DNA of 64,000 nt, taken from NCBI GenBank assembly GCA_011033025.1, contig WFMF01000042.1, positions 222,501 to 286,500 on the forward strand, read 5' to 3'. Below, piece after piece: positions 1 through 64,000 of the stretch; position 1 is the first letter of the stretch, and each line of letters opens with the position of its first letter. A model generated the notes under the pieces. That model was not told the DNA's origin and searched no databases. It saw only the letters and a list, made by a program, of their open reading frames with translations. The position numbers were made by a program, and so were the translations under genes. Source of the DNA: Beroe forskalii (taxonomy: Eukaryota; Ctenophora; Nuda; Beroida; Beroidae).

Positions 1-384
1 AGCAACACTACCAGGCGGCATGGCTTTGGTTATTGGTGATCTTACTTGCAATTTAATGAACAACATTTACTTTCAATTAAATATTAACAGTGATACAGAG
101 TCAAAGCCAAATGTGTAGAGTCAAATTCCTTTCAATTAAATGCGATATCATGAACAGAGATCAGCATAACACAAGTTTCACTTTGACTTACACTCAACAT
201 ATTTTCAGCGAAAAATAATTATCTAGCACACGCCAAAAATAAATTCAGCAAGATAAACCACAACAAATACGATTGGAATTGAATTTTGGTATGATCGGAT
301 CATAAACTTAAAATCTTGAAAAGTTAAGAAAACTTACTGATTCGATACACATCATTCTTAAACGGAATCATGAAAAGGAGGTAC

Positions 385-600
385 CGGACATCAGACTATA
401 GTTCGAAAATCAGACTATAGTTCGGACATCAGACTATATTCAAGAACATAAGTGATAAGACTATAGTTCGGGGGACACCAGACACCGAGCAGCATTTGGC
501 AGTGACAAATGACACCTCGAAGAGAGTGCTGCCAGGGACATTGCAGCAGCTTGCGGGACACCCAACAGCAGTGACACCAAACTGAGTGCTGCCCGGAAAA
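385..600 (+). repeat. Short tandem repeats (about 20 bp, then about 55 bp)
   Basis: Four imperfect copies of a unit containing CAGACTATAGTTCG lie at about 390-471. They are followed by two or three loose copies of a unit containing CAGTGACA and GAGTGCTGCC. The same arrays occur inverted in the right arm at about 48,290-48,460. No coding function is evident, although the minus strand is open across the stretch. The rest of 1-766 shows nothing recognisable. Confidence 0.6.
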
Positions 601-766
601 CTGAAACTCTGAAATACAAAAATTGGAAGTTATATTGCAAGTATGATCTGGAGGCTATGTAACTATGTAGGAAAAGATGGCACAAGTTAGAAAACTGTGA
701 CATCACAAATACTCATCGAAAGTTTTTGCAATTTCATGGCTTTAGAATATATCAAAGGCACCAATA

Positions 767-2140
767 GGAATTGCTCACGATATTTTGATTGCCTTCACAA
801 TTGTTAAGTTGTAGTATAGCAAATTCAAAGCTGCTCTGACCATGAAGTCTATCCACCTAGGCCGGCTTGATGTCATACCGGTAGTTCCGACAGTAAATTG
901 TGTAGTACCCGACTCAGCCCCTTCTTCGTCTTTGTTAAGAAAGCCAAAGTCAGGGAGTATAGCAGAAGAGTAAAGTCCCGCCTGCGTTTTACCACATCGT
1001 ATTAGAAACCACACATAAGGATGTGCGATGGGCCCACATAGTGTGCCATTCAAAATTCTATTACATCATGTACAGGGACGGGCCCTCTGCATCATGAACG
1101 TACTACTACGCAAGTAGCGAGTTATTGAAGAGGAGAAGTAGTATTGAATATTAGAACGCACGCAAAAAATAATTCCTTGGGTTTGAAAATTGCGCGCAAC
1201 TAAATAACAAAATGTTTACTTATGACATCTGCATGCCTTTAAAATATCATGGTAAATTGCATCGAAGGTTGTTAGCTATCCTTTCTGGCAATAGTGGGCT
1301 GTATGGTGTCATTTAGCCGTCCAATTTTTTGCATGAAATGCTGGTTATTTTAAAAACTTTTTTGTACATAGAAGTTTTAAAAAACCTGCATTTCATACAA
1401 AATTTTTTGACCTATTATATATATTGGGAAAGGCTCTCCCAATTGAAGCTCATGCCACTGCAGCGTAGACGGGAGAGATATGTCATTCTGACGATGTGGA
1501 AGATTATCCACAATGTAGTCCCGAATTCCTGTGACACTTCATCCTTGCGGTACAAGGACCTAAGTTATGGAATAAGGTACCTAGCCATGTGAAAGCTGCA
1601 GAAACTTTCGACACGTTTCTCTGATACCGGACGAGCCTTCGTTCGCTGGGTACAGCTGCAGCTGGTCCAACTCTCTGATAGACCACTCACCAACGCGGTG
1701 GTCGGAACTCTGATGGCACTTCCAACTCAACGGATAAGATTTACCAAGTTAGTTAGTTAAGTGTACATTGCAGCCCACCATTGCCAGATAGGATAGCTTA
1801 GAATCTTCGATGCAATGTACCAAGACTCAAAGATATTTAAAATGTACATTGAGGTCATAATTAAAGATTTTGCTGTAAAACCTGCGTACGATTAGCATGA
1901 TAACAATCTTATCTGCCAATGATGCATTCACTTTGTGCCAGGCACTCTTTGTGAACCCATCGCACATCTTGATGTGTGGTTATTGAAACAATGTCGAACA
2001 AAATGCCTGAGAAACGCAACGTGTGGCATGGCATGAAATAAGGTCTCCGCTTCTTTACTCTTCCGCTATACTACAGCTATACTACAACTCAAAAGTTGTG
2101 AAGGCAATAACAAGGCAATAAAAATATCGTGAGCAATTCC
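767..2140. mobile_element. Long-TIR DNA transposon, TA-flanked, with a LINE remnant inside
   Basis: The termini are GGAATTGCTCACGATATTTT at the left and its reverse complement at the right, each bounded by TA. The inverted similarity continues inward for several hundred bases with interruptions (about 767-1,310 against 1,765-2,140), including both GATGTGCGATGGG-type stretches and the CATCGAAG-type stretches. A TA duplication with inverted termini is typical of Tc1/mariner-like elements, but no transposase is visible, so this is a non-autonomous or degraded copy. The same element sits in the right arm at 45,513-48,071, so it predates the arm duplication. Confidence 0.65.
1416..1713 (+). pseudogene. 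Decayed 3' end of a CR1/Jockey-type LINE ORF
   Basis: Three consecutive frames read like the C-terminal region downstream of reverse transcriptase in CR1-like elements. The frame at 1,425 gives WERLSQLKLMPLQRRRERY followed by WKIIHNVVPN. A second frame from 1,556 gives GPKLWNKVPSHVK. A third from 1,624 gives IPDEPSFAGY and ends with SPTRWSEL and a stop at 1,711-1,713. Two frame changes separate the blocks, so the fragment is dead. The catalytic domain and endonuclease are absent. The corresponding fragment in the right arm is at 45,919-46,216 on the minus strand. Confidence 0.75.
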
Positions 2141-2234
2141 TATATAAACTGCTTAGTGCTTAATGATTTTTCATATGATAAGTCACTCCCTGCAGATTTC
2201 TCATGAAATTTAGAGGTACATAGGAGCAAAGGTA

Positions 2235-3430
2235 ATGGGTATTCGATTGTAGGACTATATAGCTAAATTTTTCTGTAGGTTTAGCTATAAAGTCCTAGCT
2301 CTAGCTATTTAGTCCGTTAGCTGAAAAGTCCGAACTGCGGACGATATAGCTAAATCTGACCTCACTGTTCCTCGATATAGTGAATGCCTTCATCGGTATG
2401 GGTATAATGCTCTACGCTTTGCCATAGCGGATCGAACCCTACGATTCCACCTAATCAGAGCACATGATTGCGTGTCGGTGTAGCGAGTCACAGCAAGATG
2501 ACCACTGTCAGTGTATCTATATAGTGTCGCAGAGAACATCAGATCAGAGAACATCAATGTGCCGTAGCGATACGATGTAACACCTGATCAGGGAAGATTA
2601 ATGTGTCGTAGCGATACGATGTAATACCTCGCCCCATTCAGGGCCCCATCATAACCCGGCAGACTCAGATACGCAGAGGAGTGTACCCATTCTACCCCGT
2701 TGAAGGATCTGTGGTCCACCATGATTTCATGATGGTATAAGGAGCAGAGTTCCTTAGGGCACCCAGGGTTGTCCGCCCTCTATCTATCTTGACTTTTTCG
2801 ATGTTGTACATTGGTAGCGAACAAATGAATGTGATGGCTGGATCCTGCAAAGAGGCATCTCTTATACTATCAGATTGTTTCTTCAGGTGTCGAGTTCATT
2901 TGCAATCAAGTCTTAATATTCTTCTCATGGGCACGGTAGTCCTGTTGAGTCCCAAAATTCTAATGAGGTCAGCTAACAATCTCTGATGAGCTGATAAGAG
3001 GCATCTGTCGTTATGGGACAAAATTGTCCCCTAACCGCAACCGAGCCTTAGAATTGCCACAGAGTCCACCCTAAAACCAAAGTGTGCCGTAGCGTAGCCC
3101 CAAAAATGAAAAGTGTGCCCAAGCGTCCTGTGTCGTAGTGTTTTGTGCCGTAGGGTCCAGTGCTCTACAGCCCTGTGCCGTAGTTTCCGAACCCCGTTTA
3201 ACTTAAACCTTATAAATTGAATGGAGAGGGAGGAACAACTATGGTACAGATTTAGCTGAATAGTCCGAATCGAGGACTATATAGCTAAACACATAAACTG
3301 ATGGGGGAGGAGGGACAGCTAGGAAGATTTAGCTAAATAGTCCGAACTGCGGACGATATAGCTAAATCAACATTCAGCTATTTTGACCGGTTTAGCTATA
3401 AAGTCCGTTAGCTATAAAGTCCGCCTACCG
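2235..3430. mobile_element. Left-arm-specific 1.2 kb element flanked by GGTA
   Basis: The right arm is uninterrupted here (near 45,427), while the left arm carries 1,196 extra bases bounded by GGTA at 2,231-2,234 and 3,431-3,434. Both ends are rich in subterminal copies, in both orientations, of a motif like TTTAGCTATAAAGTCCG (about 2,270-2,350 and 3,290-3,425). Subterminal repeats of this kind are usual where a transposase binds. No long ORF or transposase motif is visible, so I read it as a non-autonomous DNA transposon of unassigned superfamily. The duplication could also be read as 3 bp (GTA). Confidence 0.7.
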
Positions 3431-4329
3431 GGTATTCATCATTATCAAGTCAATGCTTCAATGAATAGTCTTACACAATCGAGTGTGATCCAAATCTTAT
3501 AGGTACACTAAAGTTGATTATACCTCAAGCACAAAATTGAAATGCGATTACTTTTCAATCTGCAATCAGAATAAAAGAATTAATCACCTGCTGAAAATGG
3601 AGCCGTGTTCCGAGCTAAAAACAGCATGCAACAGGAGTGATTGCAGCAGGTGGGCGAGCAGTCTGGAGGTCACATTATGCCGAAAGCTTACGGCTTTTCG
3701 TGGTTTTATGCTGGTCGATGGAAAACCCGTAAGTATTCTCTCTACGAGAACTGCTAAAACCTGAAAAGGGAAGATGATCGTTAATATTCAATCGAGTATG
3801 GCCCTAATCGAGATCTTCTCCAATTTGGTGCCCCAGGCAATTGGTTGAGCAACAGGATGAAAGAGGAATGGCACCACACCATCTATAAAATGCCACTCCT
3901 CCGGCCGCTTGACCATATAGTATAGACAGCATGGCGCTTCAAAATTTTATACGAAATGCGCTCACAAAAAGCACTTTTTTCAGAATTATTGCTCGGCGAT
4001 CCACGAAAAGACTGTTTTTGAAGGCATCTTTGTACAAAATTTGGCAATTTCAGTGTGCTCCCCGTGGAAGCTTGTTAACAAAACTTTGCACAAGAGATTC
4101 TCACCAGTAAATTGAGATTAAACACAATCGTGCAGTTCAACAGCCGCATCTATATTGAAGTAGAAATAAATTACTACGCGTTGTAAGGCGCAGTTGAAAA
4201 GCTTCATCAGGCGTTCGATAAATAAAATTTTGGCACTTCCCTTGGATATGAGTTGACATATTAACCTTATTGATCTTCAGACCTTTAGTTCAGCCGAATT
4301 TATCTCACTGACCCTATGCAAAATAAATT
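3431..4329. other. No recognisable feature; conserved between arms
   Basis: The stretch is shared with the right arm (about 44,830-45,427). An ORF at 3,537-3,764 ends in a donor-like GTAAGTATT, but the right-arm copy has a nonsense change in the same frame, so I do not call an exon. Confidence 0.4.
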
Positions 4330-5010
4330 AAACCAAAATTTGGAAAAGGCATCCACATTTTCTCAGACCAAATTTCGCACATGGATGCATCCATTTTTGG
4401 GAAAAATAAAGCAATTTTCAGCCGAAAAACGACGCGGATTAACTTCTAGGATGTTCATTATAAACACATTTGAGCCGATAGAAATCAATTTTAAGCAATT
4501 TTAATTTTCGGCTTTTCGGCCTTTTTTCGCCCATATCGGCTCTCAGTGATGGCCAAATTTTCCAAAAACGGTCCTAGGACTCATGTATCATCTTTACAAA
4601 CATATTCCGACCATTTGAAATCATTTTCAGTGCATTAAACACGCTAAAAAGCCATTTTCCCAAAATTGGCAAAATGCATCCACTTTTTCTCAGACCAAAT
4701 TTCGCACTTAGATACATCCATTTTTGGGCCGAAAAACGACGCAGAATGACTTCTAAGATGTTTATAAACACATTTGAGTCAATAGAAATCAATTTCGAGC
4801 AATTTTAATTTTCGGCTTTTTTCGGCCTTCTTCGCCAATATCGGCTCTCAGTGATGGCCAAATTTTCCAAAAACGGTCCTAGAACTCGTGTATCATCTAT
4901 ACAAACATATTCCAACCATTTGGAATCCCTTTCAGTGCATTAAACATGCTAAATTGGGAAAATGCATCCACTTTTTCTCAGACCAAATTTCGCACTTGGA
5001 AGACGACGCA
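4330..5010. repeat. Tandem repeat of about 290-330 bp, three copies
   Basis: The block containing CAGACCAAATTTCGCAC recurs at about 4,365, 4,693 and 4,980. Each copy has matching intervening sequence, including TCGGCTCTCAGTGATGGCC and AACGGTCCTAG blocks. The right arm has the same array expanded (about 42,750-43,735). The third left copy is truncated. ORFs inside it are shadows of the repeat. Confidence 0.8.
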
Positions 5011-5420
5011 GAATGACTCGACTCACCTATAGGAATTAAGTTTCCAACCTTGAAAGACAGGTTGGAAGACACTTGGAGACAGTGTCATGCACTGGGAGAC
5101 AGTAATTACAGCTTCCCCGTCTATCTGGCCCTGACCATGTCATGACCCAAACCCTCACACTGTAAAGTTATTAGGCCATTTTCGCTAGGCTGGGAGTGGA
5201 TTCGCGTCTTCCCAAGTCAAATTTTGCAGTTCTAAGGGAAAAACGATTCAATTCTAGTTGGAAAGACACGGAGCTTTCCTTAGTTGTCTTTGAATAAATT
5301 TGAGTCGATAGAAATCAAATTGGGTAAATGTTAATTCTCGGTATTTTGACTCAATTTGGCATCATAGAACGGTAAAGTCCCCAAAGTCTCCTTAACTAAT
5401 CAACCATTCTCTATCCAATC
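5011..5420. other. No recognisable feature
   Basis: AT-rich sequence shared with the right arm (about 41,590-41,930). It includes short local repeats of GGAGACAGT near 5,073-5,103. No gene is seen. Confidence 0.4.
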
Positions 5421-6313
5421 GGGGGGGGGTTCAGCAGTAAGTGGGAGGACGGCATCACCCTATCTGGTCAAGAATCCCAACCACCCACCCACCCACCAGA
5501 TAGCGGCATGCCTGTAACTGGTCAAGCTGAACTGAAAATTAGACCCACCCCTACAAGCTACAGACATTGTTTCAGGGACCACAAATTGGTTGCAAAAGCG
5601 ACCCTTTGTTTCATATAATCTTAGTTTCTCACTCTTATCAAATATATAAAGTCACTTTCTCTTTACGAAGTGATTCCTTTCTAGGGATACAATCAATTTA
5701 ATACCCAAAATTGCTACAGATTTTAAAAACACAAGAGAACTTTACCATACAACTGTCTAGATATCTAGATACCTAGAACTATCTAGACTGCACTGGGTGC
5801 AATGGGTAGGTATTGATGTGACCCGCAACATTTTTTACGAACTCAAAACTTTTTTACTAACTAGGTACTAATCAACTTGAAACTTTGAAGTCTTATCTCC
5901 ATAGTAACATTTATGTCACGTGAATTCTTCAAACAATTGTGCCAAATCATTGGCATATATCATCGATATTAGAAATCAGCTGGTTACGTCATCTTTTGTA
6001 GCATGTAATAGTCCATGATGACGTCACACCAATTTAAGGTTAAGATTCCTGATTCATAATTAAATTTGCTTAAGAGCGCTAGGAGCAGCCGAGAAATCAA
6101 GTTTCAATATCCAAAATTTCTGAAAATGGGCATTTTTGACAAATTTTTCACAAATTTCGTAACAAATTTAGTGGATTTACTGCATTTTACCCTAAAATTT
6201 ATACCATTTACCGTCTGCCGCTATCTTAATTGGTCGCTAGTTCGAAGTACCCACCCACCCCCATGCCCTTAAGTGTGATGCCGTCCATACCACTTACCGC
6301 TGAACCCCCCCCG
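5421..6313. mobile_element. 0.9 kb TIR element with poly-G termini and a 7-8 bp duplication
   Basis: The right arm reads straight through this site near 41,560. The left arm has an 893 bp insertion starting with nine G and then TTCAGCAGTAAGTGG, and ending with the matching inverted TTACCGCTGAACCCCCCCC. Similarity of the ends extends about 40 bp, including GGACGGCATCAC. The flanks are ATCCAATC (5,413-5,420) and ATTCAATC (6,314-6,321), an 8-bp duplication with one difference, or 7 bp if the terminal C belongs to the element. An 8-bp duplication is seen in hAT, P, Merlin and Zisupton-like families; the termini do not decide between them. No transposase is visible. Confidence 0.8.
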
Positions 6314-7055
6314 ATTCAATCATATATTTCAATCAGTCTCGGTCACTTTCAAGAAATTGGTTAAATTTTCCCAACTTCATTGTACTCAATCGCTCATATC
6401 GACCGTGTGCGGATTTTCCCAATTTGCATCCAATCCACAGAATCATCTTCTGACAGTCCGCGGCTGACAAATGTCCGCCATCGGAAGTGCCAAATTGAAA
6501 GTTAATTGAGTGACTTAAACTATGAGAGACCCACCTCTTAGTGTTTCATCTTTATTCAATCCATTCCATCTGTTGATCTTTGCTTTCAGAGCTTCACTCT
6601 TTCAGTACTAAGTCACTGAAAGATATCAAAAATTAAGTAAAAATAATCATGGGTTGATGACGATAATCACATGATTTTCGAAAGCTTCTGAATACAATTC
6701 TCTCGAATCAGATATTTCGTTAAAACTTTAACCTCTTGAATGGGTTGTAAGTCAAAATGAGCTTAATGAGCAAGGGAAAGGAAATTGGGTTATTATATGG
6801 TTTTTATAGTGCCTTAGGATCGGTATGGCACCTCAAACATAATAAAGGTTTTGGCAGAGATATGATGGGCACTTGGGCAGTGGAAATGATGATGAAAAAA
6901 CCTGATATCATTAATCATACTGTAGCTCTGAAGAGCAGAACAGTGTGCTGATATCCAGTGAGGGACAGGCTTGCGCACGCTATCAAAAACATCATCGGCC
7001 CTTTTGTTTACCAAGCTCTTATAAGAGCTTAGTAGAACAAAGTTCACTTTTCAAT
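6314..7055. other. No recognisable feature; conserved between arms
   Basis: This matches the right arm at about 40,850-41,560. Short ORFs are present on both strands, but they have no recognisable motif and differ between arms. Confidence 0.4.
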
Positions 7056-7059
7056 GAGA

Positions 7060-7870
7060 TCGAATTTCATCAAGAGGGACGGTTAAAAAGTCCGTTAAAA
7101 CTTTTAAAATAGGACCGGTTAAATTAAAAGTCAGATAATATAAGAAATTATTCTTGATATGACCGGATATGAGGCATGTCATCATCTTATTTTCCCTATA
7201 AAACCGCGCGTCGATGAAAGTCCTATAAAAAGAAGTCATGGAATAGGAAGTGATCAGGTCATTGTTTTATGATTTCAGAAATGAAGAATATCAGAATTTT
7301 GATTAAATTTGATAAAGAATTGGAGTTTTTTGTCGAAATAGTCGGTTTGAACCGCTCAAAATAATGTAATTTTGGTATTGGGGTCAATTAAAATAGCCAA
7401 ATACGTATACCTTTAAATACCCACTGGTCTTGGGATATGCTTACATCTCATAGTAACAGAGAGTAATTTAAATCTTAGAATTAGGGATGCTTATTGGGAC
7501 ATTCAAGAGTGATTTTGTCAGGGCGTCTCACAAATTCCGCGTCTTTGAATTGTAATTTCCAACTGATTTTACATTTCCAATTTGGCAATTGAATAGTTCA
7601 ATAATTTATATTTTCAGAAATTAGTTTAAGATGCAGTTGGAACAAACTACTTCAGTGATAGAAATTACGAGGCGTTCTAATTATGACGAATGGAATCATG
7701 ATCGGTACTAATTATGATCCAAAAATTTTCTTGAAATTTCCCAAATTTTTTGTCCAAGGGGCCGGGCCGGTTAGAAAGATTCAAAAATGATTCGATTTTT
7801 GTCCATAGGGCCGGTTAAAAAAGGGTCGGCTAAAAAGGCCGGCTAAATAAAGGCTAATAAGGTAAGTCGA
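7060..7870. repeat. Degenerate repeat region with GGCCGGTTAAAA motifs and a decayed transposon end
   Basis: Variants of GGCCGGTTAAAAAG recur at about 7,078-7,130 and 7,760-7,860. At about 7,653-7,730 the sequence resembles the terminal 75 bp of the TA-flanked element at 46,289-47,502, sharing GTGATAGAAATTA, TTATGACGAATG and CGGTACTAATTATGATC. It is therefore probably an old relative of that family. The counterpart in the right arm is at about 40,050-40,850. Exact boundaries cannot be set. Confidence 0.5.
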
Positions 7871-8532
7871 GAGAACTTCCACGATCCCTCATTTACACGA
7901 TACAAATAATATGAAAAGATATATTATATTTATATCATACCAGTACCTTCGTATCAATTGTTTATTTTCGTTGTCAAGAGGCTATAATTGTAAATTTTCA
8001 TACCTAGACCCTTTTATTTGCTAGGGCACGGCTGCAGAAACAGATAATTTTGCAAATTTGAGGTATGCTAGGATATTTGCAGCTTCAAATGCCTCCTGTT
8101 AGACCATGTTGGTCTCAACTCTCAAAACTCCGCCCCAAGTATGCCTCATATATCTTATATTCCAATAGTCTAAATACCATGCTCAAACATCGAAAATGCC
8201 AATTTTTAAAGTGACTAATTTATGATCTATAGAAATTATCATCATATTTATATTCACGCTGAGGTGCTCAGCGTGACAGCAAATCATAATGAATTTTAGG
8301 AGGGACCAAAAATTTCGATTGTACCGAAAAAAAATCTCAAAATATGTTAAAATATCTGGTGCAAAGCTCGTTTGAAATAATTAATTTTTATTCATGACTG
8401 AAAATGGCAATTTTATGATCATTCAATTATTAATTTTTACTGCACACGAATTCAAATATATTTTCTAAGCCTAAATTATCATGAAACATTAAAAAATGAT
8501 CTAGGACCAACTAAAACTTACATGTCCCCCAT
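7871..8532. other. No recognisable feature
   Basis: AT-rich sequence shared with the right arm (about 39,380-40,045). It contains a short perfect inverted repeat, CGCTGAGGTGCTCAGCG, at about 8,257-8,273. No gene is seen. Confidence 0.4.
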
Positions 8533-11235
8533 GTTATATCGTCAAACATTTCTTAATCCAATAGATTTCAACTCTAAAATTGAGTTGGAATTGACAATCC
8601 GTTTCTATAATCTTATACATTATACATCAGTGACGTACATTACATATGGGCTAATAAATTAGGTACAAAACTAACGTAGGTAAATGAATGGTTGTTAAAT
8701 TCCCTGCAACTTATTAAAAATTCTTTCCACTTTTCTATTATGTACAATAATATATTTTTCAAGTACATACTCTTACCGGTTGAATTGTGAGGTATCTCAA
8801 CGCTTCTTGTCTTCTTTTCAGTTTCGGTGGAGCACCTTTCAGATTTTCATGCCATATTGAAGTATTGTTCTCTTCGTTGATTTATCATGTGCACTCATTC
8901 AAGTCCACATTGCAGATCCAAACTGCCATGATTCCTCCTCAAATTGTAGTTGGTAAAATTTTTAGTCTCAAAGAGTAAATTAAAGTATCATTAAGCATTC
9001 AAAATCAATCATATTTTCAAAAATTCTTAAGCGATCAGTGAATGGGATTCAATCAATCAAAAACAGTAATAGGATTCCCAGTAATGAGATTATAGAAACA
9101 ATTGCACAAAGCTGAGTGCAATAATTCAGTTCATAAAAAATAGGGCAGTCAACAATCTTATATATAATTTGGAGATGGCACGTGAATTTTGTCTGTTTGT
9201 GCGGGCGCACAGTTTAAATTTGAGCTTGCCAAGAAAATATCAAGGAAAACGAAGGCTGAACCGGGCTAAGTCGCGCCGTTGCTATGGAAACCAATTTTTG
9301 CACGTGCAGATTATGATCAGTTCTATGCAAGTGCTTTCTGATACGTTGTTGACTGCTGCATTGTAGCGTTTGAAAGAAAGGCCTATTTGCTGTTTTTCAT
9401 GTGAAATTCAAGATCTGAAGATAGAGAAAAGGTATGGGCTGGCATCGTGGAGGCTATTTCCGATAGCACCTCTTCACAAATCTGTGGCAGACATCGGTCG
9501 ATTTAAATCAATGCTGAGTTGATGGTAACGGAAAAACTCCAATTTAGAGCAATTTAAGATTGAACAAAATCAAAATCAAATTGAATCGAATTTGGGCATA
9601 GCACATTGTGATTTTGGAATACTGCTCTTGGCCTGAATCAACATTGCTTTGATTCAACGCTCACTATGAGTACGATACTCGGTTTTAATTTTCAGATTTA
9701 AATTGTCATACAAGAGCAAATAATAATGATCAAAACTTGCACGGTCCAGCATTACTAAAAGTTACCAACGAATAATGGTATTTCTGCTCCTTCATAAACT
9801 TTTTGAGAGCTTATTATTTGGTCCTGCGCGCATTCACTTCTGTTTAATGCTGTTTTATTTTTAATTTCGTTGCTCCGTAACTTTTGACTTGATTGGAGTT
9901 TTTTGATGCAGTAAAAAGTATTCAATAAATTGAATTGCAGCGAATCAAATTTGCGAACGAGGTGCTGCGTAGCAGCGCCGAGTGAGCTGTGTATTTGCAG
10001 GTCCAACGGGCCTGCTAGTTGAAATATAAATTGGAGAAACATTATATCCAATCAAGTAAATTATACTGAAAAAATGTGAAGTGTCACTGGCGTCAAAACG
10101 AAAATACAATATAGCAATATGAGTAATTTTTGTCGAAGGATATTTTATGGTCCTAAAACATAGACCTAGGGATTGTATAATTGTTATTTGTCACTCCTTT
10201 TAATGCCCGCAGGTGAACAGGATTAACCATCCAGTACTAGGTGCCATAATACAAGAGATTGACTTGCACCTTGTAGTCAAAGATCAAATGGTCGATATCA
10301 AAATCCCGTGCATATGGAATGTTAATACGAAGTTGGGACTGGTTTTGGCTACTTTGGACTATTTAGAAACTATTTAGACGTGGCGACAATTTTTATTTCA
10401 ATGTCGCTACCCATTTTGGGCCACGCCCATTTTGGCACTTCGCGCATGGCCCAAAATCGAAAAACTAGAATGAATCCCTATACAGTCCATGTGTTACATC
10501 GATTTTATGGTAAATCGACCTGAGAAACACGATGCAACCGACAATTTTCCTCTCGAAGCTCCTGTCAGAGATAAGGTGACCACACCCACTTTTGGCCTTG
10601 CGATGGCTGATTTTTGAGAAATATCACTTTTATGGAATAAGTATCATGTGATACATCAAACTTGTAGTTAATTGACCCGAGAAACACGATGCAACCAACT
10701 ATTTTCCTTTCCGAAGCTCCTGTCAGGAGATGAGGTGACCACACCCACTTTTTGGCCTTGCGCAAGGGCTGATTTTTGAGAAATATCACTTTTATGGAAT
10801 AAGTATCGTGTGATACATCAAACTTGTAGTAAATTGACCCGTGAAACACGATGCAACCCACTCTTTTGCTCTCCGAGGATCCTGTCAGGAGATAAGGTGA
10901 CCACGCCCACTTTTTGGCCTTGCGCGATGGCTGATTTTTGAGAAATATCACTTTTATGGAATAAGTATCATGTGATATATCAAACTTTTTTAGTAAATTG
11001 ACCTGAGAAACACGATGCAACCCACTATTTTGCTCTCCGAGGGTCCTGTCAGGAGATAAGGTGACCAAGCCCACTTTTGGCCTTGCGCGATGGCTGATTT
11101 TTGAGAAATATCACTTTTATGGAATAAGTATCATGTGATACATCAAACTTGTAGTAAATTGACCCGAGAAACACGATGCAACCCACTATTTTGCTCTCGA
11201 GGGTCCTGTCAGAGATAAGGTGACCACGCCCACTT
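8533..11235 (+). repeat. Direct duplication, copy A
   Basis: This block recurs in the same orientation starting at 11,291, a shift of 2,758 bp. The two copies differ mostly by one- or two-base deletions in homopolymers. It comprises shared arm sequence (8,533-10,273) followed by the first part of a fold-back element (10,274-11,235). It ends abruptly in the tandem units, and about 55 bp of unrelated AT-rich sequence (11,236-11,290) joins it to copy B. It could be a real duplication or an assembly seam inside the repetitive element. Confidence 0.85.
9152..10018. other. Segment present in the left arm, absent from the right arm
   Basis: The right arm joins the flanks directly near 38,697, while the left arm has about 867 extra bases here, and a second copy at about 11,907-12,748 in copy B. 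No inverted termini and no clear target duplication are visible, so a deletion in the right arm is as likely as an insertion. Short ORFs on both strands show no recognisable domain. Confidence 0.6.
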
Positions 11236-11236
11236 T
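10274..11236. mobile_element. Truncated fold-back element (left half only)
   Basis: It starts with TAGTCAAAGATCAAATGG preceded by TTG, exactly as the complete copy at 13,005. It continues through the unique head (to about 10,500) and roughly five 162-bp units carrying GAAACACGATGCAACC and CACTTTTATGGAATAAGTAT. It stops inside a unit. The 21-bp array and the entire right half are missing. The long minus-strand ORFs here come from the 162-bp (54-codon) period. Confidence 0.8.
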
Positions 11237-11290
11237 TACTCATAATCTCAAAAAACCCAAATTATCATAAAATTAAAATCAGCCTTTGAT

Positions 11291-13004
11291 GTTATATCGT
11301 CAAACATTTCTTAATCCAATAGATTTCAACTCTAAAATTGAGTTGGAATTGACAATCCGTTTCTATAATCTTATACATTATACATCAGTGACGTACATTA
11401 CATATGGGCTAATAAATTAGGTACAAAACTAACGTAGGTAAATGAATGGTTGTTAAATTCCTGCAACTTATTAAAAAATTCTTTCCACTTTTCTATTATG
11501 TACAATAATATATTTTTCAAGTACATACTCTTACCGGTTGAATTGTGAGGTATCTCAACGCTTCTTGTCTTCTTTTCAGTTTCGGTGGAGCACTTTTCAG
11601 ATTTTCATGCCATATTGAAGTATTGTTCTCTGTTGATTTATCATGTGCATCATTCAAGTCCACATTGCAGATCCAAACTGCCATGATTCCTGTTCACATT
11701 GTAGTTGGTAAAATTTTAGTCTCAAAGAGTAAATTAAAGTATCATTAAGCATTCAAAATCAATCATATTTTCAAAAATTCTTAAGCGATCAGTGAATGGA
11801 TTCAATCAATCAAAAACAGTAATAGGATTTCAGTAATGAGATTATAGAAACAATTGCACAAAGCTGAGTGCAATAATTCAGTTCATAAAAATAGGGCAGT
11901 CAACAATCTTATATATAATTTGAGATGGCACGTGAATTTTGTCTGTTTGTGCGGCACAGTTTAAATTTGAGCTTGCCAAGAAAATATCAAGGAAAACGAA
12001 GCTGAACCGGGCTAAGTCGCGCCGTTGCTATGGAAACCAATTTTTTGCACGCAGATTATGATCAGTTCTATGCAAGTGCTTTCTGATACGTTGTTGACTG
12101 CTGCATTGTAGCGTTTGAAAGAAAGGCCTATTTGCTGTTTTTCATGTGAAATTCAAGATCTGAAGATAGAGAAAAGGTATGGGCTGGCATCGTGGAGGCT
12201 ATTTCCGATAGCACCTCTTCACAAATCTGTGGCAGACATCGGTCGATTTAAATCAATGCTGAGTTGATGGTAACGGAAAACTCCAATTTAGAGCAATTTA
12301 AGATTGAACAAAATCAAAATCAAATTGAATCGAATTTGGGCATAGCACATTGTGATTTTGAATACTGCTCTTGGCCTGAATCAACATTGCTTTGATTCAA
12401 CGCTCACTATGAGTACGATACTCGGTTTTAATTTTCAGATTTAAATTGTCATACAAGAGCAAATAATAATGATCAAAACTTGCACGGTCCAGCATTACTA
12501 AAAGTTACCAACGAATAATGGTATTTCTGCTCCTTCATAAACTTTTTGAGAGCTTATTATTTGGTCCTGCGCGCATTCACTTCTGTTTAATGCTGTTTTA
12601 TTTTTAATTTTGCTGCTCCGTAACTTTGACTTGATTGGAGTTTTTGATGCAGTAAAAGTATTCAATAAATTGAATTGCAGCGAATCAAATTTGTGAACGA
12701 GGTGCCAGCAGCAGCGCCGAGTGAGTTGTGTATTTGCAGGTCCAACTAGTTGAAATATAAATTGGAGAAACATTATATCCAATCAAGTAAATTATACTGA
12801 AAAATGTGAAGTGTCACTGGCGTCAAAACGAAAATACAATATAGCAATATGAGTAATTTTTGTCGAAGGATATTTTATGGTCCTAAAACATAGACCTAGG
12901 GATTGTATAATTGTTATTTGTCACTCCTTTTAATGCCCGCAGGTGAACAGGATTAACCATCCAGTACTAGGTGCCATAATACAAGAGGATTGACTTGCAC
13001 CTTG
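11291..13004 (+). repeat. Direct duplication, copy B (flanking part)
   Basis: This repeats 8,533-10,273 in direct orientation, with many single-base losses (for example shortened A, G and T runs). The duplication continues into the fold-back element that begins at 13,005, which is complete in this copy. Short ORFs mirror those of copy A and are not convincing genes. Confidence 0.85.
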
Positions 13005-13239
13005 TAGTCAAAGATCAAATGGTCGATATCAAAATCCCCGCATATGGAATGTTAATACGAAGTTGGGACTGGTTTTGGCTACTTTGGACTATTTAGAAAC
13101 TATTTAGACGTGGCGACAATTTTTATTTCAATGTCGCCACCCATTTTGGGCCACGCCCATTTTTGGCACTTTGCGCATGGCCCAAAAATCGAAAAAACTA
13201 GAATGAATCCCTATACAGTCCATGTGTTACATCGATTTT

Positions 13240-14090
13240 ATGGTAAATCGACCCGAGAAACACGATGCAACCGACAATTTTCCTCTCCGAAGCTCCTGTC
13301 AGGAGATAAGGTGACCACACCCACTTTTTGGCCTTGCGCGATGGCTGATTTTTGAGAAATATCACTTTTATGGAATAAGTATCATGTGATACATCAAACT
13401 TGTAGTTAATTGACCCGAGAAACACGATGCAACCAACTATTTTCCTTTCCGAAGCTCCTGTCAGGAGATGAGGTGACCACACCCACTTTTTGGCCTTGCG
13501 CAAGGGCTGATTTTTGAGAAATATCACTTTTATGGAATAAGTATCGTGTGATACATCAAACTTGTAGTAAATTGACCCGTGAAACACGATGCAACCCACT
13601 CTTTTGCTCTCCGAGGATCCTGTCAGAGATAAGGTGACCACGCCCACTTTTTTGGCCTTGCGCGATGGCTGATTTTTGAGAAATATCACTTTTTATGGAA
13701 TAAGTATCATGTGATATATCAAACTTTTAGTAAATTGACCCGAGAAACACGATGCAACCCACTATTTTGCTCTCCGAGGGTCCTGTCAGGAGATAAGGTG
13801 ACCAAGCCCACTTTTTGGCCTTGCGCGATGGCTGATTTTTGAGAAATATCACTTTTATGGAATAAGTATCATGTGATACATCAAACTTGTAGTAAATTGA
13901 CCCGAGAAACACGATGCAACCCACTATTTTGCTCTCCGAGGGTCCTGTCAGGAGATAAGGTGACCACGCCCACTTTTTGGCCTTGTGCGATGACTGATTT
14001 TTGAGAAATATCACTTTTATGGAATAAGTATCATGTGATACATCAAACTTGTAGTTATTTGCCCCCGAGCAGACACAATGCAACTATTTT
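13240..14090. repeat. 162-bp tandem units, left arm of fold-back copy 1
   Basis: Five units are spaced 162-163 bp apart (for example the CTTGTAG block at 13,399, 13,561, 13,724, 13,886 and 14,048). Because 162 is 54 codons, one minus-strand frame stays open and gives a 54-residue repeat containing KFDVSHDTYSIKVIFLKNQP. I regard that as a by-product. Confidence 0.9.
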
Positions 14091-14139
14091 CCTCTACAAG
14101 GCTCCAGTCAGCAGATGTGATGACCCCACATTTCTGCAC

Positions 14140-15565
14140 CTGAACGATCTTTTCACACTCCTGCACGACCCTCTCACAGTCCTGAACGACCCTCTCACAG
14201 TCCTGAACAACCCTCTCACAGTACTGAACGACCCTCTCACAGTCCTGAACAACCCTTTCATAGTCCTAAAGAACCCTCTCACAGTCCTGAACGAACCTCT
14301 CAAATTCCTGAACAACCCTTTCATAATTCTGAATAACCCTCTCACATTCCTGCACCTGAATGATCTTTTCACTTTCCTGCACGACCCTCTCACAGTCCTG
14401 AACGACCCTCTCACAGTCCTGATCAACCCTTTCATAGTCCTGAACAACCCTCTCACAGTCCTGAACGTCCCTCTTACAGTCCTAAATAACCCTCTCAAAG
14501 AACTGAACGACCCTAGCATAGTCCTGAAAAACCCTTTCATAGTCCGAAAAATCCTCTCACAGTCCTGAACGAACCTTTCATAGTCCTAAACAACCCTCTC
14601 ACAGTCCTGAACGGCCCTCTCAGAGTCCTGAACAACCCTTTCATAGTCCTGAATAACCCTCTCACAGTCTCACACTCCTGAACGACCCTCTCACTCTCCT
14701 AAACGACCCTTTCACAGTCCTGAACGATCTTCTCACACCTCGCACGAAACTCGCACAGTCCTGAACGACCCTCTCACAGTCCTGAACAACCCTTTCATGG
14801 TCTTGAACGACCGTCGACCCTCTCACACTCCTGAACGACCCTTTCACACTCCTGAACGATTGTCTCACACTCCTGCACGACCCTCTCACTGTACTGAACG
14901 ACCCTCTCACAGTACTGAACGACCCTCTCACAGTCCTGAACGGCCCTCTCAAATTTTCTGAACGACACTCTAAAACTCCTGACCGTCTCTCTCACAGTTA
15001 AGTCTCGAACGATCATCGACGCTCTCGCACTCCTGAGCGGCTTTCTTACAGTCCTGAACGAACCTCTCACTCTCCTGAACGGGCCTCTCACAGTCCTGAA
15101 CAGGGCTTACTCTGAACGACCCTCTCCTGAACGACCCTATCACACTCCTGTACGACCATCTCACAGTCCCGAACGACTGTGAGAGGATCGTTCAGGACAG
15201 TGAGAGATCGTTCAGGACTTGAGAGGTCGTTCAGACTGTGAGAGGGTTGTTCAGGAGTGTGAGGCCGGTCAGGAGTGTTAGAGGGTTTCTCAGGAGTAAT
15301 AGAGGTTTAATGAGGGCAAGATGGTTGCAAATGCATGTTTTATATAAGGGCGGAGTGTATGAAGGTTGCTCGGAGGTGTGTAATTGGAATCAGGAGTGTA
15401 AGGGAGTCGTTTAGGAGCGTTAGAGGGTCGTTCAGGAGAGTGCAAGGGTCGTTCGAGAGTGTGAAAAGGTCGTTGAGGACTTCAGAGCGTCGTTCAGGAC
15501 TGTGAAAGGGTCGTTCAGGATCGTCAGAGGGTCGTTCAGGACTGTGAGAGGGTCGTTCAGGACTG
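14140..15565. repeat. 21-bp tandem arrays in inverted orientation, palindrome centre of copy 1
   Basis: About fifty degenerate copies of a 21-bp unit (core CTCACAGTCCTGAACGACC) run to about 15,175. The reverse-complement unit (core GGTCGTTCAGGACTGTGAG) follows to about 15,565, with a short non-repetitive gap near 15,300-15,400. The turn-over lies at about 15,177. The 7-codon period keeps frames open on both strands. Confidence 0.9.
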
Positions 15566-16425
15566 AAAAAAGGTTGGTTTCTTGTTTCTTATAAGTTTCA
15601 TTGAAAAATTACACACGCCCGAAATGAGGGTGTGGTCATCTTATGTCCTGAAAGGAGCCTCGGGGAGTAAAAAATCGTTGGTTGCATCGTGTTTCTTAGG
15701 TCGATTCACCAAAGTTTGATGTATCACATACCACTCATGCCATAAAATTAAAAGTGATATTACTCAAAAATCAGCCATCGTGCAAGGCCAAAAAGTGGGC
15801 GTGGTCAACATATCTCCTGACAGGAGCCTCGGAGGGCAAAATAGTGGGTTGCATCGTGTTTCACGGGTCAATTTACTACAAGTTTGATGTATCACACGAT
15901 ACTTATTCCATAAAAGTGATATTTCTCAAAAAATCAGCCCCTTGCGCAAGGCCAAAAGTAGGTGTGGTCACCTCATCTCCTGACAGGAGCTGGAAAGGAA
16001 AATAGTTGGTTGCATCGTGTTTCGGGTCAATTAACTACAATTTTGATGTATCACATGATACTTATTCCATAAAAGTGATATTTCTCAAAAATCAGCCATC
16101 GCGCAAGGCCAAAAAGTGGGTGTGGTCACCTTATCTCCTGATAGGAGTCCCGGAGAGGAAAATAATTGGTTGCATCGTGTTTCTCGGGTCGATTTGCCAT
16201 GAAATCGATGTAACACATGGACTATATAGAGATTCATTCTAGTTTTCAGATTTTTGGGCCATGCGCAAAGTGCCAAAAATGGGCGTGGCCCAAAATGGGT
16301 GGCGACATTGAAAAAAAAATTGTCGCCACGTCTAAATAGTTTCTAAATAGTCCAAAGTAGCCAAAACCAGTCCCAACTTCGTATTAACATTCCATATGCA
16401 CGGGATTCCATTTGATCTTTAACTA

Positions 16426-17876
16426 TTGTGTGATAATGAAACTGGAAGGTGTAATGTGTTAAGTGTTACCTAAGCAAAAGGTGCAAGAGCTTGTCTGATA
16501 AATTCAATTCAATTAAATTCAATTATAATTTTTTACAGCACAAAACTTGACTGGGTTATAATGAAGAATCTTGGAGGCACCTAGTCAAATTTAAAATCTG
16601 TTTATAGGGCCTCCCATCAAGGACTATAAGTATAAGGATAAATAATCATATAAATGCAAAGACGGTGGCATAGTTACCAAACTATAATCATAGTTGAAAA
16701 AACCATCGCTGGGCATTCAGTGAATCAAGAAATCAGGGAAATCAAGAAAATAGTAAGTTTCATTTCATTTATATCGAACATCTTGATCAATTCTGGTCTT
16801 CCGAATGCTGACCCAAAATTTAAAAAAAAATGAATGATGAATTCAAATGCGATTAATGCTACACCACCACAAATTTTTAGCCAATGAAAAATTTATTCTT
16901 GAGCCATAGTTCCCAGAAATGCAAACTTTTTGCGACACTAATGTACAGCAACATATGCGAATTATACTTTCTTGGAACTACAGTTCAAAAATACTTTTAT
17001 CGATATGTGATTTAAATTTCAAATAACTAAAATGAGCATATCATTGCTAAATGTTGCCCATTTGAGACAAATGTCACCATTTTGACATAATGATCATACA
17101 CAACCCACAGTGGCCATCGATTCTTGAAATTCAAAATGGACAATTCCAGCTTTATGCAACAAAAAACAGCATTTTGTGGTTTCAATGGGAGAAAACGATT
17201 TCAAATCAATGAAATTATGCATTTTATTGCGAAACTACCTATGACTGAAGACCCAAGAGATCGGCGACCTTAGAAATTAGCCAAATGCCACTGTATCAGC
17301 TGTTTCAAGTTATTTCGACAATTGGTAAATGGGCTCAAATCATAAAGGAAACTTGATGAAATTAAACTTGATGAGTTATTCTGGATGTGAATGCAAATGG
17401 TAGGTCAAAACGGGTCGAAATCTTATTTTTGTGCAACAAAATGAGTTTTTCCCAAAATGAGTTTTTCCCAAACATCAAGATTGGACTGATTTTGATCACC
17501 AGCCTGATCTAACATGCTTTATGAATATTTGATAGTATAATAGTAACGTTTTGAGAAATAATTAGAACCTATATGGATTGCTCAAGAGTGAATAAGTACC
17601 AACCTATAAAACTATAAAAATCCAAAATGACATCAGCAAATCGCTTGATAAAACGGTAGGTAGGTACAAATCCTAACAACTTTTGTCATGTATGATGTAG
17701 GTACCTAGGTAATCTTTTTGCTCTAATCTGCTAATCTGACAAATAAATCTGTTGACTACAACACTAGGGTGAATCATAAGGAATTAGATCCATAATGGAT
17801 AAGGGGAATTATCTTCAGGGGGAATGTAGGTACCAGGAAACGCAGCAGTCTGTATGGTAATCAAAGCATCGAAGTA
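16426..17876. other. Unique DNA between two fold-back elements
   Basis: It aligns with the right arm at about 36,970-38,443 in inverse orientation. No ORF with recognisable similarity was seen. Confidence 0.5.
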
Positions 17877-20800
17877 TAGTCAAAGATCAAATGGTCGATA
17901 TCAAAATCCCGTGCATATGGAATGTTAATACGAAGTTGGGACTGGTTTTGGCTACTTTGGACTATTTAGAAACTATTTAGACGTGGCGACAATTTTATTT
18001 CAATGTCGCCACCCATTTTGGGCCACGCCCATTTTTGGCACTTTAAGCATGGCCCAAAAAATCGAAAAACTAGAATGAATCCCTATACAGTCCATGTGTT
18101 ACATCGATTTTATGGTAAATCGACCCGAGAAACACGATGCAACCGACAATTTTCCTCTCCGAAGCTCCTGTCAGGAGATAAGGTGACCACACCCACTTTT
18201 TGGCCTTGCTGATGGCTGATTTTTTGAGAAATATCACTTTTATGGAATAAGTATCATGATATCAAACTTGTAGTTAGTTAATTGACCTGAGAAACACGAT
18301 GCAACCAACTATTTTCCTTTCCGAAGCTCCTGTCAGGAGATGAGGTGACCACACCCACTTTTGGCCTTGCGCAAGGGCTGATTTTTGAGAAATATCACTT
18401 TATGGAATAAGTATCGTGTGATACATCAAACTTGTAGTAAATTGACCCGTGAAACACGATGCAACCCACTCTTGGTTTCCGAGGATCCTGTCAGGAGATA
18501 AGGTGACCACGCCCACTTTTTGGCCTTGGCGCGATGGCTGATTTTTTGAGAAATATCACTTTTATGGAATAAGTATCATGTGATATATCAAACTTTTAGT
18601 AAATTGACCCAAGAAACACGATGCAACCCACTATTTTAACCTCCGAGGGTCCTGTCAGGAGATAAGGTGACCAAGCCCACTTTTTGGCCCTTTGCTGATG
18701 GCTGATTTTTTGAAATATCACTTTTATGGAATAAGTATCATGTGATACATCAAACTTGTAGTAAATTGACCCGAGAAACACGATGCAACCCACTATTTTG
18801 CTCTCCGAGGGTCCTGTCAGGAGATAAGGTGACCACGCCCACTTTTTGGCCTGTGCGATGACTGATTTTTTGAGAAATATCACTTTTATGGAATAAGTAT
18901 CATGTGATACATCAAACTTGTAGTTATTTGCCCCCGAGCAGACACAATGCAACTATTTTCCTCCTACAAGGCTCCAGTCAGCAGATGTGATGACCCCACA
19001 TTTCTGCACCTGAACGATCTTTTTCACACCCTGCACGACCCTCTCACAGTCCTGAACGACCCTCCTCACAGTCCTGAACAACCTCTCACAGTACTGAACG
19101 ACCCTCTCACAGTCCTGAACAACCCTTTCATAGTCCTAAAGAACCCTCTCACAGTCCTGAACGAACCTCTCAAATTCCTGAACAACCCTTTCATAATTCT
19201 GAATAACCTCTCACATTCCCTGCACCTGAATGATCTTTTCACTTTCCTGCACGACCCTCTCACAGTCCTGAACGACCTCTCACAGTCCTGATCAACCCTT
19301 TCATAGTCCTGAACAACCCTCTCACAGTCCTGAACGTCCTCTTACAGTCCTAAATAACCCTCTCAAAGAACTGAACGACCCTAGCATAGTCCTGAAAACC
19401 CTTTCATAGTCCGAAAATCCTCCTCACAGTCCTGAACGAACCTTTCATAGTCCTAAACAACCCCTCACAGTCCTGAACGGCCCTCTCAGAGTCCTGAAAC
19501 AACCCTTTCATAGTCCTGAATAACCTCACAGTCTCACACTCCTGAACGACCCTCTCACTCTCCTAAACGACCCTTTCACAGTCCTGAACGATCTTCTCAC
19601 ACCTCGCACGAAACTCGCACAGTCCCGAACGACCCCTCTCACAGTCCTGAACAACCCTTTCATGGTCTTGAACGACCGTCGACCCTCTCACACTCCTGAA
19701 CGACCCTTTCACACTCCTGAACGATTGTCTCACACTCCTGCACGACCTCTCACTGTACTGAACGACCTCTCACAGTACTGAACGACCTCTCACAGTCCTG
19801 AACGGCCCTCTCAATTTTCTGAACGACACTTAAAACTCCTGACCGTCTCTCTCACAGTTAAGTCTCGAACGATCATCGACGCTCTCGCACTCCTGAGCGG
19901 CTTTTTACAGTCCCCGAACGAACCCTCACTCTCCTGAACGGGCTCTTCACAGTCCTGAACAGGGTTTACTTCCTTGACCTTTTCACATCCTGAACGACCC
20001 TATCACACTTGGGCGACCATATCTCACAGTCCCGAACGACCGGGGAGAGGATCGTTCAGGACAGTGAGAGGGATCGTTCAGGACTTGAGAGGGCCGTTCA
20101 GGACTGTGAGAGGGTTGTTCAGGAGTGTGAGTGGGCCGGTCAGAGTGTTAGAGGGTTTCTCAGGAGTAATAGAGGTTAATGAGTGCAACATGGTTGCAAA
20201 TGCATGTCATAAGGGCGAGAGTGTATGAAGGTTCGTAGGTGTGTAATTGGAATCAGGAGTGTAAGGGAGTCGTTTAGGGAGCGTTAGAGGGTCGTTCAGG
20301 AGTGCAAGGGTCGTTCGAGAGTGTGAAAAGGTCGTTGAGGACTTCAGAGCGTCGTTCAGACTGTGAAAGGGTCGTTCAGGATCGTCAGAGGGTCGTTCAG
20401 ACTGTGAGAGGGTCGTTCAGGACTGAAAAAAGGTTGGTTTCTTGTTTTATAAGTTTCATTGAAAAATTACACACGCCCGAAATGAGGGTGTGGTCATCTT
20501 ATGTCCTGAAAGGAGCCTGGGAGTAAAAAATCGTTGGTTGCATCGTGTTTTTAGGTCGATTCACCAAAGTTTGATGTATCACATACCACTCATGCCATAA
20601 AATTAAAAGTGATATTACTCTCAAAAATCAGCCATCGTGCAAGGCCAAAAAGTGGGCGTGGTCAAATATATCTCCTGACAGGAGCCTCGAGGCAAAATAG
20701 TGGGTTGCATCGTGTTTCACGGGTCAATTTACTACAAGTTTGATGTATCACACGATTATTCCATAAAAGTGATATTTTCAAAATCAAGCCCTTGCGCAAG

Positions 20801-21265
20801 GCCAAAAAGTGGTGTGGTCACCACTTCCCTGACAGGAGCTTCTGGAAAGGAAAATAGTTGGTTGTATCGTGTTTTCGGGTCAATTAACTACAAGTTTGAT
20901 ATCACATGATACTTATTCCATAAAAGATATTTCTCAAAATCAGCCATCACAAGGCCAAAAGTGGGTGTGGTCACCTTATCTCCTGATAGAGTCCTGAGAG
21001 GAAAATAATTGGTTGCATCAGTGGCTTTTCGGGTCGATTTTATGAAATCGATGTAACATATGGACTATATAGAGATTCATTCTAGTTTTCAGATTTTTGG
21101 GCCATGAAAGTGTCAAAAATGGGCGTGGCCCAAAAATGGGTGGCGACATTGAAAAAAAATTGTCGCCACGTCCAAATAGTTTCTAAATAGTCCAAAGTAG
21201 CCAAAACCAGTCCCAACTTCGTATTAACATTCCATATGCACGGGATTCCATTTGATCTTTAACTA
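17877..21265. mobile_element. Complete fold-back element, copy 2
   Basis: It has the same termini and internal order as copy 1, flanked by GTA at 17,874-17,876 and 21,266-21,268. The right arm shows the empty site with one GTA near 36,975. The 162-bp units span about 18,110-18,950, the 21-bp units about 19,010-20,040, the inverted 21-bp units about 20,045-20,430 and the inverted 162-bp units about 20,480-21,060. It differs from copy 1 by many small deletions, so the two insertions are recent, or sequence error is high, or both. Confidence 0.85.
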
Positions 21266-22500
21266 GTATGAGTAACAATTAATTGAATTGATGGTGAAAT
21301 CCAATGTCTTATCTATAGAGGTGTATGGGTATACTACAAACATAACAAATTACTGTACATCGATTTTCTTAATTCAAGGATTGACACATAAGAAGAGGCG
21401 GAAGAGACTAAACTGCGAATCATCATGGTTACCCCACAGTTGTAAAGTCTCCTGATGCCATCTGCAATGTAGGTGTCCCATCAGCAGGTGACAAAAGGGA
21501 AACGGAGGGGTTTCGGGTTAGAATACTCGGACCTTATTAAGTGATGATATCATGCATTCCATTACCCCAATTCTTATAAAATCTACAATGCATTAGAATT
21601 TCAAATTGGTTACGTAATCTTGATCGATCATCAGTCGAAAGCACCTGGCAAATGTGCAATAAAAATGTATAAAGGTGAAATCGACAAATGAATAGGTACA
21701 AAGTTTTCTACGCCTATTCAACAGCTTTAAAAGCAAAAGGTTAAAACTTGCTTTAGTCAAAAATCTCATATATCGATACTTGAAAAAAATGGCAAATAAC
21801 TAATGGCATGCCGTTCATGTTAATACCTTTCAATTTAGACATACTCGCGCGCTCAATTACAACTGTAAAGTCTGAAAACTAGCAATAGATGGAAGACCCT
21901 TTTCAATACAGCCGCGCAATTGACGTATGACAGACTACTGAATTACGGTTATGACTTATTTACATATGTACTAACTTACTTCAACTACCTTATCTACTAA
22001 CTGACTAACTAAATTGCAGATTAAACTACTAGACTACCTACTTTATCCCTACTGACTGACTATCTGACTGACTGTATTACTGATTGACTCATTAACTTAC
22101 TGAAACTTCAAACTTAGTGACCTAACCTCATCACTAATACAACTATTTATTTACTTAGTTAACATAATGAGTAACTCATTACCCAAGTAATTACTAACAG
22201 ACTCTAACTAATCATTTAAGCTAGAACTTTATTACTTGGATATCTAAACTCTACTTAATTGGTTACATGATTGTTTACATAAATGGTGACCGACTTAAAC
22301 TGACTCAAGTAGTGACTTAATGAATTAATGAATTAATTACATCACTGGTAATTTAAGTAATACCTACTTACTCATACTCATTACTCTCATTATAATTCTA
22401 ATAATAAGATAAATGCTGACACTTGATAAAGCAGAATTACGGTAACCGGTGCGATACCCAGACTTGTTTAACAGGATTTTGGGGCGGATTTTCAATTCTC
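21266..22500. other. End of left arm and low-complexity spacer start
   Basis: Left-arm homology continues to about 21,838. From about 21,950 to 22,390 the sequence is a degenerate run of ACTTACTAACTGACTA-like words, probably an eroded simple repeat. No gene is seen. Confidence 0.5.
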
Positions 22501-22514
22501 GTCGTAGCAGCAAC

Positions 22515-22955
22515 AATTCAGATTGAAATTACGATTAAAATTAAGATTGAGATTAAAATTGAGATTGAAATTGAGATTGAAATTGAGATTGAAATTGAGA
22601 TTGAAATTGAAATTGAGATTTAAATTGAGATTGAAATTGAGATTGAAATTGAGATTGAAATTGAGATTGAAATTGAGATTGAAATTGAGATTGAAATTGA
22701 GATTGAAATTGAGATTGAAATTGAGATTGAAATTGAGATTGAAATTGAGATTGAAATTGAGCTATTGAGATTGAAATTGAGATTGAAATTGAGATTGAAA
22801 TTGAAATTAAAATTGAAATTGAGATTGAAATTGAGATTGAAATTGAGATTGAAATTGAGATTGAAATTGAGATTGAAATTGAGATCGAAATTGAGATTGA
22901 AATTGAGATTGAAATTGAGATTGAAATGGAAATTGAAATGGAAATTGATTTAAAG
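22515..22955. repeat. 12-bp minisatellite (GAGATTGAAATT)n
   Basis: About 35 near-perfect copies lie between about 22,550 and 22,945, with variant copies at both edges. The period of four codons opens long frames (LRLK repeats or IEIE repeats) on the plus strand and a QFQS repeat on the minus strand. There is no sign of a real gene. Confidence 0.95.
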
Positions 22956-23061
22956 TTGAATTAGCTGTGTGGAAGAGTGTGGAAAGCAAGGATAAGACCT
23001 AAGAGGCGAGGAGAGCTGTGAAGTGGATATGTGAAGAAAACTCAAATACTGAAACAAAGGT

Positions 23062-23300
23062 TTTGACGAAGGTTTACGGAGGGTACGACATACTGACATA
23101 GGTTTACAGAAGTTACGACATACTGTCATAGGTTTACAGAGGTTTACAGAGGTTACGACATACTGACATAGGTTTACAGAGGTTTACAGAGGTTACGACA
23201 TACTGACATAGGTTTACAGAGGTTTCGACGGACTGAAATAGGTTTACAAAGGTTCAAAGGATTTACGACCGAGGTTATGACATACTGACATGGGGTTTTA
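23062..23300. repeat. 30/40-bp minisatellite built from 10-bp modules
   Basis: The words GGTTTACAGA, GGTTACGACA and TACTGACATA recur; TACTGACATA-type blocks are at 23,091, 23,121, 23,161 and 23,201. Spacing switches from 30 to 40 bp by adding one GGTTTACAGA module. Confidence 0.85.
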
Positions 23301-24930
23301 CAACAAGAAGTGAGGAAGGACGTAGAAAGCCCTAAGTGCAGACCCCCATTCAAAAACCCAGGCAACTTATGCAACATATTGTACTAACATCTAGGATAAT
23401 AAAAGGACAAAATTACTAACATGTGACCTGCTTGACGGTTGACAACAAACATCCACAGAAATAAAATTGTGAAAATAATCAACAGTTCCGATTGTATACA
23501 TTTACCAGTCGCTAGTGGACACTGTTCATCACTGTTTACAAATGCTATTGCAGCATTGCTCCTCCTCTGCCAGGGAGCTCAAGTTACAGAAACAGGCAAC
23601 CCCGTTCATATTTGTATGTCAGGTTGCCCAGATCTAGGCAACCCACTGTATTATTGTATGTTGCGTTGCAAAAGCATGTTAGTCATTTTCATGTTAGTCC
23701 AACAGTGAAGTGGGGAGGTAGATAATCGAATTGGCACTATGTAGAGAGAGGGGTGTCCTGTTCCTCTCCACGCTATGCTCTGAGCTATTTCATAATTCAA
23801 TCAAAATGCTTGCATATTATCCCCAATTCCCATTGATATGCAAGGTTACTCCTTGAAGAAATGTGCCTAAAAATACTTAAGAACTTGAATAGCGCTCGGT
23901 GGTGGCTGGTTATTGCATTACGTCCCCATTTTAGAGGAGTAGAAACATGTATGAATGTTGCGATAGTATAGTCATAATTATGATTGTGATTTGTGTGACG
24001 ACACTGAAACAATACTAACATGACATCCTTCAAAAATCAGGTTGTACTAACATTATTACAGGTTCTAGAATGGGGGTGCAGAGTGAAAAACGATGACGGG
24101 TTTGAGAAATAGTCCCTGGGTTAATAATAACGGCACCAATTTTCGAAAATTCAGCTATTCAACTGTTTTTTTTATAGTAAACTGAATACCGAGATAAAGA
24201 ACTGACGTGATACATGACGCTGTCAATGCCAACTCTAACATCATAAATCAAGTGATAAATTAAATGATGATGATATTAACATGATAATCTAAACGATAAA
24301 GATTTGGCTATGCAATAAATTGCACTATGAAAAGGAATGTGAGAGGAGCGGTGAGCCCGCCAACCGAAGTGTTATTAATAATTGAATGAAAGTCCGATAA
24401 CTATCTTTTAACATTTTCTTTAATTAATAGTAACACTATTAAATAATGTAATATCAATTAAGTATTTTAATCGCATATAAGGAAGACTCTGTTATGCTAC
24501 CATCATGTCGAACCATCGGTACTAGAGATTCGATTTAGACGCCAGAAAAGGGGTAGTCATTAAGAAAGTTCTTACACAATTGAATAAGATTCTGCAGAAG
24601 CCAATAAACCAGCTATCCGGAAAAAATGATCAGGTGAAGTGTAGATTGATAACACCGGTACGATCTAGTCTGGCATCATCAGTAGAGCTTGTAGAGAAGG
24701 CAAATCCATAAATCAAGTCAGTCACCAGAATAAGTAGCCTGTCAACTTCTTGATCTGCGATATTAATAATTGTCCTGCTCTTTGTTTTCCAGCCTTGATT
24801 GATGATCCTTCAAGTATTTAAAGTTGGTGGCCTTTTTTTAGTATCCTTTCATCTCCAATGAAATTTCTTTCCAGCGATCGACGTCAATATTTTTAGCAGA
24901 CGTTATCATCAACTGAAAATAAGAGAGTTA
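23301..24930. other. No recognisable feature
   Basis: AT-rich sequence with short ORFs on both strands and none with a recognisable motif. The plus-strand ORF at 23,439-23,708 is open but compositionally unremarkable; I do not support it as a gene. Confidence 0.4.
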
Positions 24931-26190
24931 GACTTAAATTGAGTTAAATTGAGTTAAGTTAAGTTAAGTTGAGTAAGTTGAGTTAAGTTGAGTTAAGTTG
25001 AGTTAAGTTGAGTTAAGTTGAGTTAAGTTGATTTAGGCTGAGTTAAGTTGTGTTAAGTTGAGCTAAGTTGAGTTAAGTTGAGTTATGTTGAGTTAGAGTG
25101 AGTTATGTTAAGTTGAGTTAAATTGAGTTAAGTTAAGTTAAGTTGAGTAAGTTGAGTTAAGTTGAGTTAAGTTGAGTTAAGATGAGTTAAGTTGAGTTAT
25201 TTTGAGTTAAGTTAAGTTAAGTTGAGTTAAGTTGAGTTAAGTTGAGTTAGTTGATTTCTAGGCTGAGTTAAGTTGTGTTAAGTTGAGCAAAGTTGAGTTA
25301 AGTTGAGTTAAGTTGAGTTAGGTTGAGTTATGTTAAGTTTCGAGTTAAGTTGAGTTAAGTTAAGTTAAGTTAAGTTAAGTTAAGTTAAGTTAAGTTAAGT
25401 TGAGTTAAGTTGAGTTAAGTTGAGTTAAGTTGAGTTAAGTTGAGTTAGTTGAGTTAAGTTGAGTTAAGAGTTAAGTTAAGAGTTAAGTTAAGAGTTAAGT
25501 TAAGAGTTAAGTTAAGAGTTAAGTTAAGAGTTAAGTTAAGTTAAGTTAAGAGTTAAGTTAAGAGTTAAGTTAAGAGTTAAGTTAAGAGTTGTTAAGAGTT
25601 AAGTTAAGAGTTAAGTTAAGAGTTAAGTTAAGAGTTAAGTTAAGAGTTAAGTTAAGAGTTAAGTTAAGAGTTAAGTTAAGAGTTAAGTTAAGAGTTAAGT
25701 TAAGAGTTAAGTTAAGAGTTAAGTTAAGAGTTAAGTTAAGAGTTAAGTAAGAGTTAAGTTAAGAGTTAAGTTAAGAGTTAAGTTAAGAGTTAAGTTAAGA
25801 GTTAAGTAAGAGTTAAGTTAAGAGTTAAGTTAAGAGTTAAGTTAAGAGTTAAGTTAAGAGTTAAGTAAGTTAAGTTAAGTTAAGTTAAGTTAAGTTAAGT
25901 TAAGTTAAGTTAAGTTAAGTTAAGTTAAGTTAAGTTAAGTTAAGTTAAGTTAAGTTAAGTTAAGTTAAGTTAGGTTAGGTTAAGTTAGGTTAAGTTGAGT
26001 TAGGGGGTAGGGGGAGTTAAGTTAGGTTAAGTTGAGTTAGGGTGAGTTAAGTTAAGTTAAGTTAAGTTAAGTTAAGTTAAGTTAAGTTAAGTTAAGTTAA
26101 GTTAAGTTAAGTTAAGTTAAGTTAAGTTAAGTTAAGTTAAGTTAAGTTAAGTTAAGTTGAGTTAAGTTAAATTGAGTAAAGTTGAGTCGA
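24930..26190. repeat. TTAAG-type satellite (5-, 10- and 12-bp periods)
   Basis: The array starts as GAGTTAAGTT decamers (about 24,935-25,460), becomes a 12-bp GAGTTAAGTTAA array (about 25,465-25,865) and then pure TTAAG pentamers (about 25,866-25,970 and 26,047-26,158). Near 25,970-26,040 it contains TTAGG-like variants and a GGGGGTAGGGGGAG interruption. TTAGG is the common arthropod telomere repeat, but here TTAAG dominates. Confidence 0.95.
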
Positions 26191-28078
26191 GATTGCTGTT
26201 AAAAGGGAGCTTATGTCATGATGATATCTTTGTAATTGTCCGAAATCAAAAAAAATCTATTAGAGTCAGGGGAGATAACTAAAGGCTTGAGAAAATATAG
26301 TTGATGTCACGATATAATACCAGGAGTTACCTGTATGCAACAAATATAGATAATCTTGTTGACGGAGGTTAAGTTGGGGTTAGAAACCAAGAGAACCCAT
26401 ACCTCTGCATAGAATCGATCAGTTTCTACGGGCATCTCTTATCAGAACGTCGAATAACCTGTATCGAGGAAGAACTAATTAACTCTAAATCTCCCAAGGA
26501 AGAGCGGTCCTACTTGGGAGCCTAAGGGTTCTATAATGTATGGTTAGTAAGAGTAAGCTCATTATTGGCACGCCTAGGAAGAAGTTTGTGAACAACAAGA
26601 AGAGTTATTGCAGTGCCCAATGTAACCAAAAGAACTTAATAAATCTGTTCTCACCGTGATCGTTAAGATATGGGATAGTCGAATCGTCATCAACAATGAG
26701 ATACCAAAGCCACCAGGAACTGCTTAGAATTAGAACGATACAGTCCCAGAAGGATATGATTCCACTAATGTTGATAGCACCAGTCATCCCGCCGGGATGC
26801 GTATAAACAGCAATGAATGAATTGATCCAAATAGCAGGTCAGTCAGTGAACTTCATGCAGTTTCATTTGTTAGAGCTTACTCCAAGCAGAGAAGTGGGTT
26901 AATAGGACGCACCATTCGGACTGTTATGAGAATGAGCAGCCATGAATACAACAAGTTCACATCCTTGGTCTGGGTGTTTCACTTGTAACAAAATCAGGTG
27001 ACATGATAGCACCAATCAGAGCTGACGACACAGGTGAGCCTTCGTAGGTGAACTCACTCAGAAAAGAAACTCCATTCTACTCGCGAGTCTACCAAGGTTA
27101 TTCTGGAGGTATCCACCTAAACCATCTAGAATGTTGTAGATCAGGATTTATGAACTCAAACAAATTGCGAGTGAGTAGGTCTCCTGAAAGAATAGTTCTG
27201 ATTTAATACAAAGTATAAACTACAGAAAAAGTATGAAGGGCTTTGGTAGTTAGAGCAAACTATAATCTGTTTTCCTACATAAATTGAATGTTCTGATAGG
27301 GGGAACATCCAACTGGATCTCCAAACAATCGATATCGAAGGTATATTCCATATGTAGAACACCCCAAACCTAATTTCAAGGGAAGGCAGATCTGCAATAG
27401 AAGCTTGTTACATAGCTGAACAACCAGCCACTGAACCTTCCAGAATTTCAGCAAGACCATCCTTCAGAAGGAGCCCATCGTATGTCCATCTGTAATCACT
27501 ACCCTACAAAGTAAAATGATTTAGTTACAGAAAGTTAACATGGAAAATCAGGTCAAAGTATTTAACTAATATGTATTGAAAATCAATCAAGGGTTTTGAA
27601 AGCAGTTTATATACGTGATGAAGCTAAGTAGTAATTACACTGAGTGAGTTAACCCCTATATTCTAATTAATTGAAGTTAGATAACCAATTGTAAACCTGG
27701 CTTGATAATAACTCGAAAATTACAAACAGTGAAGTTGTTTTGATAAATGAGTAAAGACAAAGTCAATTAATATATTAACAACAAACAGACTGATTGATAA
27801 TTGAACTCCAATGAGCAATGAAAATGAATATAATATATACAATTTATCAACATCTATGAGCAATCTATTTCGTATTCATATAGTATCTTAGTATACAATC
27901 TGGTTCATTCATGTGGATTCAATAAAGCATCAATAATGACTGCAGCTGACTAGCTCAAGGATGGCAAAATACATCATATTTCATGAATAAGTTATTTATC
28001 ATACAAGCATAATCTTGTCCGAAATAGATACAAAATAGCATTTCATGCCATTTCTATACCATCAATAACATGTAAAAG
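26191..28078. other. No recognisable feature
   Basis: Minus-strand ORFs at 26,605-26,787 and 27,156-27,460 overlap in two frames and carry no motif I recognise. The region could hold exons or an unrecognised repeat; I cannot support either. Confidence 0.4.
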
Positions 28079-28318
28079 CAAACAGGAAATACAGGAGTGA
28101 AGAAGAGGGATTTCTTTTGAAGTTTTATGATAAATAGGACGAGCAGAGTTGTCACAAACATCGTTTATTGTAGCAATAAAACTATGTTGTAGTAGTACGG
28201 AAATTTTCAAATGTTCTATCAACATTCATTTTCAACCATATTCTGAAGATTATAAGTTGATTAGCATAACAGATAATAAAATTATTCAATCAACATGAGT
28301 CAGTACTGACAGTATTGA

Positions 28319-28987
28319 CTACACTATCATACTCAATGGACCCAAGAATCGTACGGTATCAGCTTCACTCAAATATCAACGGTACTAATAGAACGGAATG
28401 GCAACTGTTCTAAGTGGGACTTATTCCATTTAGAATTAGAAAAGATAGTTAACATGCTACGTAACAATGGTTATAACAAGAATTTTATTTATAGTATTAT
28501 CAATAAGGAAGTAACTAAACGAATGGATGCCGACGAAAAGCTAATTTTCGAAGGCCCAGAGAAGTTTAAAGTTTATCTTAAATTACCATACTTAGGTGAA
28601 ATATCTAATAAAGTCAGACATTGTATCAGAAAGAAATTGCCTGGTAAACTAGAATTAATCTATACGAGTAGTTACTTAAAGTTAAGTCAAGTATTTAAGT
28701 TTAAAGATGTACAACCTAAGCACCTCAAACATGATGTGATATACAGGATCATATGCAGTTGTGGCCGACGCTATATCGGTGAAACTTGCCGTGCTCTGCA
28801 AACTCGGTTCGAAGAGCACACCAAAACAAGTGGATCAGGTATGACGGAGGTCGGGAAGCACCTTGTTGCTGAACCTGGCTGTCATATCACATTTGAGGAC
28901 TGCGAGATTTTAACGTATGAAAGTAAAATGTACAAACGGAAACTGAAAGAGAGCTTATTTATTCAACAATACGACGATGGTAACTAG
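28319..28987 (+). CDS. Penelope-like element C-terminal fragment with GIY-YIG endonuclease
   Basis: The frame is open from 28,319, with an internal ATG at 28,454 that gives 177 residues. Counting from that ATG, residues 1-90 resemble the end of the Penelope reverse transcriptase/linker (NNGYN..., then LPYLGEISNKVRHCIRKKLP). Residues 94-170 are a GIY-YIG domain: VIYRIICSCG, RYIGETCRALQTRFEEH with the conserved Arg118, and a KES motif whose Glu166 fits the catalytic glutamate. The full reverse transcriptase is missing (family ORFs run to about 800 residues), so this is a 5'-truncated copy. The part upstream of about 28,408 belongs to the inverted flank, so translation from there would be a fusion. 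In the family this nuclease nicks target DNA for retrotransposition; this copy could not act alone. Confidence 0.85.
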   Translation, partial: LHYHTQWTQESYGISFTQISTVLIERNGNCSKWDLFHLELEKIVNMLRNNGYNKNFIYSIINKEVTKRMDADEKLIFEGPEKFKVYLKLPYLGEISNKVRHCIRKKLPGKLELIYTSSYLKLSQVFKFKDVQPKHLKHDVIYRIICSCGRRYIGETCRALQTRFEEHTKTSGSGMTEVGKHLVAEPGCHITFEDCEILTYESKMYKRKLKESLFIQQYDDGN

Positions 28988-31062
28988 GCTGTAACATATT
29001 TTGGACTTTTTCCCAAAATGATTAACTTGGGGTCCTAAGTTTGTTAAGAAGGTTTGTTTTGAACCATGAAACAAGAATTTTTGGAAAAAATCATTTTTTA
29101 GACCCTGCTGTCCCCCAAAGAAGAGCGCGCGTAAGTGAAAATTCCTGACAAGGTCATAACTTTTTCATTTTTTGAGATACAAAAACGATAGAGTACTCAA
29201 AATGCGCAGAATCATCACATTTCCCACCCTAGAAATCATCAAAGAGTGCATCAGAGGCTCTTTTTTGAAGATATGGAGCATATTTTGATTTGTGCTTCAC
29301 TCGCGATGACTTTGGTGATTTTTGATAATTTCATCCAATCATATTGTTTTTTGAAGATGAATTCAACTGTTCTAACACGATTGAAGCACAATCCAGAAGG
29401 GTATTGAATGTTAAAAAGCTTTAAAAGCATGTAAAATGGTAGATTGAGTGAACCAGAGGCCGTATTGTCAGCATATTTCTGTGTTGGGCGGGGCGCATAT
29501 TGTGCGCTCTGCATTGACTTTGATGCCCTGCTGTTTTTGGGTCATATGTCACTCACTGAAGTACTGAGGATTGTTGCTCAGTACATCAGGCGGCCTCATA
29601 AAGCCATTGAAATGTTTCTGCACATGGCTAGTGGCTACTCTGAAAAAGTCTGGGGAGGGCATTGTATTTTGTCAGTAGCAAGGCCAGATGAGAATGAAAA
29701 TCTATATAACAAAGTTTTCAGAGCTGGATCAATGTGAACTTCGACACTAATAAAATCGGAGATTAGTTATGTCTTTATTGTGTCCGCCCTTGGCAATATT
29801 TTTACCATTATCCATTTAAAGCTTCATTGGATAGCTAGTTACCGAGGACGTTTGGGACCCGAATTATAAATGCATCAAATCCTTGAGAGCTTTCAATGTA
29901 CTTACACCATTTTCCAGTCTCCACTTACTAATTTAGACCAGGGGGCTGGGAAAGGTGATTTGAGTATAATCTATGGCACCTTGATTGGCATGAATAACAA
30001 TTATTGACATCCTAATTGTTCATGCATGTGTTCAAACTGCCTGCCGAATGACAAAATGGCTGTCACTTTATTTCTAAAGGTACTTTATTGAATACTCATC
30101 CTCTGTTACTGCTTCACTTGGTAAGACATCAATGTGATCCAGCTAAAAGAAGGGAGACTTGTTAAACTGCTATGATTCTATACAATCTAGGTTTTGATCT
30201 GGGTTCTGATTGAGGCTATTGCAGGTTGCTGTTCCTGTGTGGTCCAGAGCTGGCTGTTGGGTCTCAGCAATGTATTTAATCGATAGTGGATTATGAAAGG
30301 AAATATTGTCATGTGGATAATGATAAAGACATAATTAGTCTCCGATTTTCTCAGTATCCTAGAATTGAAGAACACATTGACCCAGCTCTTGATCCAGGAA
30401 CTATGACTTCCCAGAGGTCATAACATCAGCAGAAATAGTTCTATGGGCTGATGAGGCAGCCTGACATACTAATCAAAAATAGTACAGTTTCAGTATATGA
30501 CCCAAAAACAGTAGGGCATCAAAGTTAATGCAAAGCATAAACACTAACATAGAAACATGCTGACAATACGGCCTCTAGTTGACTCAATCTACCATTTTAC
30601 ATGCTTGTCAAAGCTTTTTAACATTCAATACCCTTCTGGATTGTGTTTTAATCGTGTTAGAACAGTTGACTTCATCTTCAAAAACAATATGATTAGATGA
30701 AATTATCAAAAATCACTAAAGTCATTGCGAGTGAAGCACAAATCAAAATATGCTCCATATCTTCAAAAAAGAGCTTCTGATGCACTTTTTGATGATTTCT
30801 AGGGTGGGAAATGTGATGATTCTGCGCATTTTGAGTACTCTATCGTTTTTGTATCTCAAAAAATGAAAAAGTTATGACCTTGCCAGGAATTTTCACTTAC
30901 GCGCGCTCCTCTTTGGGGGACAGCAGGGTCTAAAAAATGATTTTTTCCAAAAATTCTTGTTTCATGGTTCAAAACAAACCTTCTTAACAAACTTAGGACC
31001 CCAAGTTAATCATTTTGGGAAAAAGTCCAAAATAGGTTACAGCCTAATGGTAACTTGTTGAA
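28986..31062. repeat. Inner inverted repeat of the Penelope composite
   Basis: Arms 28,986-29,785 and 30,322-31,062 pair with substitutions and indels; they include a CTGCTGTCCCCCAAAG-type block and an AAAATCGGAGA block at the inner edge. A 97-codon ORF (29,444-29,737) lies in the left arm and is followed by AATAAAA, but the right arm breaks the frame, so I do not call a gene there. Confidence 0.8.
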
Positions 31063-31646
31063 TGATAAGCTCAAATCTGTTCCGTTATTTCTATTCAACT
31101 TACCCACCTATCAGGATCAGATTAAAGGCCGTATCTTCCCCAAGTTTTAGTAACCAGGACAGTGTAATAGTGTAATAGTGTAATTTGTATATTGTATAAT
31201 TAGGGTAGGTGTAAGAGGTACTCCGTAGTATAACGGTAATTGGATTATGAACTGGGTAATTGCGTCGGTGTGTGAACCTCATGATACGCACTCTCTATCA
31301 CGATGTTCACATGCAACAGTAAATGTGAAAATCAAGTTCCTAGTACAGTTGCCATTCCGTTCTATTAGTACCGTTGATATTTGAGTGAAGCTGATACCGT
31401 ACGATTCTTGGGTCCATTGAGTATGATAGTGTAGTCAATACTGTCAGTACTGACTCATGTTGATTGAATAATTTTATTATCTGTTATGCTAATCAACTTA
31501 TAATCTTCAGAATATGGTTGAAAATGAATGTTGATAGAACATTTGAAAATTCCCGTACTACTACAACATAGTTTTATTGCTACAATAAACGATGTTTGTG
31601 ACAACTCTGCTCGTCCTATTTATCATAAAACTTCAAACAGGAAATA

Positions 31647-32146
31647 AAATACATATTTAAGGATATTGACTTAATCATAAAATTACAATATTAAATGCTT
31701 AGAAAAACTAATATGAGTGACAACGAGAATGAAAATACTTGCTATGGGTATGATGCTAACTTTCATCACTCTATCATAATGAGTGGAAATGAGGTTAATT
31801 ACTTAATTATGATCATGAGCAGCCATTTTCTACCAGGCCATAAAAAAAACCGTCGGACACTTCGTGATAGTAATTAATTAATAATACCCTCAAAAAGTTG
31901 TCACTGGGGGCAAATTATTGCTTAGAGGTCTATTGTCTGGGTACAGTTTTTATTTAAATTGTGAATAGGTTTTATACCTTTTGAGTTTTTGAGTAAGTAC
32001 TTCAGTTTGATGATAATGTCGACATAGTCTGTATTTTTGGTTGAATTTTCTAACCTGATTACTTTAAGACCATTGACTCAAGTTCATTTGTTACTGAATA
32101 ATTAACCACAATTGAGATAATGTAATGTAATCAACTTTTTCCGCAG
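31647..32146. other. No recognisable feature; possible intron end
   Basis: AT-rich sequence. The last 20 bases form a pyrimidine-rich stretch ending in TTTTTCCGCAG, a good 3' splice-site match leading into the ORF at 32,147. Confidence 0.35.
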
Positions 32147-32716
32147 TTACCAAGATTTGTGGTTGATGGAAGTTATGTGGAAGAACTGCGTCAAATGCTG
32201 GGGTTGCCTCCAAGAAGTGAACATCTACCTGTACCCTGCTGTCCATCACACCAACGGTTAGAACAAGCACTAACAAGACTAATCCCCTACCGTACTTGGA
32301 GAATCAACACACTGCAGCCCCAACAACAACATGATGCATGGAGTTGGCCGAGGCACCGTCAGTACCATCACTGGAGTGAGCAAGCTGAGCCCCAGTACCA
32401 TCATTGGGATGAGTTATCCACGAGACAGTCCAATAACAGGAGGGAACAACCTCAGCCACTACCTCGGCATCGGAGACAATCATCTGAACACCAAAGGGAC
32501 TACCATTGGAGACAGTCATATGGACAGCCACCATACAATCAATTTAGGGACACACATCACCAGCAATCCAATCGTTGGTGGGATCTACCTTCCCAACAAA
32601 ACCATCATGGGAGAGGACGCTGGCAATGCCTAAATATCCCCCCACATCAGGATCATCGGTGGCCACAACCTGAACAATACCAACATTGGAGAGACTATTG
32701 GTATGACCAGCAGTAG
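32147..32716 (+). CDS. Possible terminal exon, His/Gln/Trp/Arg-rich hypothetical protein
   Basis: An open frame runs from just after an acceptor-like TTTTTCCGCAG to a stop at 32,714-32,716; the first Met is at 32,159 (185 residues). The start of the frame has ordinary composition (VDGSYVEELRQMLGLPPRSE). The rest is hydrophilic and very rich in His, Gln, Trp and Arg, with recurring QYHHW-like blocks about 11 residues apart. No signal peptide, membrane segment or known domain is seen. Possible poly(A) signals AATAAATA lie at about 32,846-32,860. Two other frames are also open here, which weakens the case. It could be a real last exon of an unknown gene or a repetitive shadow; upstream exons were not found. 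Confidence 0.3.
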   Translation, partial: LPRFVVDGSYVEELRQMLGLPPRSEHLPVPCCPSHQRLEQALTRLIPYRTWRINTLQPQQQHDAWSWPRHRQYHHWSEQAEPQYHHWDELSTRQSNNRREQPQPLPRHRRQSSEHQRDYHWRQSYGQPPYNQFRDTHHQQSNRWWDLPSQQNHHGRGRWQCLNIPPHQDHRWPQPEQYQHWRDYWYDQQ

Positions 32717-33680
32717 ATCATCAGAGCCCATTGGCGAAACAGGACTGAGGGCAAGCAATAAGACTGGGAACTTTGTTAATGCCATATCAGGGATATAATC
32801 ATTTCTTTCCTGAATTAATTTCATTAGATTGGGTGAGAAAACAATAAATATGTCAATAAATAACGCCATTGATGAATAATTGATCCAAAATAAAACAATT
32901 GTTATTTGAACATTGATCAATATAAAAGATAGATAGGTTTATATTGTAAATGGGTCTTAAGTAACTTAATAATAAGCCAATAACTATTGATGGATAACCA
33001 CTAATTAGATTCTGGGACAGAATCTTATGCCAAGGAGGGAGATGTGGGAGACCTAGGGTCCCCCTCATGGTAATTGGGTGACTTGGAGGAGTCATTAAGG
33101 CTGTACCATCAGGTTGGGAGATTTGTATGGTACTTAACAGGAATCTAAAGTTAAGGGCACCAGATGTCCTAAAATTCAAACATCAGAAGCTTTGGTGTTA
33201 TTCTAAAAGCACTGCATTCACTCAGGATAGATAGGCAGATGAAAGAGTATCATCAGCATGGCACAGAGTGCCAAGCTGATGATATTGACTGGACTACTTG
33301 TTGTGAGTAAATAACAAGAGACATAATTCCTGACCTGATTCTGGATTCATGTTATTGGAAAAATTACCAGAAATGATGCTACTGTGCAGGGTACCCGCTT
33401 AAATCTCCGTTTTATTTTGTGGCTGACCAATCAGAGCCCTAGGACGGAGTCTGGTGACCCCTGCACAAGAGCACTATTAGTCTTATGGGGAATTACATCG
33501 GCTGATCCCACTGTCTTAAAATTTAGAGGGATTTAGGTTAGGGGTTTATCAGGATAGATGTTGGTTATCCATTAGGTACCTAGTTGTTTCTGTTTGACCT
33601 CTTGCATTGGGGTGACCCCTGGTTAGGGCCAGGGGGATAAGCCAAGTGGTTGTGCAATGGAATAGAAATGCCTAGACTGC
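32717..33680. other. No recognisable feature
   Basis: AT-rich non-coding-looking DNA with short ORFs in competing frames. It contains the possible poly(A) signals noted for the ORF upstream. Confidence 0.35.
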
Positions 33681-33699
33681 AAATTGTGATTTTTGTAAA

Positions 33700-34560
33700 G
33701 TTAAAAGGCTCAATGTAAATTGTGCACCGTTCATACCAGTCTTAGTGAAGCTTTTACGCCCAGTAAATTGGTATTTTAATTTAATTGCAAGGCTCAATGT
33801 AAATTGTGCACCGTTCATACCAGTCTTAGTGAAGCTTTTACGCTCAGTAAATTGGTATTTTAATTTAATTGCAAGGCTCAATGTAAATTGTGCACCATTC
33901 ATACCAGTCTTAGTGAAGCTTTTACGCTCAGTAAATGTATTTTAATTTAATTGCAAGGCTCAATGTAAATTGTGCACCGTTCATACCAGTCTTAGTGAAG
34001 CTTTTACGCCCAGTAAATTAGTATTTTAATTTAATTGCAAGGCTCAATGTAAATTGTGCACCGTTCATACCAGTCTTAGTGAAGCTTTTACGCCCAGTAA
34101 ATTGGTATTTTAATTTAATTGCAAGGCTCAATGTAAATTGTGCACCGTTCATACCAGTCTTAGTGAAGCTTTTACGCCCAGTAAATTGGTATTTTAATTT
34201 AATTGCAAGGCTCAATGTAAATTGTGCACCGTTCATACTAGTCTAAGCGAACTAGCTTTTAAACTAAATAAATTGTCATTTCATTAAGTTGAAAGGCTCA
34301 ATGTAAATTGTGCACAGTAATTTAGCAGTGATACTTTAGGATGTACTCGATAGGGTTTCATTTCCGTTAAGTGAAAGGCTCAATGTAAATTGTGCACCGT
34401 TCATACTAGATAAGGAAGCTTTGATACTCAGTTAGGTGGCATTTAGTTAAGGTTGCAAGGCTCGATGTAAATTGTGCACCGTCTACATTGGGAAAAGTGA
34501 CTTCTTAGTGAAAATAAGACGCATAATGTCATTGTAAATTGCACAAGGTCTATACTTTAT
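33700..34560. repeat. 84-bp satellite
   Basis: Units begin with GGCTCAATGTAAATTGTGCA at about 33,708, 33,791, 33,874, 33,957, 34,041, 34,125 and 34,209, nearly identical at 83-84 bp. Progressively diverged units follow at 34,295, 34,377 and 34,459, and a remnant near 34,525. Because 84 bp is 28 codons, repetitive ORFs appear on both strands (for example MNGAQFTLSLAIKLKYQF on minus). The gradient from homogeneous to diverged is typical of array-edge decay. Confidence 0.95.
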
Positions 34561-35339
34561 CTGTTTAATTCAAATATGCCTTAAACTATTTTACACTAAC
34601 AGCGTAAGACCTTTCAGTAGGAAACAATGATATTTGATGAGAACCTAGGTAGTTGTACATGGTAGTAGTCACATGTTACATGTTAATTTTTCACCTCCTT
34701 ATCAAAGGCCTAAGGCCACGTCTCTGACAGCATCTCATGACCTCGTTTTCTTGTGTGGACTAATTGAATAAATATGCTTTTAAAATAGACCTAAGTTGAA
34801 TAGACCAGAAAAGGGTTTCGCGTAAAGTTAGCTTAATGCGGGGAGTTTGGACTGTATGTGTAGAGGCAACTCAGTGGGTCGGTGATCGTCTCGACAGCCT
34901 CGTCCCTGATCACAAAGGAACATGAGGCGGAACCACCCCAAACGCGCCCTGATTAGATATCTAATAGCTTTAGACCCCCTACTTTGTCATTGGAACCCGG
35001 ACTGCCTTCCCAGTTTGTTCATGTTACCCCTAGTCGCGTGGCCTCAATCACGGGCACGTGCACTTTGTCCGGGAGAAGCAAACATTATGCTTCTCATCAG
35101 GATAGAGAGATAGAGGAGTCGCGCGTGCGTGAGGGAGAGCCGCGTGACGAGGGGTAATCGGGTAGCAGTACGGAGACTGGAACAAAGTGTCCACATCATT
35201 ACTAAACCTGGGGCGCTATTCACACAGAGCATTTGAAACCGGAGCACTTAATCCCTGAGCACTTTGAACCCTGAGCTTACAGATGAAACTATAGTTAAGT
35301 GATAACTAAATTAACCCCAAATACCCCCTTAGTTTACCA
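34561..35339. other. No recognisable gene; higher GC than surroundings
   Basis: From about 34,800 the sequence becomes noticeably GC-richer, with CpG-containing words, in an otherwise AT-rich window. ORFs exist on both strands without recognisable motifs. Confidence 0.4.
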
Positions 35340-35700
35340 CAGGCGCGTCGCTCAGCTCGGAAGGGTCTATCATCGATAGACAAGATAAGAATTTCCTAAG
35401 CCCGCATAGGTGTGTGTACGCGCCGCGCGCTTCCCTACGCTTCCTCCTGTTCTGAGGAAGCGCGCCGCGCGACGATAACAGGGATATACGCGTTTAGCAA
35501 GATAAGAATCAGCGCCGCGCGCGGCGCTGATTCTCGAGAGGGTCTGTCAACGTCAGACAAACTAGTGGAGACGCTTAGGGACATAAAAAGCAAAATGTAA
35601 AATTTTTTTTCTAAAATCGACAATTTTGGTACCAAAAGAAAGCTCTCGTTGAGTAGATTACGACTATTTTGAAGCGTTTATACGCCGCGCGCTCCGTTGA
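35340..35700. repeat. GC-rich palindromic repeat cluster, inner copy
   Basis: This contains a perfect 30-bp palindrome at 35,505-35,534 (half site AGAATCAGCGCCGCG), further CGCGCCGCGCG blocks, and small hairpins such as TCTATCATCGATAGA at about 35,367. Parts of it (CGCATAGGTGTGTGTACGCG, ACAGGGATATACG followed by GTTTAGCAAG) recur at 49,210-49,540. This looks like a dispersed repeat with strong secondary structure. Confidence 0.75.
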
Positions 35701-36619
35701 TTTGTTCGTTTTTACATTTGACTGATTTCTTCATTTTCAGGATTCGGGTTGGATCAAAGATTGAGTTTGACCAATCATTATCCAGTATTCACTCCTCTCT
35801 GAACACCGAGCTGTGATGTGCAAGTATTTTATGTGCCTTTTCTTGAGGTTGTTTTCAATAATCAATTTAGATCATTCATTTCATGCAGATATCTGTTAGT
35901 TCATGCTTTTATAACTATCTTAATTTACTCATGTTATTTATATTGGATGGATTGTCATCAGTCATCGGTCCCAATTCCCATAAATCATTCATTTTGGAAA
36001 TTTATGTGCTGGTTCCAATGAGAGTGGGTATGATTCAATTCAAATTATTGGAAATTGACAAGTACCTACAGAATTGCGTTTTCAATCAATATAGATGTAG
36101 ATTGAATATTGATTTGTATTCTGTTTCTTTACTTGCTTGAAAGTAAATGGAGAAGTCAAATTAAACTGTCTCTTATACTCATTTTTTGTTTGTCTGGGTG
36201 TTGTGAAATTCGTCTGGACATGATATATGCTACTTAACCCTATATTTCATTTTTATGATACGGAAGGAGTTTGAACCTTTGTCATTGTTTAGAAGTCTCT
36301 TCAATTCTGAGCTGCAAATGAAGTTATGACGTGATTTTGATTTCATTTATCTTTCAGGATCAGGATCTAATCAAGTAATATTATGACCTGGCAAGCTATG
36401 ATTTCAGGCTGCTAGAAGCTGCAATTGTTGGCATAATTATTTTCGAGTGAATTTCAATTATTTGTAATTCCAATTTTGGGTTTTTCCAGTTGCTTTGGCC
36501 CAAATCATCTCGATAATTTATTGACAAGCTTTCATATAGGTACCTTGCATATAATTCTGGAATTGCCCGTTAACTAATATGCCAAGAATTACAGCTTTAC
36601 CGGTGATTTGGCAATAATT
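35701..36619. other. No recognisable feature
   Basis: AT-rich spacer DNA before the right arm begins. Two overlapping plus-strand ORFs (35,818-36,140) in different frames have no recognisable motif. Confidence 0.4.
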
Positions 36620-39600
36620 CTAAATTGAAAGGTATTGCATGAACGGCATGTGCCCATTAGGGTCACATTTTTTCAAGTAAGGAGCATATGCGATATTTCA
36701 GACTCATAAAGCAAGTTTTAACCTTTTAAGGCTTTAAGGTTAAGTTGAATAGGCGTAGAAACTTGTACCTATTCAGCTATTCGATTTCACCCTTATGCTA
36801 CCTTTTTTATTGCACATTTGCCAAGGTGCTTTCGACTGATGAGCACACATACGTGTAAACCAATTCTAATGCATTGTAGATTTTATAAAAGAATTGGGGT
36901 AATGGAATGATGATATCATCACTTAATAAGGTCCGGGAGTATTCTAACTTTCACCATCAATTCAATTAATTGATACTCATACTTCGATGCTTTGATTACC
37001 ATACAGACTGCTGCGTTTCCTGGTATACCCATACATTTCACCCCCTGAAGATAATTCCTTATCCATATGGATCTAATTCCTTATGATTCACCCTAGTGTT
37101 ATGGTCAACTTAGATTTAGTGTTTGGTCAACAGATTTATTTGTCAGATTAGAGCATAAAAGCATAAAGATTACCTAGTACCTACATCATACATGACAAAA
37201 GTTGTTAGGATTTGTACCTACGTCTACAAGTGATTTGCTGATGTCATTTTTGGATTTTTATAGTTTTATAGGTTGGTACTTATTCACTCTTGAGCAAGCT
37301 GTAGGTTCTAATTATTTCTCAAAAAGTTAATATTACTATCAAATATTCATAAAGCATGTTAGATCAGGCTGGTGATCAAAATCAGTCCAATGAATGAAAA
37401 ACTCGTTTTGTTGCACAAAAATAAGATTTCGACCCGTTTTGACCTACCATTTGCATTCACATCCGGAATAACTCCATTAATTTCATCAAGTTTCCTTTAT
37501 GATTTGAGCCCATTTACCAATTGTCGAAATAACTTGAAACAGCTGATATAGTGGCATTTGGCTAATTTATTCTAAGGTCGCCTATCTCTTGGGTCTTCAG
37601 TCATAGGTAGTTTCGCAATAACAAGCATAATTTCATTGATTTGAAATCGTTTTCTCCCATTGAAACCACAAAATGCTGTTTTTTGTTGCATAAAGCTGGA
37701 ATTGTCCATTTTGAATTTCAAGAATCGATGTCCATTGTGGGTTGTGTATGATCATTATGTCAAAATGGTGACATTTGTTTCAAATGGCCAATGGGCAACA
37801 TTTAGCAATGATATGCTCATTTTAGTTATTTGAAATTTAAATCACATATCGATAACAGCATTTTTGAACTGTAGTTCCAAGAAAGTATAATTCGCATTAT
37901 ATGTTGCTGTACATTAGTGTCGCAAAAAGTTTGCATTTCTGGGAGCTATGGCTCAAGAATAAATTTTTCATTGGCTAAAAATTTGTGGTTGTGCAGCATT
38001 TATCGAATTTGAATTCATCATTCATTTTTAAAAAATTTTGGGTCAGCATTCGGAAGACCAGAATTGATCAAGATGTTCGATATAAATGAAATGAAACTTA
38101 CTATTTTCTTGATTTCCCTGATTTCTTGATTCACTGAATGCCCAGCGATGATTTTTTCAACTATTATTATAGTTTGGTAACTATGCCACCGTCTTTGCAT
38201 ATATATGATTATTTATCCTTATACTTATAGTCCTTGATGGGAGGCCCTATTAACAGATTTTAAATTTGACTAGGTGCCTCCCAGATTCTTCATTTTAACC
38301 CAGAGAAAAATATATGTCAAGTTTTGTGCTGTAAAAAATTATAATTGAATTTAATTGAATTGAATTTATCAGACAAGCTCTTGCACCTTTTGCTTAGGTA
38401 ACACTTAACACATTACACCTTCCAGTTTCATTATCACACAAGGTGCAAGTTAATCTCTTGTATTATGGCACCTAGTACTGGATGGTTAATCCTGTTCACC
38501 TGCGGGCATTAAAAGGAGTGACAAATAACAATTATACAATCCCTAGGTCTATGTTATAGGACCATAAAATATCCTTCGACAAAAATTACTCATATTGCTA
38601 TATTGTATTTTCGTTTTGACGCCAGTGACACTTCACATTTTTTCAGTATAATTTACTTGATTGGATATAATGTTTCTCCAATTTATATTTCAATTGTTGA
38701 CTGCCCTATTTTTAGTGCTGAAGAGATTTTATACTTTTATTTATTATGAACTGAATTATTGCACTCAGCTTTGTGCAATTGTTTCTATAATCTCATTTCA
38801 AGGAATCTTATTACTGTTTTTGATTGATTGAATCCCATTCACTGATCGCTTAAGAATTTTTGAAAATATGATTGATTTTGATACTTTAATTTTGATACTT
38901 TAATTTACTCTTTGAGACTAAAAATTTTACCAACTACAATGTGAAGAGGAATCATGGCAGTTTGGATCTGCAATGTGGACTTGAATGAGTGCACATGATA
39001 AATCAACAAAGAGAACAATACTTCAATATGGCATGAAAATCTGAAAGGTGCTCCACCGAAACTGAAAAGAAGACAAGAAGCGTTGAGATACCTCACAATT
39101 CAACCGGTAAGAGTATGTACTTGAAAAATATATTATTGTACATAAATAGAAAAGTGGAAAGAATTTTTAATAAGTTGCAGGGAATTTAACAACCATTCAT
39201 TTACCTACGTTAGTTTTGTACCTAATTTATTAGCCCATATGTAATGTAAGTCACTGATTAGGAGTGAGTGAATAGGTACTCACTACCTGTATGTATAAGA
39301 TTATAGAAACGGATTGTCAATTCCAACTCAATTTTAGAGTTGAAATCTATTGGATTAAGAAATGTTTGACGATATAACATGGGGGACATGTAAGTTTTAG
39401 TTGGTCCTAGATCATTTTTTAATGTTTCATGATAATTTAGGCTTAGAAAATATATTTGAATTCGTGTGCTGTAAAAATTAATAATTGAATGATCATAAAA
39501 TTGCCATTTTCAGTCATGAATAAAAATTAATTATTTCAAACGAGCTTTGCACCAGATATTTTAAAATATTTTGAGTTTTTTTTTCGGTACAATCGAAATT

Positions 39601-41389
39601 TTTGGTCCCTCCTAAAATACATTATGATTTGCTGTCACGCTGAGCACCTCAGCGTGAATATAAATATGATGATAATTTTTATAGATCATAAATTAGTCAC
39701 TTTAAAAATTGGCATTTTCGATGTTTGAGCATGGTATTTAGACTATTGGAATATAAGATATATGAGGCATACTTGGGGCGGAGTTTTGAGAGTTGAGACC
39801 AACATGGTCTAACAGGCATTTGAAGCTGCAAATATCCTAGCATACCTCAAATTTGCAAAATTATCTGTTTCTGCAGCCGTGCCCTAGCAAATAAAAGGGT
39901 CTAGGTATGAAAATTTACAATTATAGCCTCTTGACAACGAAAATAAACAATTGATACGAAAGTACTGGTATGATATAAATATAATATATCTTTTCATATT
40001 ATTTATATCGTGTAAATGAGGGATCGTGGAAGTTCTCTCGACTTACCTTATTAGCCTTTATTTAGCCGGCCTTTCTAGCTTTTAACCGGCCCTATGGACA
40101 AAAATCGAATCATTTTTGAATCATTCTAACCGGCCCCTTGGACAAAAAATTTTCAAGAAAATTTTTGGATCATAATTAGTACCGATCATGATTCCATTCG
40201 TCATAATTAGAACGCCTCGTAATTTCTATCACTTAAGTAGTTTGTTCCAACTGCATCTTAAACTAATTTCTGTAAATATAAATTATTGAACTATTCAATT
40301 GCCAAATTGGAAATGTAAAATCAGTTGGAAATGACAATTCAAAGACGCGGAATTTGTGAGAAGCCCTGACAAAATCACTCTTGAATTTCCCAATAAGCAT
40401 CCCTAATTCTAAGATTTAAATTACTCTCTGTTACTATGAGATGTAAGCATATCCCAAGACCAGTGGGTATTTGAAGGTATACGTATTTGGCTATTTTAAT
40501 TGACCCCAATACCAAAATTACATTATTTTGAGCGGTTCAAACCGACTATTTCGACAAAAAACTCCAATTCTTTATCAAATTTAATCAAAATTCTGATATT
40601 CTTCATTTCTGAAATCATAAAACAATGACCTGATTTGTTTTATCACTTCCTATTCCATGACTTCTTTTTATAGGACTTTCATCGACGCGCGGTTTTATAG
40701 GGAAAATAAGATGATGAAATGCCTCATATCCGGTCATATCAAGAATAATTTCTTATATTATCTGACTTTTAATTTAACCGGTCCTACTTTAAAAGTTTTA
40801 ACGGACTTTTTAACCGTCCCTCTTGATGAAATTCGATCTCATTGAAAAGTGAACTCTTATAAGAGCTTGGTAAACAAAAGGGCCGATGATGTTCTTGATA
40901 GCGTGCGCAAGCCTGTCCCTCACTGGATATCAGCACACTGTTCTGCTCTTCAGAGCTACAGTATGATATCAGGTTTTTTCATCATCATTCCCACTGCCCA
41001 AGTGCCCATCATATCTCTGCCAAAACCTTTATTATGTTTGAGGTGCCATACCGATCCTAAGGCACTATAAAAACCATATAATAACCCAATTTCCTTTCCC
41101 TTGCTCATTAAGCTCATTTTGACTTACAACCCATTCAAGAGGTTGAAGTTTTAACGAAATAACTGATACGAGAGAATTGTATTCAGAAGCTTTCGAAAAT
41201 CGTGTGATTATCGTCGTCAACCCATGATTATTTTTACTTAATTTTTGATATCTTTCAGTGACTTAGTACTGAAAGAGTGAAGCTCTGAAAGCAAAGATCA
41301 ACAGATGGAATGGATTGAATAAAGATGAAACACTAAGAGGTGGGTCTCTCATAGTTTAAGTCACTCAATTAACTTTCAATTTGGCACTT
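36620..41389. other. Right-arm DNA without its own gene
   Basis: This is the inverted counterpart of left-arm 6,500-8,600 and 16,430-21,838. It contains the empty sites for the two fold-back elements (near 36,975 and 38,443) and for the 867-bp left-arm segment (near 38,697). A 27-bp self-complementary-looking insertion, AGTGAGTGAATAGGTACTCACT, is split across about 39,263-39,285. No ORF is convincing. Confidence 0.5.
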
Positions 41390-42680
41390 CCGATGGCGGA
41401 CATTTGTCAGCCGCGGACTGTCAGAAGATGATTCTGTGGATTGGATGCAAATTGGGAAAATCCGCACACGGTCGATATGAGCGATTGAGTACAATGAAGT
41501 TGGGAAAATTTAACCAATTTATTGAAAGTGACCGAGACTGATTGAAATATATGATTGAATAGAGAATGGTTGATTAGTTAAGGAGACTTTGGGGACTTTA
41601 CCGTTCTATGATGCCAAATTGAGTCAAAATACCGAGAATTAACATTTACCCAATTTGATTTCTATCGACTCAAATTTATTCAAAGACAACTAAGGAAAGC
41701 TCCGTGTCTTTCCAACTAGAATTGAATCGTTTTTCCCTTAAAACTGCAAAATTTGACTTGGGAAGACGCGAATTGCACTCCCAGCCTAGCGAAAATGGCC
41801 TAATAACTTTACAGTGTGAGGGTTTGGGTCATGACATGGTCAGGGCCAGATAGACGGGGAAGCTGTAATTACTGTCTCCCATTGCATGATTTAATAAACT
41901 GTCTTTCAAGGTTGGAAACTTAAATCAACAGATGGAATGGATTGAATAAAGATTTGGTCTGAGAAAAAGGGGATGCATTTTCCCAATTTAGCATGTTTAA
42001 TGCACTGAAAGGGATTCCAAATGGTTGGAATATTCCGATGGCGGGTCATTTGTATTTATCTGGAAGATGATTCAATGGATTGGGATGCAAATCATGTTAG
42101 AGCTCAATGTTGCACACGGTCGATAAAATGCTGATTCAGAATAATGAAGTTGAGAAAATTTACAACAATGTTTCTTGAACTGTGATTTGTTTGAAGGACA
42201 AAATTGCACAAATTCAAAGATTGATAATTGGAATATTGCATACAGGAGCATTCCCATCAGTTGCCATCTAAGTTGATTCATGAACTTCGTTAGCTGAGGC
42301 ACTAATGAAGACATCTACATGCATTTTTCGTTGAATATCGAGAAAATTCTTAGATTTTAGAGTCAAAATATGCGAAATTTTAACAAAACCCAATTTGTTT
42401 TTCTATCGCCTCAAATTTATTCAAGAACAACTTAGGTGGAAAGCTCCGTTTCTTTCCAACTATTAAATTGAATCGTTTTGGACCCTTAAAACTGTAAAAT
42501 TTGATTAGGGAGACCCAAATTCACAGTCCCAGCCTAGTGAAAATGGCCTAGAATAATTTTAAACAGTTTTAGGTTTTGGATCATGACATGATTAGGGCCA
42601 GAAACGGGGAAGCTTGTAATTACTGTCTCCCAAAGTGCATGATTTAATAAACTGTCTTTAAAAGGTTGGAAACCTAAAAC
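41390..42680. repeat. Diverged tandem duplication in the right arm
   Basis: The block at about 41,390-41,930 recurs, clearly diverged, at about 42,035-42,670. Shared landmarks are GCGGACATTTGT/GCGGGTCATTTGT, CAAATTTATTCAA, GGAAAGCTCCG, CCAGCCTAG and GATTTAATAAACTGTCTTT. The left arm has this block only once. Confidence 0.7.
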
Positions 42681-42749
42681 AAATCGGTAAGTAGCATGGC
42701 AAAACAGGGGTTTGAGAAAAATTTCTCATGATGTTATTATGAATGCAGA

Positions 42750-43735
42750 CTTTTAGGTCCAGAATTTGGCTGGCATGTTTAATGCACTGAAAGTGATTCA
42801 AATGTTGAATATGTTTGTATAGATGATACACGAGTTCTAGGACCGTTTTTAGAAAATTTGGCCATCACTGAAAGCCGATATTGGCGAAGAAGGCCGAAAA
42901 AAGCCGAAAATTAAAATTGCTCGAAATTGATTTCTATTGGCTCAAATGTGTTTATAAACATCATAGAAGTCATTCTGCGTCGTTTTTCGGCTGAAAATTG
43001 CTTTATTGTTCCCAAAAATGGATGTATCCAAGTGCGGAATTCGGTCTGAGAAAAAGTGGATGCATTTTCCCAATTTTGGGAAAATGGCTTTTTACCGTGT
43101 CTAATGCACTGAAAATGATTCCAAATGGTCGGAATATGTTTGTATAGATGATACACGAGGAGTTCTAGGACCGTTTTTGGAAAATTTGGCCATCACTGAG
43201 AGCCGATATTGGCGAAGAAGGCCGAAAAAAGCCGAAAATTAAAATTGCTCGAAATTGATTTCTATTGACTCAAATGTGTTTATAAACATCTTAGAAGTCA
43301 TTCTGCGTCGTTTTTCGGCCCAAAAATGGATGTATCTAAGTGCGAAATTTGGTCTGAGAAAAAGTGGATGCATTTTGCCAATTTTGGGATTATGGCTTTT
43401 TAGCGTGTTTAATGCACTGAAAATGATTTCAAATGGTCGGAATATGTTTGTAAAGATGATACATGAGTCCTAGGACCGTTTTTGGAAAATTTGGCCATCG
43501 CTGAGCTAGCCGATATGGGCGAAAAAAGGCCGAAAAGCCGAAAATTAAAATTGCTTAAAATTGATTTCTATCGGCTCAAATGTGTTTATAATGAACATCC
43601 TAGAAGTTAATCCGCGTCGTTTTTCGGCTGAAAATTGCTTTATTTTTCCCAAAAATGGATGCATCCATGTGCGAAATTTGGTCTGAGAAAATGTGGATGC
43701 ATTTTCCAAATTTTGGTTTAATTTATTTTGCATAG
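42750..43735. repeat. Tandem repeat of about 310-320 bp, right arm
   Basis: The AATGCACTGA block occurs at 42,781, 43,103 and 43,411, with matching intervening sequence to 43,735. This is the expanded counterpart of the left-arm array at 4,330-5,010. ORFs in it are shadows. Confidence 0.85.
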
Positions 43736-43967
43736 GGTCAGTGAGATAAATTCGGCTGAACTAAAGGTCTGAAGATCAATAAGGTTAATATGTCAACTCA
43801 TATCCAAGGGGAGTGCCAAAATTTTATTTATCGAACGCCTGATGAAGCTTTTCAACTGCGCCTTACAACGCGTAGTAATTTATTTCTACTTCAATATAGA
43901 TGCGGCTGTTGAACTGCACGATTGTGTTTAATCTCAATTTACTGGTGAGAATCTCTTGTGCAAAGAT

Positions 43968-44828
43968 TTTGAAATTTTGTCGGATTTTCAAAAAAATGGT
44001 CGGAATCGAAAGTTATGGATAGTGTGACCTATCACTGAAAATATTGGGCCGATTGGATTAAAAAAAGTGCCAAAAACGTGCTTGACAAATGAAAATGTTC
44101 TCACTCGAAATTCTTGACAAAAAAGTGGAACCACTTGTCAAAACGCATTTTTCTGCGATTTATGCTTGAAAATCATTGCCATATGGTAGATATTGATGTC
44201 ATGAAACGTGTTAGGAACTTTCAAGTCAAGATTGTAAATGTCATGGCCCTGAAATCAATTAGAAGGCCTAATTAGGTCAATTTTGAAATTTTATCGGTTT
44301 TTCATGAAAATGGTCGGAATCGAAAGTTATGGATAGTGTGACATATCACTGAAAATATTGGGCAGATTGGAGTTAAAAAGTGCCAAAAACGTGCTTGACA
44401 AATGAAAATGTTCTCACTCGAAATTCTTGACAAAAAAGTGGAACCACTTGTCAAAACGCATTTTTCTGCGATTTATGCTTGAAAATCATTGCCATATGGT
44501 AGATATTGATGTCATGAAACGTGTTAGGAACTTTCAAGTCAAGATTGTAAATGTCATGGCCCTGAAATCAATTAGAAGGCCTAATTAGGTCAATTTTGAA
44601 ATTTTATCGGTTTTTTATGAAAATGGTCGGAATCGAAAGTTTAATGGATGGTGTGACCTATCGCTGAAAATATTGAGCCGATTGGAGTCAAAAGAGTGCC
44701 AAATCGCCAAAAACGTGCTTGACAAAATGAAATATACTCACTCGAAATTCGTGACAAAAAGTGGAACCATTTGGTAACGCACATAACACGAAATTCCGAC
44801 TTGACATTTTGGTTCCAAATCCGCGGAT
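43968..44828. repeat. 313-bp tandem repeat inserted only in the right arm
   Basis: Units start with GAAATTTT(G/A)TCGG at 43,971, 44,285 and 44,598; the first two are almost identical and the third is partial and diverged. The left arm has no equivalent and instead carries about 70 unrelated bases near 4,020-4,085. No termini or duplication could be set, so the mechanism (insertion or replacement) is open. Confidence 0.8.
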
Positions 44829-45918
44829 TCATCTATAGTTTCGTGGATCGCCGAGCAATAATTCTGAAAAAAGTGCTTTTTGTGAGCGCATTTCGTATAA
44901 AATTTTGAAGCCGCGCCGCGCGCGTGTCTATACTATATGGTCAAGCGGCCGGAGGAGTGGCATTTTATAGATGGTGTGGTGCCATTCCTCTTTCATCCTG
45001 TTGCTCAACCAATTGCCTGGGGCACCAAATTGGAGAAGATCTCGATTAGGGCCATACTCGATTGAATATTAACGATCATCTTCCCTTTTCAGGTTTTAGC
45101 AGTTCTCGTAGAGAGAATACTTACGGGTTTTCCATCGACCAGCATAAAACCACGAAAAGCCGTAAGCTTTCGGCATAATGTGACCTCCAGACTGCTCGCC
45201 CACCTGCTGCAATCACTCCTGTTGCATGCTGTTTTTAGCTCGGATCACGGCTCCATTTTCAGCAGGTGATTAATTCTTTTATTCTGATTGCAGATTGAAA
45301 AGTAATCGCATTTCAATTTTGTGCTTGAGGTATAATCAACTTTAGTGTACCTATAAGATTTGGATCACACTCGATTGTGTAAGACTATTCATTGAAGCAT
45401 TGACTTGATAATGATGAATACCTTTGCTCCTATGTACCTCTAAATTTCATGAGAAATCTGCAGGGAGTGACTTATCATATGAAAAATCATTAAGCACTAA
45501 GCAGTTTATATAGGAATTGCTCACGATATTTTTATTGCCTTCACAACTTTTGAGTTGTAGTATAGCTGTAGTATAGCGGAAGAGTAAAGAAGCGGAGACC
45601 TTATTTCATGCCATGCCACACGTTGCGTTTCTCAGGCATTTTGTTCGACATTGTTTCAATAACCACACATCAAGATGTGCGATGGGTTCACAAAGAGTGC
45701 CTGGCACAAAGTGAATGCATCATTGGCAGATAAGATTGTTATCATGCTAATCGTACGCAGGTTTTACAGCAAAATGACCTCAATGTACATTTTAAATATC
45801 TTTGAGTCTTGGTACATTGCATCGAAGATTCTAAGCTATCCTATCTGGCAATGGTGGGCTGCAATGTACACTTAACTAACTAACTTGGTAAATCTTATCC
45901 GTTGAGTTGGAAGTGCCA

Positions 45919-46216
45919 TCAGAGTTCCGACCACCGCGTTGGTGAGTGGTCTATCAGAGAGTTGGACCAGCTGCAGCTGTACCCAGCGAACGAAGGCTCG
46001 TCCGTTATCAGAGAAACGTGTCGAAAGTTTCTGCAGCTTTCACATGGCTAGGTACCTTATTCCATAACTTAGGTCCTTGTACCGCAAGGATGAAGTGTCA
46101 CAGGAATTCGGGACTACATTGTGGATAATCTTCCACATCGTCAGAATGACATATCTCTCCCGTCTACGCTGCAGTGGCATGAGCTTCAATTGGGAGAGCC
46201 TTTCCCAATATATATA
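45919..46216 (-). pseudogene. Decayed 3' end of a CR1/Jockey-type LINE, right-arm copy
   Basis: Inverted counterpart of 1,416-1,713. It keeps the RRRERY block, the GPKLW-like block and the terminal PTRWSEL-type end in broken frames. It is not functional. Confidence 0.7.
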
Positions 46217-46288
46217 TAATAGGTCAAAAAATTTTGTATGAAATGCAGGTTTTTTAAAACTTCTATGTACAAAAAAGTTTTTAAAATA

Positions 46289-47502
46289 CCTTAGTGGTAG
46301 AAATTATGATGCGTACTAATTATGATTATTTTCGCAAAATGATCATAATTAGTACACATCATAAATTCTACACATCATAATTTCTACAGATCTTAATTTG
46401 TACTTTCTCACAATTCGACCATTATTCTGTAAGTTTTTTTATGAAATTTCTGTCAAGCATGAATTCCTAACCTTACCTCTCTTACCATCGAATCTTTTCA
46501 TCTAAAACAGTGGTTCTTTAAATTAGTTTTTTTGGTATCAGTCGTGGTGTGTACAGTAGTACGCACGGCCTCCGGGGTGTATGATTTCTTGGGCTAGGAG
46601 GCCGAAAAATCGTGCAGTACACTTTAGGGTGAGCGGTGCACAATCACCCTTGCCCAACTGTTGACCCGTTTTAGCCCGTGAGCACCTTTTATGTGACTTT
46701 TCTGGCCTTAATTATTAAAATTATTTGTAGTTCCATTTATTCCTTACTTGTTCCTTTAAAGCTTTAACATGCTCTTCTCTTCTACCTTTCACTGACCTAA
46801 CTGACATGGATTGATCAGGGTACAGCAATTCTGTACTGTGGTTAGTAGATAAAAAATACTTTTAGAAAACATGTTGAAACAACCAGGATGACCATGTTGC
46901 CCAAAAATTATGGTTGGCTCCAATTAGGCCCTTTTCACATCTTTGTAATACAACTTCAATCAGCAAATTTTCAAAATCAAAGGTTGCGGTGCTATCATGG
47001 AGTTGCCATAAATTACGGAGTTTCACTCAACTTAGTTGATAAACAGATACCTATAGTAAAGGCCCTAACCTCCAAATAAGCTACCTTTCTGCCAGACCTT
47101 ATCAAAGACCAAATTTACATTTAATCCAAAATGAAACACAGACAACATCGGTCGAAAAACAATATGGAATGTGCAGGCATGTTATTCAGTTATTCACGTA
47201 ACATTAACTTCCCAATCACCATGATGTTGAAAGTTAGTGCAATTATGGATAAATCATGCTAAAAAGAAATGATTTGGTCAGAAAATTGCCAGCATCAAGG
47301 CTTATTTCATGATTTTTGACCAAATTCCGGAGGATTCCGGACAATTTTGGTTCAAAGGGCCGGGAAAAAATAATGAAATTTCATTCCACTGGTTGTTCGC
47401 CAAAAAGATTTGTTTTTATCCCAAAATTTTTTCATCATAATTAGTACCGATCATAATTTCATTCGTCATAATAAGTACACATCATAATTTCTACCACTAA
47501 GG
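46289..47502. mobile_element. 1.2 kb TIR element with TA duplication, right arm only
   Basis: Both termini are CCTTAGTGGTAGAAATTATG (inverted at the right), flanked by TA at 46,287-46,288 and 47,503-47,504. The left arm shows the uninterrupted site with one TA at about 1,350. Subterminal TACTAATTATGATC words recur in both orientations. The TA duplication fits Tc1/mariner-like transposons. No transposase is recognisable inside, so it is a non-autonomous copy. A decayed relative lies at 7,653-7,730. Confidence 0.85.
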
Positions 47503-48289
47503 TAACCAGCATTTCATGCAAAAAATTGGACGGCTAAATGACACCATACAGCCCACTATTGCCAGAAAGGATAGCTAACAACCTTCGATGCAATTTACCA
47601 TGATATTTTAAAGGCATGCAGATGTCATAAGTAAACATTTTGTTATTTAGTTGCGCGCAATTTTCAAACCCAAGGAATTATTTTTTGCGTGCGTTCTAAT
47701 ATTCAATACTACTTCTCCTCTTCAATAACTCGCTACTTGTGTAGTAATACGTTCATGATGCAGAGGGCCAGTCCCTGTACATGACGTAATAGAATTTTGA
47801 ATGGCACACTATGTGGGCCCATCGCACATCCTTATGTGTGGTTTCTAATTTAATACGATGTGGTAAAACTCAGGCGGGACTTTACTCTTCTGCTATACTC
47901 CCTGACTTTGGCTTTCTTAACAAAGACGAAGAAGGGGCTGAGTCGGGTACTACACAATTTACTGTCGGAACTACCGGTATGACATCAAGCCGGCCTTCAT
48001 GGTCAGAGCAGCTTTGAATTTGCTATACTACAACTTAACAATTGTGAAGGCAAAATATCGTGAGCAATTCCTATTGGTGCCTTTGATATATTCTAAAGCC
48101 ATGAAATTGCAAAAACTTTCGATGAGTATTTGTGATGTCACAGTTTTCTAACTTGTGCCATCTTTTCCTACATAGTTACATAGCCTCCAGATCATACTTG
48201 CAATATAACTTCCAATTTTTGTATTTCAGAGTTTCAGTTTTCCGGGCAGCACTCAGTTTGGTGTCACTGCTGTTGGGTGTCCCGCAAGC

Positions 48290-48460
48290 TGCTGCAATGT
48301 CCCTGGCAGCACTCTCTTCGAGGTGTCATTTGTCACTGCCAAATGCTGCTCGGTGTCTGGTGTCCCCCGAACTATAGTCTTATCACTTATGTTCTTGAAT
48401 ATAGTCTGATGTCCGAACTATAGTCTGATTTTCGAACTATAGTCTGATGTCCGGTACCTC
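48290..48460. repeat. Short tandem repeats, right-arm copy
   Basis: Inverted counterpart of 385-600, with four GAACTATAGTCTGA-type units at about 48,368-48,450. Confidence 0.6.
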
Positions 48461-48535
48461 CTTTTCATGATTCCGTTTAAGAATGATGTGTATCGAATCA
48501 GTAAGTTTTCTTAACTTTTCAAGAGTTTAAGTTTA

Positions 48536-48764
48536 GGTATGTAACGTTCGTTGGTCGATCGAATGGAATTGGTCTGACTGACTAACTTCATTTGATCGAC
48601 TGATGTGTTTTAAACAGAAAATCTTTAAGCTAGTAGGAAACAAGTAAATGTTATTTAAACACACGATTCAAGTCAACAGGGACCATTAACACACATCATT
48701 CGTTCAAATGGAGTTGATCGATCGACCAATTCCATTCGATCGACCAACGAACGTTACGGGAGCC
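48536..48764. mobile_element. 229-bp MITE, TTA-flanked, right arm only
   Basis: The inverted termini share GTAACGTTCGTTGGTCGATC and continue to 32 perfect bases, with GG outermost. The flanks are TTA at 48,533-48,535 and 48,765-48,767; the left arm has the empty site with a single TTA near 305. A 3-bp TTA/TAA duplication with G-rich ends fits PIF/Harbinger-derived MITEs. The interior also carries a second partial copy of the TCGATCGACCAATTCC motif. Confidence 0.85.
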
Positions 48765-49118
48765 TTATGATCCGATCATACCAAAATTCAATTTCAATCG
48801 TATTTGTTGTGGTTTATCTTGCTGAATTTATTTTCGGCGTGTGCTAGATAATTATTTTTCGCTGAAAATATGTTGAGTGTAAGTGAAACTTGTTATGGTG
48901 ATCTCTGTTCATGATATCGCATTTAATTGAAATGAATTTGACTCTATATATTTGGCTTTGAATCTGTATCACTGTTAATATAATAATATCTAATTGAAAG
49001 TAAATGTTGTTCTCAGTGCTGAATGATGGAACTATGATCAAATATCATTAAATTGACAAGTATGATCACCAATAACCAAAGGCTAATTTATCGTAGCCAT
49101 GCCGCCTGTAGTGTTGCT

Positions 49119-49560
49119 GCGTAATTTCTACATGCCTTCGAACGTGCCCTGTTCGTGCTGCGCGCGTCAAATATTGGCGCGCACAGCACGTACGATCACA
49201 TTTGCCTCTGAATCCATAGGTGTGTGTCCCGTAGGGAAGCGCCGCGCGCGTACACACACCTATGCGGGCTTAGGAAGGTGTGTGTACGCGCCGCAACGCA
49301 GACAGGGATATACGTGTTTAGCAAGGTCCTACAGCGTAGGACAACGTCAGCTTGCGTCGCTAGGAAAGGTCTATCAACAATTGACAAGAGGGTAGGGTAA
49401 TAGCCTACGATGTGTGCATGTGGCTCGCGCGGCGTGCCTCCCCAGCACAGCACACATGCACACCCCAGTGTGTCCCGTATAAGGGAAGCCGGGAAGCGCG
49501 CACGGCGCATACACACATCTATGCAGGCTTAGGAACTAAAAAGTTTAATGCCGTTTCATG
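49119..49560. repeat. GC-rich palindromic repeat cluster, outer copy
   Basis: The cluster includes an inverted pair GTGCTGCGCGC / GCGCGCACAGCAC at about 49,157-49,191 and two copies of a block with GTGTGTCCCGTA and AAGCG, then TATGC(G/A)GGCTTAGGAA (about 49,221-49,277 and 49,469-49,535). It also has the ACAGGGATATACG and GGTCTATCAAC words seen at 35,340-35,560. ORFs on both strands are by-products of GC composition. Confidence 0.7.
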
Positions 49561-49703
49561 GATTGACCCTATGATTTTAAATTAAGGTCATTCTATTATG
49601 AACATGGTAACACCAGCTGGTCTTACCTAACCTGAAAAAGCCAGATTTAACTCTTATCTTGTATTATGGTATTTTGTATTATTGTATTATTGTTCCCCTA
49701 ACC

Positions 49704-49793
49704 AGGGGTGTCGCGAGACGACACCCCTATTTCTCACTAAGCTTTCTTGAGTACGTGCGCGGCGTTACGCCGCGCCGCAACTCAACAAGAAAG
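49704..49793. repeat. Two adjacent strong hairpins
   Basis: The first hairpin (49,704-49,728) pairs AGGGGTGTCG with CGACACCCCT. The second (49,742-49,793) pairs CTTTCTTGAGT plus GCGCGGCG with CGCCGCGC plus ACTCAACAAGAAAG. They sit within the GC-rich border of the right arm; no promoter or gene is evident nearby. Confidence 0.75.
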
Positions 49794-51435
49794 ATCGGAA
49801 AACTAGATTTTGGGAAAATCCGCGTATTCAGTGAAAATTCTCATTGTACTTGTACATTACTTCATTGAAATGTCGATTCTGATCGATACAGATTGCAGAT
49901 AATTTACAAATTGAAAACTACACTCTGCATTCCCAAAGTAATCAAATACAAATACAAGCAATGAAATACAAATACAGTTACACATACTGCTTACAGCACT
50001 TGCTCAGGATATATCATATCATATCGATAAAAAGCTTTAATGATTTTGAGACGCTGATAGCATTTTAATTTGAAGATTTTTAGCCGTCTCATATACTCAC
50101 AAGAAGCTCGAAGATTCAAAATAAATGAAATACAGAACACGCCCGTATGGAGGTATTTCAAATTAACCAGGAACTGATAAGATATTAAGCAATGGTTTGA
50201 AATACAAGAGGTAACAATTTACAAAAAGTTATAGGAACACATAACCTTTCCTCATTGCATATATGTCTCATCATTCTTGATAATCCCAACCATGGCCCAT
50301 TTGAGCCTAATGATGATTCTTTATATAATTATGCTGCATAATCACTTTAGATTAGAAGGTAAGCCATTGAAATGCAAAACTTCTAGCGGTTGTTTTGAAT
50401 GGACTGAATGCCCTGATTACCTTCAGACGATGATAAGGGGAGGAGTTCCTGTGGGGTTTTCCAGGCTGCAAGGGGAAGTGGTGCCGAGACTCTATGGAGG
50501 ACAGTCAGTGCCATGAGATATTGAACAAAGCAAGTGTGTTGAGGTTCCACAGAGGATGGGTTGCCTGCTTGCCCGATTGGATCAAGTCTCAATGAAGCAC
50601 CGAGTGGGTGTGGCCTGGTTTCGATCCTGCGTCTCTGGAGTACTGCCAAATTTGATGCACATGGTTGTGGAATTAGTCCAACATAAAGCTGCTCGGCGCC
50701 CTCCATACAAGTAAATATTTTTGTGACCAGTGGGGCAAATCCACGGAGTCACAAAATGCTTGTTACCCATGGAACAGAGCATCGTTGTTCCAATTAATTC
50801 GATGAATTCACAGCTGAATCTAAAATGTTTTCAATTACTAAACCATTTGTGTGCTTTACTTAAAAGTAAATCATAAAAGCGCCATCCTCAAATTAGATCA
50901 TCGAGGAAATGGATCAAATTCTGAACCCTGCCGTCTGTCCGAACTCCGACTAAACAGGATCACTCTTCTTACACAGGATCAACACAATCATCTGAGAGGA
51001 ACTTATATCATATTATTCAACAGCTGCAGCTGACAGAAATAACATAATTAAATTTTATTATTCAAATGTTTTCTAGATCAGAAGTAGCATAATATAAGTT
51101 TAAATGATCTGTCCATTCTACATAACAAAAATTTTAGGAAAAGCAAATACCTTATGGTGAAAAAAAGTGTATTTTAAAGGGGAAACATTTTCTGCCTTTA
51201 AATAATACACTCCTAAATTACAAATTTATTTTACCTACCGTAATTTGTACAATACCAAAATTTTAGAAAATTTTGTTAAAGTAAAGATTTTCACGTCTAT
51301 ACCTAACTTTTCTTTCCTACAATGTGGCATTTTATCTTCTCTCAAAACAGGTTCAAATTTTCAGAAAAGCATCAGTGCAGACAAAAATCAAATTTGATAT
51401 GATAAACAATTATCACTGACAAAATTATAGGTATT
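49794..51435. other. No recognisable gene
   Basis: ORFs occur on both strands around 50,277-50,782 with no motif I recognise. The stretch from about 51,000 is AT-rich and leads into a 5'-truncated LINE. Confidence 0.4.
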
Positions 51436-52923
51436 TTGCAGCTTCTTCGTCTTTCCCGCATCTTCTATCTTCAACCTCAGTCAGTAGAACATCTTGATAT
51501 TTGGAAATTGGCCTCGATTGTACCTATTCATAAGAAAGGAGATAAGGGCATGGTCGAAAATTACAGGCCTATATCACTCACATCTCTTATTATGAAGGTA
51601 TTTGAAAAATGTATCCGAAAAGAGCTTTTCTTGCATGTGAACCCCTACTTGACTCAAGGCAACATGGGTTTATCAATGGTAAGTCCTGTACAACATAATT
51701 AGTTCCATTTACACATGACCTTGCCGTTGGCCTCAATGATAAAGCAAAGATGGATATAATTTACTTTGATTTTGCTAAGGCCTTTGATAGTGTATCCCAT
51801 GACCTGATTCTCAAGAAGCTTAAGGAGAAGTTTAAAATAGATGGCTTGATGCTACGTTTCATAAAGTCTTATCTTCAGGACCGGCAGCAGAAGTTATTGT
51901 GGGAGGTTTCAAGTCAGGGGTCCTACCTGTCAAATCAGGTGTACCACAGGGTTCTATTTTAGGCCCTTTGTTGTTTGTTATCTTCATAAATGACATGTTT
52001 AATTGTATTTCAGATGGCACAAACATCACCCTCTATGCAGATGACACTAAGATCTGGAAATATATCTCAGAAGATCACTTGCACTTCAAAGTGATATTAA
52101 TTATCTAAATGATTGGTCTATAGCTAATAGAATGAAATTCCATCCTTCCAAATGTAAAGCACTATCTGTTTCTAACCAACGAAACATATTACATAATTTA
52201 CCTTGTACGATATTCATATACAAACTTGGTAATGTATTTATTGATTACACTCAGTCACAGGTAGATTTAGGAGTCACTGTCACAACCAAACTTCACTGGA
52301 CTGAACAATGTGATAAACTCACTAAGCGTGCAAGTTCCAAGCTTGCACTTCTCATGCGTACATGCCATTTCACATCTAACAAGAGACAAAACAGGGCATT
52401 TTATCTCACTGTTATTCGATCAATCTTTGAACACTGTTCGGTTATTTGGCACCCTATCAGCAAAAATCAGTTACACAAATTTGAGTCTATCCAAAAGAAG
52501 GCCATAAAATGGATAAATGGACAACCATTTGATCATTATAGTGATGCCATATATGCTGAAAAACTTAAAGAATTAGATATCTTGCCTTTTAAAATCAAAT
52601 TTGCTCTGAATGATTTGTTATTGTTATTTCAAATTATCAATAGATTGATCCCGATTGATTTACCACCTTATTTTTCGATAACCAAGCCTCATGATGTGAG
52701 ATTAACGAGAAAAACCTCTGCAATTATTGACAGTACTGATCAAACTCACATCAAATGCAGCATAAAGCCGCACTGTGATAGCTTTAGAAATAGTTTCTTT
52801 TATAGGACCACGATGCTCTGGAATAACATACCATGTGAAATAAGGCAAGATAAATCGTTTGCTGTATTTAAATGTAAACTACGTAGTTTTCTATTGTCCA
52901 GTGACCTAGATTGGCCTGATTAA
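51436..52923 (+). pseudogene. 5'-truncated, frameshifted CR1/Jockey-type LINE reverse transcriptase
   Basis: The reading frame moves through four segments (51,436; then about 51,660-51,900; 51,899-52,108; 52,132-52,923). The first has the palm/finger motif IVPIHKKGDKGMVENYRPIS. The second has FDFAKAFDSVSH with the first catalytic Asp. The third has [13 protein letters not shown] and the YADD catalytic box. The last covers the thumb (MKFHPSKCKALSVS) and the C-terminal tail through LWNNIPCEI to a stop. An in-frame TAA also lies near 51,700. The N-terminal apurinic endonuclease is missing. Some shifts may be sequencing error, but the 5' truncation is real as given. In the family the protein copies its own RNA at a nicked target; this copy is inactive. 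Confidence 0.9.
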
Positions 52924-53400
52924 AAACTGATAAAACTGCAGGCATAAATATTTCAATGACCCCAGGGAGTGTCTAGTCGTCAGTATCATCTTGGGTCACA
53001 CTTTGTTTCTAGTTCCCGAGTATGTATTTAAATGATATGATCGTACATTCTTGTGTGATCTTGCAGCTGTTGCTAGAGTTTCCTAATAGATAAAGCTATA
53101 TTTCTGATTTTAACTTTTACATTATAACTTTTGTGGACTATGTAACTTAATCTTATATCGAATTAAGTGATGAAAGCCAAAATAATGAGCAATGATTGTC
53201 TCAAATGCTTATTAAATTAAATAATTCTAATTTTATAATTATAATTTATTGACTTATCTCAAATGCTTATTAAATTAAATAATTCTAATTTTATAATTCT
53301 AATTTATTGATTATTGACTTAATAACCTATTATTATCTAGATATCTTACAGTTTCTAATTGGGCAAATTGTAATTTGAATTTTTGCTTTCTAGTCATTAC
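52924..53400 (+). repeat. Probable LINE 3' region with AT-rich tandem duplication
   Basis: This follows the reverse transcriptase stop. Two copies of a block of about 65 bp (containing CTCAAATGCTTATTAAATTA and TTCTAATTTTATAATT) lie at about 53,197-53,320. Short 3' tandem repeats are common in CR1-like elements, but the exact end of this element is uncertain. Confidence 0.5.
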
Positions 53401-53526
53401 CTACCACACAGTATGAGCCTAAGTTATAAATTAGCCGATATTATTAACATATCATATATGTTTTGATTGATGGTTGTCAGGCCCTGCTCTTATTACGGTT
53501 TCATACTGTGTTGCAGGTTTAGCCTC

Positions 53527-53757
53527 TGTGAGCGGGGGATTTCTAAGTTTTATCGTTAGGAGGAGAGTCTTATTTGGAAGAGTAGATAAGGGAGATAAAG
53601 TAGTAGAGTGGAGGTAGAATGTCAGTACCGAGTCCCTTATCTGCGCCTTGGTTAACCCAGTCCGCTCACTAGATATAGGTATATCCAGCCGAGTCGGCAC
53701 TCGAACCACGAGGCTCTGAAACCTTGGTGGTGTACGCGCTACCAGTTCCCCTGTAAA
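53527..53757 (-). mobile_element. tRNA-derived SINE
   Basis: Read on the minus strand, the head starts near 53,757 with GGGGAACTGGTAGCGCGTAC (A-box-like TAGCGCGTA). About 33 bases on comes a B-box-like GGTTCGAGTGCC, together forming a tRNA-like Pol III promoter. An unrelated body follows and ends with CGATAAAACTTAGAAATCCC and CCGCTCAC at about 53,527. The same 3' end recurs at 63,966-64,000, showing that this is a dispersed family. A decayed tRNA gene alone would be about 75 bp; the extra body and second copy favour a SINE. Confidence 0.75.
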
Positions 53758-55470
53758 TCATGATCAAGCAAGAAAGTCAACAATTTTAATCACGAGGACT
53801 TACTGTGCCTCTAGTGATGAGCACTTTTCCCTGCATCCCTGGTTCCCAGTGTAGATAGGAGTGAAACAAGGTTTGCAGAATAATGAGGAAAGGTAAAAGA
53901 ATAAAAGTAGAATTTTGTCTTTCCATATATCAAGTAGTACTATATCGGTCTATTCCTTCACTATCAATCAAAGTGCTAACTAAACTATATCGATAGCGAA
54001 CATGGCAAGCAAGGGGATTTGTTTGGGGAAAGTTTGAAGTATCACTGCAAGGAGAAGAGTGAAATTGTCTCTAACTTAAACGGAGTGGGGTTCTAGGTAG
54101 ACTTTGGTTTGGTGACCAGAGTAACATGATCACACGGGGAGCCTGCTGGGAATGCAGGGAATCCTTCATGCAGAGGTAAAGGATTGGGTTGATCTGGGGA
54201 TTTTTGGTTTAAAAAGGGTAACGCAACTGGTGTTGGGCGAGGGTCGTCGCAATGTTCTCGGACCAATCAGCGTTTCTTACGTCAAACTTGGGCCAATGGA
54301 CGACTCATAGGTCAAACCCGATCAAACGTGTCGACCAATCAAATCCGTCGAAGATAAAGCGTTTACCTCAGATAATTGCTTTTATTTTATTTTCCCACGT
54401 TTCTTATTATTTCGCTAATGAAAGTGATGTTTTCATCGAGCCGCAACTGTCAACTGTAATTGCTCTTTTATCAGAACGGGTATAATTGTCCCCAGGATAC
54501 TAATGGAAATTTCCCTCGTTTCTTATGATATTTATTAATGGGGGTGATTTAACAAAAGTCTTCTCGTGATCAGAATTGAGATTTCTGACGTAAGTTAAGG
54601 GCTCCACGTGACCAAAATTGATATTGTCTCCTACTTATCCCAACGCGTTGAAGCAAACCACTATGGAATGATGTCATTCGGCGAAGACTGGAAGATTCTA
54701 AGGTGTATCATCGAAGACTGGAAGATTCTAGGGTGTATCGTCGAGAAGGAAACAAAAAGGATCGTGAGTCGCGATTTTAGAGATAAGAGCGCGCCTCACA
54801 CATCATGCGCCTTTAAAGGTTCCCGGGGGGGGGGGGGGGGAAAGGGGGTAGGATTGTTGTTGATGGGGCTAGGCGACATTAGAACTTGCCGTGTTCGCTT
54901 ACTGATTTAATATATCTTATATAATTTCATCATTAAACTGCTTTTTTTAAATTTTTCACATAAATGACACAAATTCAGCATAATTAACTAATTAAGTAAT
55001 TATATGACTCGGATGATGTTAAACGATTCTTAAAATAAAGTATTAAATAAGTGAATTTCGCCAATTTGGCAGGCAACACTGTTAACACTTGATAGTGGAT
55101 ATCACCTGTTTAAACCAATTTTTAGTCAGGTTATCACTTATCTTGACTTGGTGTTTAGAAAGTGAGAATTGGCATGTTCAATCAATTCTTTAATTGTTAT
55201 GGTTGGGATAAGATCTTCAAGATAAGTGATTTAGATGACATATTTTTATCAAACTCGTAGTCGTAATCAAATACAAATTATAATAAAATTCATAACAATA
55301 ACATGGAATAGTGAATATGCGTTTAACATAAAACTATTATAATTGCACGTCCTTGGATATTGTTCTCATGTCAGTCTCTTCATGATAATGCTATTATGGG
55401 GCGCGCACTGAGTTCGTGAGCTGTGATATCTCGTCTTGTCTTTGTGTACCACGGTCTGAATGTCTGATCA
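53758..55470. other. No recognisable gene; G-run and short duplication
   Basis: A 16-base G homopolymer lies at 54,825-54,840. A 30-bp tandem duplication around GAAGACTGGAAGATTCTA is at about 54,678-54,745. ORFs at 54,252 and 54,608 lack recognisable domains. Confidence 0.45.
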
Positions 55471-55957
55471 ATCAAGTAATTTCTTTTTGGAAGTAGGGTG
55501 TGGAAGACCAATTGGATCCTGCTGATATACCGTCAGGTGTTAAAGTTTTGAGTCTTAGGGTGCCAAAGTCGGCGGAGCTCGTGTTGATCAGGGCCAATTG
55601 CTTCGGTGATGCTGGTGTGGACGCTGGACTGTTGTCTGTACCGTTAGAGATGTTCCTCGAACTGTGTGTTCCATTGTACATTTGTCATTGTGCATTTGTT
55701 GGGGCGGACGTCCTGTTGTTAACAAGTTTCGGTTTTATGTTGAGCTGCAGCGTAGGCCGTTATAATATTGCAGATTGAATTTTTAATGTCAGCGGCTGCT
55801 TGATAGGGGTCCCAGTCGACTCTTTACAGGAGTAGGGTTAGAGATAAGTATTCAGTTGTGGTACACCGTGTCGTCCTCGTCTCGTCAGTTCCTTCAGCGT
55901 TAACATTTACAGCAGTAATAGTTCGCATATTAATCAATTAAATTTAAATACTGAGTC
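55471..55957. other. Overlapping short ORFs, unassigned
   Basis: A plus-strand ORF (55,500-55,778, 92 residues) overlaps a minus-strand ORF (55,472-55,681, 69 residues, Ser/Thr/Asn/Pro-rich). Neither has a domain I recognise; at most one can be real and I support neither. Confidence 0.3.
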
Positions 55958-56052
55958 CGTTGCACTTAGTTTCACTTGATTAAACTTGATTACACTTGAT
56001 TATACTTGATTACACTTGATTACACTTGATTACACTTGATTACACTTAATCA
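55958..56052. repeat. 10/11-bp simple repeat (TTACACTTGA)n
   Basis: About eight copies of a TTACACTTGA or TTAAACTTGA-type decamer. Confidence 0.85.
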
Positions 56053-58248
56053 TTCATAATTATAGTCAACTGATTCGGTTTCTATTCTATCTGTCATGAT
56101 ATGGTCACATAGATTAATAGAATCTCGGTTAATTAATAGAATCTCAGTTAATCTCAGTCATACTGGTTTAAATTATTGCAATCAAATGATAATACTGCAA
56201 TCATTAAAATCATTAAAAATAATTTGAAATGGAATGTTGTGGTACACACAAACGTCAGGTGTTTTTTTAGTTTTTGAATTTTGTTATTGAAAGTATTTTT
56301 CCTGACATTTGCGTCACTTCACGATATTTGCAAATGAAGTGTTTAGTAACTAGTAAAATCGCAATATCATGTCAAGATCCGAGGCCGAAGTCCGAGTCCT
56401 CATTGCAGAGGCTTGCTACCTCCACGAGTTACCAAACCGAACCATGTACCGTGATTACTCGTTAAAAGGGGCTAATTCAAACGCAAGGAAACGTTTTAAA
56501 TCATGATAAGAAAACTTGGGCAACTGTGCAAAATAAGTTATAATGCACTGTCTTATCGTTCCATAACAAATCATCATAACCCCAAGTGCACAATAATTTC
56601 GGATCTCGGCAAAAATTCATAGCTGTCCACAGTGTGCCTTATACATTTCAACAAAGTGCCTGGAAATTAGTGCATAATATTTCTTCTCAAAACCATCATT
56701 CTCAAAATGTAATTAAACTTGTCAATATTACTCATGAGACTTGGGTGAGTGGGCTGATGGCGATTTAAATGTCTCGAAACTAAAATGTGAAATCTAATAT
56801 CAGACATTTATGTGATATAATGAATAATGATTGATCGCAATTTACAATATTAATTAATGGGTAGAGTTCAAGTTGAAGGGGGAGAGCAGAAATTATTGCA
56901 CTTAAGAGAATAGTGAGATAGACATCTAGCGTTTTGTGTCTCAAGCGATTGTGGGTTGATCCCATATGTGGTCTAATGAGGCAAGTTTGAGGATGTTACG
57001 TGAGGGGTTCTAAATTATTCGTAGTGAGAAACATGTTGTGAGGTTGATAATTGTTTGGGTAAGATTGCGTAAGATTGAGGAGTTGACAAAAATATAAAAA
57101 CAATATAATCATGTGATCAGATCATCACTCTTGTTTCTGCAGCAATTAAACTTCAGTAAAACCTGTTACTTTTTTTAAAATTCATTTCTTCAATCTATTT
57201 TACTATTTCATCAGCAAATACATTAACAGCTACATAACAATTAGCATATAATTAGTAAGTCGATTATTTGTCCATGATGGTTAGTGGTAATCAATTTAAT
57301 GCAACGAGCTCAAAGTTTTACTCAAATAGTCAGAATTAAATTATCATTTCACGACACATATTCTTCTTCATTCTCAATCTGGATGCCAAAATAGATACAA
57401 TATAATATTTTCTTCTATATCGGATTTCGTGGTACACACAAATGTCAGGAATTTTGCTATGTGCACTGTAGTGTAGAGGCAATTGTCACTGTTCCCGACA
57501 GTTGTGTCACTTCACTAAAAATTCACCGTTCACTTTCAAAACTCACTCGAACTTAGATTTAGAGAATTCTATCTGAGTTTTTCATTTCATTAATTCAATT
57601 CACAAACATGGTTTAGTTATGCCAGTTTTGAAGATTCGATAAGTGCTTTAAATATGCCCATCTTCTCAACTATTAATTTAAATACACTTAACCTTAAATT
57701 ACGATTACAGTAGTAAAATCTGATACACCGGCCACTTGACCATATGAATTTATGGTTGAAAATCAAATTCGTTCAGACGTTTGGTCATCGGCAATACTCC
57801 ACAACTCCATAAGACATTATAATATTGACCAATTCATTCAACAATTCAATGAAACATTACTGTAAATGCGGTCGGACTTGCACAACTCCTGGTTCTGTCT
57901 GAGATTCGAAAATAATATAGTCAATTTTCAATTTGTTTGACTGATAGGTTTGACACTGTTCAGGAGTGGTGCAAGCCTTAGATAGATTCTTCAAAATGTA
58001 TGTGTCAAATGTGCATGGAGTACATGTAAGAGGGGATGACTAGGATGATGTCATGAGGGTGTGATGTAAGAGTGACGAGTGTATTTAAGGTGTGATGGGG
58101 CTGTTAATGAATGGACTGATGGATGATTCTGACCGAAATGAATGGGTGTGGTCTGTGTTTTGATTGGGCTGGGGATGTTAGATGAGAGGCGATGTCCTCA
58201 GTGTGGTATGGATGGATTTACCCTTCGACTGCTTAACTGGATCAGTAG
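56053..58248. repeat. AT-rich DNA with two diverged direct repeats
   Basis: Blocks at about 56,236-56,325 and 57,427-57,515 share GTGGTACACACAAA, GTCAGG and a closing TTG(C/T)GTCACTTCAC. A related TGTGGTACACAC word lies on the minus strand at about 59,651-59,663. They may be remnants of long terminal repeats or another dispersed repeat. No ORF of note is seen between them. Confidence 0.4.
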
Positions 58249-59136
58249 CTAAATATCTTCATAATCTTGCTTAATTTTATTGAGCAGGAGCTTTTCTACA
58301 ATATTAGTGAGGCTTGTGATTTTGCTGTCTATATCGTCCTCAGATGCCTCATTTAAGTAATTGATTTGACTGGATGGCACTTTCGAAGCTTCGTAGCAAC
58401 TTTCGAGCAATGTGGCGAAGTCCAGTAGTTCTTCCATGGTCTTGTCCAGATTCTCTCGCAGTCTGGCTGCAATCATGGGATGATTAATATTTTTGACGAA
58501 TTCTTGGCGGAGATTGGCATCTCTGATTTGTCTTTGGTCTGTCCGTGGATATGCCAGTTCACTCATCCTGGAGAGGTCTATGAAGTAGTCCATTATTTTC
58601 TCTGATTTCAGTCTTTTCCTGGCCGCCATGTCTGTGATATGCTTTTCTCTGTTGTTAGAGGTGTAGCCCTGCGACTTTTTGAGTAGAAGTATTATTTCTT
58701 GGTATGTCAGGTCGTTGTTGAGATGCCGAGAAATGCCCCGAAGTGAAGAATCATCAAGATGTGCAATCAGGAGGCTCGCCATCATATTTTGGGGAACTTG
58801 CAATGCTTGACAATATGAGTTGAATCTGTGCAAAAATATCAGAAGGTCTGAGCCATTTTTAAACGTGGCGAGATTTTTAATGTACTGAACTGGGGCCTGC
58901 CTCATGAATATATTGTTACGAGGGTCGTTGTGATCATGTAATTCAAGATGGGGCATTGGAGGAGGCTGAACATTCCTTGCCCCGTGATTTTGTTCCACAT
59001 TGTTTTCGTTTTGCTCTTCTCCAGCGAGTGATTCAATATCTTCTTCATCTTCTTCTTCCTCTTCCTCGTTATCATCGTCACTTTGAGCTCTGTCTTGTCG
59101 CAGGTATTCAACTGCATTTCGTCGTCTACGTTCCAT
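58249..59136 (-). CDS. Retrotransposon gag-like protein, intact 295-residue ORF
   Basis: The N-terminus is basic (MERRRRNAVEYLRQD) and is followed by a strongly acidic run (about residues 19-37). Residues of about 85-260 read as a helical capsid domain of the Ty3-type gag family: LATFKNGSDLLIFLHRFNSY, a conserved-looking LLIAHLDD segment, MDYFIDLSRMSELAYPRTDQ, and a final LLDFATLLESCYEA helix. There is no CCHC zinc knuckle and no protease, reverse transcriptase or integrase nearby in any frame. In the family this part assembles the particle that packages element RNA. A single uninterrupted frame amid decayed DNA suggests either a recent gag-only remnant or a domesticated gag gene. The alternative is a pol lost to assembly error. 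Confidence 0.75.
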   Translation of the reverse strand: MERRRRNAVEYLRQDRAQSDDDNEEEEEEDEEDIESLAGEEQNENNVEQNHGARNVQPPPMPHLELHDHNDPRNNIFMRQAPVQYIKNLATFKNGSDLLIFLHRFNSYCQALQVPQNMMASLLIAHLDDSSLRGISRHLNNDLTYQEIILLLKKSQGYTSNNREKHITDMAARKRLKSEKIMDYFIDLSRMSELAYPRTDQRQIRDANLRQEFVKNINHPMIAARLRENLDKTMEELLDFATLLESCYEASKVPSSQINYLNEASEDDIDSKITSLTNIVEKLLLNKIKQDYEDI

Positions 59137-62100
59137 TCTATTGAGCTATCGGAAGATTTAGATGTTGCTATCTGTTAAACGATTACAATATACAATTAAA
59201 CAATAGATTTTCGAAATCATTATCAATGAGTTTTAAACGGCGAGCTATAAGTATATAACGGATAACCATCTAGTTTACTATTTCATATTTGCCTGAAGCT
59301 ATCACCATCGATTCAAAATGTTAACTATTTGGTTCGTAGCTCAATCGTTTTAATCGTTAATAATTGTCGAGTAACTCGAGTGACTTGAGTAATTTTTCAC
59401 ATTCAAATTTGATTGTTGTAAAATAAGAATGTATCTACGTTTAATTTATATATTACTTGTCCTCGTTTGAGGAAATTGGGTTGATTTCTATAATGTTTAA
59501 ATCGTAATGAAAGGAGCATAATTTTGTTCAAAGACAGGTCCCCTACCTATTTATGATCACATGACTTAGGCCGTCATCCTGGGGCTTTAACAGGAGGTTC
59601 GAACTTTCCTGTAGGCCAGATATTGTGCTCATATTAAGAAAAATGCCACCGTGTGTACCACATGGAGTAATTAGGTTGCTTCCAAGCAACTTTTGGCTAT
59701 TTATTATGTAGGATTGCGTATATTAAATCAATGTGGCTTGAAAGCGGAAAATTCGTTTCGAAATCACTGTTTACATCGTAGTTCCTCTATACGTAAGGAA
59801 AATTCACCACTGCAGATAATGTGACTGGATGTCCCGGCGAGAATTGAAAATTCCCTGAGCAACCGGCCGCACAATTTTCCAGACTGCAGAGCAAAACCCC
59901 ATGGATGTTTCATGGATTTAATCGAAAATCTGCAGCCTGCTCGAGTGCCATAGCGTTCAAGATAGGCATTGGAATAAGGTTATGGTCAGTTTCGTCAGCA
60001 GTGTTGACGGAAAAAATTGGCAAAACCGGGGATTTTTTTATTGCCCTTATCTGTACGTGTAAAGAGCAAGGTGCGAAAAGGGAAAAGCTGAGGAAGCCTG
60101 CGATATTATAATATGATAGTTACTAGTCAGGAATATATGACGGTCAGGAATGTATAATGGAAATGCCTCGAGATTGGGGTGGAATGGGAAAAGAGAGCCT
60201 TCAGGATTGGAACTGGGTTAAAAGTTGGGGCCCAAGATTGGGATTAGGACGAAATGTTAGGAAAATTAGGGCCTTATGACTTGAGGGGGAAGTTAATGGC
60301 AAGTAACAGAAAATAATTGTGGATACCGTTGTCGGAATTTTGTCAAGGACAATTTCTATTGAAGTATAAACTCATGGCGAGATTCATGAAGGCGTAATCA
60401 CGCGTTCTATCAGCTAACTTGCTTTAAATGAGATCAATTTATTTCTATCGCAAGGTCTGCGACACCAAAATTGATTGCCAACTACTTTATTATCATCGCC
60501 TTGACAATTAATTCAGAAAATTCAATTTGATCATGACGAGACGAAAATTCCGTTTCATCCTGACGAGAGTTGGGACACCAAATTTATTTTATTAGAATAT
60601 GTACAATGCACCTTTTAGGGCCTGTGCACCATGACCTCTACTTTTTCTTCAAATTAGAATAGTTATTGGTTCAATATTCCGGGGCACTTTGAAAATTAGT
60701 TTGAGTTCAGAAATTGGGCTAAGAAGTAAAATTTTTATCAAGGCAAAATTGAAGTTTACGGAAGAGTTGCTTTGAGAGTTTTAGGGTTACCCGGAGTATC
60801 ACTGTCTAAAATTATTCTAATCTCACAGCTCAGGAATTGTTGTGGCCCGATTCGTCCATATTTCCGTTACAATATTCATTTTTTAAATAAAATAATCATT
60901 TGAGTTTGGTAAGAGTTTTGTTGGTAGAGATTTGTCATCAAGAAATTATGCCAATTGCCAGTGAGGAGGATAATTCTTTAAACTTTTTCAAGAGAACATG
61001 TTCAGCATTCATTTTGAGTATGTACTGTACCTACGAGTCGAGTAATATATTTCTTTAAAAGCACTTATTAGAGTTACCGTGGGTTCAATCAATCAATGAT
61101 AAATTTATTTTGTTGTTCGGCTGGGACTGTTTTGAATAATAATTTTGTATGAGAATGTAGATGACATGCATGAAATTTACCAATGACCGCTCGATCGAAA
61201 TATAGATGCTACCGGCAGATTGCCGAATGGTGTATTGAAATAGAGCAGTCTCAGAGATAGAAATGAGCTAACAATTTCACGTTATATTACTCGGGTCACT
61301 CAAAACACACGGCAAGTCCGTAAGGTCAATAATTCTAAACTTTTAATCTACAGCGAAATTTCAAACGATGTGCCTGATGCAAGAGAGTGAGAGAGAATAA
61401 CGTTTAGTGGCAAATGCGAGTCGCTTGGAGTGTTATAGAGCCATTAAGAAAGTAGATCAGACGTTTACCATAGATGGTCAAATCGCTAAGAGTAGTAGAA
61501 TAGAGCATGTCGTTTTAGTCTGGGAATTGCGGGCCTTAATTTCCAGTGCCATGGAAGCATGGATAGAATCTGTCAATCTAAAGTGATCTGAATTCGTAAC
61601 CCTGATTCATATTTCATCGTGATACAAGGAAGTGTCTACCCCTAATAATCCATACTGTCCCATTCGCAATAACAAGCGAGAAATGATCCCGTTTATTAAG
61701 TTATTAGAACATATCGTTATATAGTCAAAGTTAACTGATATATTTTGCCGGTAAGGCCTTATCAATGTTATGCTATGTAAATTCATTGTCAATCAGATAA
61801 TATATTATTTGACCCATCACAAGGGGTCTAAGCAGAGTTGATTCACGAGTGGTGAACTCAGTTAACATTGTCATAAAATCCATGGTGAATGAGTTCCTAA
61901 AACTAGAGGGTTATTCCTAAGTGACCAGTGTCTAGTGTCTACTGTACACGAGTATCCTTACTTATCTATTAGACTAGCGTGTTATAATTCTCGAGGTTGT
62001 TATCCGTATCGATCAGATAACGTAATCCTTGGCTTATCACAAGGCGTCTCAAGCAGAGCTGAGACGTAAGTGATAACCACAGTGTTCAACATCATGAGAT

Positions 62101-62860
62101 AATCAAAGTACCTATCCTTACACCTAAATAGGGTTCAGTACAAGGCGAACAGTGTCCGTAGAGACTCTATCACGAGTATTTCACCCAGCTATGATATCTT
62201 ATCATGCCCGTGTAGTATTCTGTGAATTAATTCATAGTTACTTACCGCGTCTATTGAAATTAGCATACAAATTGGATTAAATATCAGTTGGACTGAATTG
62301 AAATGACGGAGTGCCGCATTGATATGAAAATAATAAAAGTATATCTAGTATATATATATATATCATCGCAGAATGATTTAATTCAACCAAGGTTTTTGTG
62401 AACAACAAAATGAGATCGAATATTGGCCTATGAAGCGAGTTTTTCAAATTGATCGTTAGCTGGAGTATAATTCCAGTATTGGTGGCAGGAACCTGGCCAG
62501 TATTCCTATCAACCTAGATCTAATTCTATAATCCTGATCGTTGAAAACCAAATCTCGCCCTTTTAGGACAAATTTAGTGTTCACGATTTATGTGCGAGGG
62601 TATTTTAATCAATCTGAGCTAGCTCATAACGTTATGGCTATGTTATTATCTATTGTTCAGCTGATGTCGGATTGACTCGAAAGGAGTAATAATAATGCTC
62701 ATGTTAATGGAAATCCATAGAAATTTAGAAGTTGCTATTCATACTAGGTTATGAATCAATGCATTGATTTAGGCATCCCGTTTAATCCCGGTGTGGCCTT
62801 CGACTTTCAAAATCCCTACATTGTTCACCTGTAGTGCCCTATAAAGCAATGAACAACCGT
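59137..62860. other. No recognisable gene
   Basis: AT-rich DNA with short ORFs only. It contains the leader side of the gag-like ORF, a TGTGGTACACAC word on the minus strand near 59,660 and a short (TA)n run at about 62,349-62,363. Confidence 0.45.
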
Positions 62861-62869
62861 TTGCGTTTT

Positions 62870-63110
62870 CAAGTTTGCTGTCAGCTTGTGAACAACCCGT
62901 CTCCATTGTTCACATAATGCTATAATGCTAATTTTTGGCGAGTGAACAACCCGTTTATTGTTCAACTTATGTCACCTATTGGCGAGTGAACAACCCGTTT
63001 TCATTGTTCAACTTAAGTCACCTATTAGCGAGTGAACAACCCGTTTTCATTGTTCAACTTGTGTCACCTGTTGGAGAGTGAACAATCCGTTTTCATTGTC
63101 CATCTTTATG
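62870..63110. repeat. 46-bp minisatellite
   Basis: Units carrying AGTGAACAACCCGTTTTCAT and ATTGTTCAACTT lie at 62,941, 62,985, 63,031 and 63,077, with a diverged unit from about 62,880. The spacing is 44-46 bp. Confidence 0.9.
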
Positions 63111-63965
63111 CCACACCCTTCGGCTTAAAAATGCTCATTGCAATTATTCCTATGGTTAGTGCCGGTGATAAACAAAATATTCGGGGAATTAATCAATATA
63201 TATTGCTCTAAATAAGTCTCGCCGAGTCATCTACACTGGTACTACACCAGGTAGGCATCCCGAAGTATTCATTTCAGTTGCATTCATGATATTATACCCA
63301 TTATGGTCATTAGAATCAACGGAGCTGACAGCTTGTAAAACTCGGCGAGCTGCGATGGGACGTTTAGCTAATATTACATTAGAGAGAGAGGTAGGTTACG
63401 TTCATCCGGTCGAAATTGCACAGCAATCCATTACATTGCTGTGAGTCCCATTTACGTTCGTTGATACTGCAGTATTATTTAGTTTCGTTGATAGAGCATT
63501 CGTTAAGTAACATATTTGATATTTCGACCGGGAGGATCCTAGTTTTGACGTGATTGTTGTTTACACGTATGTATTCCAATGGAATTCGTATACTCACTTA
63601 CCTGGTACCAAGGCTGAAGTCGTCCTTCGTGAGCAGTCCTTCGTGTACAATGTGCAAAATATACTGGAATTATAGTGCTATGCGTACTCCTATATCGTGA
63701 CGTCTATCTTAAGTGAATCAAAGTAGTTTCACTGTTTAAGCAATAATATTTCCCGGGATTTATGCTTTTTCGTTTGACGTAATTGTTGACGTGATAATAC
63801 ATACGTATAGCTACAATATTCAGATAGTATGCTGATGTACATTGTGCAAATTCTGGCAAGGTAAATTTGGCACGGTTGGGAGAGGGTGGGGTAGTACGAA
63901 TGGGGGAGAGTGCTCAAAATTGACTGGAATTTGAAAGTTTGGGGTTCTTTTTGTACAGCTCCATT
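63111..63965. other. No recognisable feature
   Basis: Mixed-composition DNA with a minus-strand ORF at 63,729-63,917 that has no recognisable domain. Confidence 0.4.
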
Positions 63966-64000
63966 TGTGAGCGGGGGATTTCTAAGTTTTATCGTTAGGA
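63966..64000 (-). mobile_element. 3' end of a second SINE copy, cut by the window
   Basis: The last 35 bases match the 3' end of the SINE at 53,527-53,561 exactly and in the same orientation. The body and tRNA-like head should lie just beyond the window. Confidence 0.7.

Follow-up and report, generated by a model that had tools for sequence, protein, structure and literature searches.

Fold-back elements with two-tier tandem arms and unequal ends in Beroe forskalii, probably belonging to a family served by an AcademX-type transposase

Target duplications of 3 bp are made by DNA transposons of the CACTA type and, with the pattern TWA, by those of PIF/Harbinger; the nuclease of AcademX elements is of the XPG type. 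In the passages of the literature cited here, the fold-back form is described together with P-type enzymes in Galileo and with Mutator-type enzymes in Tm1 and FARE (PMC3573991, PMC3169594). Galileo makes 7-bp target duplications (PMC3573991), and Tm1, a Mutator/Foldback element of root-knot nematodes, has a lone transposase-coding copy among many (PMC3169594). Other sources give 8-bp duplications and a box spacing of 9/21 bp for the P element, a spacing of 12/23 for RAG (PMC7776569) and of 27/31 for ProtoRAG (PMC8289069), and describe AcademX as making 3- or 4-bp duplications and encoding a nuclease (PMC10045372).

Two complete elements within a palindrome

The window, i.e. the whole stretch of 64,000 nucleotides that was analysed, contains two complete fold-back elements (Table 1), which align end to end with 94.8% identity and share one order of tiers: head, ~162-bp units, 21-bp units, then mirror (TRF, inverted repeats). 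The sequence-only reading had proposed two complete copies with exact termini, tandem tiers and a mirror, and its coordinates, ends and order were all right. Most units of the left array of element 1 carry CCACRCCCACTTTT and a GAGAAACACGATGCAA-type block. A transposase frame was absent from element 1 (13005..16425), and of the open reading frames of at least 150 aa listed within the elements of the window, all were repeat-encoded. The two copies differ by 57 mismatches versus 124 gap positions; the small gaps look like long-read error, and dating of the copies by divergence was rejected because such gaps outnumber substitutions.

Table 1 Features of the fold-back elements in the window
Feature	Position	Strand	Details	Basis
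Left part of an element	10274..11237	+	964 bp, within tandem direct duplication	
Left target duplication, element 1	13002..13004	.	TTG, empty site known	
Fold-back element 1	13005..16425	+	3421 bp, complete	self-BLAST, TRF, flank comparison
Ends, element 1	13005..16425	+	TAGTCAAAG...CTTTAACTA	
10-bp block, element 1	13023..13032	+	TCGATATCAA, long-lead end only	head alignment
Left ~162-bp tandem array, element 1	13221..14116	+	5.5 units	TRF
21-bp tandem array, element 1	14139..15177	+	CCTGAACGACCCTCTCACAGT, left orientation	TRF
Interrupted 21-bp arrays, element 1	15175..15565	-	mirror orientation	TRF
Right ~160-bp array, element 1	15628..16195	-	3.5 units, mirrors left	TRF, inverted repeats
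Right head, element 1	16196..16425	-	short-lead type, without 10-bp block	
Right target duplication, element 1	16426..16428	.	TTG, empty site known	
Left target duplication, element 2	17874..17876	.	GTA, empty site known	
Fold-back element 2	17877..21265	+	3389 bp, complete, architecture as element 1	
10-bp block, element 2	17895..17904	+	long-lead end	head alignment
Left ~162-bp array, element 2	18093..18986	+		TRF
21-bp arrays, element 2	19030..20425	.	forward to about 20041, then mirror	TRF
Right ~157-bp array, element 2	20604..21019	-		TRF
Right target duplication, element 2	21266..21268	.	GTA, empty site known	
Empty GTA site of element 2	36980..36982	-	opposite palindrome arm	
Empty TTG site of element 1	38439..38441	-	opposite palindrome arm	

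The 3-bp duplications TTG and GTA had been deduced from a comparison with empty sites, and both of these sites are indeed present in the opposite palindrome arm, reading on the reverse strand ...CACCTTG/TGTGATAATG... for element 1 and ...GAAGTA/TGAGTA... for element 2. The third, truncated copy, previously listed beside the two complete ones, closes one repeat of a tandem direct duplication of ~2.7 kb that takes in the flank (8531-11237 and 11289-13977, 97.5% over 2723 columns); since the stretch 10274-11237 has the flank of element 1, it did not insert independently and contributes no duplication.

The sequence CCACRCCCAYTTTT was found 20 times in the window, in every case within elements 1 and 2 or the partial copy, with an expected count of 0.00 over 100 shuffles of the window; this clustering is not chance. 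Counted inward from the head, the conserved motif is phased at ~162 bp. The 21-bp tier was also found at four other genomic loci without family heads or 162-bp units and is, judging by these sequences, a shared minisatellite that is not family-specific.

The family across the genome and its coding member

The head pattern gave 98 matches in the same genome and 0 with the reversed-pattern control, while the 9-bp tip by itself was uninformative as a pattern (681+720 matches versus 1804+1871 for its reversed control). Both ends could be read for 38 elements of about four subfamilies, 13 of them in full. Two tests that might have refuted the family had been set beforehand, namely a tabulation of duplications across copies and a check of whether the ends extend into shared sequence; neither refuted it. 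Duplications of 3 bp were found in 31 of the 32 elements with intact ends and of 4 bp in one (by batch, 13/13 and 18/19 were 3 bp, the remaining one 4 bp; a swapped-flank control for the second batch gave 20/342); they include TTG, CCG, CTC, TTT, CAA and GCA. Similarity among the copies ends at TAGT...ACTA, beyond which the flanks vary from copy to copy. On both sides of 13/13 fully read elements lie tandem arrays with a unit of ~135-163 bp or twice that length; in one of the family's elements (C756) the right array is far inside a 304-bp matching arm. The 38 two-ended elements support what was first proposed, a family of fold-back transposons whose arms consist of tandem repeats and whose target duplications are 3 bp long.

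All 38 elements have one long-lead and one short-lead end. The extra block at the long-lead end, set between tip and inner box, is exactly 10 bp long in 36/38, 9 bp in one and 11 bp in one, and in element 1 the tip ahead of it measures 18 bp; the distance from tip to inner box is 31 bp at long-lead and 21 bp at short-lead ends. At its two ends an element mostly has the same tip type and inner box, and these differ between subfamilies.

One 8.4-kb member, C392, has the same kind of ends, a TAA duplication, and arms of 684 bp that are 94.7% identical and contain 162-bp units. It encodes a frame of 1453 residues, in which a TCR/CXC domain was detected (PF03638, E 9.5e-7, 29.5 bits versus a cut-off of 23.5) together with a motif pattern that we take to be XPG/FEN1-like. 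The Pfam XPG model was not reached by this frame at E<=1, and its sole match in the PDB was the CXC protein lin-54 (E 0.052). No Pfam match was obtained for two frames upstream in C392, and no NCBIfam match for two proteins. Among 41 candidates, 40 of which were scored, tblastn detected only one coding copy; the frames listed for C669 (9.7 kb) were short or repetitive, and tblastn placed no match there.

The XPG/FEN1-like pattern of C392 aligns with C441, a relative from elsewhere in this genome (E 5.8e-12 and 4.6e-7 in tblastn). The five best PDB matches of C441 were human Exonuclease 1, weak (E 0.022-0.3) and collinear over 197 residues; a five-sequence profile (A1) found no PDB match at E<=5, and the Pfam scan found no XPG for the proteins of C392 or C441. 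C441 also matches DUF6589 at 28.1 bits versus a cut-off of 27, and no connection between DUF6589 and Academ was found in a literature search. The C441 gene sits between ends of a different kind with an apparent 8-bp duplication, hence either the duplication length varies among relatives or the C441 locus is nested.

A full-length relative encoding a transposase, which the sequence-only reading had suggested looking for, may be seen in C392, whose ends are of the same kind and whose protein appears AcademX-like. The same reading had described the family as new-looking and unrecognised. The fold-back family itself stands, and it can be placed: the protein of C392 makes it look like a family of a known superfamily, the little-studied Academ (AcademX).

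Mobilisation, end asymmetry and competing explanations

In our opinion, elements 1 and 2 are probably non-autonomous members of a fold-back DNA transposon family, with an AcademX-type transposase mobilising them in trans. Observed directly are the common ends, the 3-bp duplications, the empty sites, the ~162-bp arrays shared with C392 and, in all 38 elements, the pairing of a long-lead with a short-lead end. The case is weakened by the single coding copy detected, whose head is ~81% identical to the window heads; it is from the shared ends and arrays that we infer cross-mobilisation of the window elements by the C392 enzyme. Such a transposase would bind the tip and the inner box, plus repeated sites in the ~162-bp units, as in Galileo; following a one-helical-turn rule, it would pair a long end with a short one, cut the element out and reinsert it at a staggered cut of 3 bp or, rarely, 4 bp. 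Its XPG-like domain might trim flaps or cut a strand, and the 21-bp tier would be passive minisatellite filler in the middle of window-type elements.

A Galileo/P-type or Drosophila Foldback element is suggested by the long TIRs with internal tandem repeats, a trait of fold-back elements that is present here, and, in the passages cited, Galileo TIRs have repeated transposase sites (PMC3688188) and P elements likewise differ in spacer length from one end to the other (PMC7776569). However, duplications of 7-8 bp do not occur among the 32 elements, nearly all of which have 3 bp against 7 bp in Galileo (PMC3573991) and 8 bp in P (PMC7776569), so that the earlier exclusion of Galileo on duplication length was justified; moreover, no THAP or P-transposase family was found for the C392 frames in Pfam at E<=1, and we regard this origin as highly improbable. 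It is less far-fetched, although still unlikely, that another 3-bp-duplicating transposase (e.g. of Zator, Harbinger or CACTA type) mobilises the family, and that the AcademX-like frame of C392 is a passenger acquired by capture or nesting. Such superfamilies exist, Zator (in the cited part of PMC10045372) and PIF/Harbinger among them; the frame is carried, as far as detected, by 1/38 elements, and the full sequence is known for 13/38, leaving room for other members that encode an unrelated transposase. On the other hand, duplications of 3-4 bp fit AcademX, those found here are without the TWA pattern of Harbinger, and the interior of C392 yielded no inverted repeat >20 bp that would nest the frame, whose stop is ~155 bp ahead of the right array. 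Hardly any credence can be given to a palindromic satellite or an assembly artefact in place of a transposon: the window does lie within a palindrome, many small gaps set the copies apart and a tandem duplication accounts for one 'copy', but exact ends, duplications and empty sites recur at unrelated loci on many contigs.

The unequal ends may be explained in two ways. The difference in length, about one DNA helical turn, resembles by analogy the RAG 12/23 and P-element 9/21 spacing, and we give an even chance to the proposal that an AcademX fold-back transposase synapses only a long-lead with a short-lead end, as an independently arisen counterpart of RAG 12/23, with selection opposing homogenisation of the arms and the binding sites phased at ~162 bp extending the synapse. 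Somewhat less probable, but to be taken seriously and otherwise compatible with the AcademX explanation, is that the asymmetry is inherited baggage without function: a single asymmetric ancestor may underlie all copies, and gene conversion may halt at heterology near the tip. Against baggage, the tip and inner box flanking the block mostly match within an element and vary between subfamilies, yet the block has neither spread nor vanished (n=38).

Comparison with known transposons

If the AcademX explanation is right, the fold-back form would be linked to a third transposase lineage. The natural end pairs of about four subfamilies would also let unequal spacing be tested as a safeguard that fold-back elements need, possibly because long arms might otherwise allow wrong pairing of two like ends, be it inside one arm or from arm to arm.

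Among known systems, Galileo shares long TIRs with tandem repeats and is set apart by its 7-bp duplications and P-type transposase. Boxes at unequal distances at the two ends are common to P, RAG and ProtoRAG, whereas these systems have different transposases, and their duplications measure 8 bp in P and 5 bp in ProtoRAG. Tm1 is alike in its fold-back TIRs and in a single coding copy among many others, but has, in the part of its description cited above, a MULE/Phantom-type transposase and mostly 9-bp duplications. For Academ, neither the fold-back form nor unequal ends were found among the matches listed in a literature search, and the fold-back form, the ~162-bp arrays in the arms and the pairing of one long with one short end distinguish the present family from AcademX; what the two have in common is duplications of 3 (31/32) and rarely 4 bp (1/32) and, in C392, a putative nuclease-like domain.

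Anatomy of the window elements and extent of the family

Both complete elements of the window run, from the outside to the middle, through a head of ~216 bp, a ~162-bp tandem array and 21-bp arrays that reverse mid-element, followed by the mirror image, as the sequence-only reading had described for two complete copies. The arms match over ~825 bp by 90.5% in element 1 and 85.7% in element 2. The claimed 3-bp target duplications, TTG at element 1 and GTA at element 2, were confirmed. Both insertion sites are empty in the opposite palindrome arm, with a single copy of the triplet at each. A truncated third copy had also been claimed: its sequence is present, but it is not a separate insertion, because it lies inside a tandem direct duplication (halves 97.5% alike) that takes in element 1's flank as well. 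This 2.7-kb duplication breaks inside the 162-bp array, and its halves differ by 17 mismatches and 50 gap positions. Because these differences are mostly gaps, in a gap-rich assembly, the duplication could be either genuine or a product of misassembly.

Features of the window and of coding relatives
Feature	Location	Size	Remark
Element 1	13005-16425		complete
Element 2	17877-21265		complete
Truncated copy	10274-11237		
Tandem direct duplication (8531-13977)	8531-11237 vs 11289-13977		
Large inverted duplication (palindrome)	58-22000 vs 36600-49012		identity of arm pieces mostly 90-99%, for some near 80%; insertions confined to one arm
TTAAG array (5-bp unit)	24934-26187	1.25 kb	~238 copies, 75% match
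84-bp unit array	33705-34482		~7 copies
313-bp unit array	43966-44773		2.5 copies
Smaller palindrome	28116-31637		arms 99% and 91% alike
Open frame	28319-28987	222 aa	within smaller palindrome; end presumably a GIY-YIG-type motif; no Pfam match at 0.01
Open frame	52051-52923	290 aa	presumably a retroelement piece by appearance; no Pfam match at 0.01
Open frame	58249-59145	298 aa	presumably a retroelement piece by appearance; no Pfam match at 0.01
C392 element (coding member)	C392:591050-599427 (L059 151-8528)	8378 bp	same kind of ends as the family
C392 open frame	L059 3341-7699 (+)	1453 residues	
C392 upstream frame	L059 2638-2943 (+)		same strand as the 1453-residue frame
C441 gene (relative)	C441:39000-48600 (L067/L064/L068)		DUF6589/XPG-like; 1137-aa frame in the fetched piece

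A 30-base inner-head pattern, allowing up to 3 mismatches, gave 98 matches in the genome (216 Mb, 1134 contigs) and 0 for the reversed control. Pairing of head-to-head matches within 15 kb yielded 37 pairs and 24 single ends; together with C267 (L053), an element whose left head was missed by the pattern, the pairs make up 38 elements with both ends read, 13 in full and 25 by their ends only. Seven of 20 loci (L042-L046, L054, L057), lacking two intact ends, were left out. The inner-box letters define the subfamilies CATATGGAA (14 elements, the window's included), CTTTTGG (13), CATATGGAG (6, with the coding member C392) and CATAAA (5); by a strict 8-letter label, the two ends of 4 of the 38 elements are unlike, through a one-letter change or a shift. 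Five elements of the CATATGGAA group share the tip of the window elements (TAGTCAAAG/TAGTTAAAG).

Target duplications and unlike ends

All 13 fully read elements have a 3-bp duplication, and no longer one was found in them on checking up to 15 bp. Both ends were intact by pattern in 19 of the further 25 pairs, and 18 of these have 3 bp, the one exception being C248 with 4 bp; the remaining six (C625, C555, C567, C522, C1102, C187) were not counted owing to damaged or variant ends, with C555 showing an ATA duplication by eye. When flanks were swapped between elements as a control, 20 of 342 matched. Comparison of the duplicated triplets revealed no obvious common sequence.

In every element the inner box (CCCGTGC) lies ~31 bp from the tip (TAG) at one end and 21 bp at the other, with an extra TCAATATATA-like block (TCGATATCAA in the window) between the 18-bp tip and the inner box of the long end. 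One long and one short end were found in 38/38 elements, the six with damaged or variant tips included, as the block is readable in all of them; the difference is exactly 10 bp in 36 (21/31 in C233, for example), 9 in C802 and 11 in C359.

Compared over 58 bp of the inner head, paired ends average 97.6% identity, as against 93.0% between same-label elements and 85.5% between labels. For 47 of 76 ends the element's own partner is the best or joint best match; for 29 it is not. In 28 of 38 elements the paired ends share their 7-letter tip type; the remaining ten comprise seven with a one-letter difference (C233 by eye), two with a damaged end (C567, C522) and C416, with mixed types. On either side of the block, the sequences of the paired ends thus tend to change together, without the block spreading. 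Such a pattern would follow from selection for unlike ends, but the asymmetry may come from common descent alone, and the 38 elements do not count as independent observations.

Composition of the tandem tiers

Among eight 162-bp units compared (two each from window element 1, C392, C756 and C802), the kept blocks are a GAGAAACACGATGCAA-like one and GTGACCACRCCCACTTTT. Twelve of the 13 fully read elements (all but C344) carry the latter in each head, at ~138 bp from the tip for the short end and ~148 bp for the long end. It repeats inward at ~162-bp steps, some units being without it. The window has 20 occurrences, all within family copies, against an expectation of none. On the model of Galileo, whose transposase sites lie near the element end and again in tandem repeats (PMC3688188), we infer that GTGACCACRCCCACTTTT is a candidate repeated transposase binding site.

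The 21-bp tier is present in the five fully read elements with the window's own tip and absent from the other eight; the 9.7-kb element C669 (L047/L048) has long 41-bp and 20-bp arrays mid-element, unlike the window's 21-bp tier. A 26-mer of the tier, with up to 2 mismatches, gave 129+235 genome matches (control 0+0), and the four of these loci that were read (2.1-3.3 kb each) show no similarity to family heads or 162-bp units. The tier is best seen as a minisatellite common to other sequences. At two of its loci, on C44 and C25 (L119, L120), the same 93-94-bp tandem unit lies nearby, which suggests that a different composite element carries the minisatellite there.

The coding member and known systems

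The C392 element has a TAA duplication, 162-bp units and 684-bp arms that are 94.7% alike, and its long end sits 5' of the gene. The upstream frame may be a first exon. The interior yielded no inverted repeat above 20 bp in length, and there is therefore no sign that the gene arrived on a nested element. The C-terminus of the large frame matches the Tesmin/TSO1 CXC domain (PF03638), and the preceding region has a motif order that we take to be that of XPG/FEN1 nucleases, finishing in GCDQIGTFNGVTKKR. In PDB, the only match of the frame itself is the CXC protein lin-54 (E 0.052). The apparent link between enzyme and elements rests on common ends and arrays.

A tblastn search with this frame gave 28 matches genome-wide, the query itself and distant relatives among them. 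Statistical backing for the putative XPG-like reading comes from the C441 relative (tblastn E 5.8e-12 and 4.6e-7): human Exonuclease 1 provides the five best PDB matches of its nuclease region (E 0.022 to 0.3), collinear over 197 residues, and the protein matches DUF6589 barely over the cut-off. A profile built from five relatives had no PDB match at E<=5. The C441 frame is flanked by ends other than the family's (GGTCATA...TATGACC) with an apparent 8-bp duplication, ACTCCATA, which count against a tidy picture of the coding relatives; the left end has 22-bp tandem repeats, and the interior holds a 344-bp inverted repeat (93%).

Published work gives duplications of 3 or 4 bp for AcademX and 9 or 10 bp for AcademH, a difference ascribed to nuclease versus helicase (PMC10045372), and places the fold-back form with P-type and Mutator-type enzymes (PMC3169594). 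No Academ fold-back family or Academ end rule appeared among the literature matches listed, as judged by title and abstract opening, with the main Academ paper and Repbase outside the comparison; priority for either is not established. Unequal spacing at the two ends, the device seen in the present family, is also reported for P elements, at 9 and 21 bp, and for RAG signals, at 12 and 23 bp (PMC7776569); ProtoRAG has 27/31 and a preference for unlike ends (PMC8289069).
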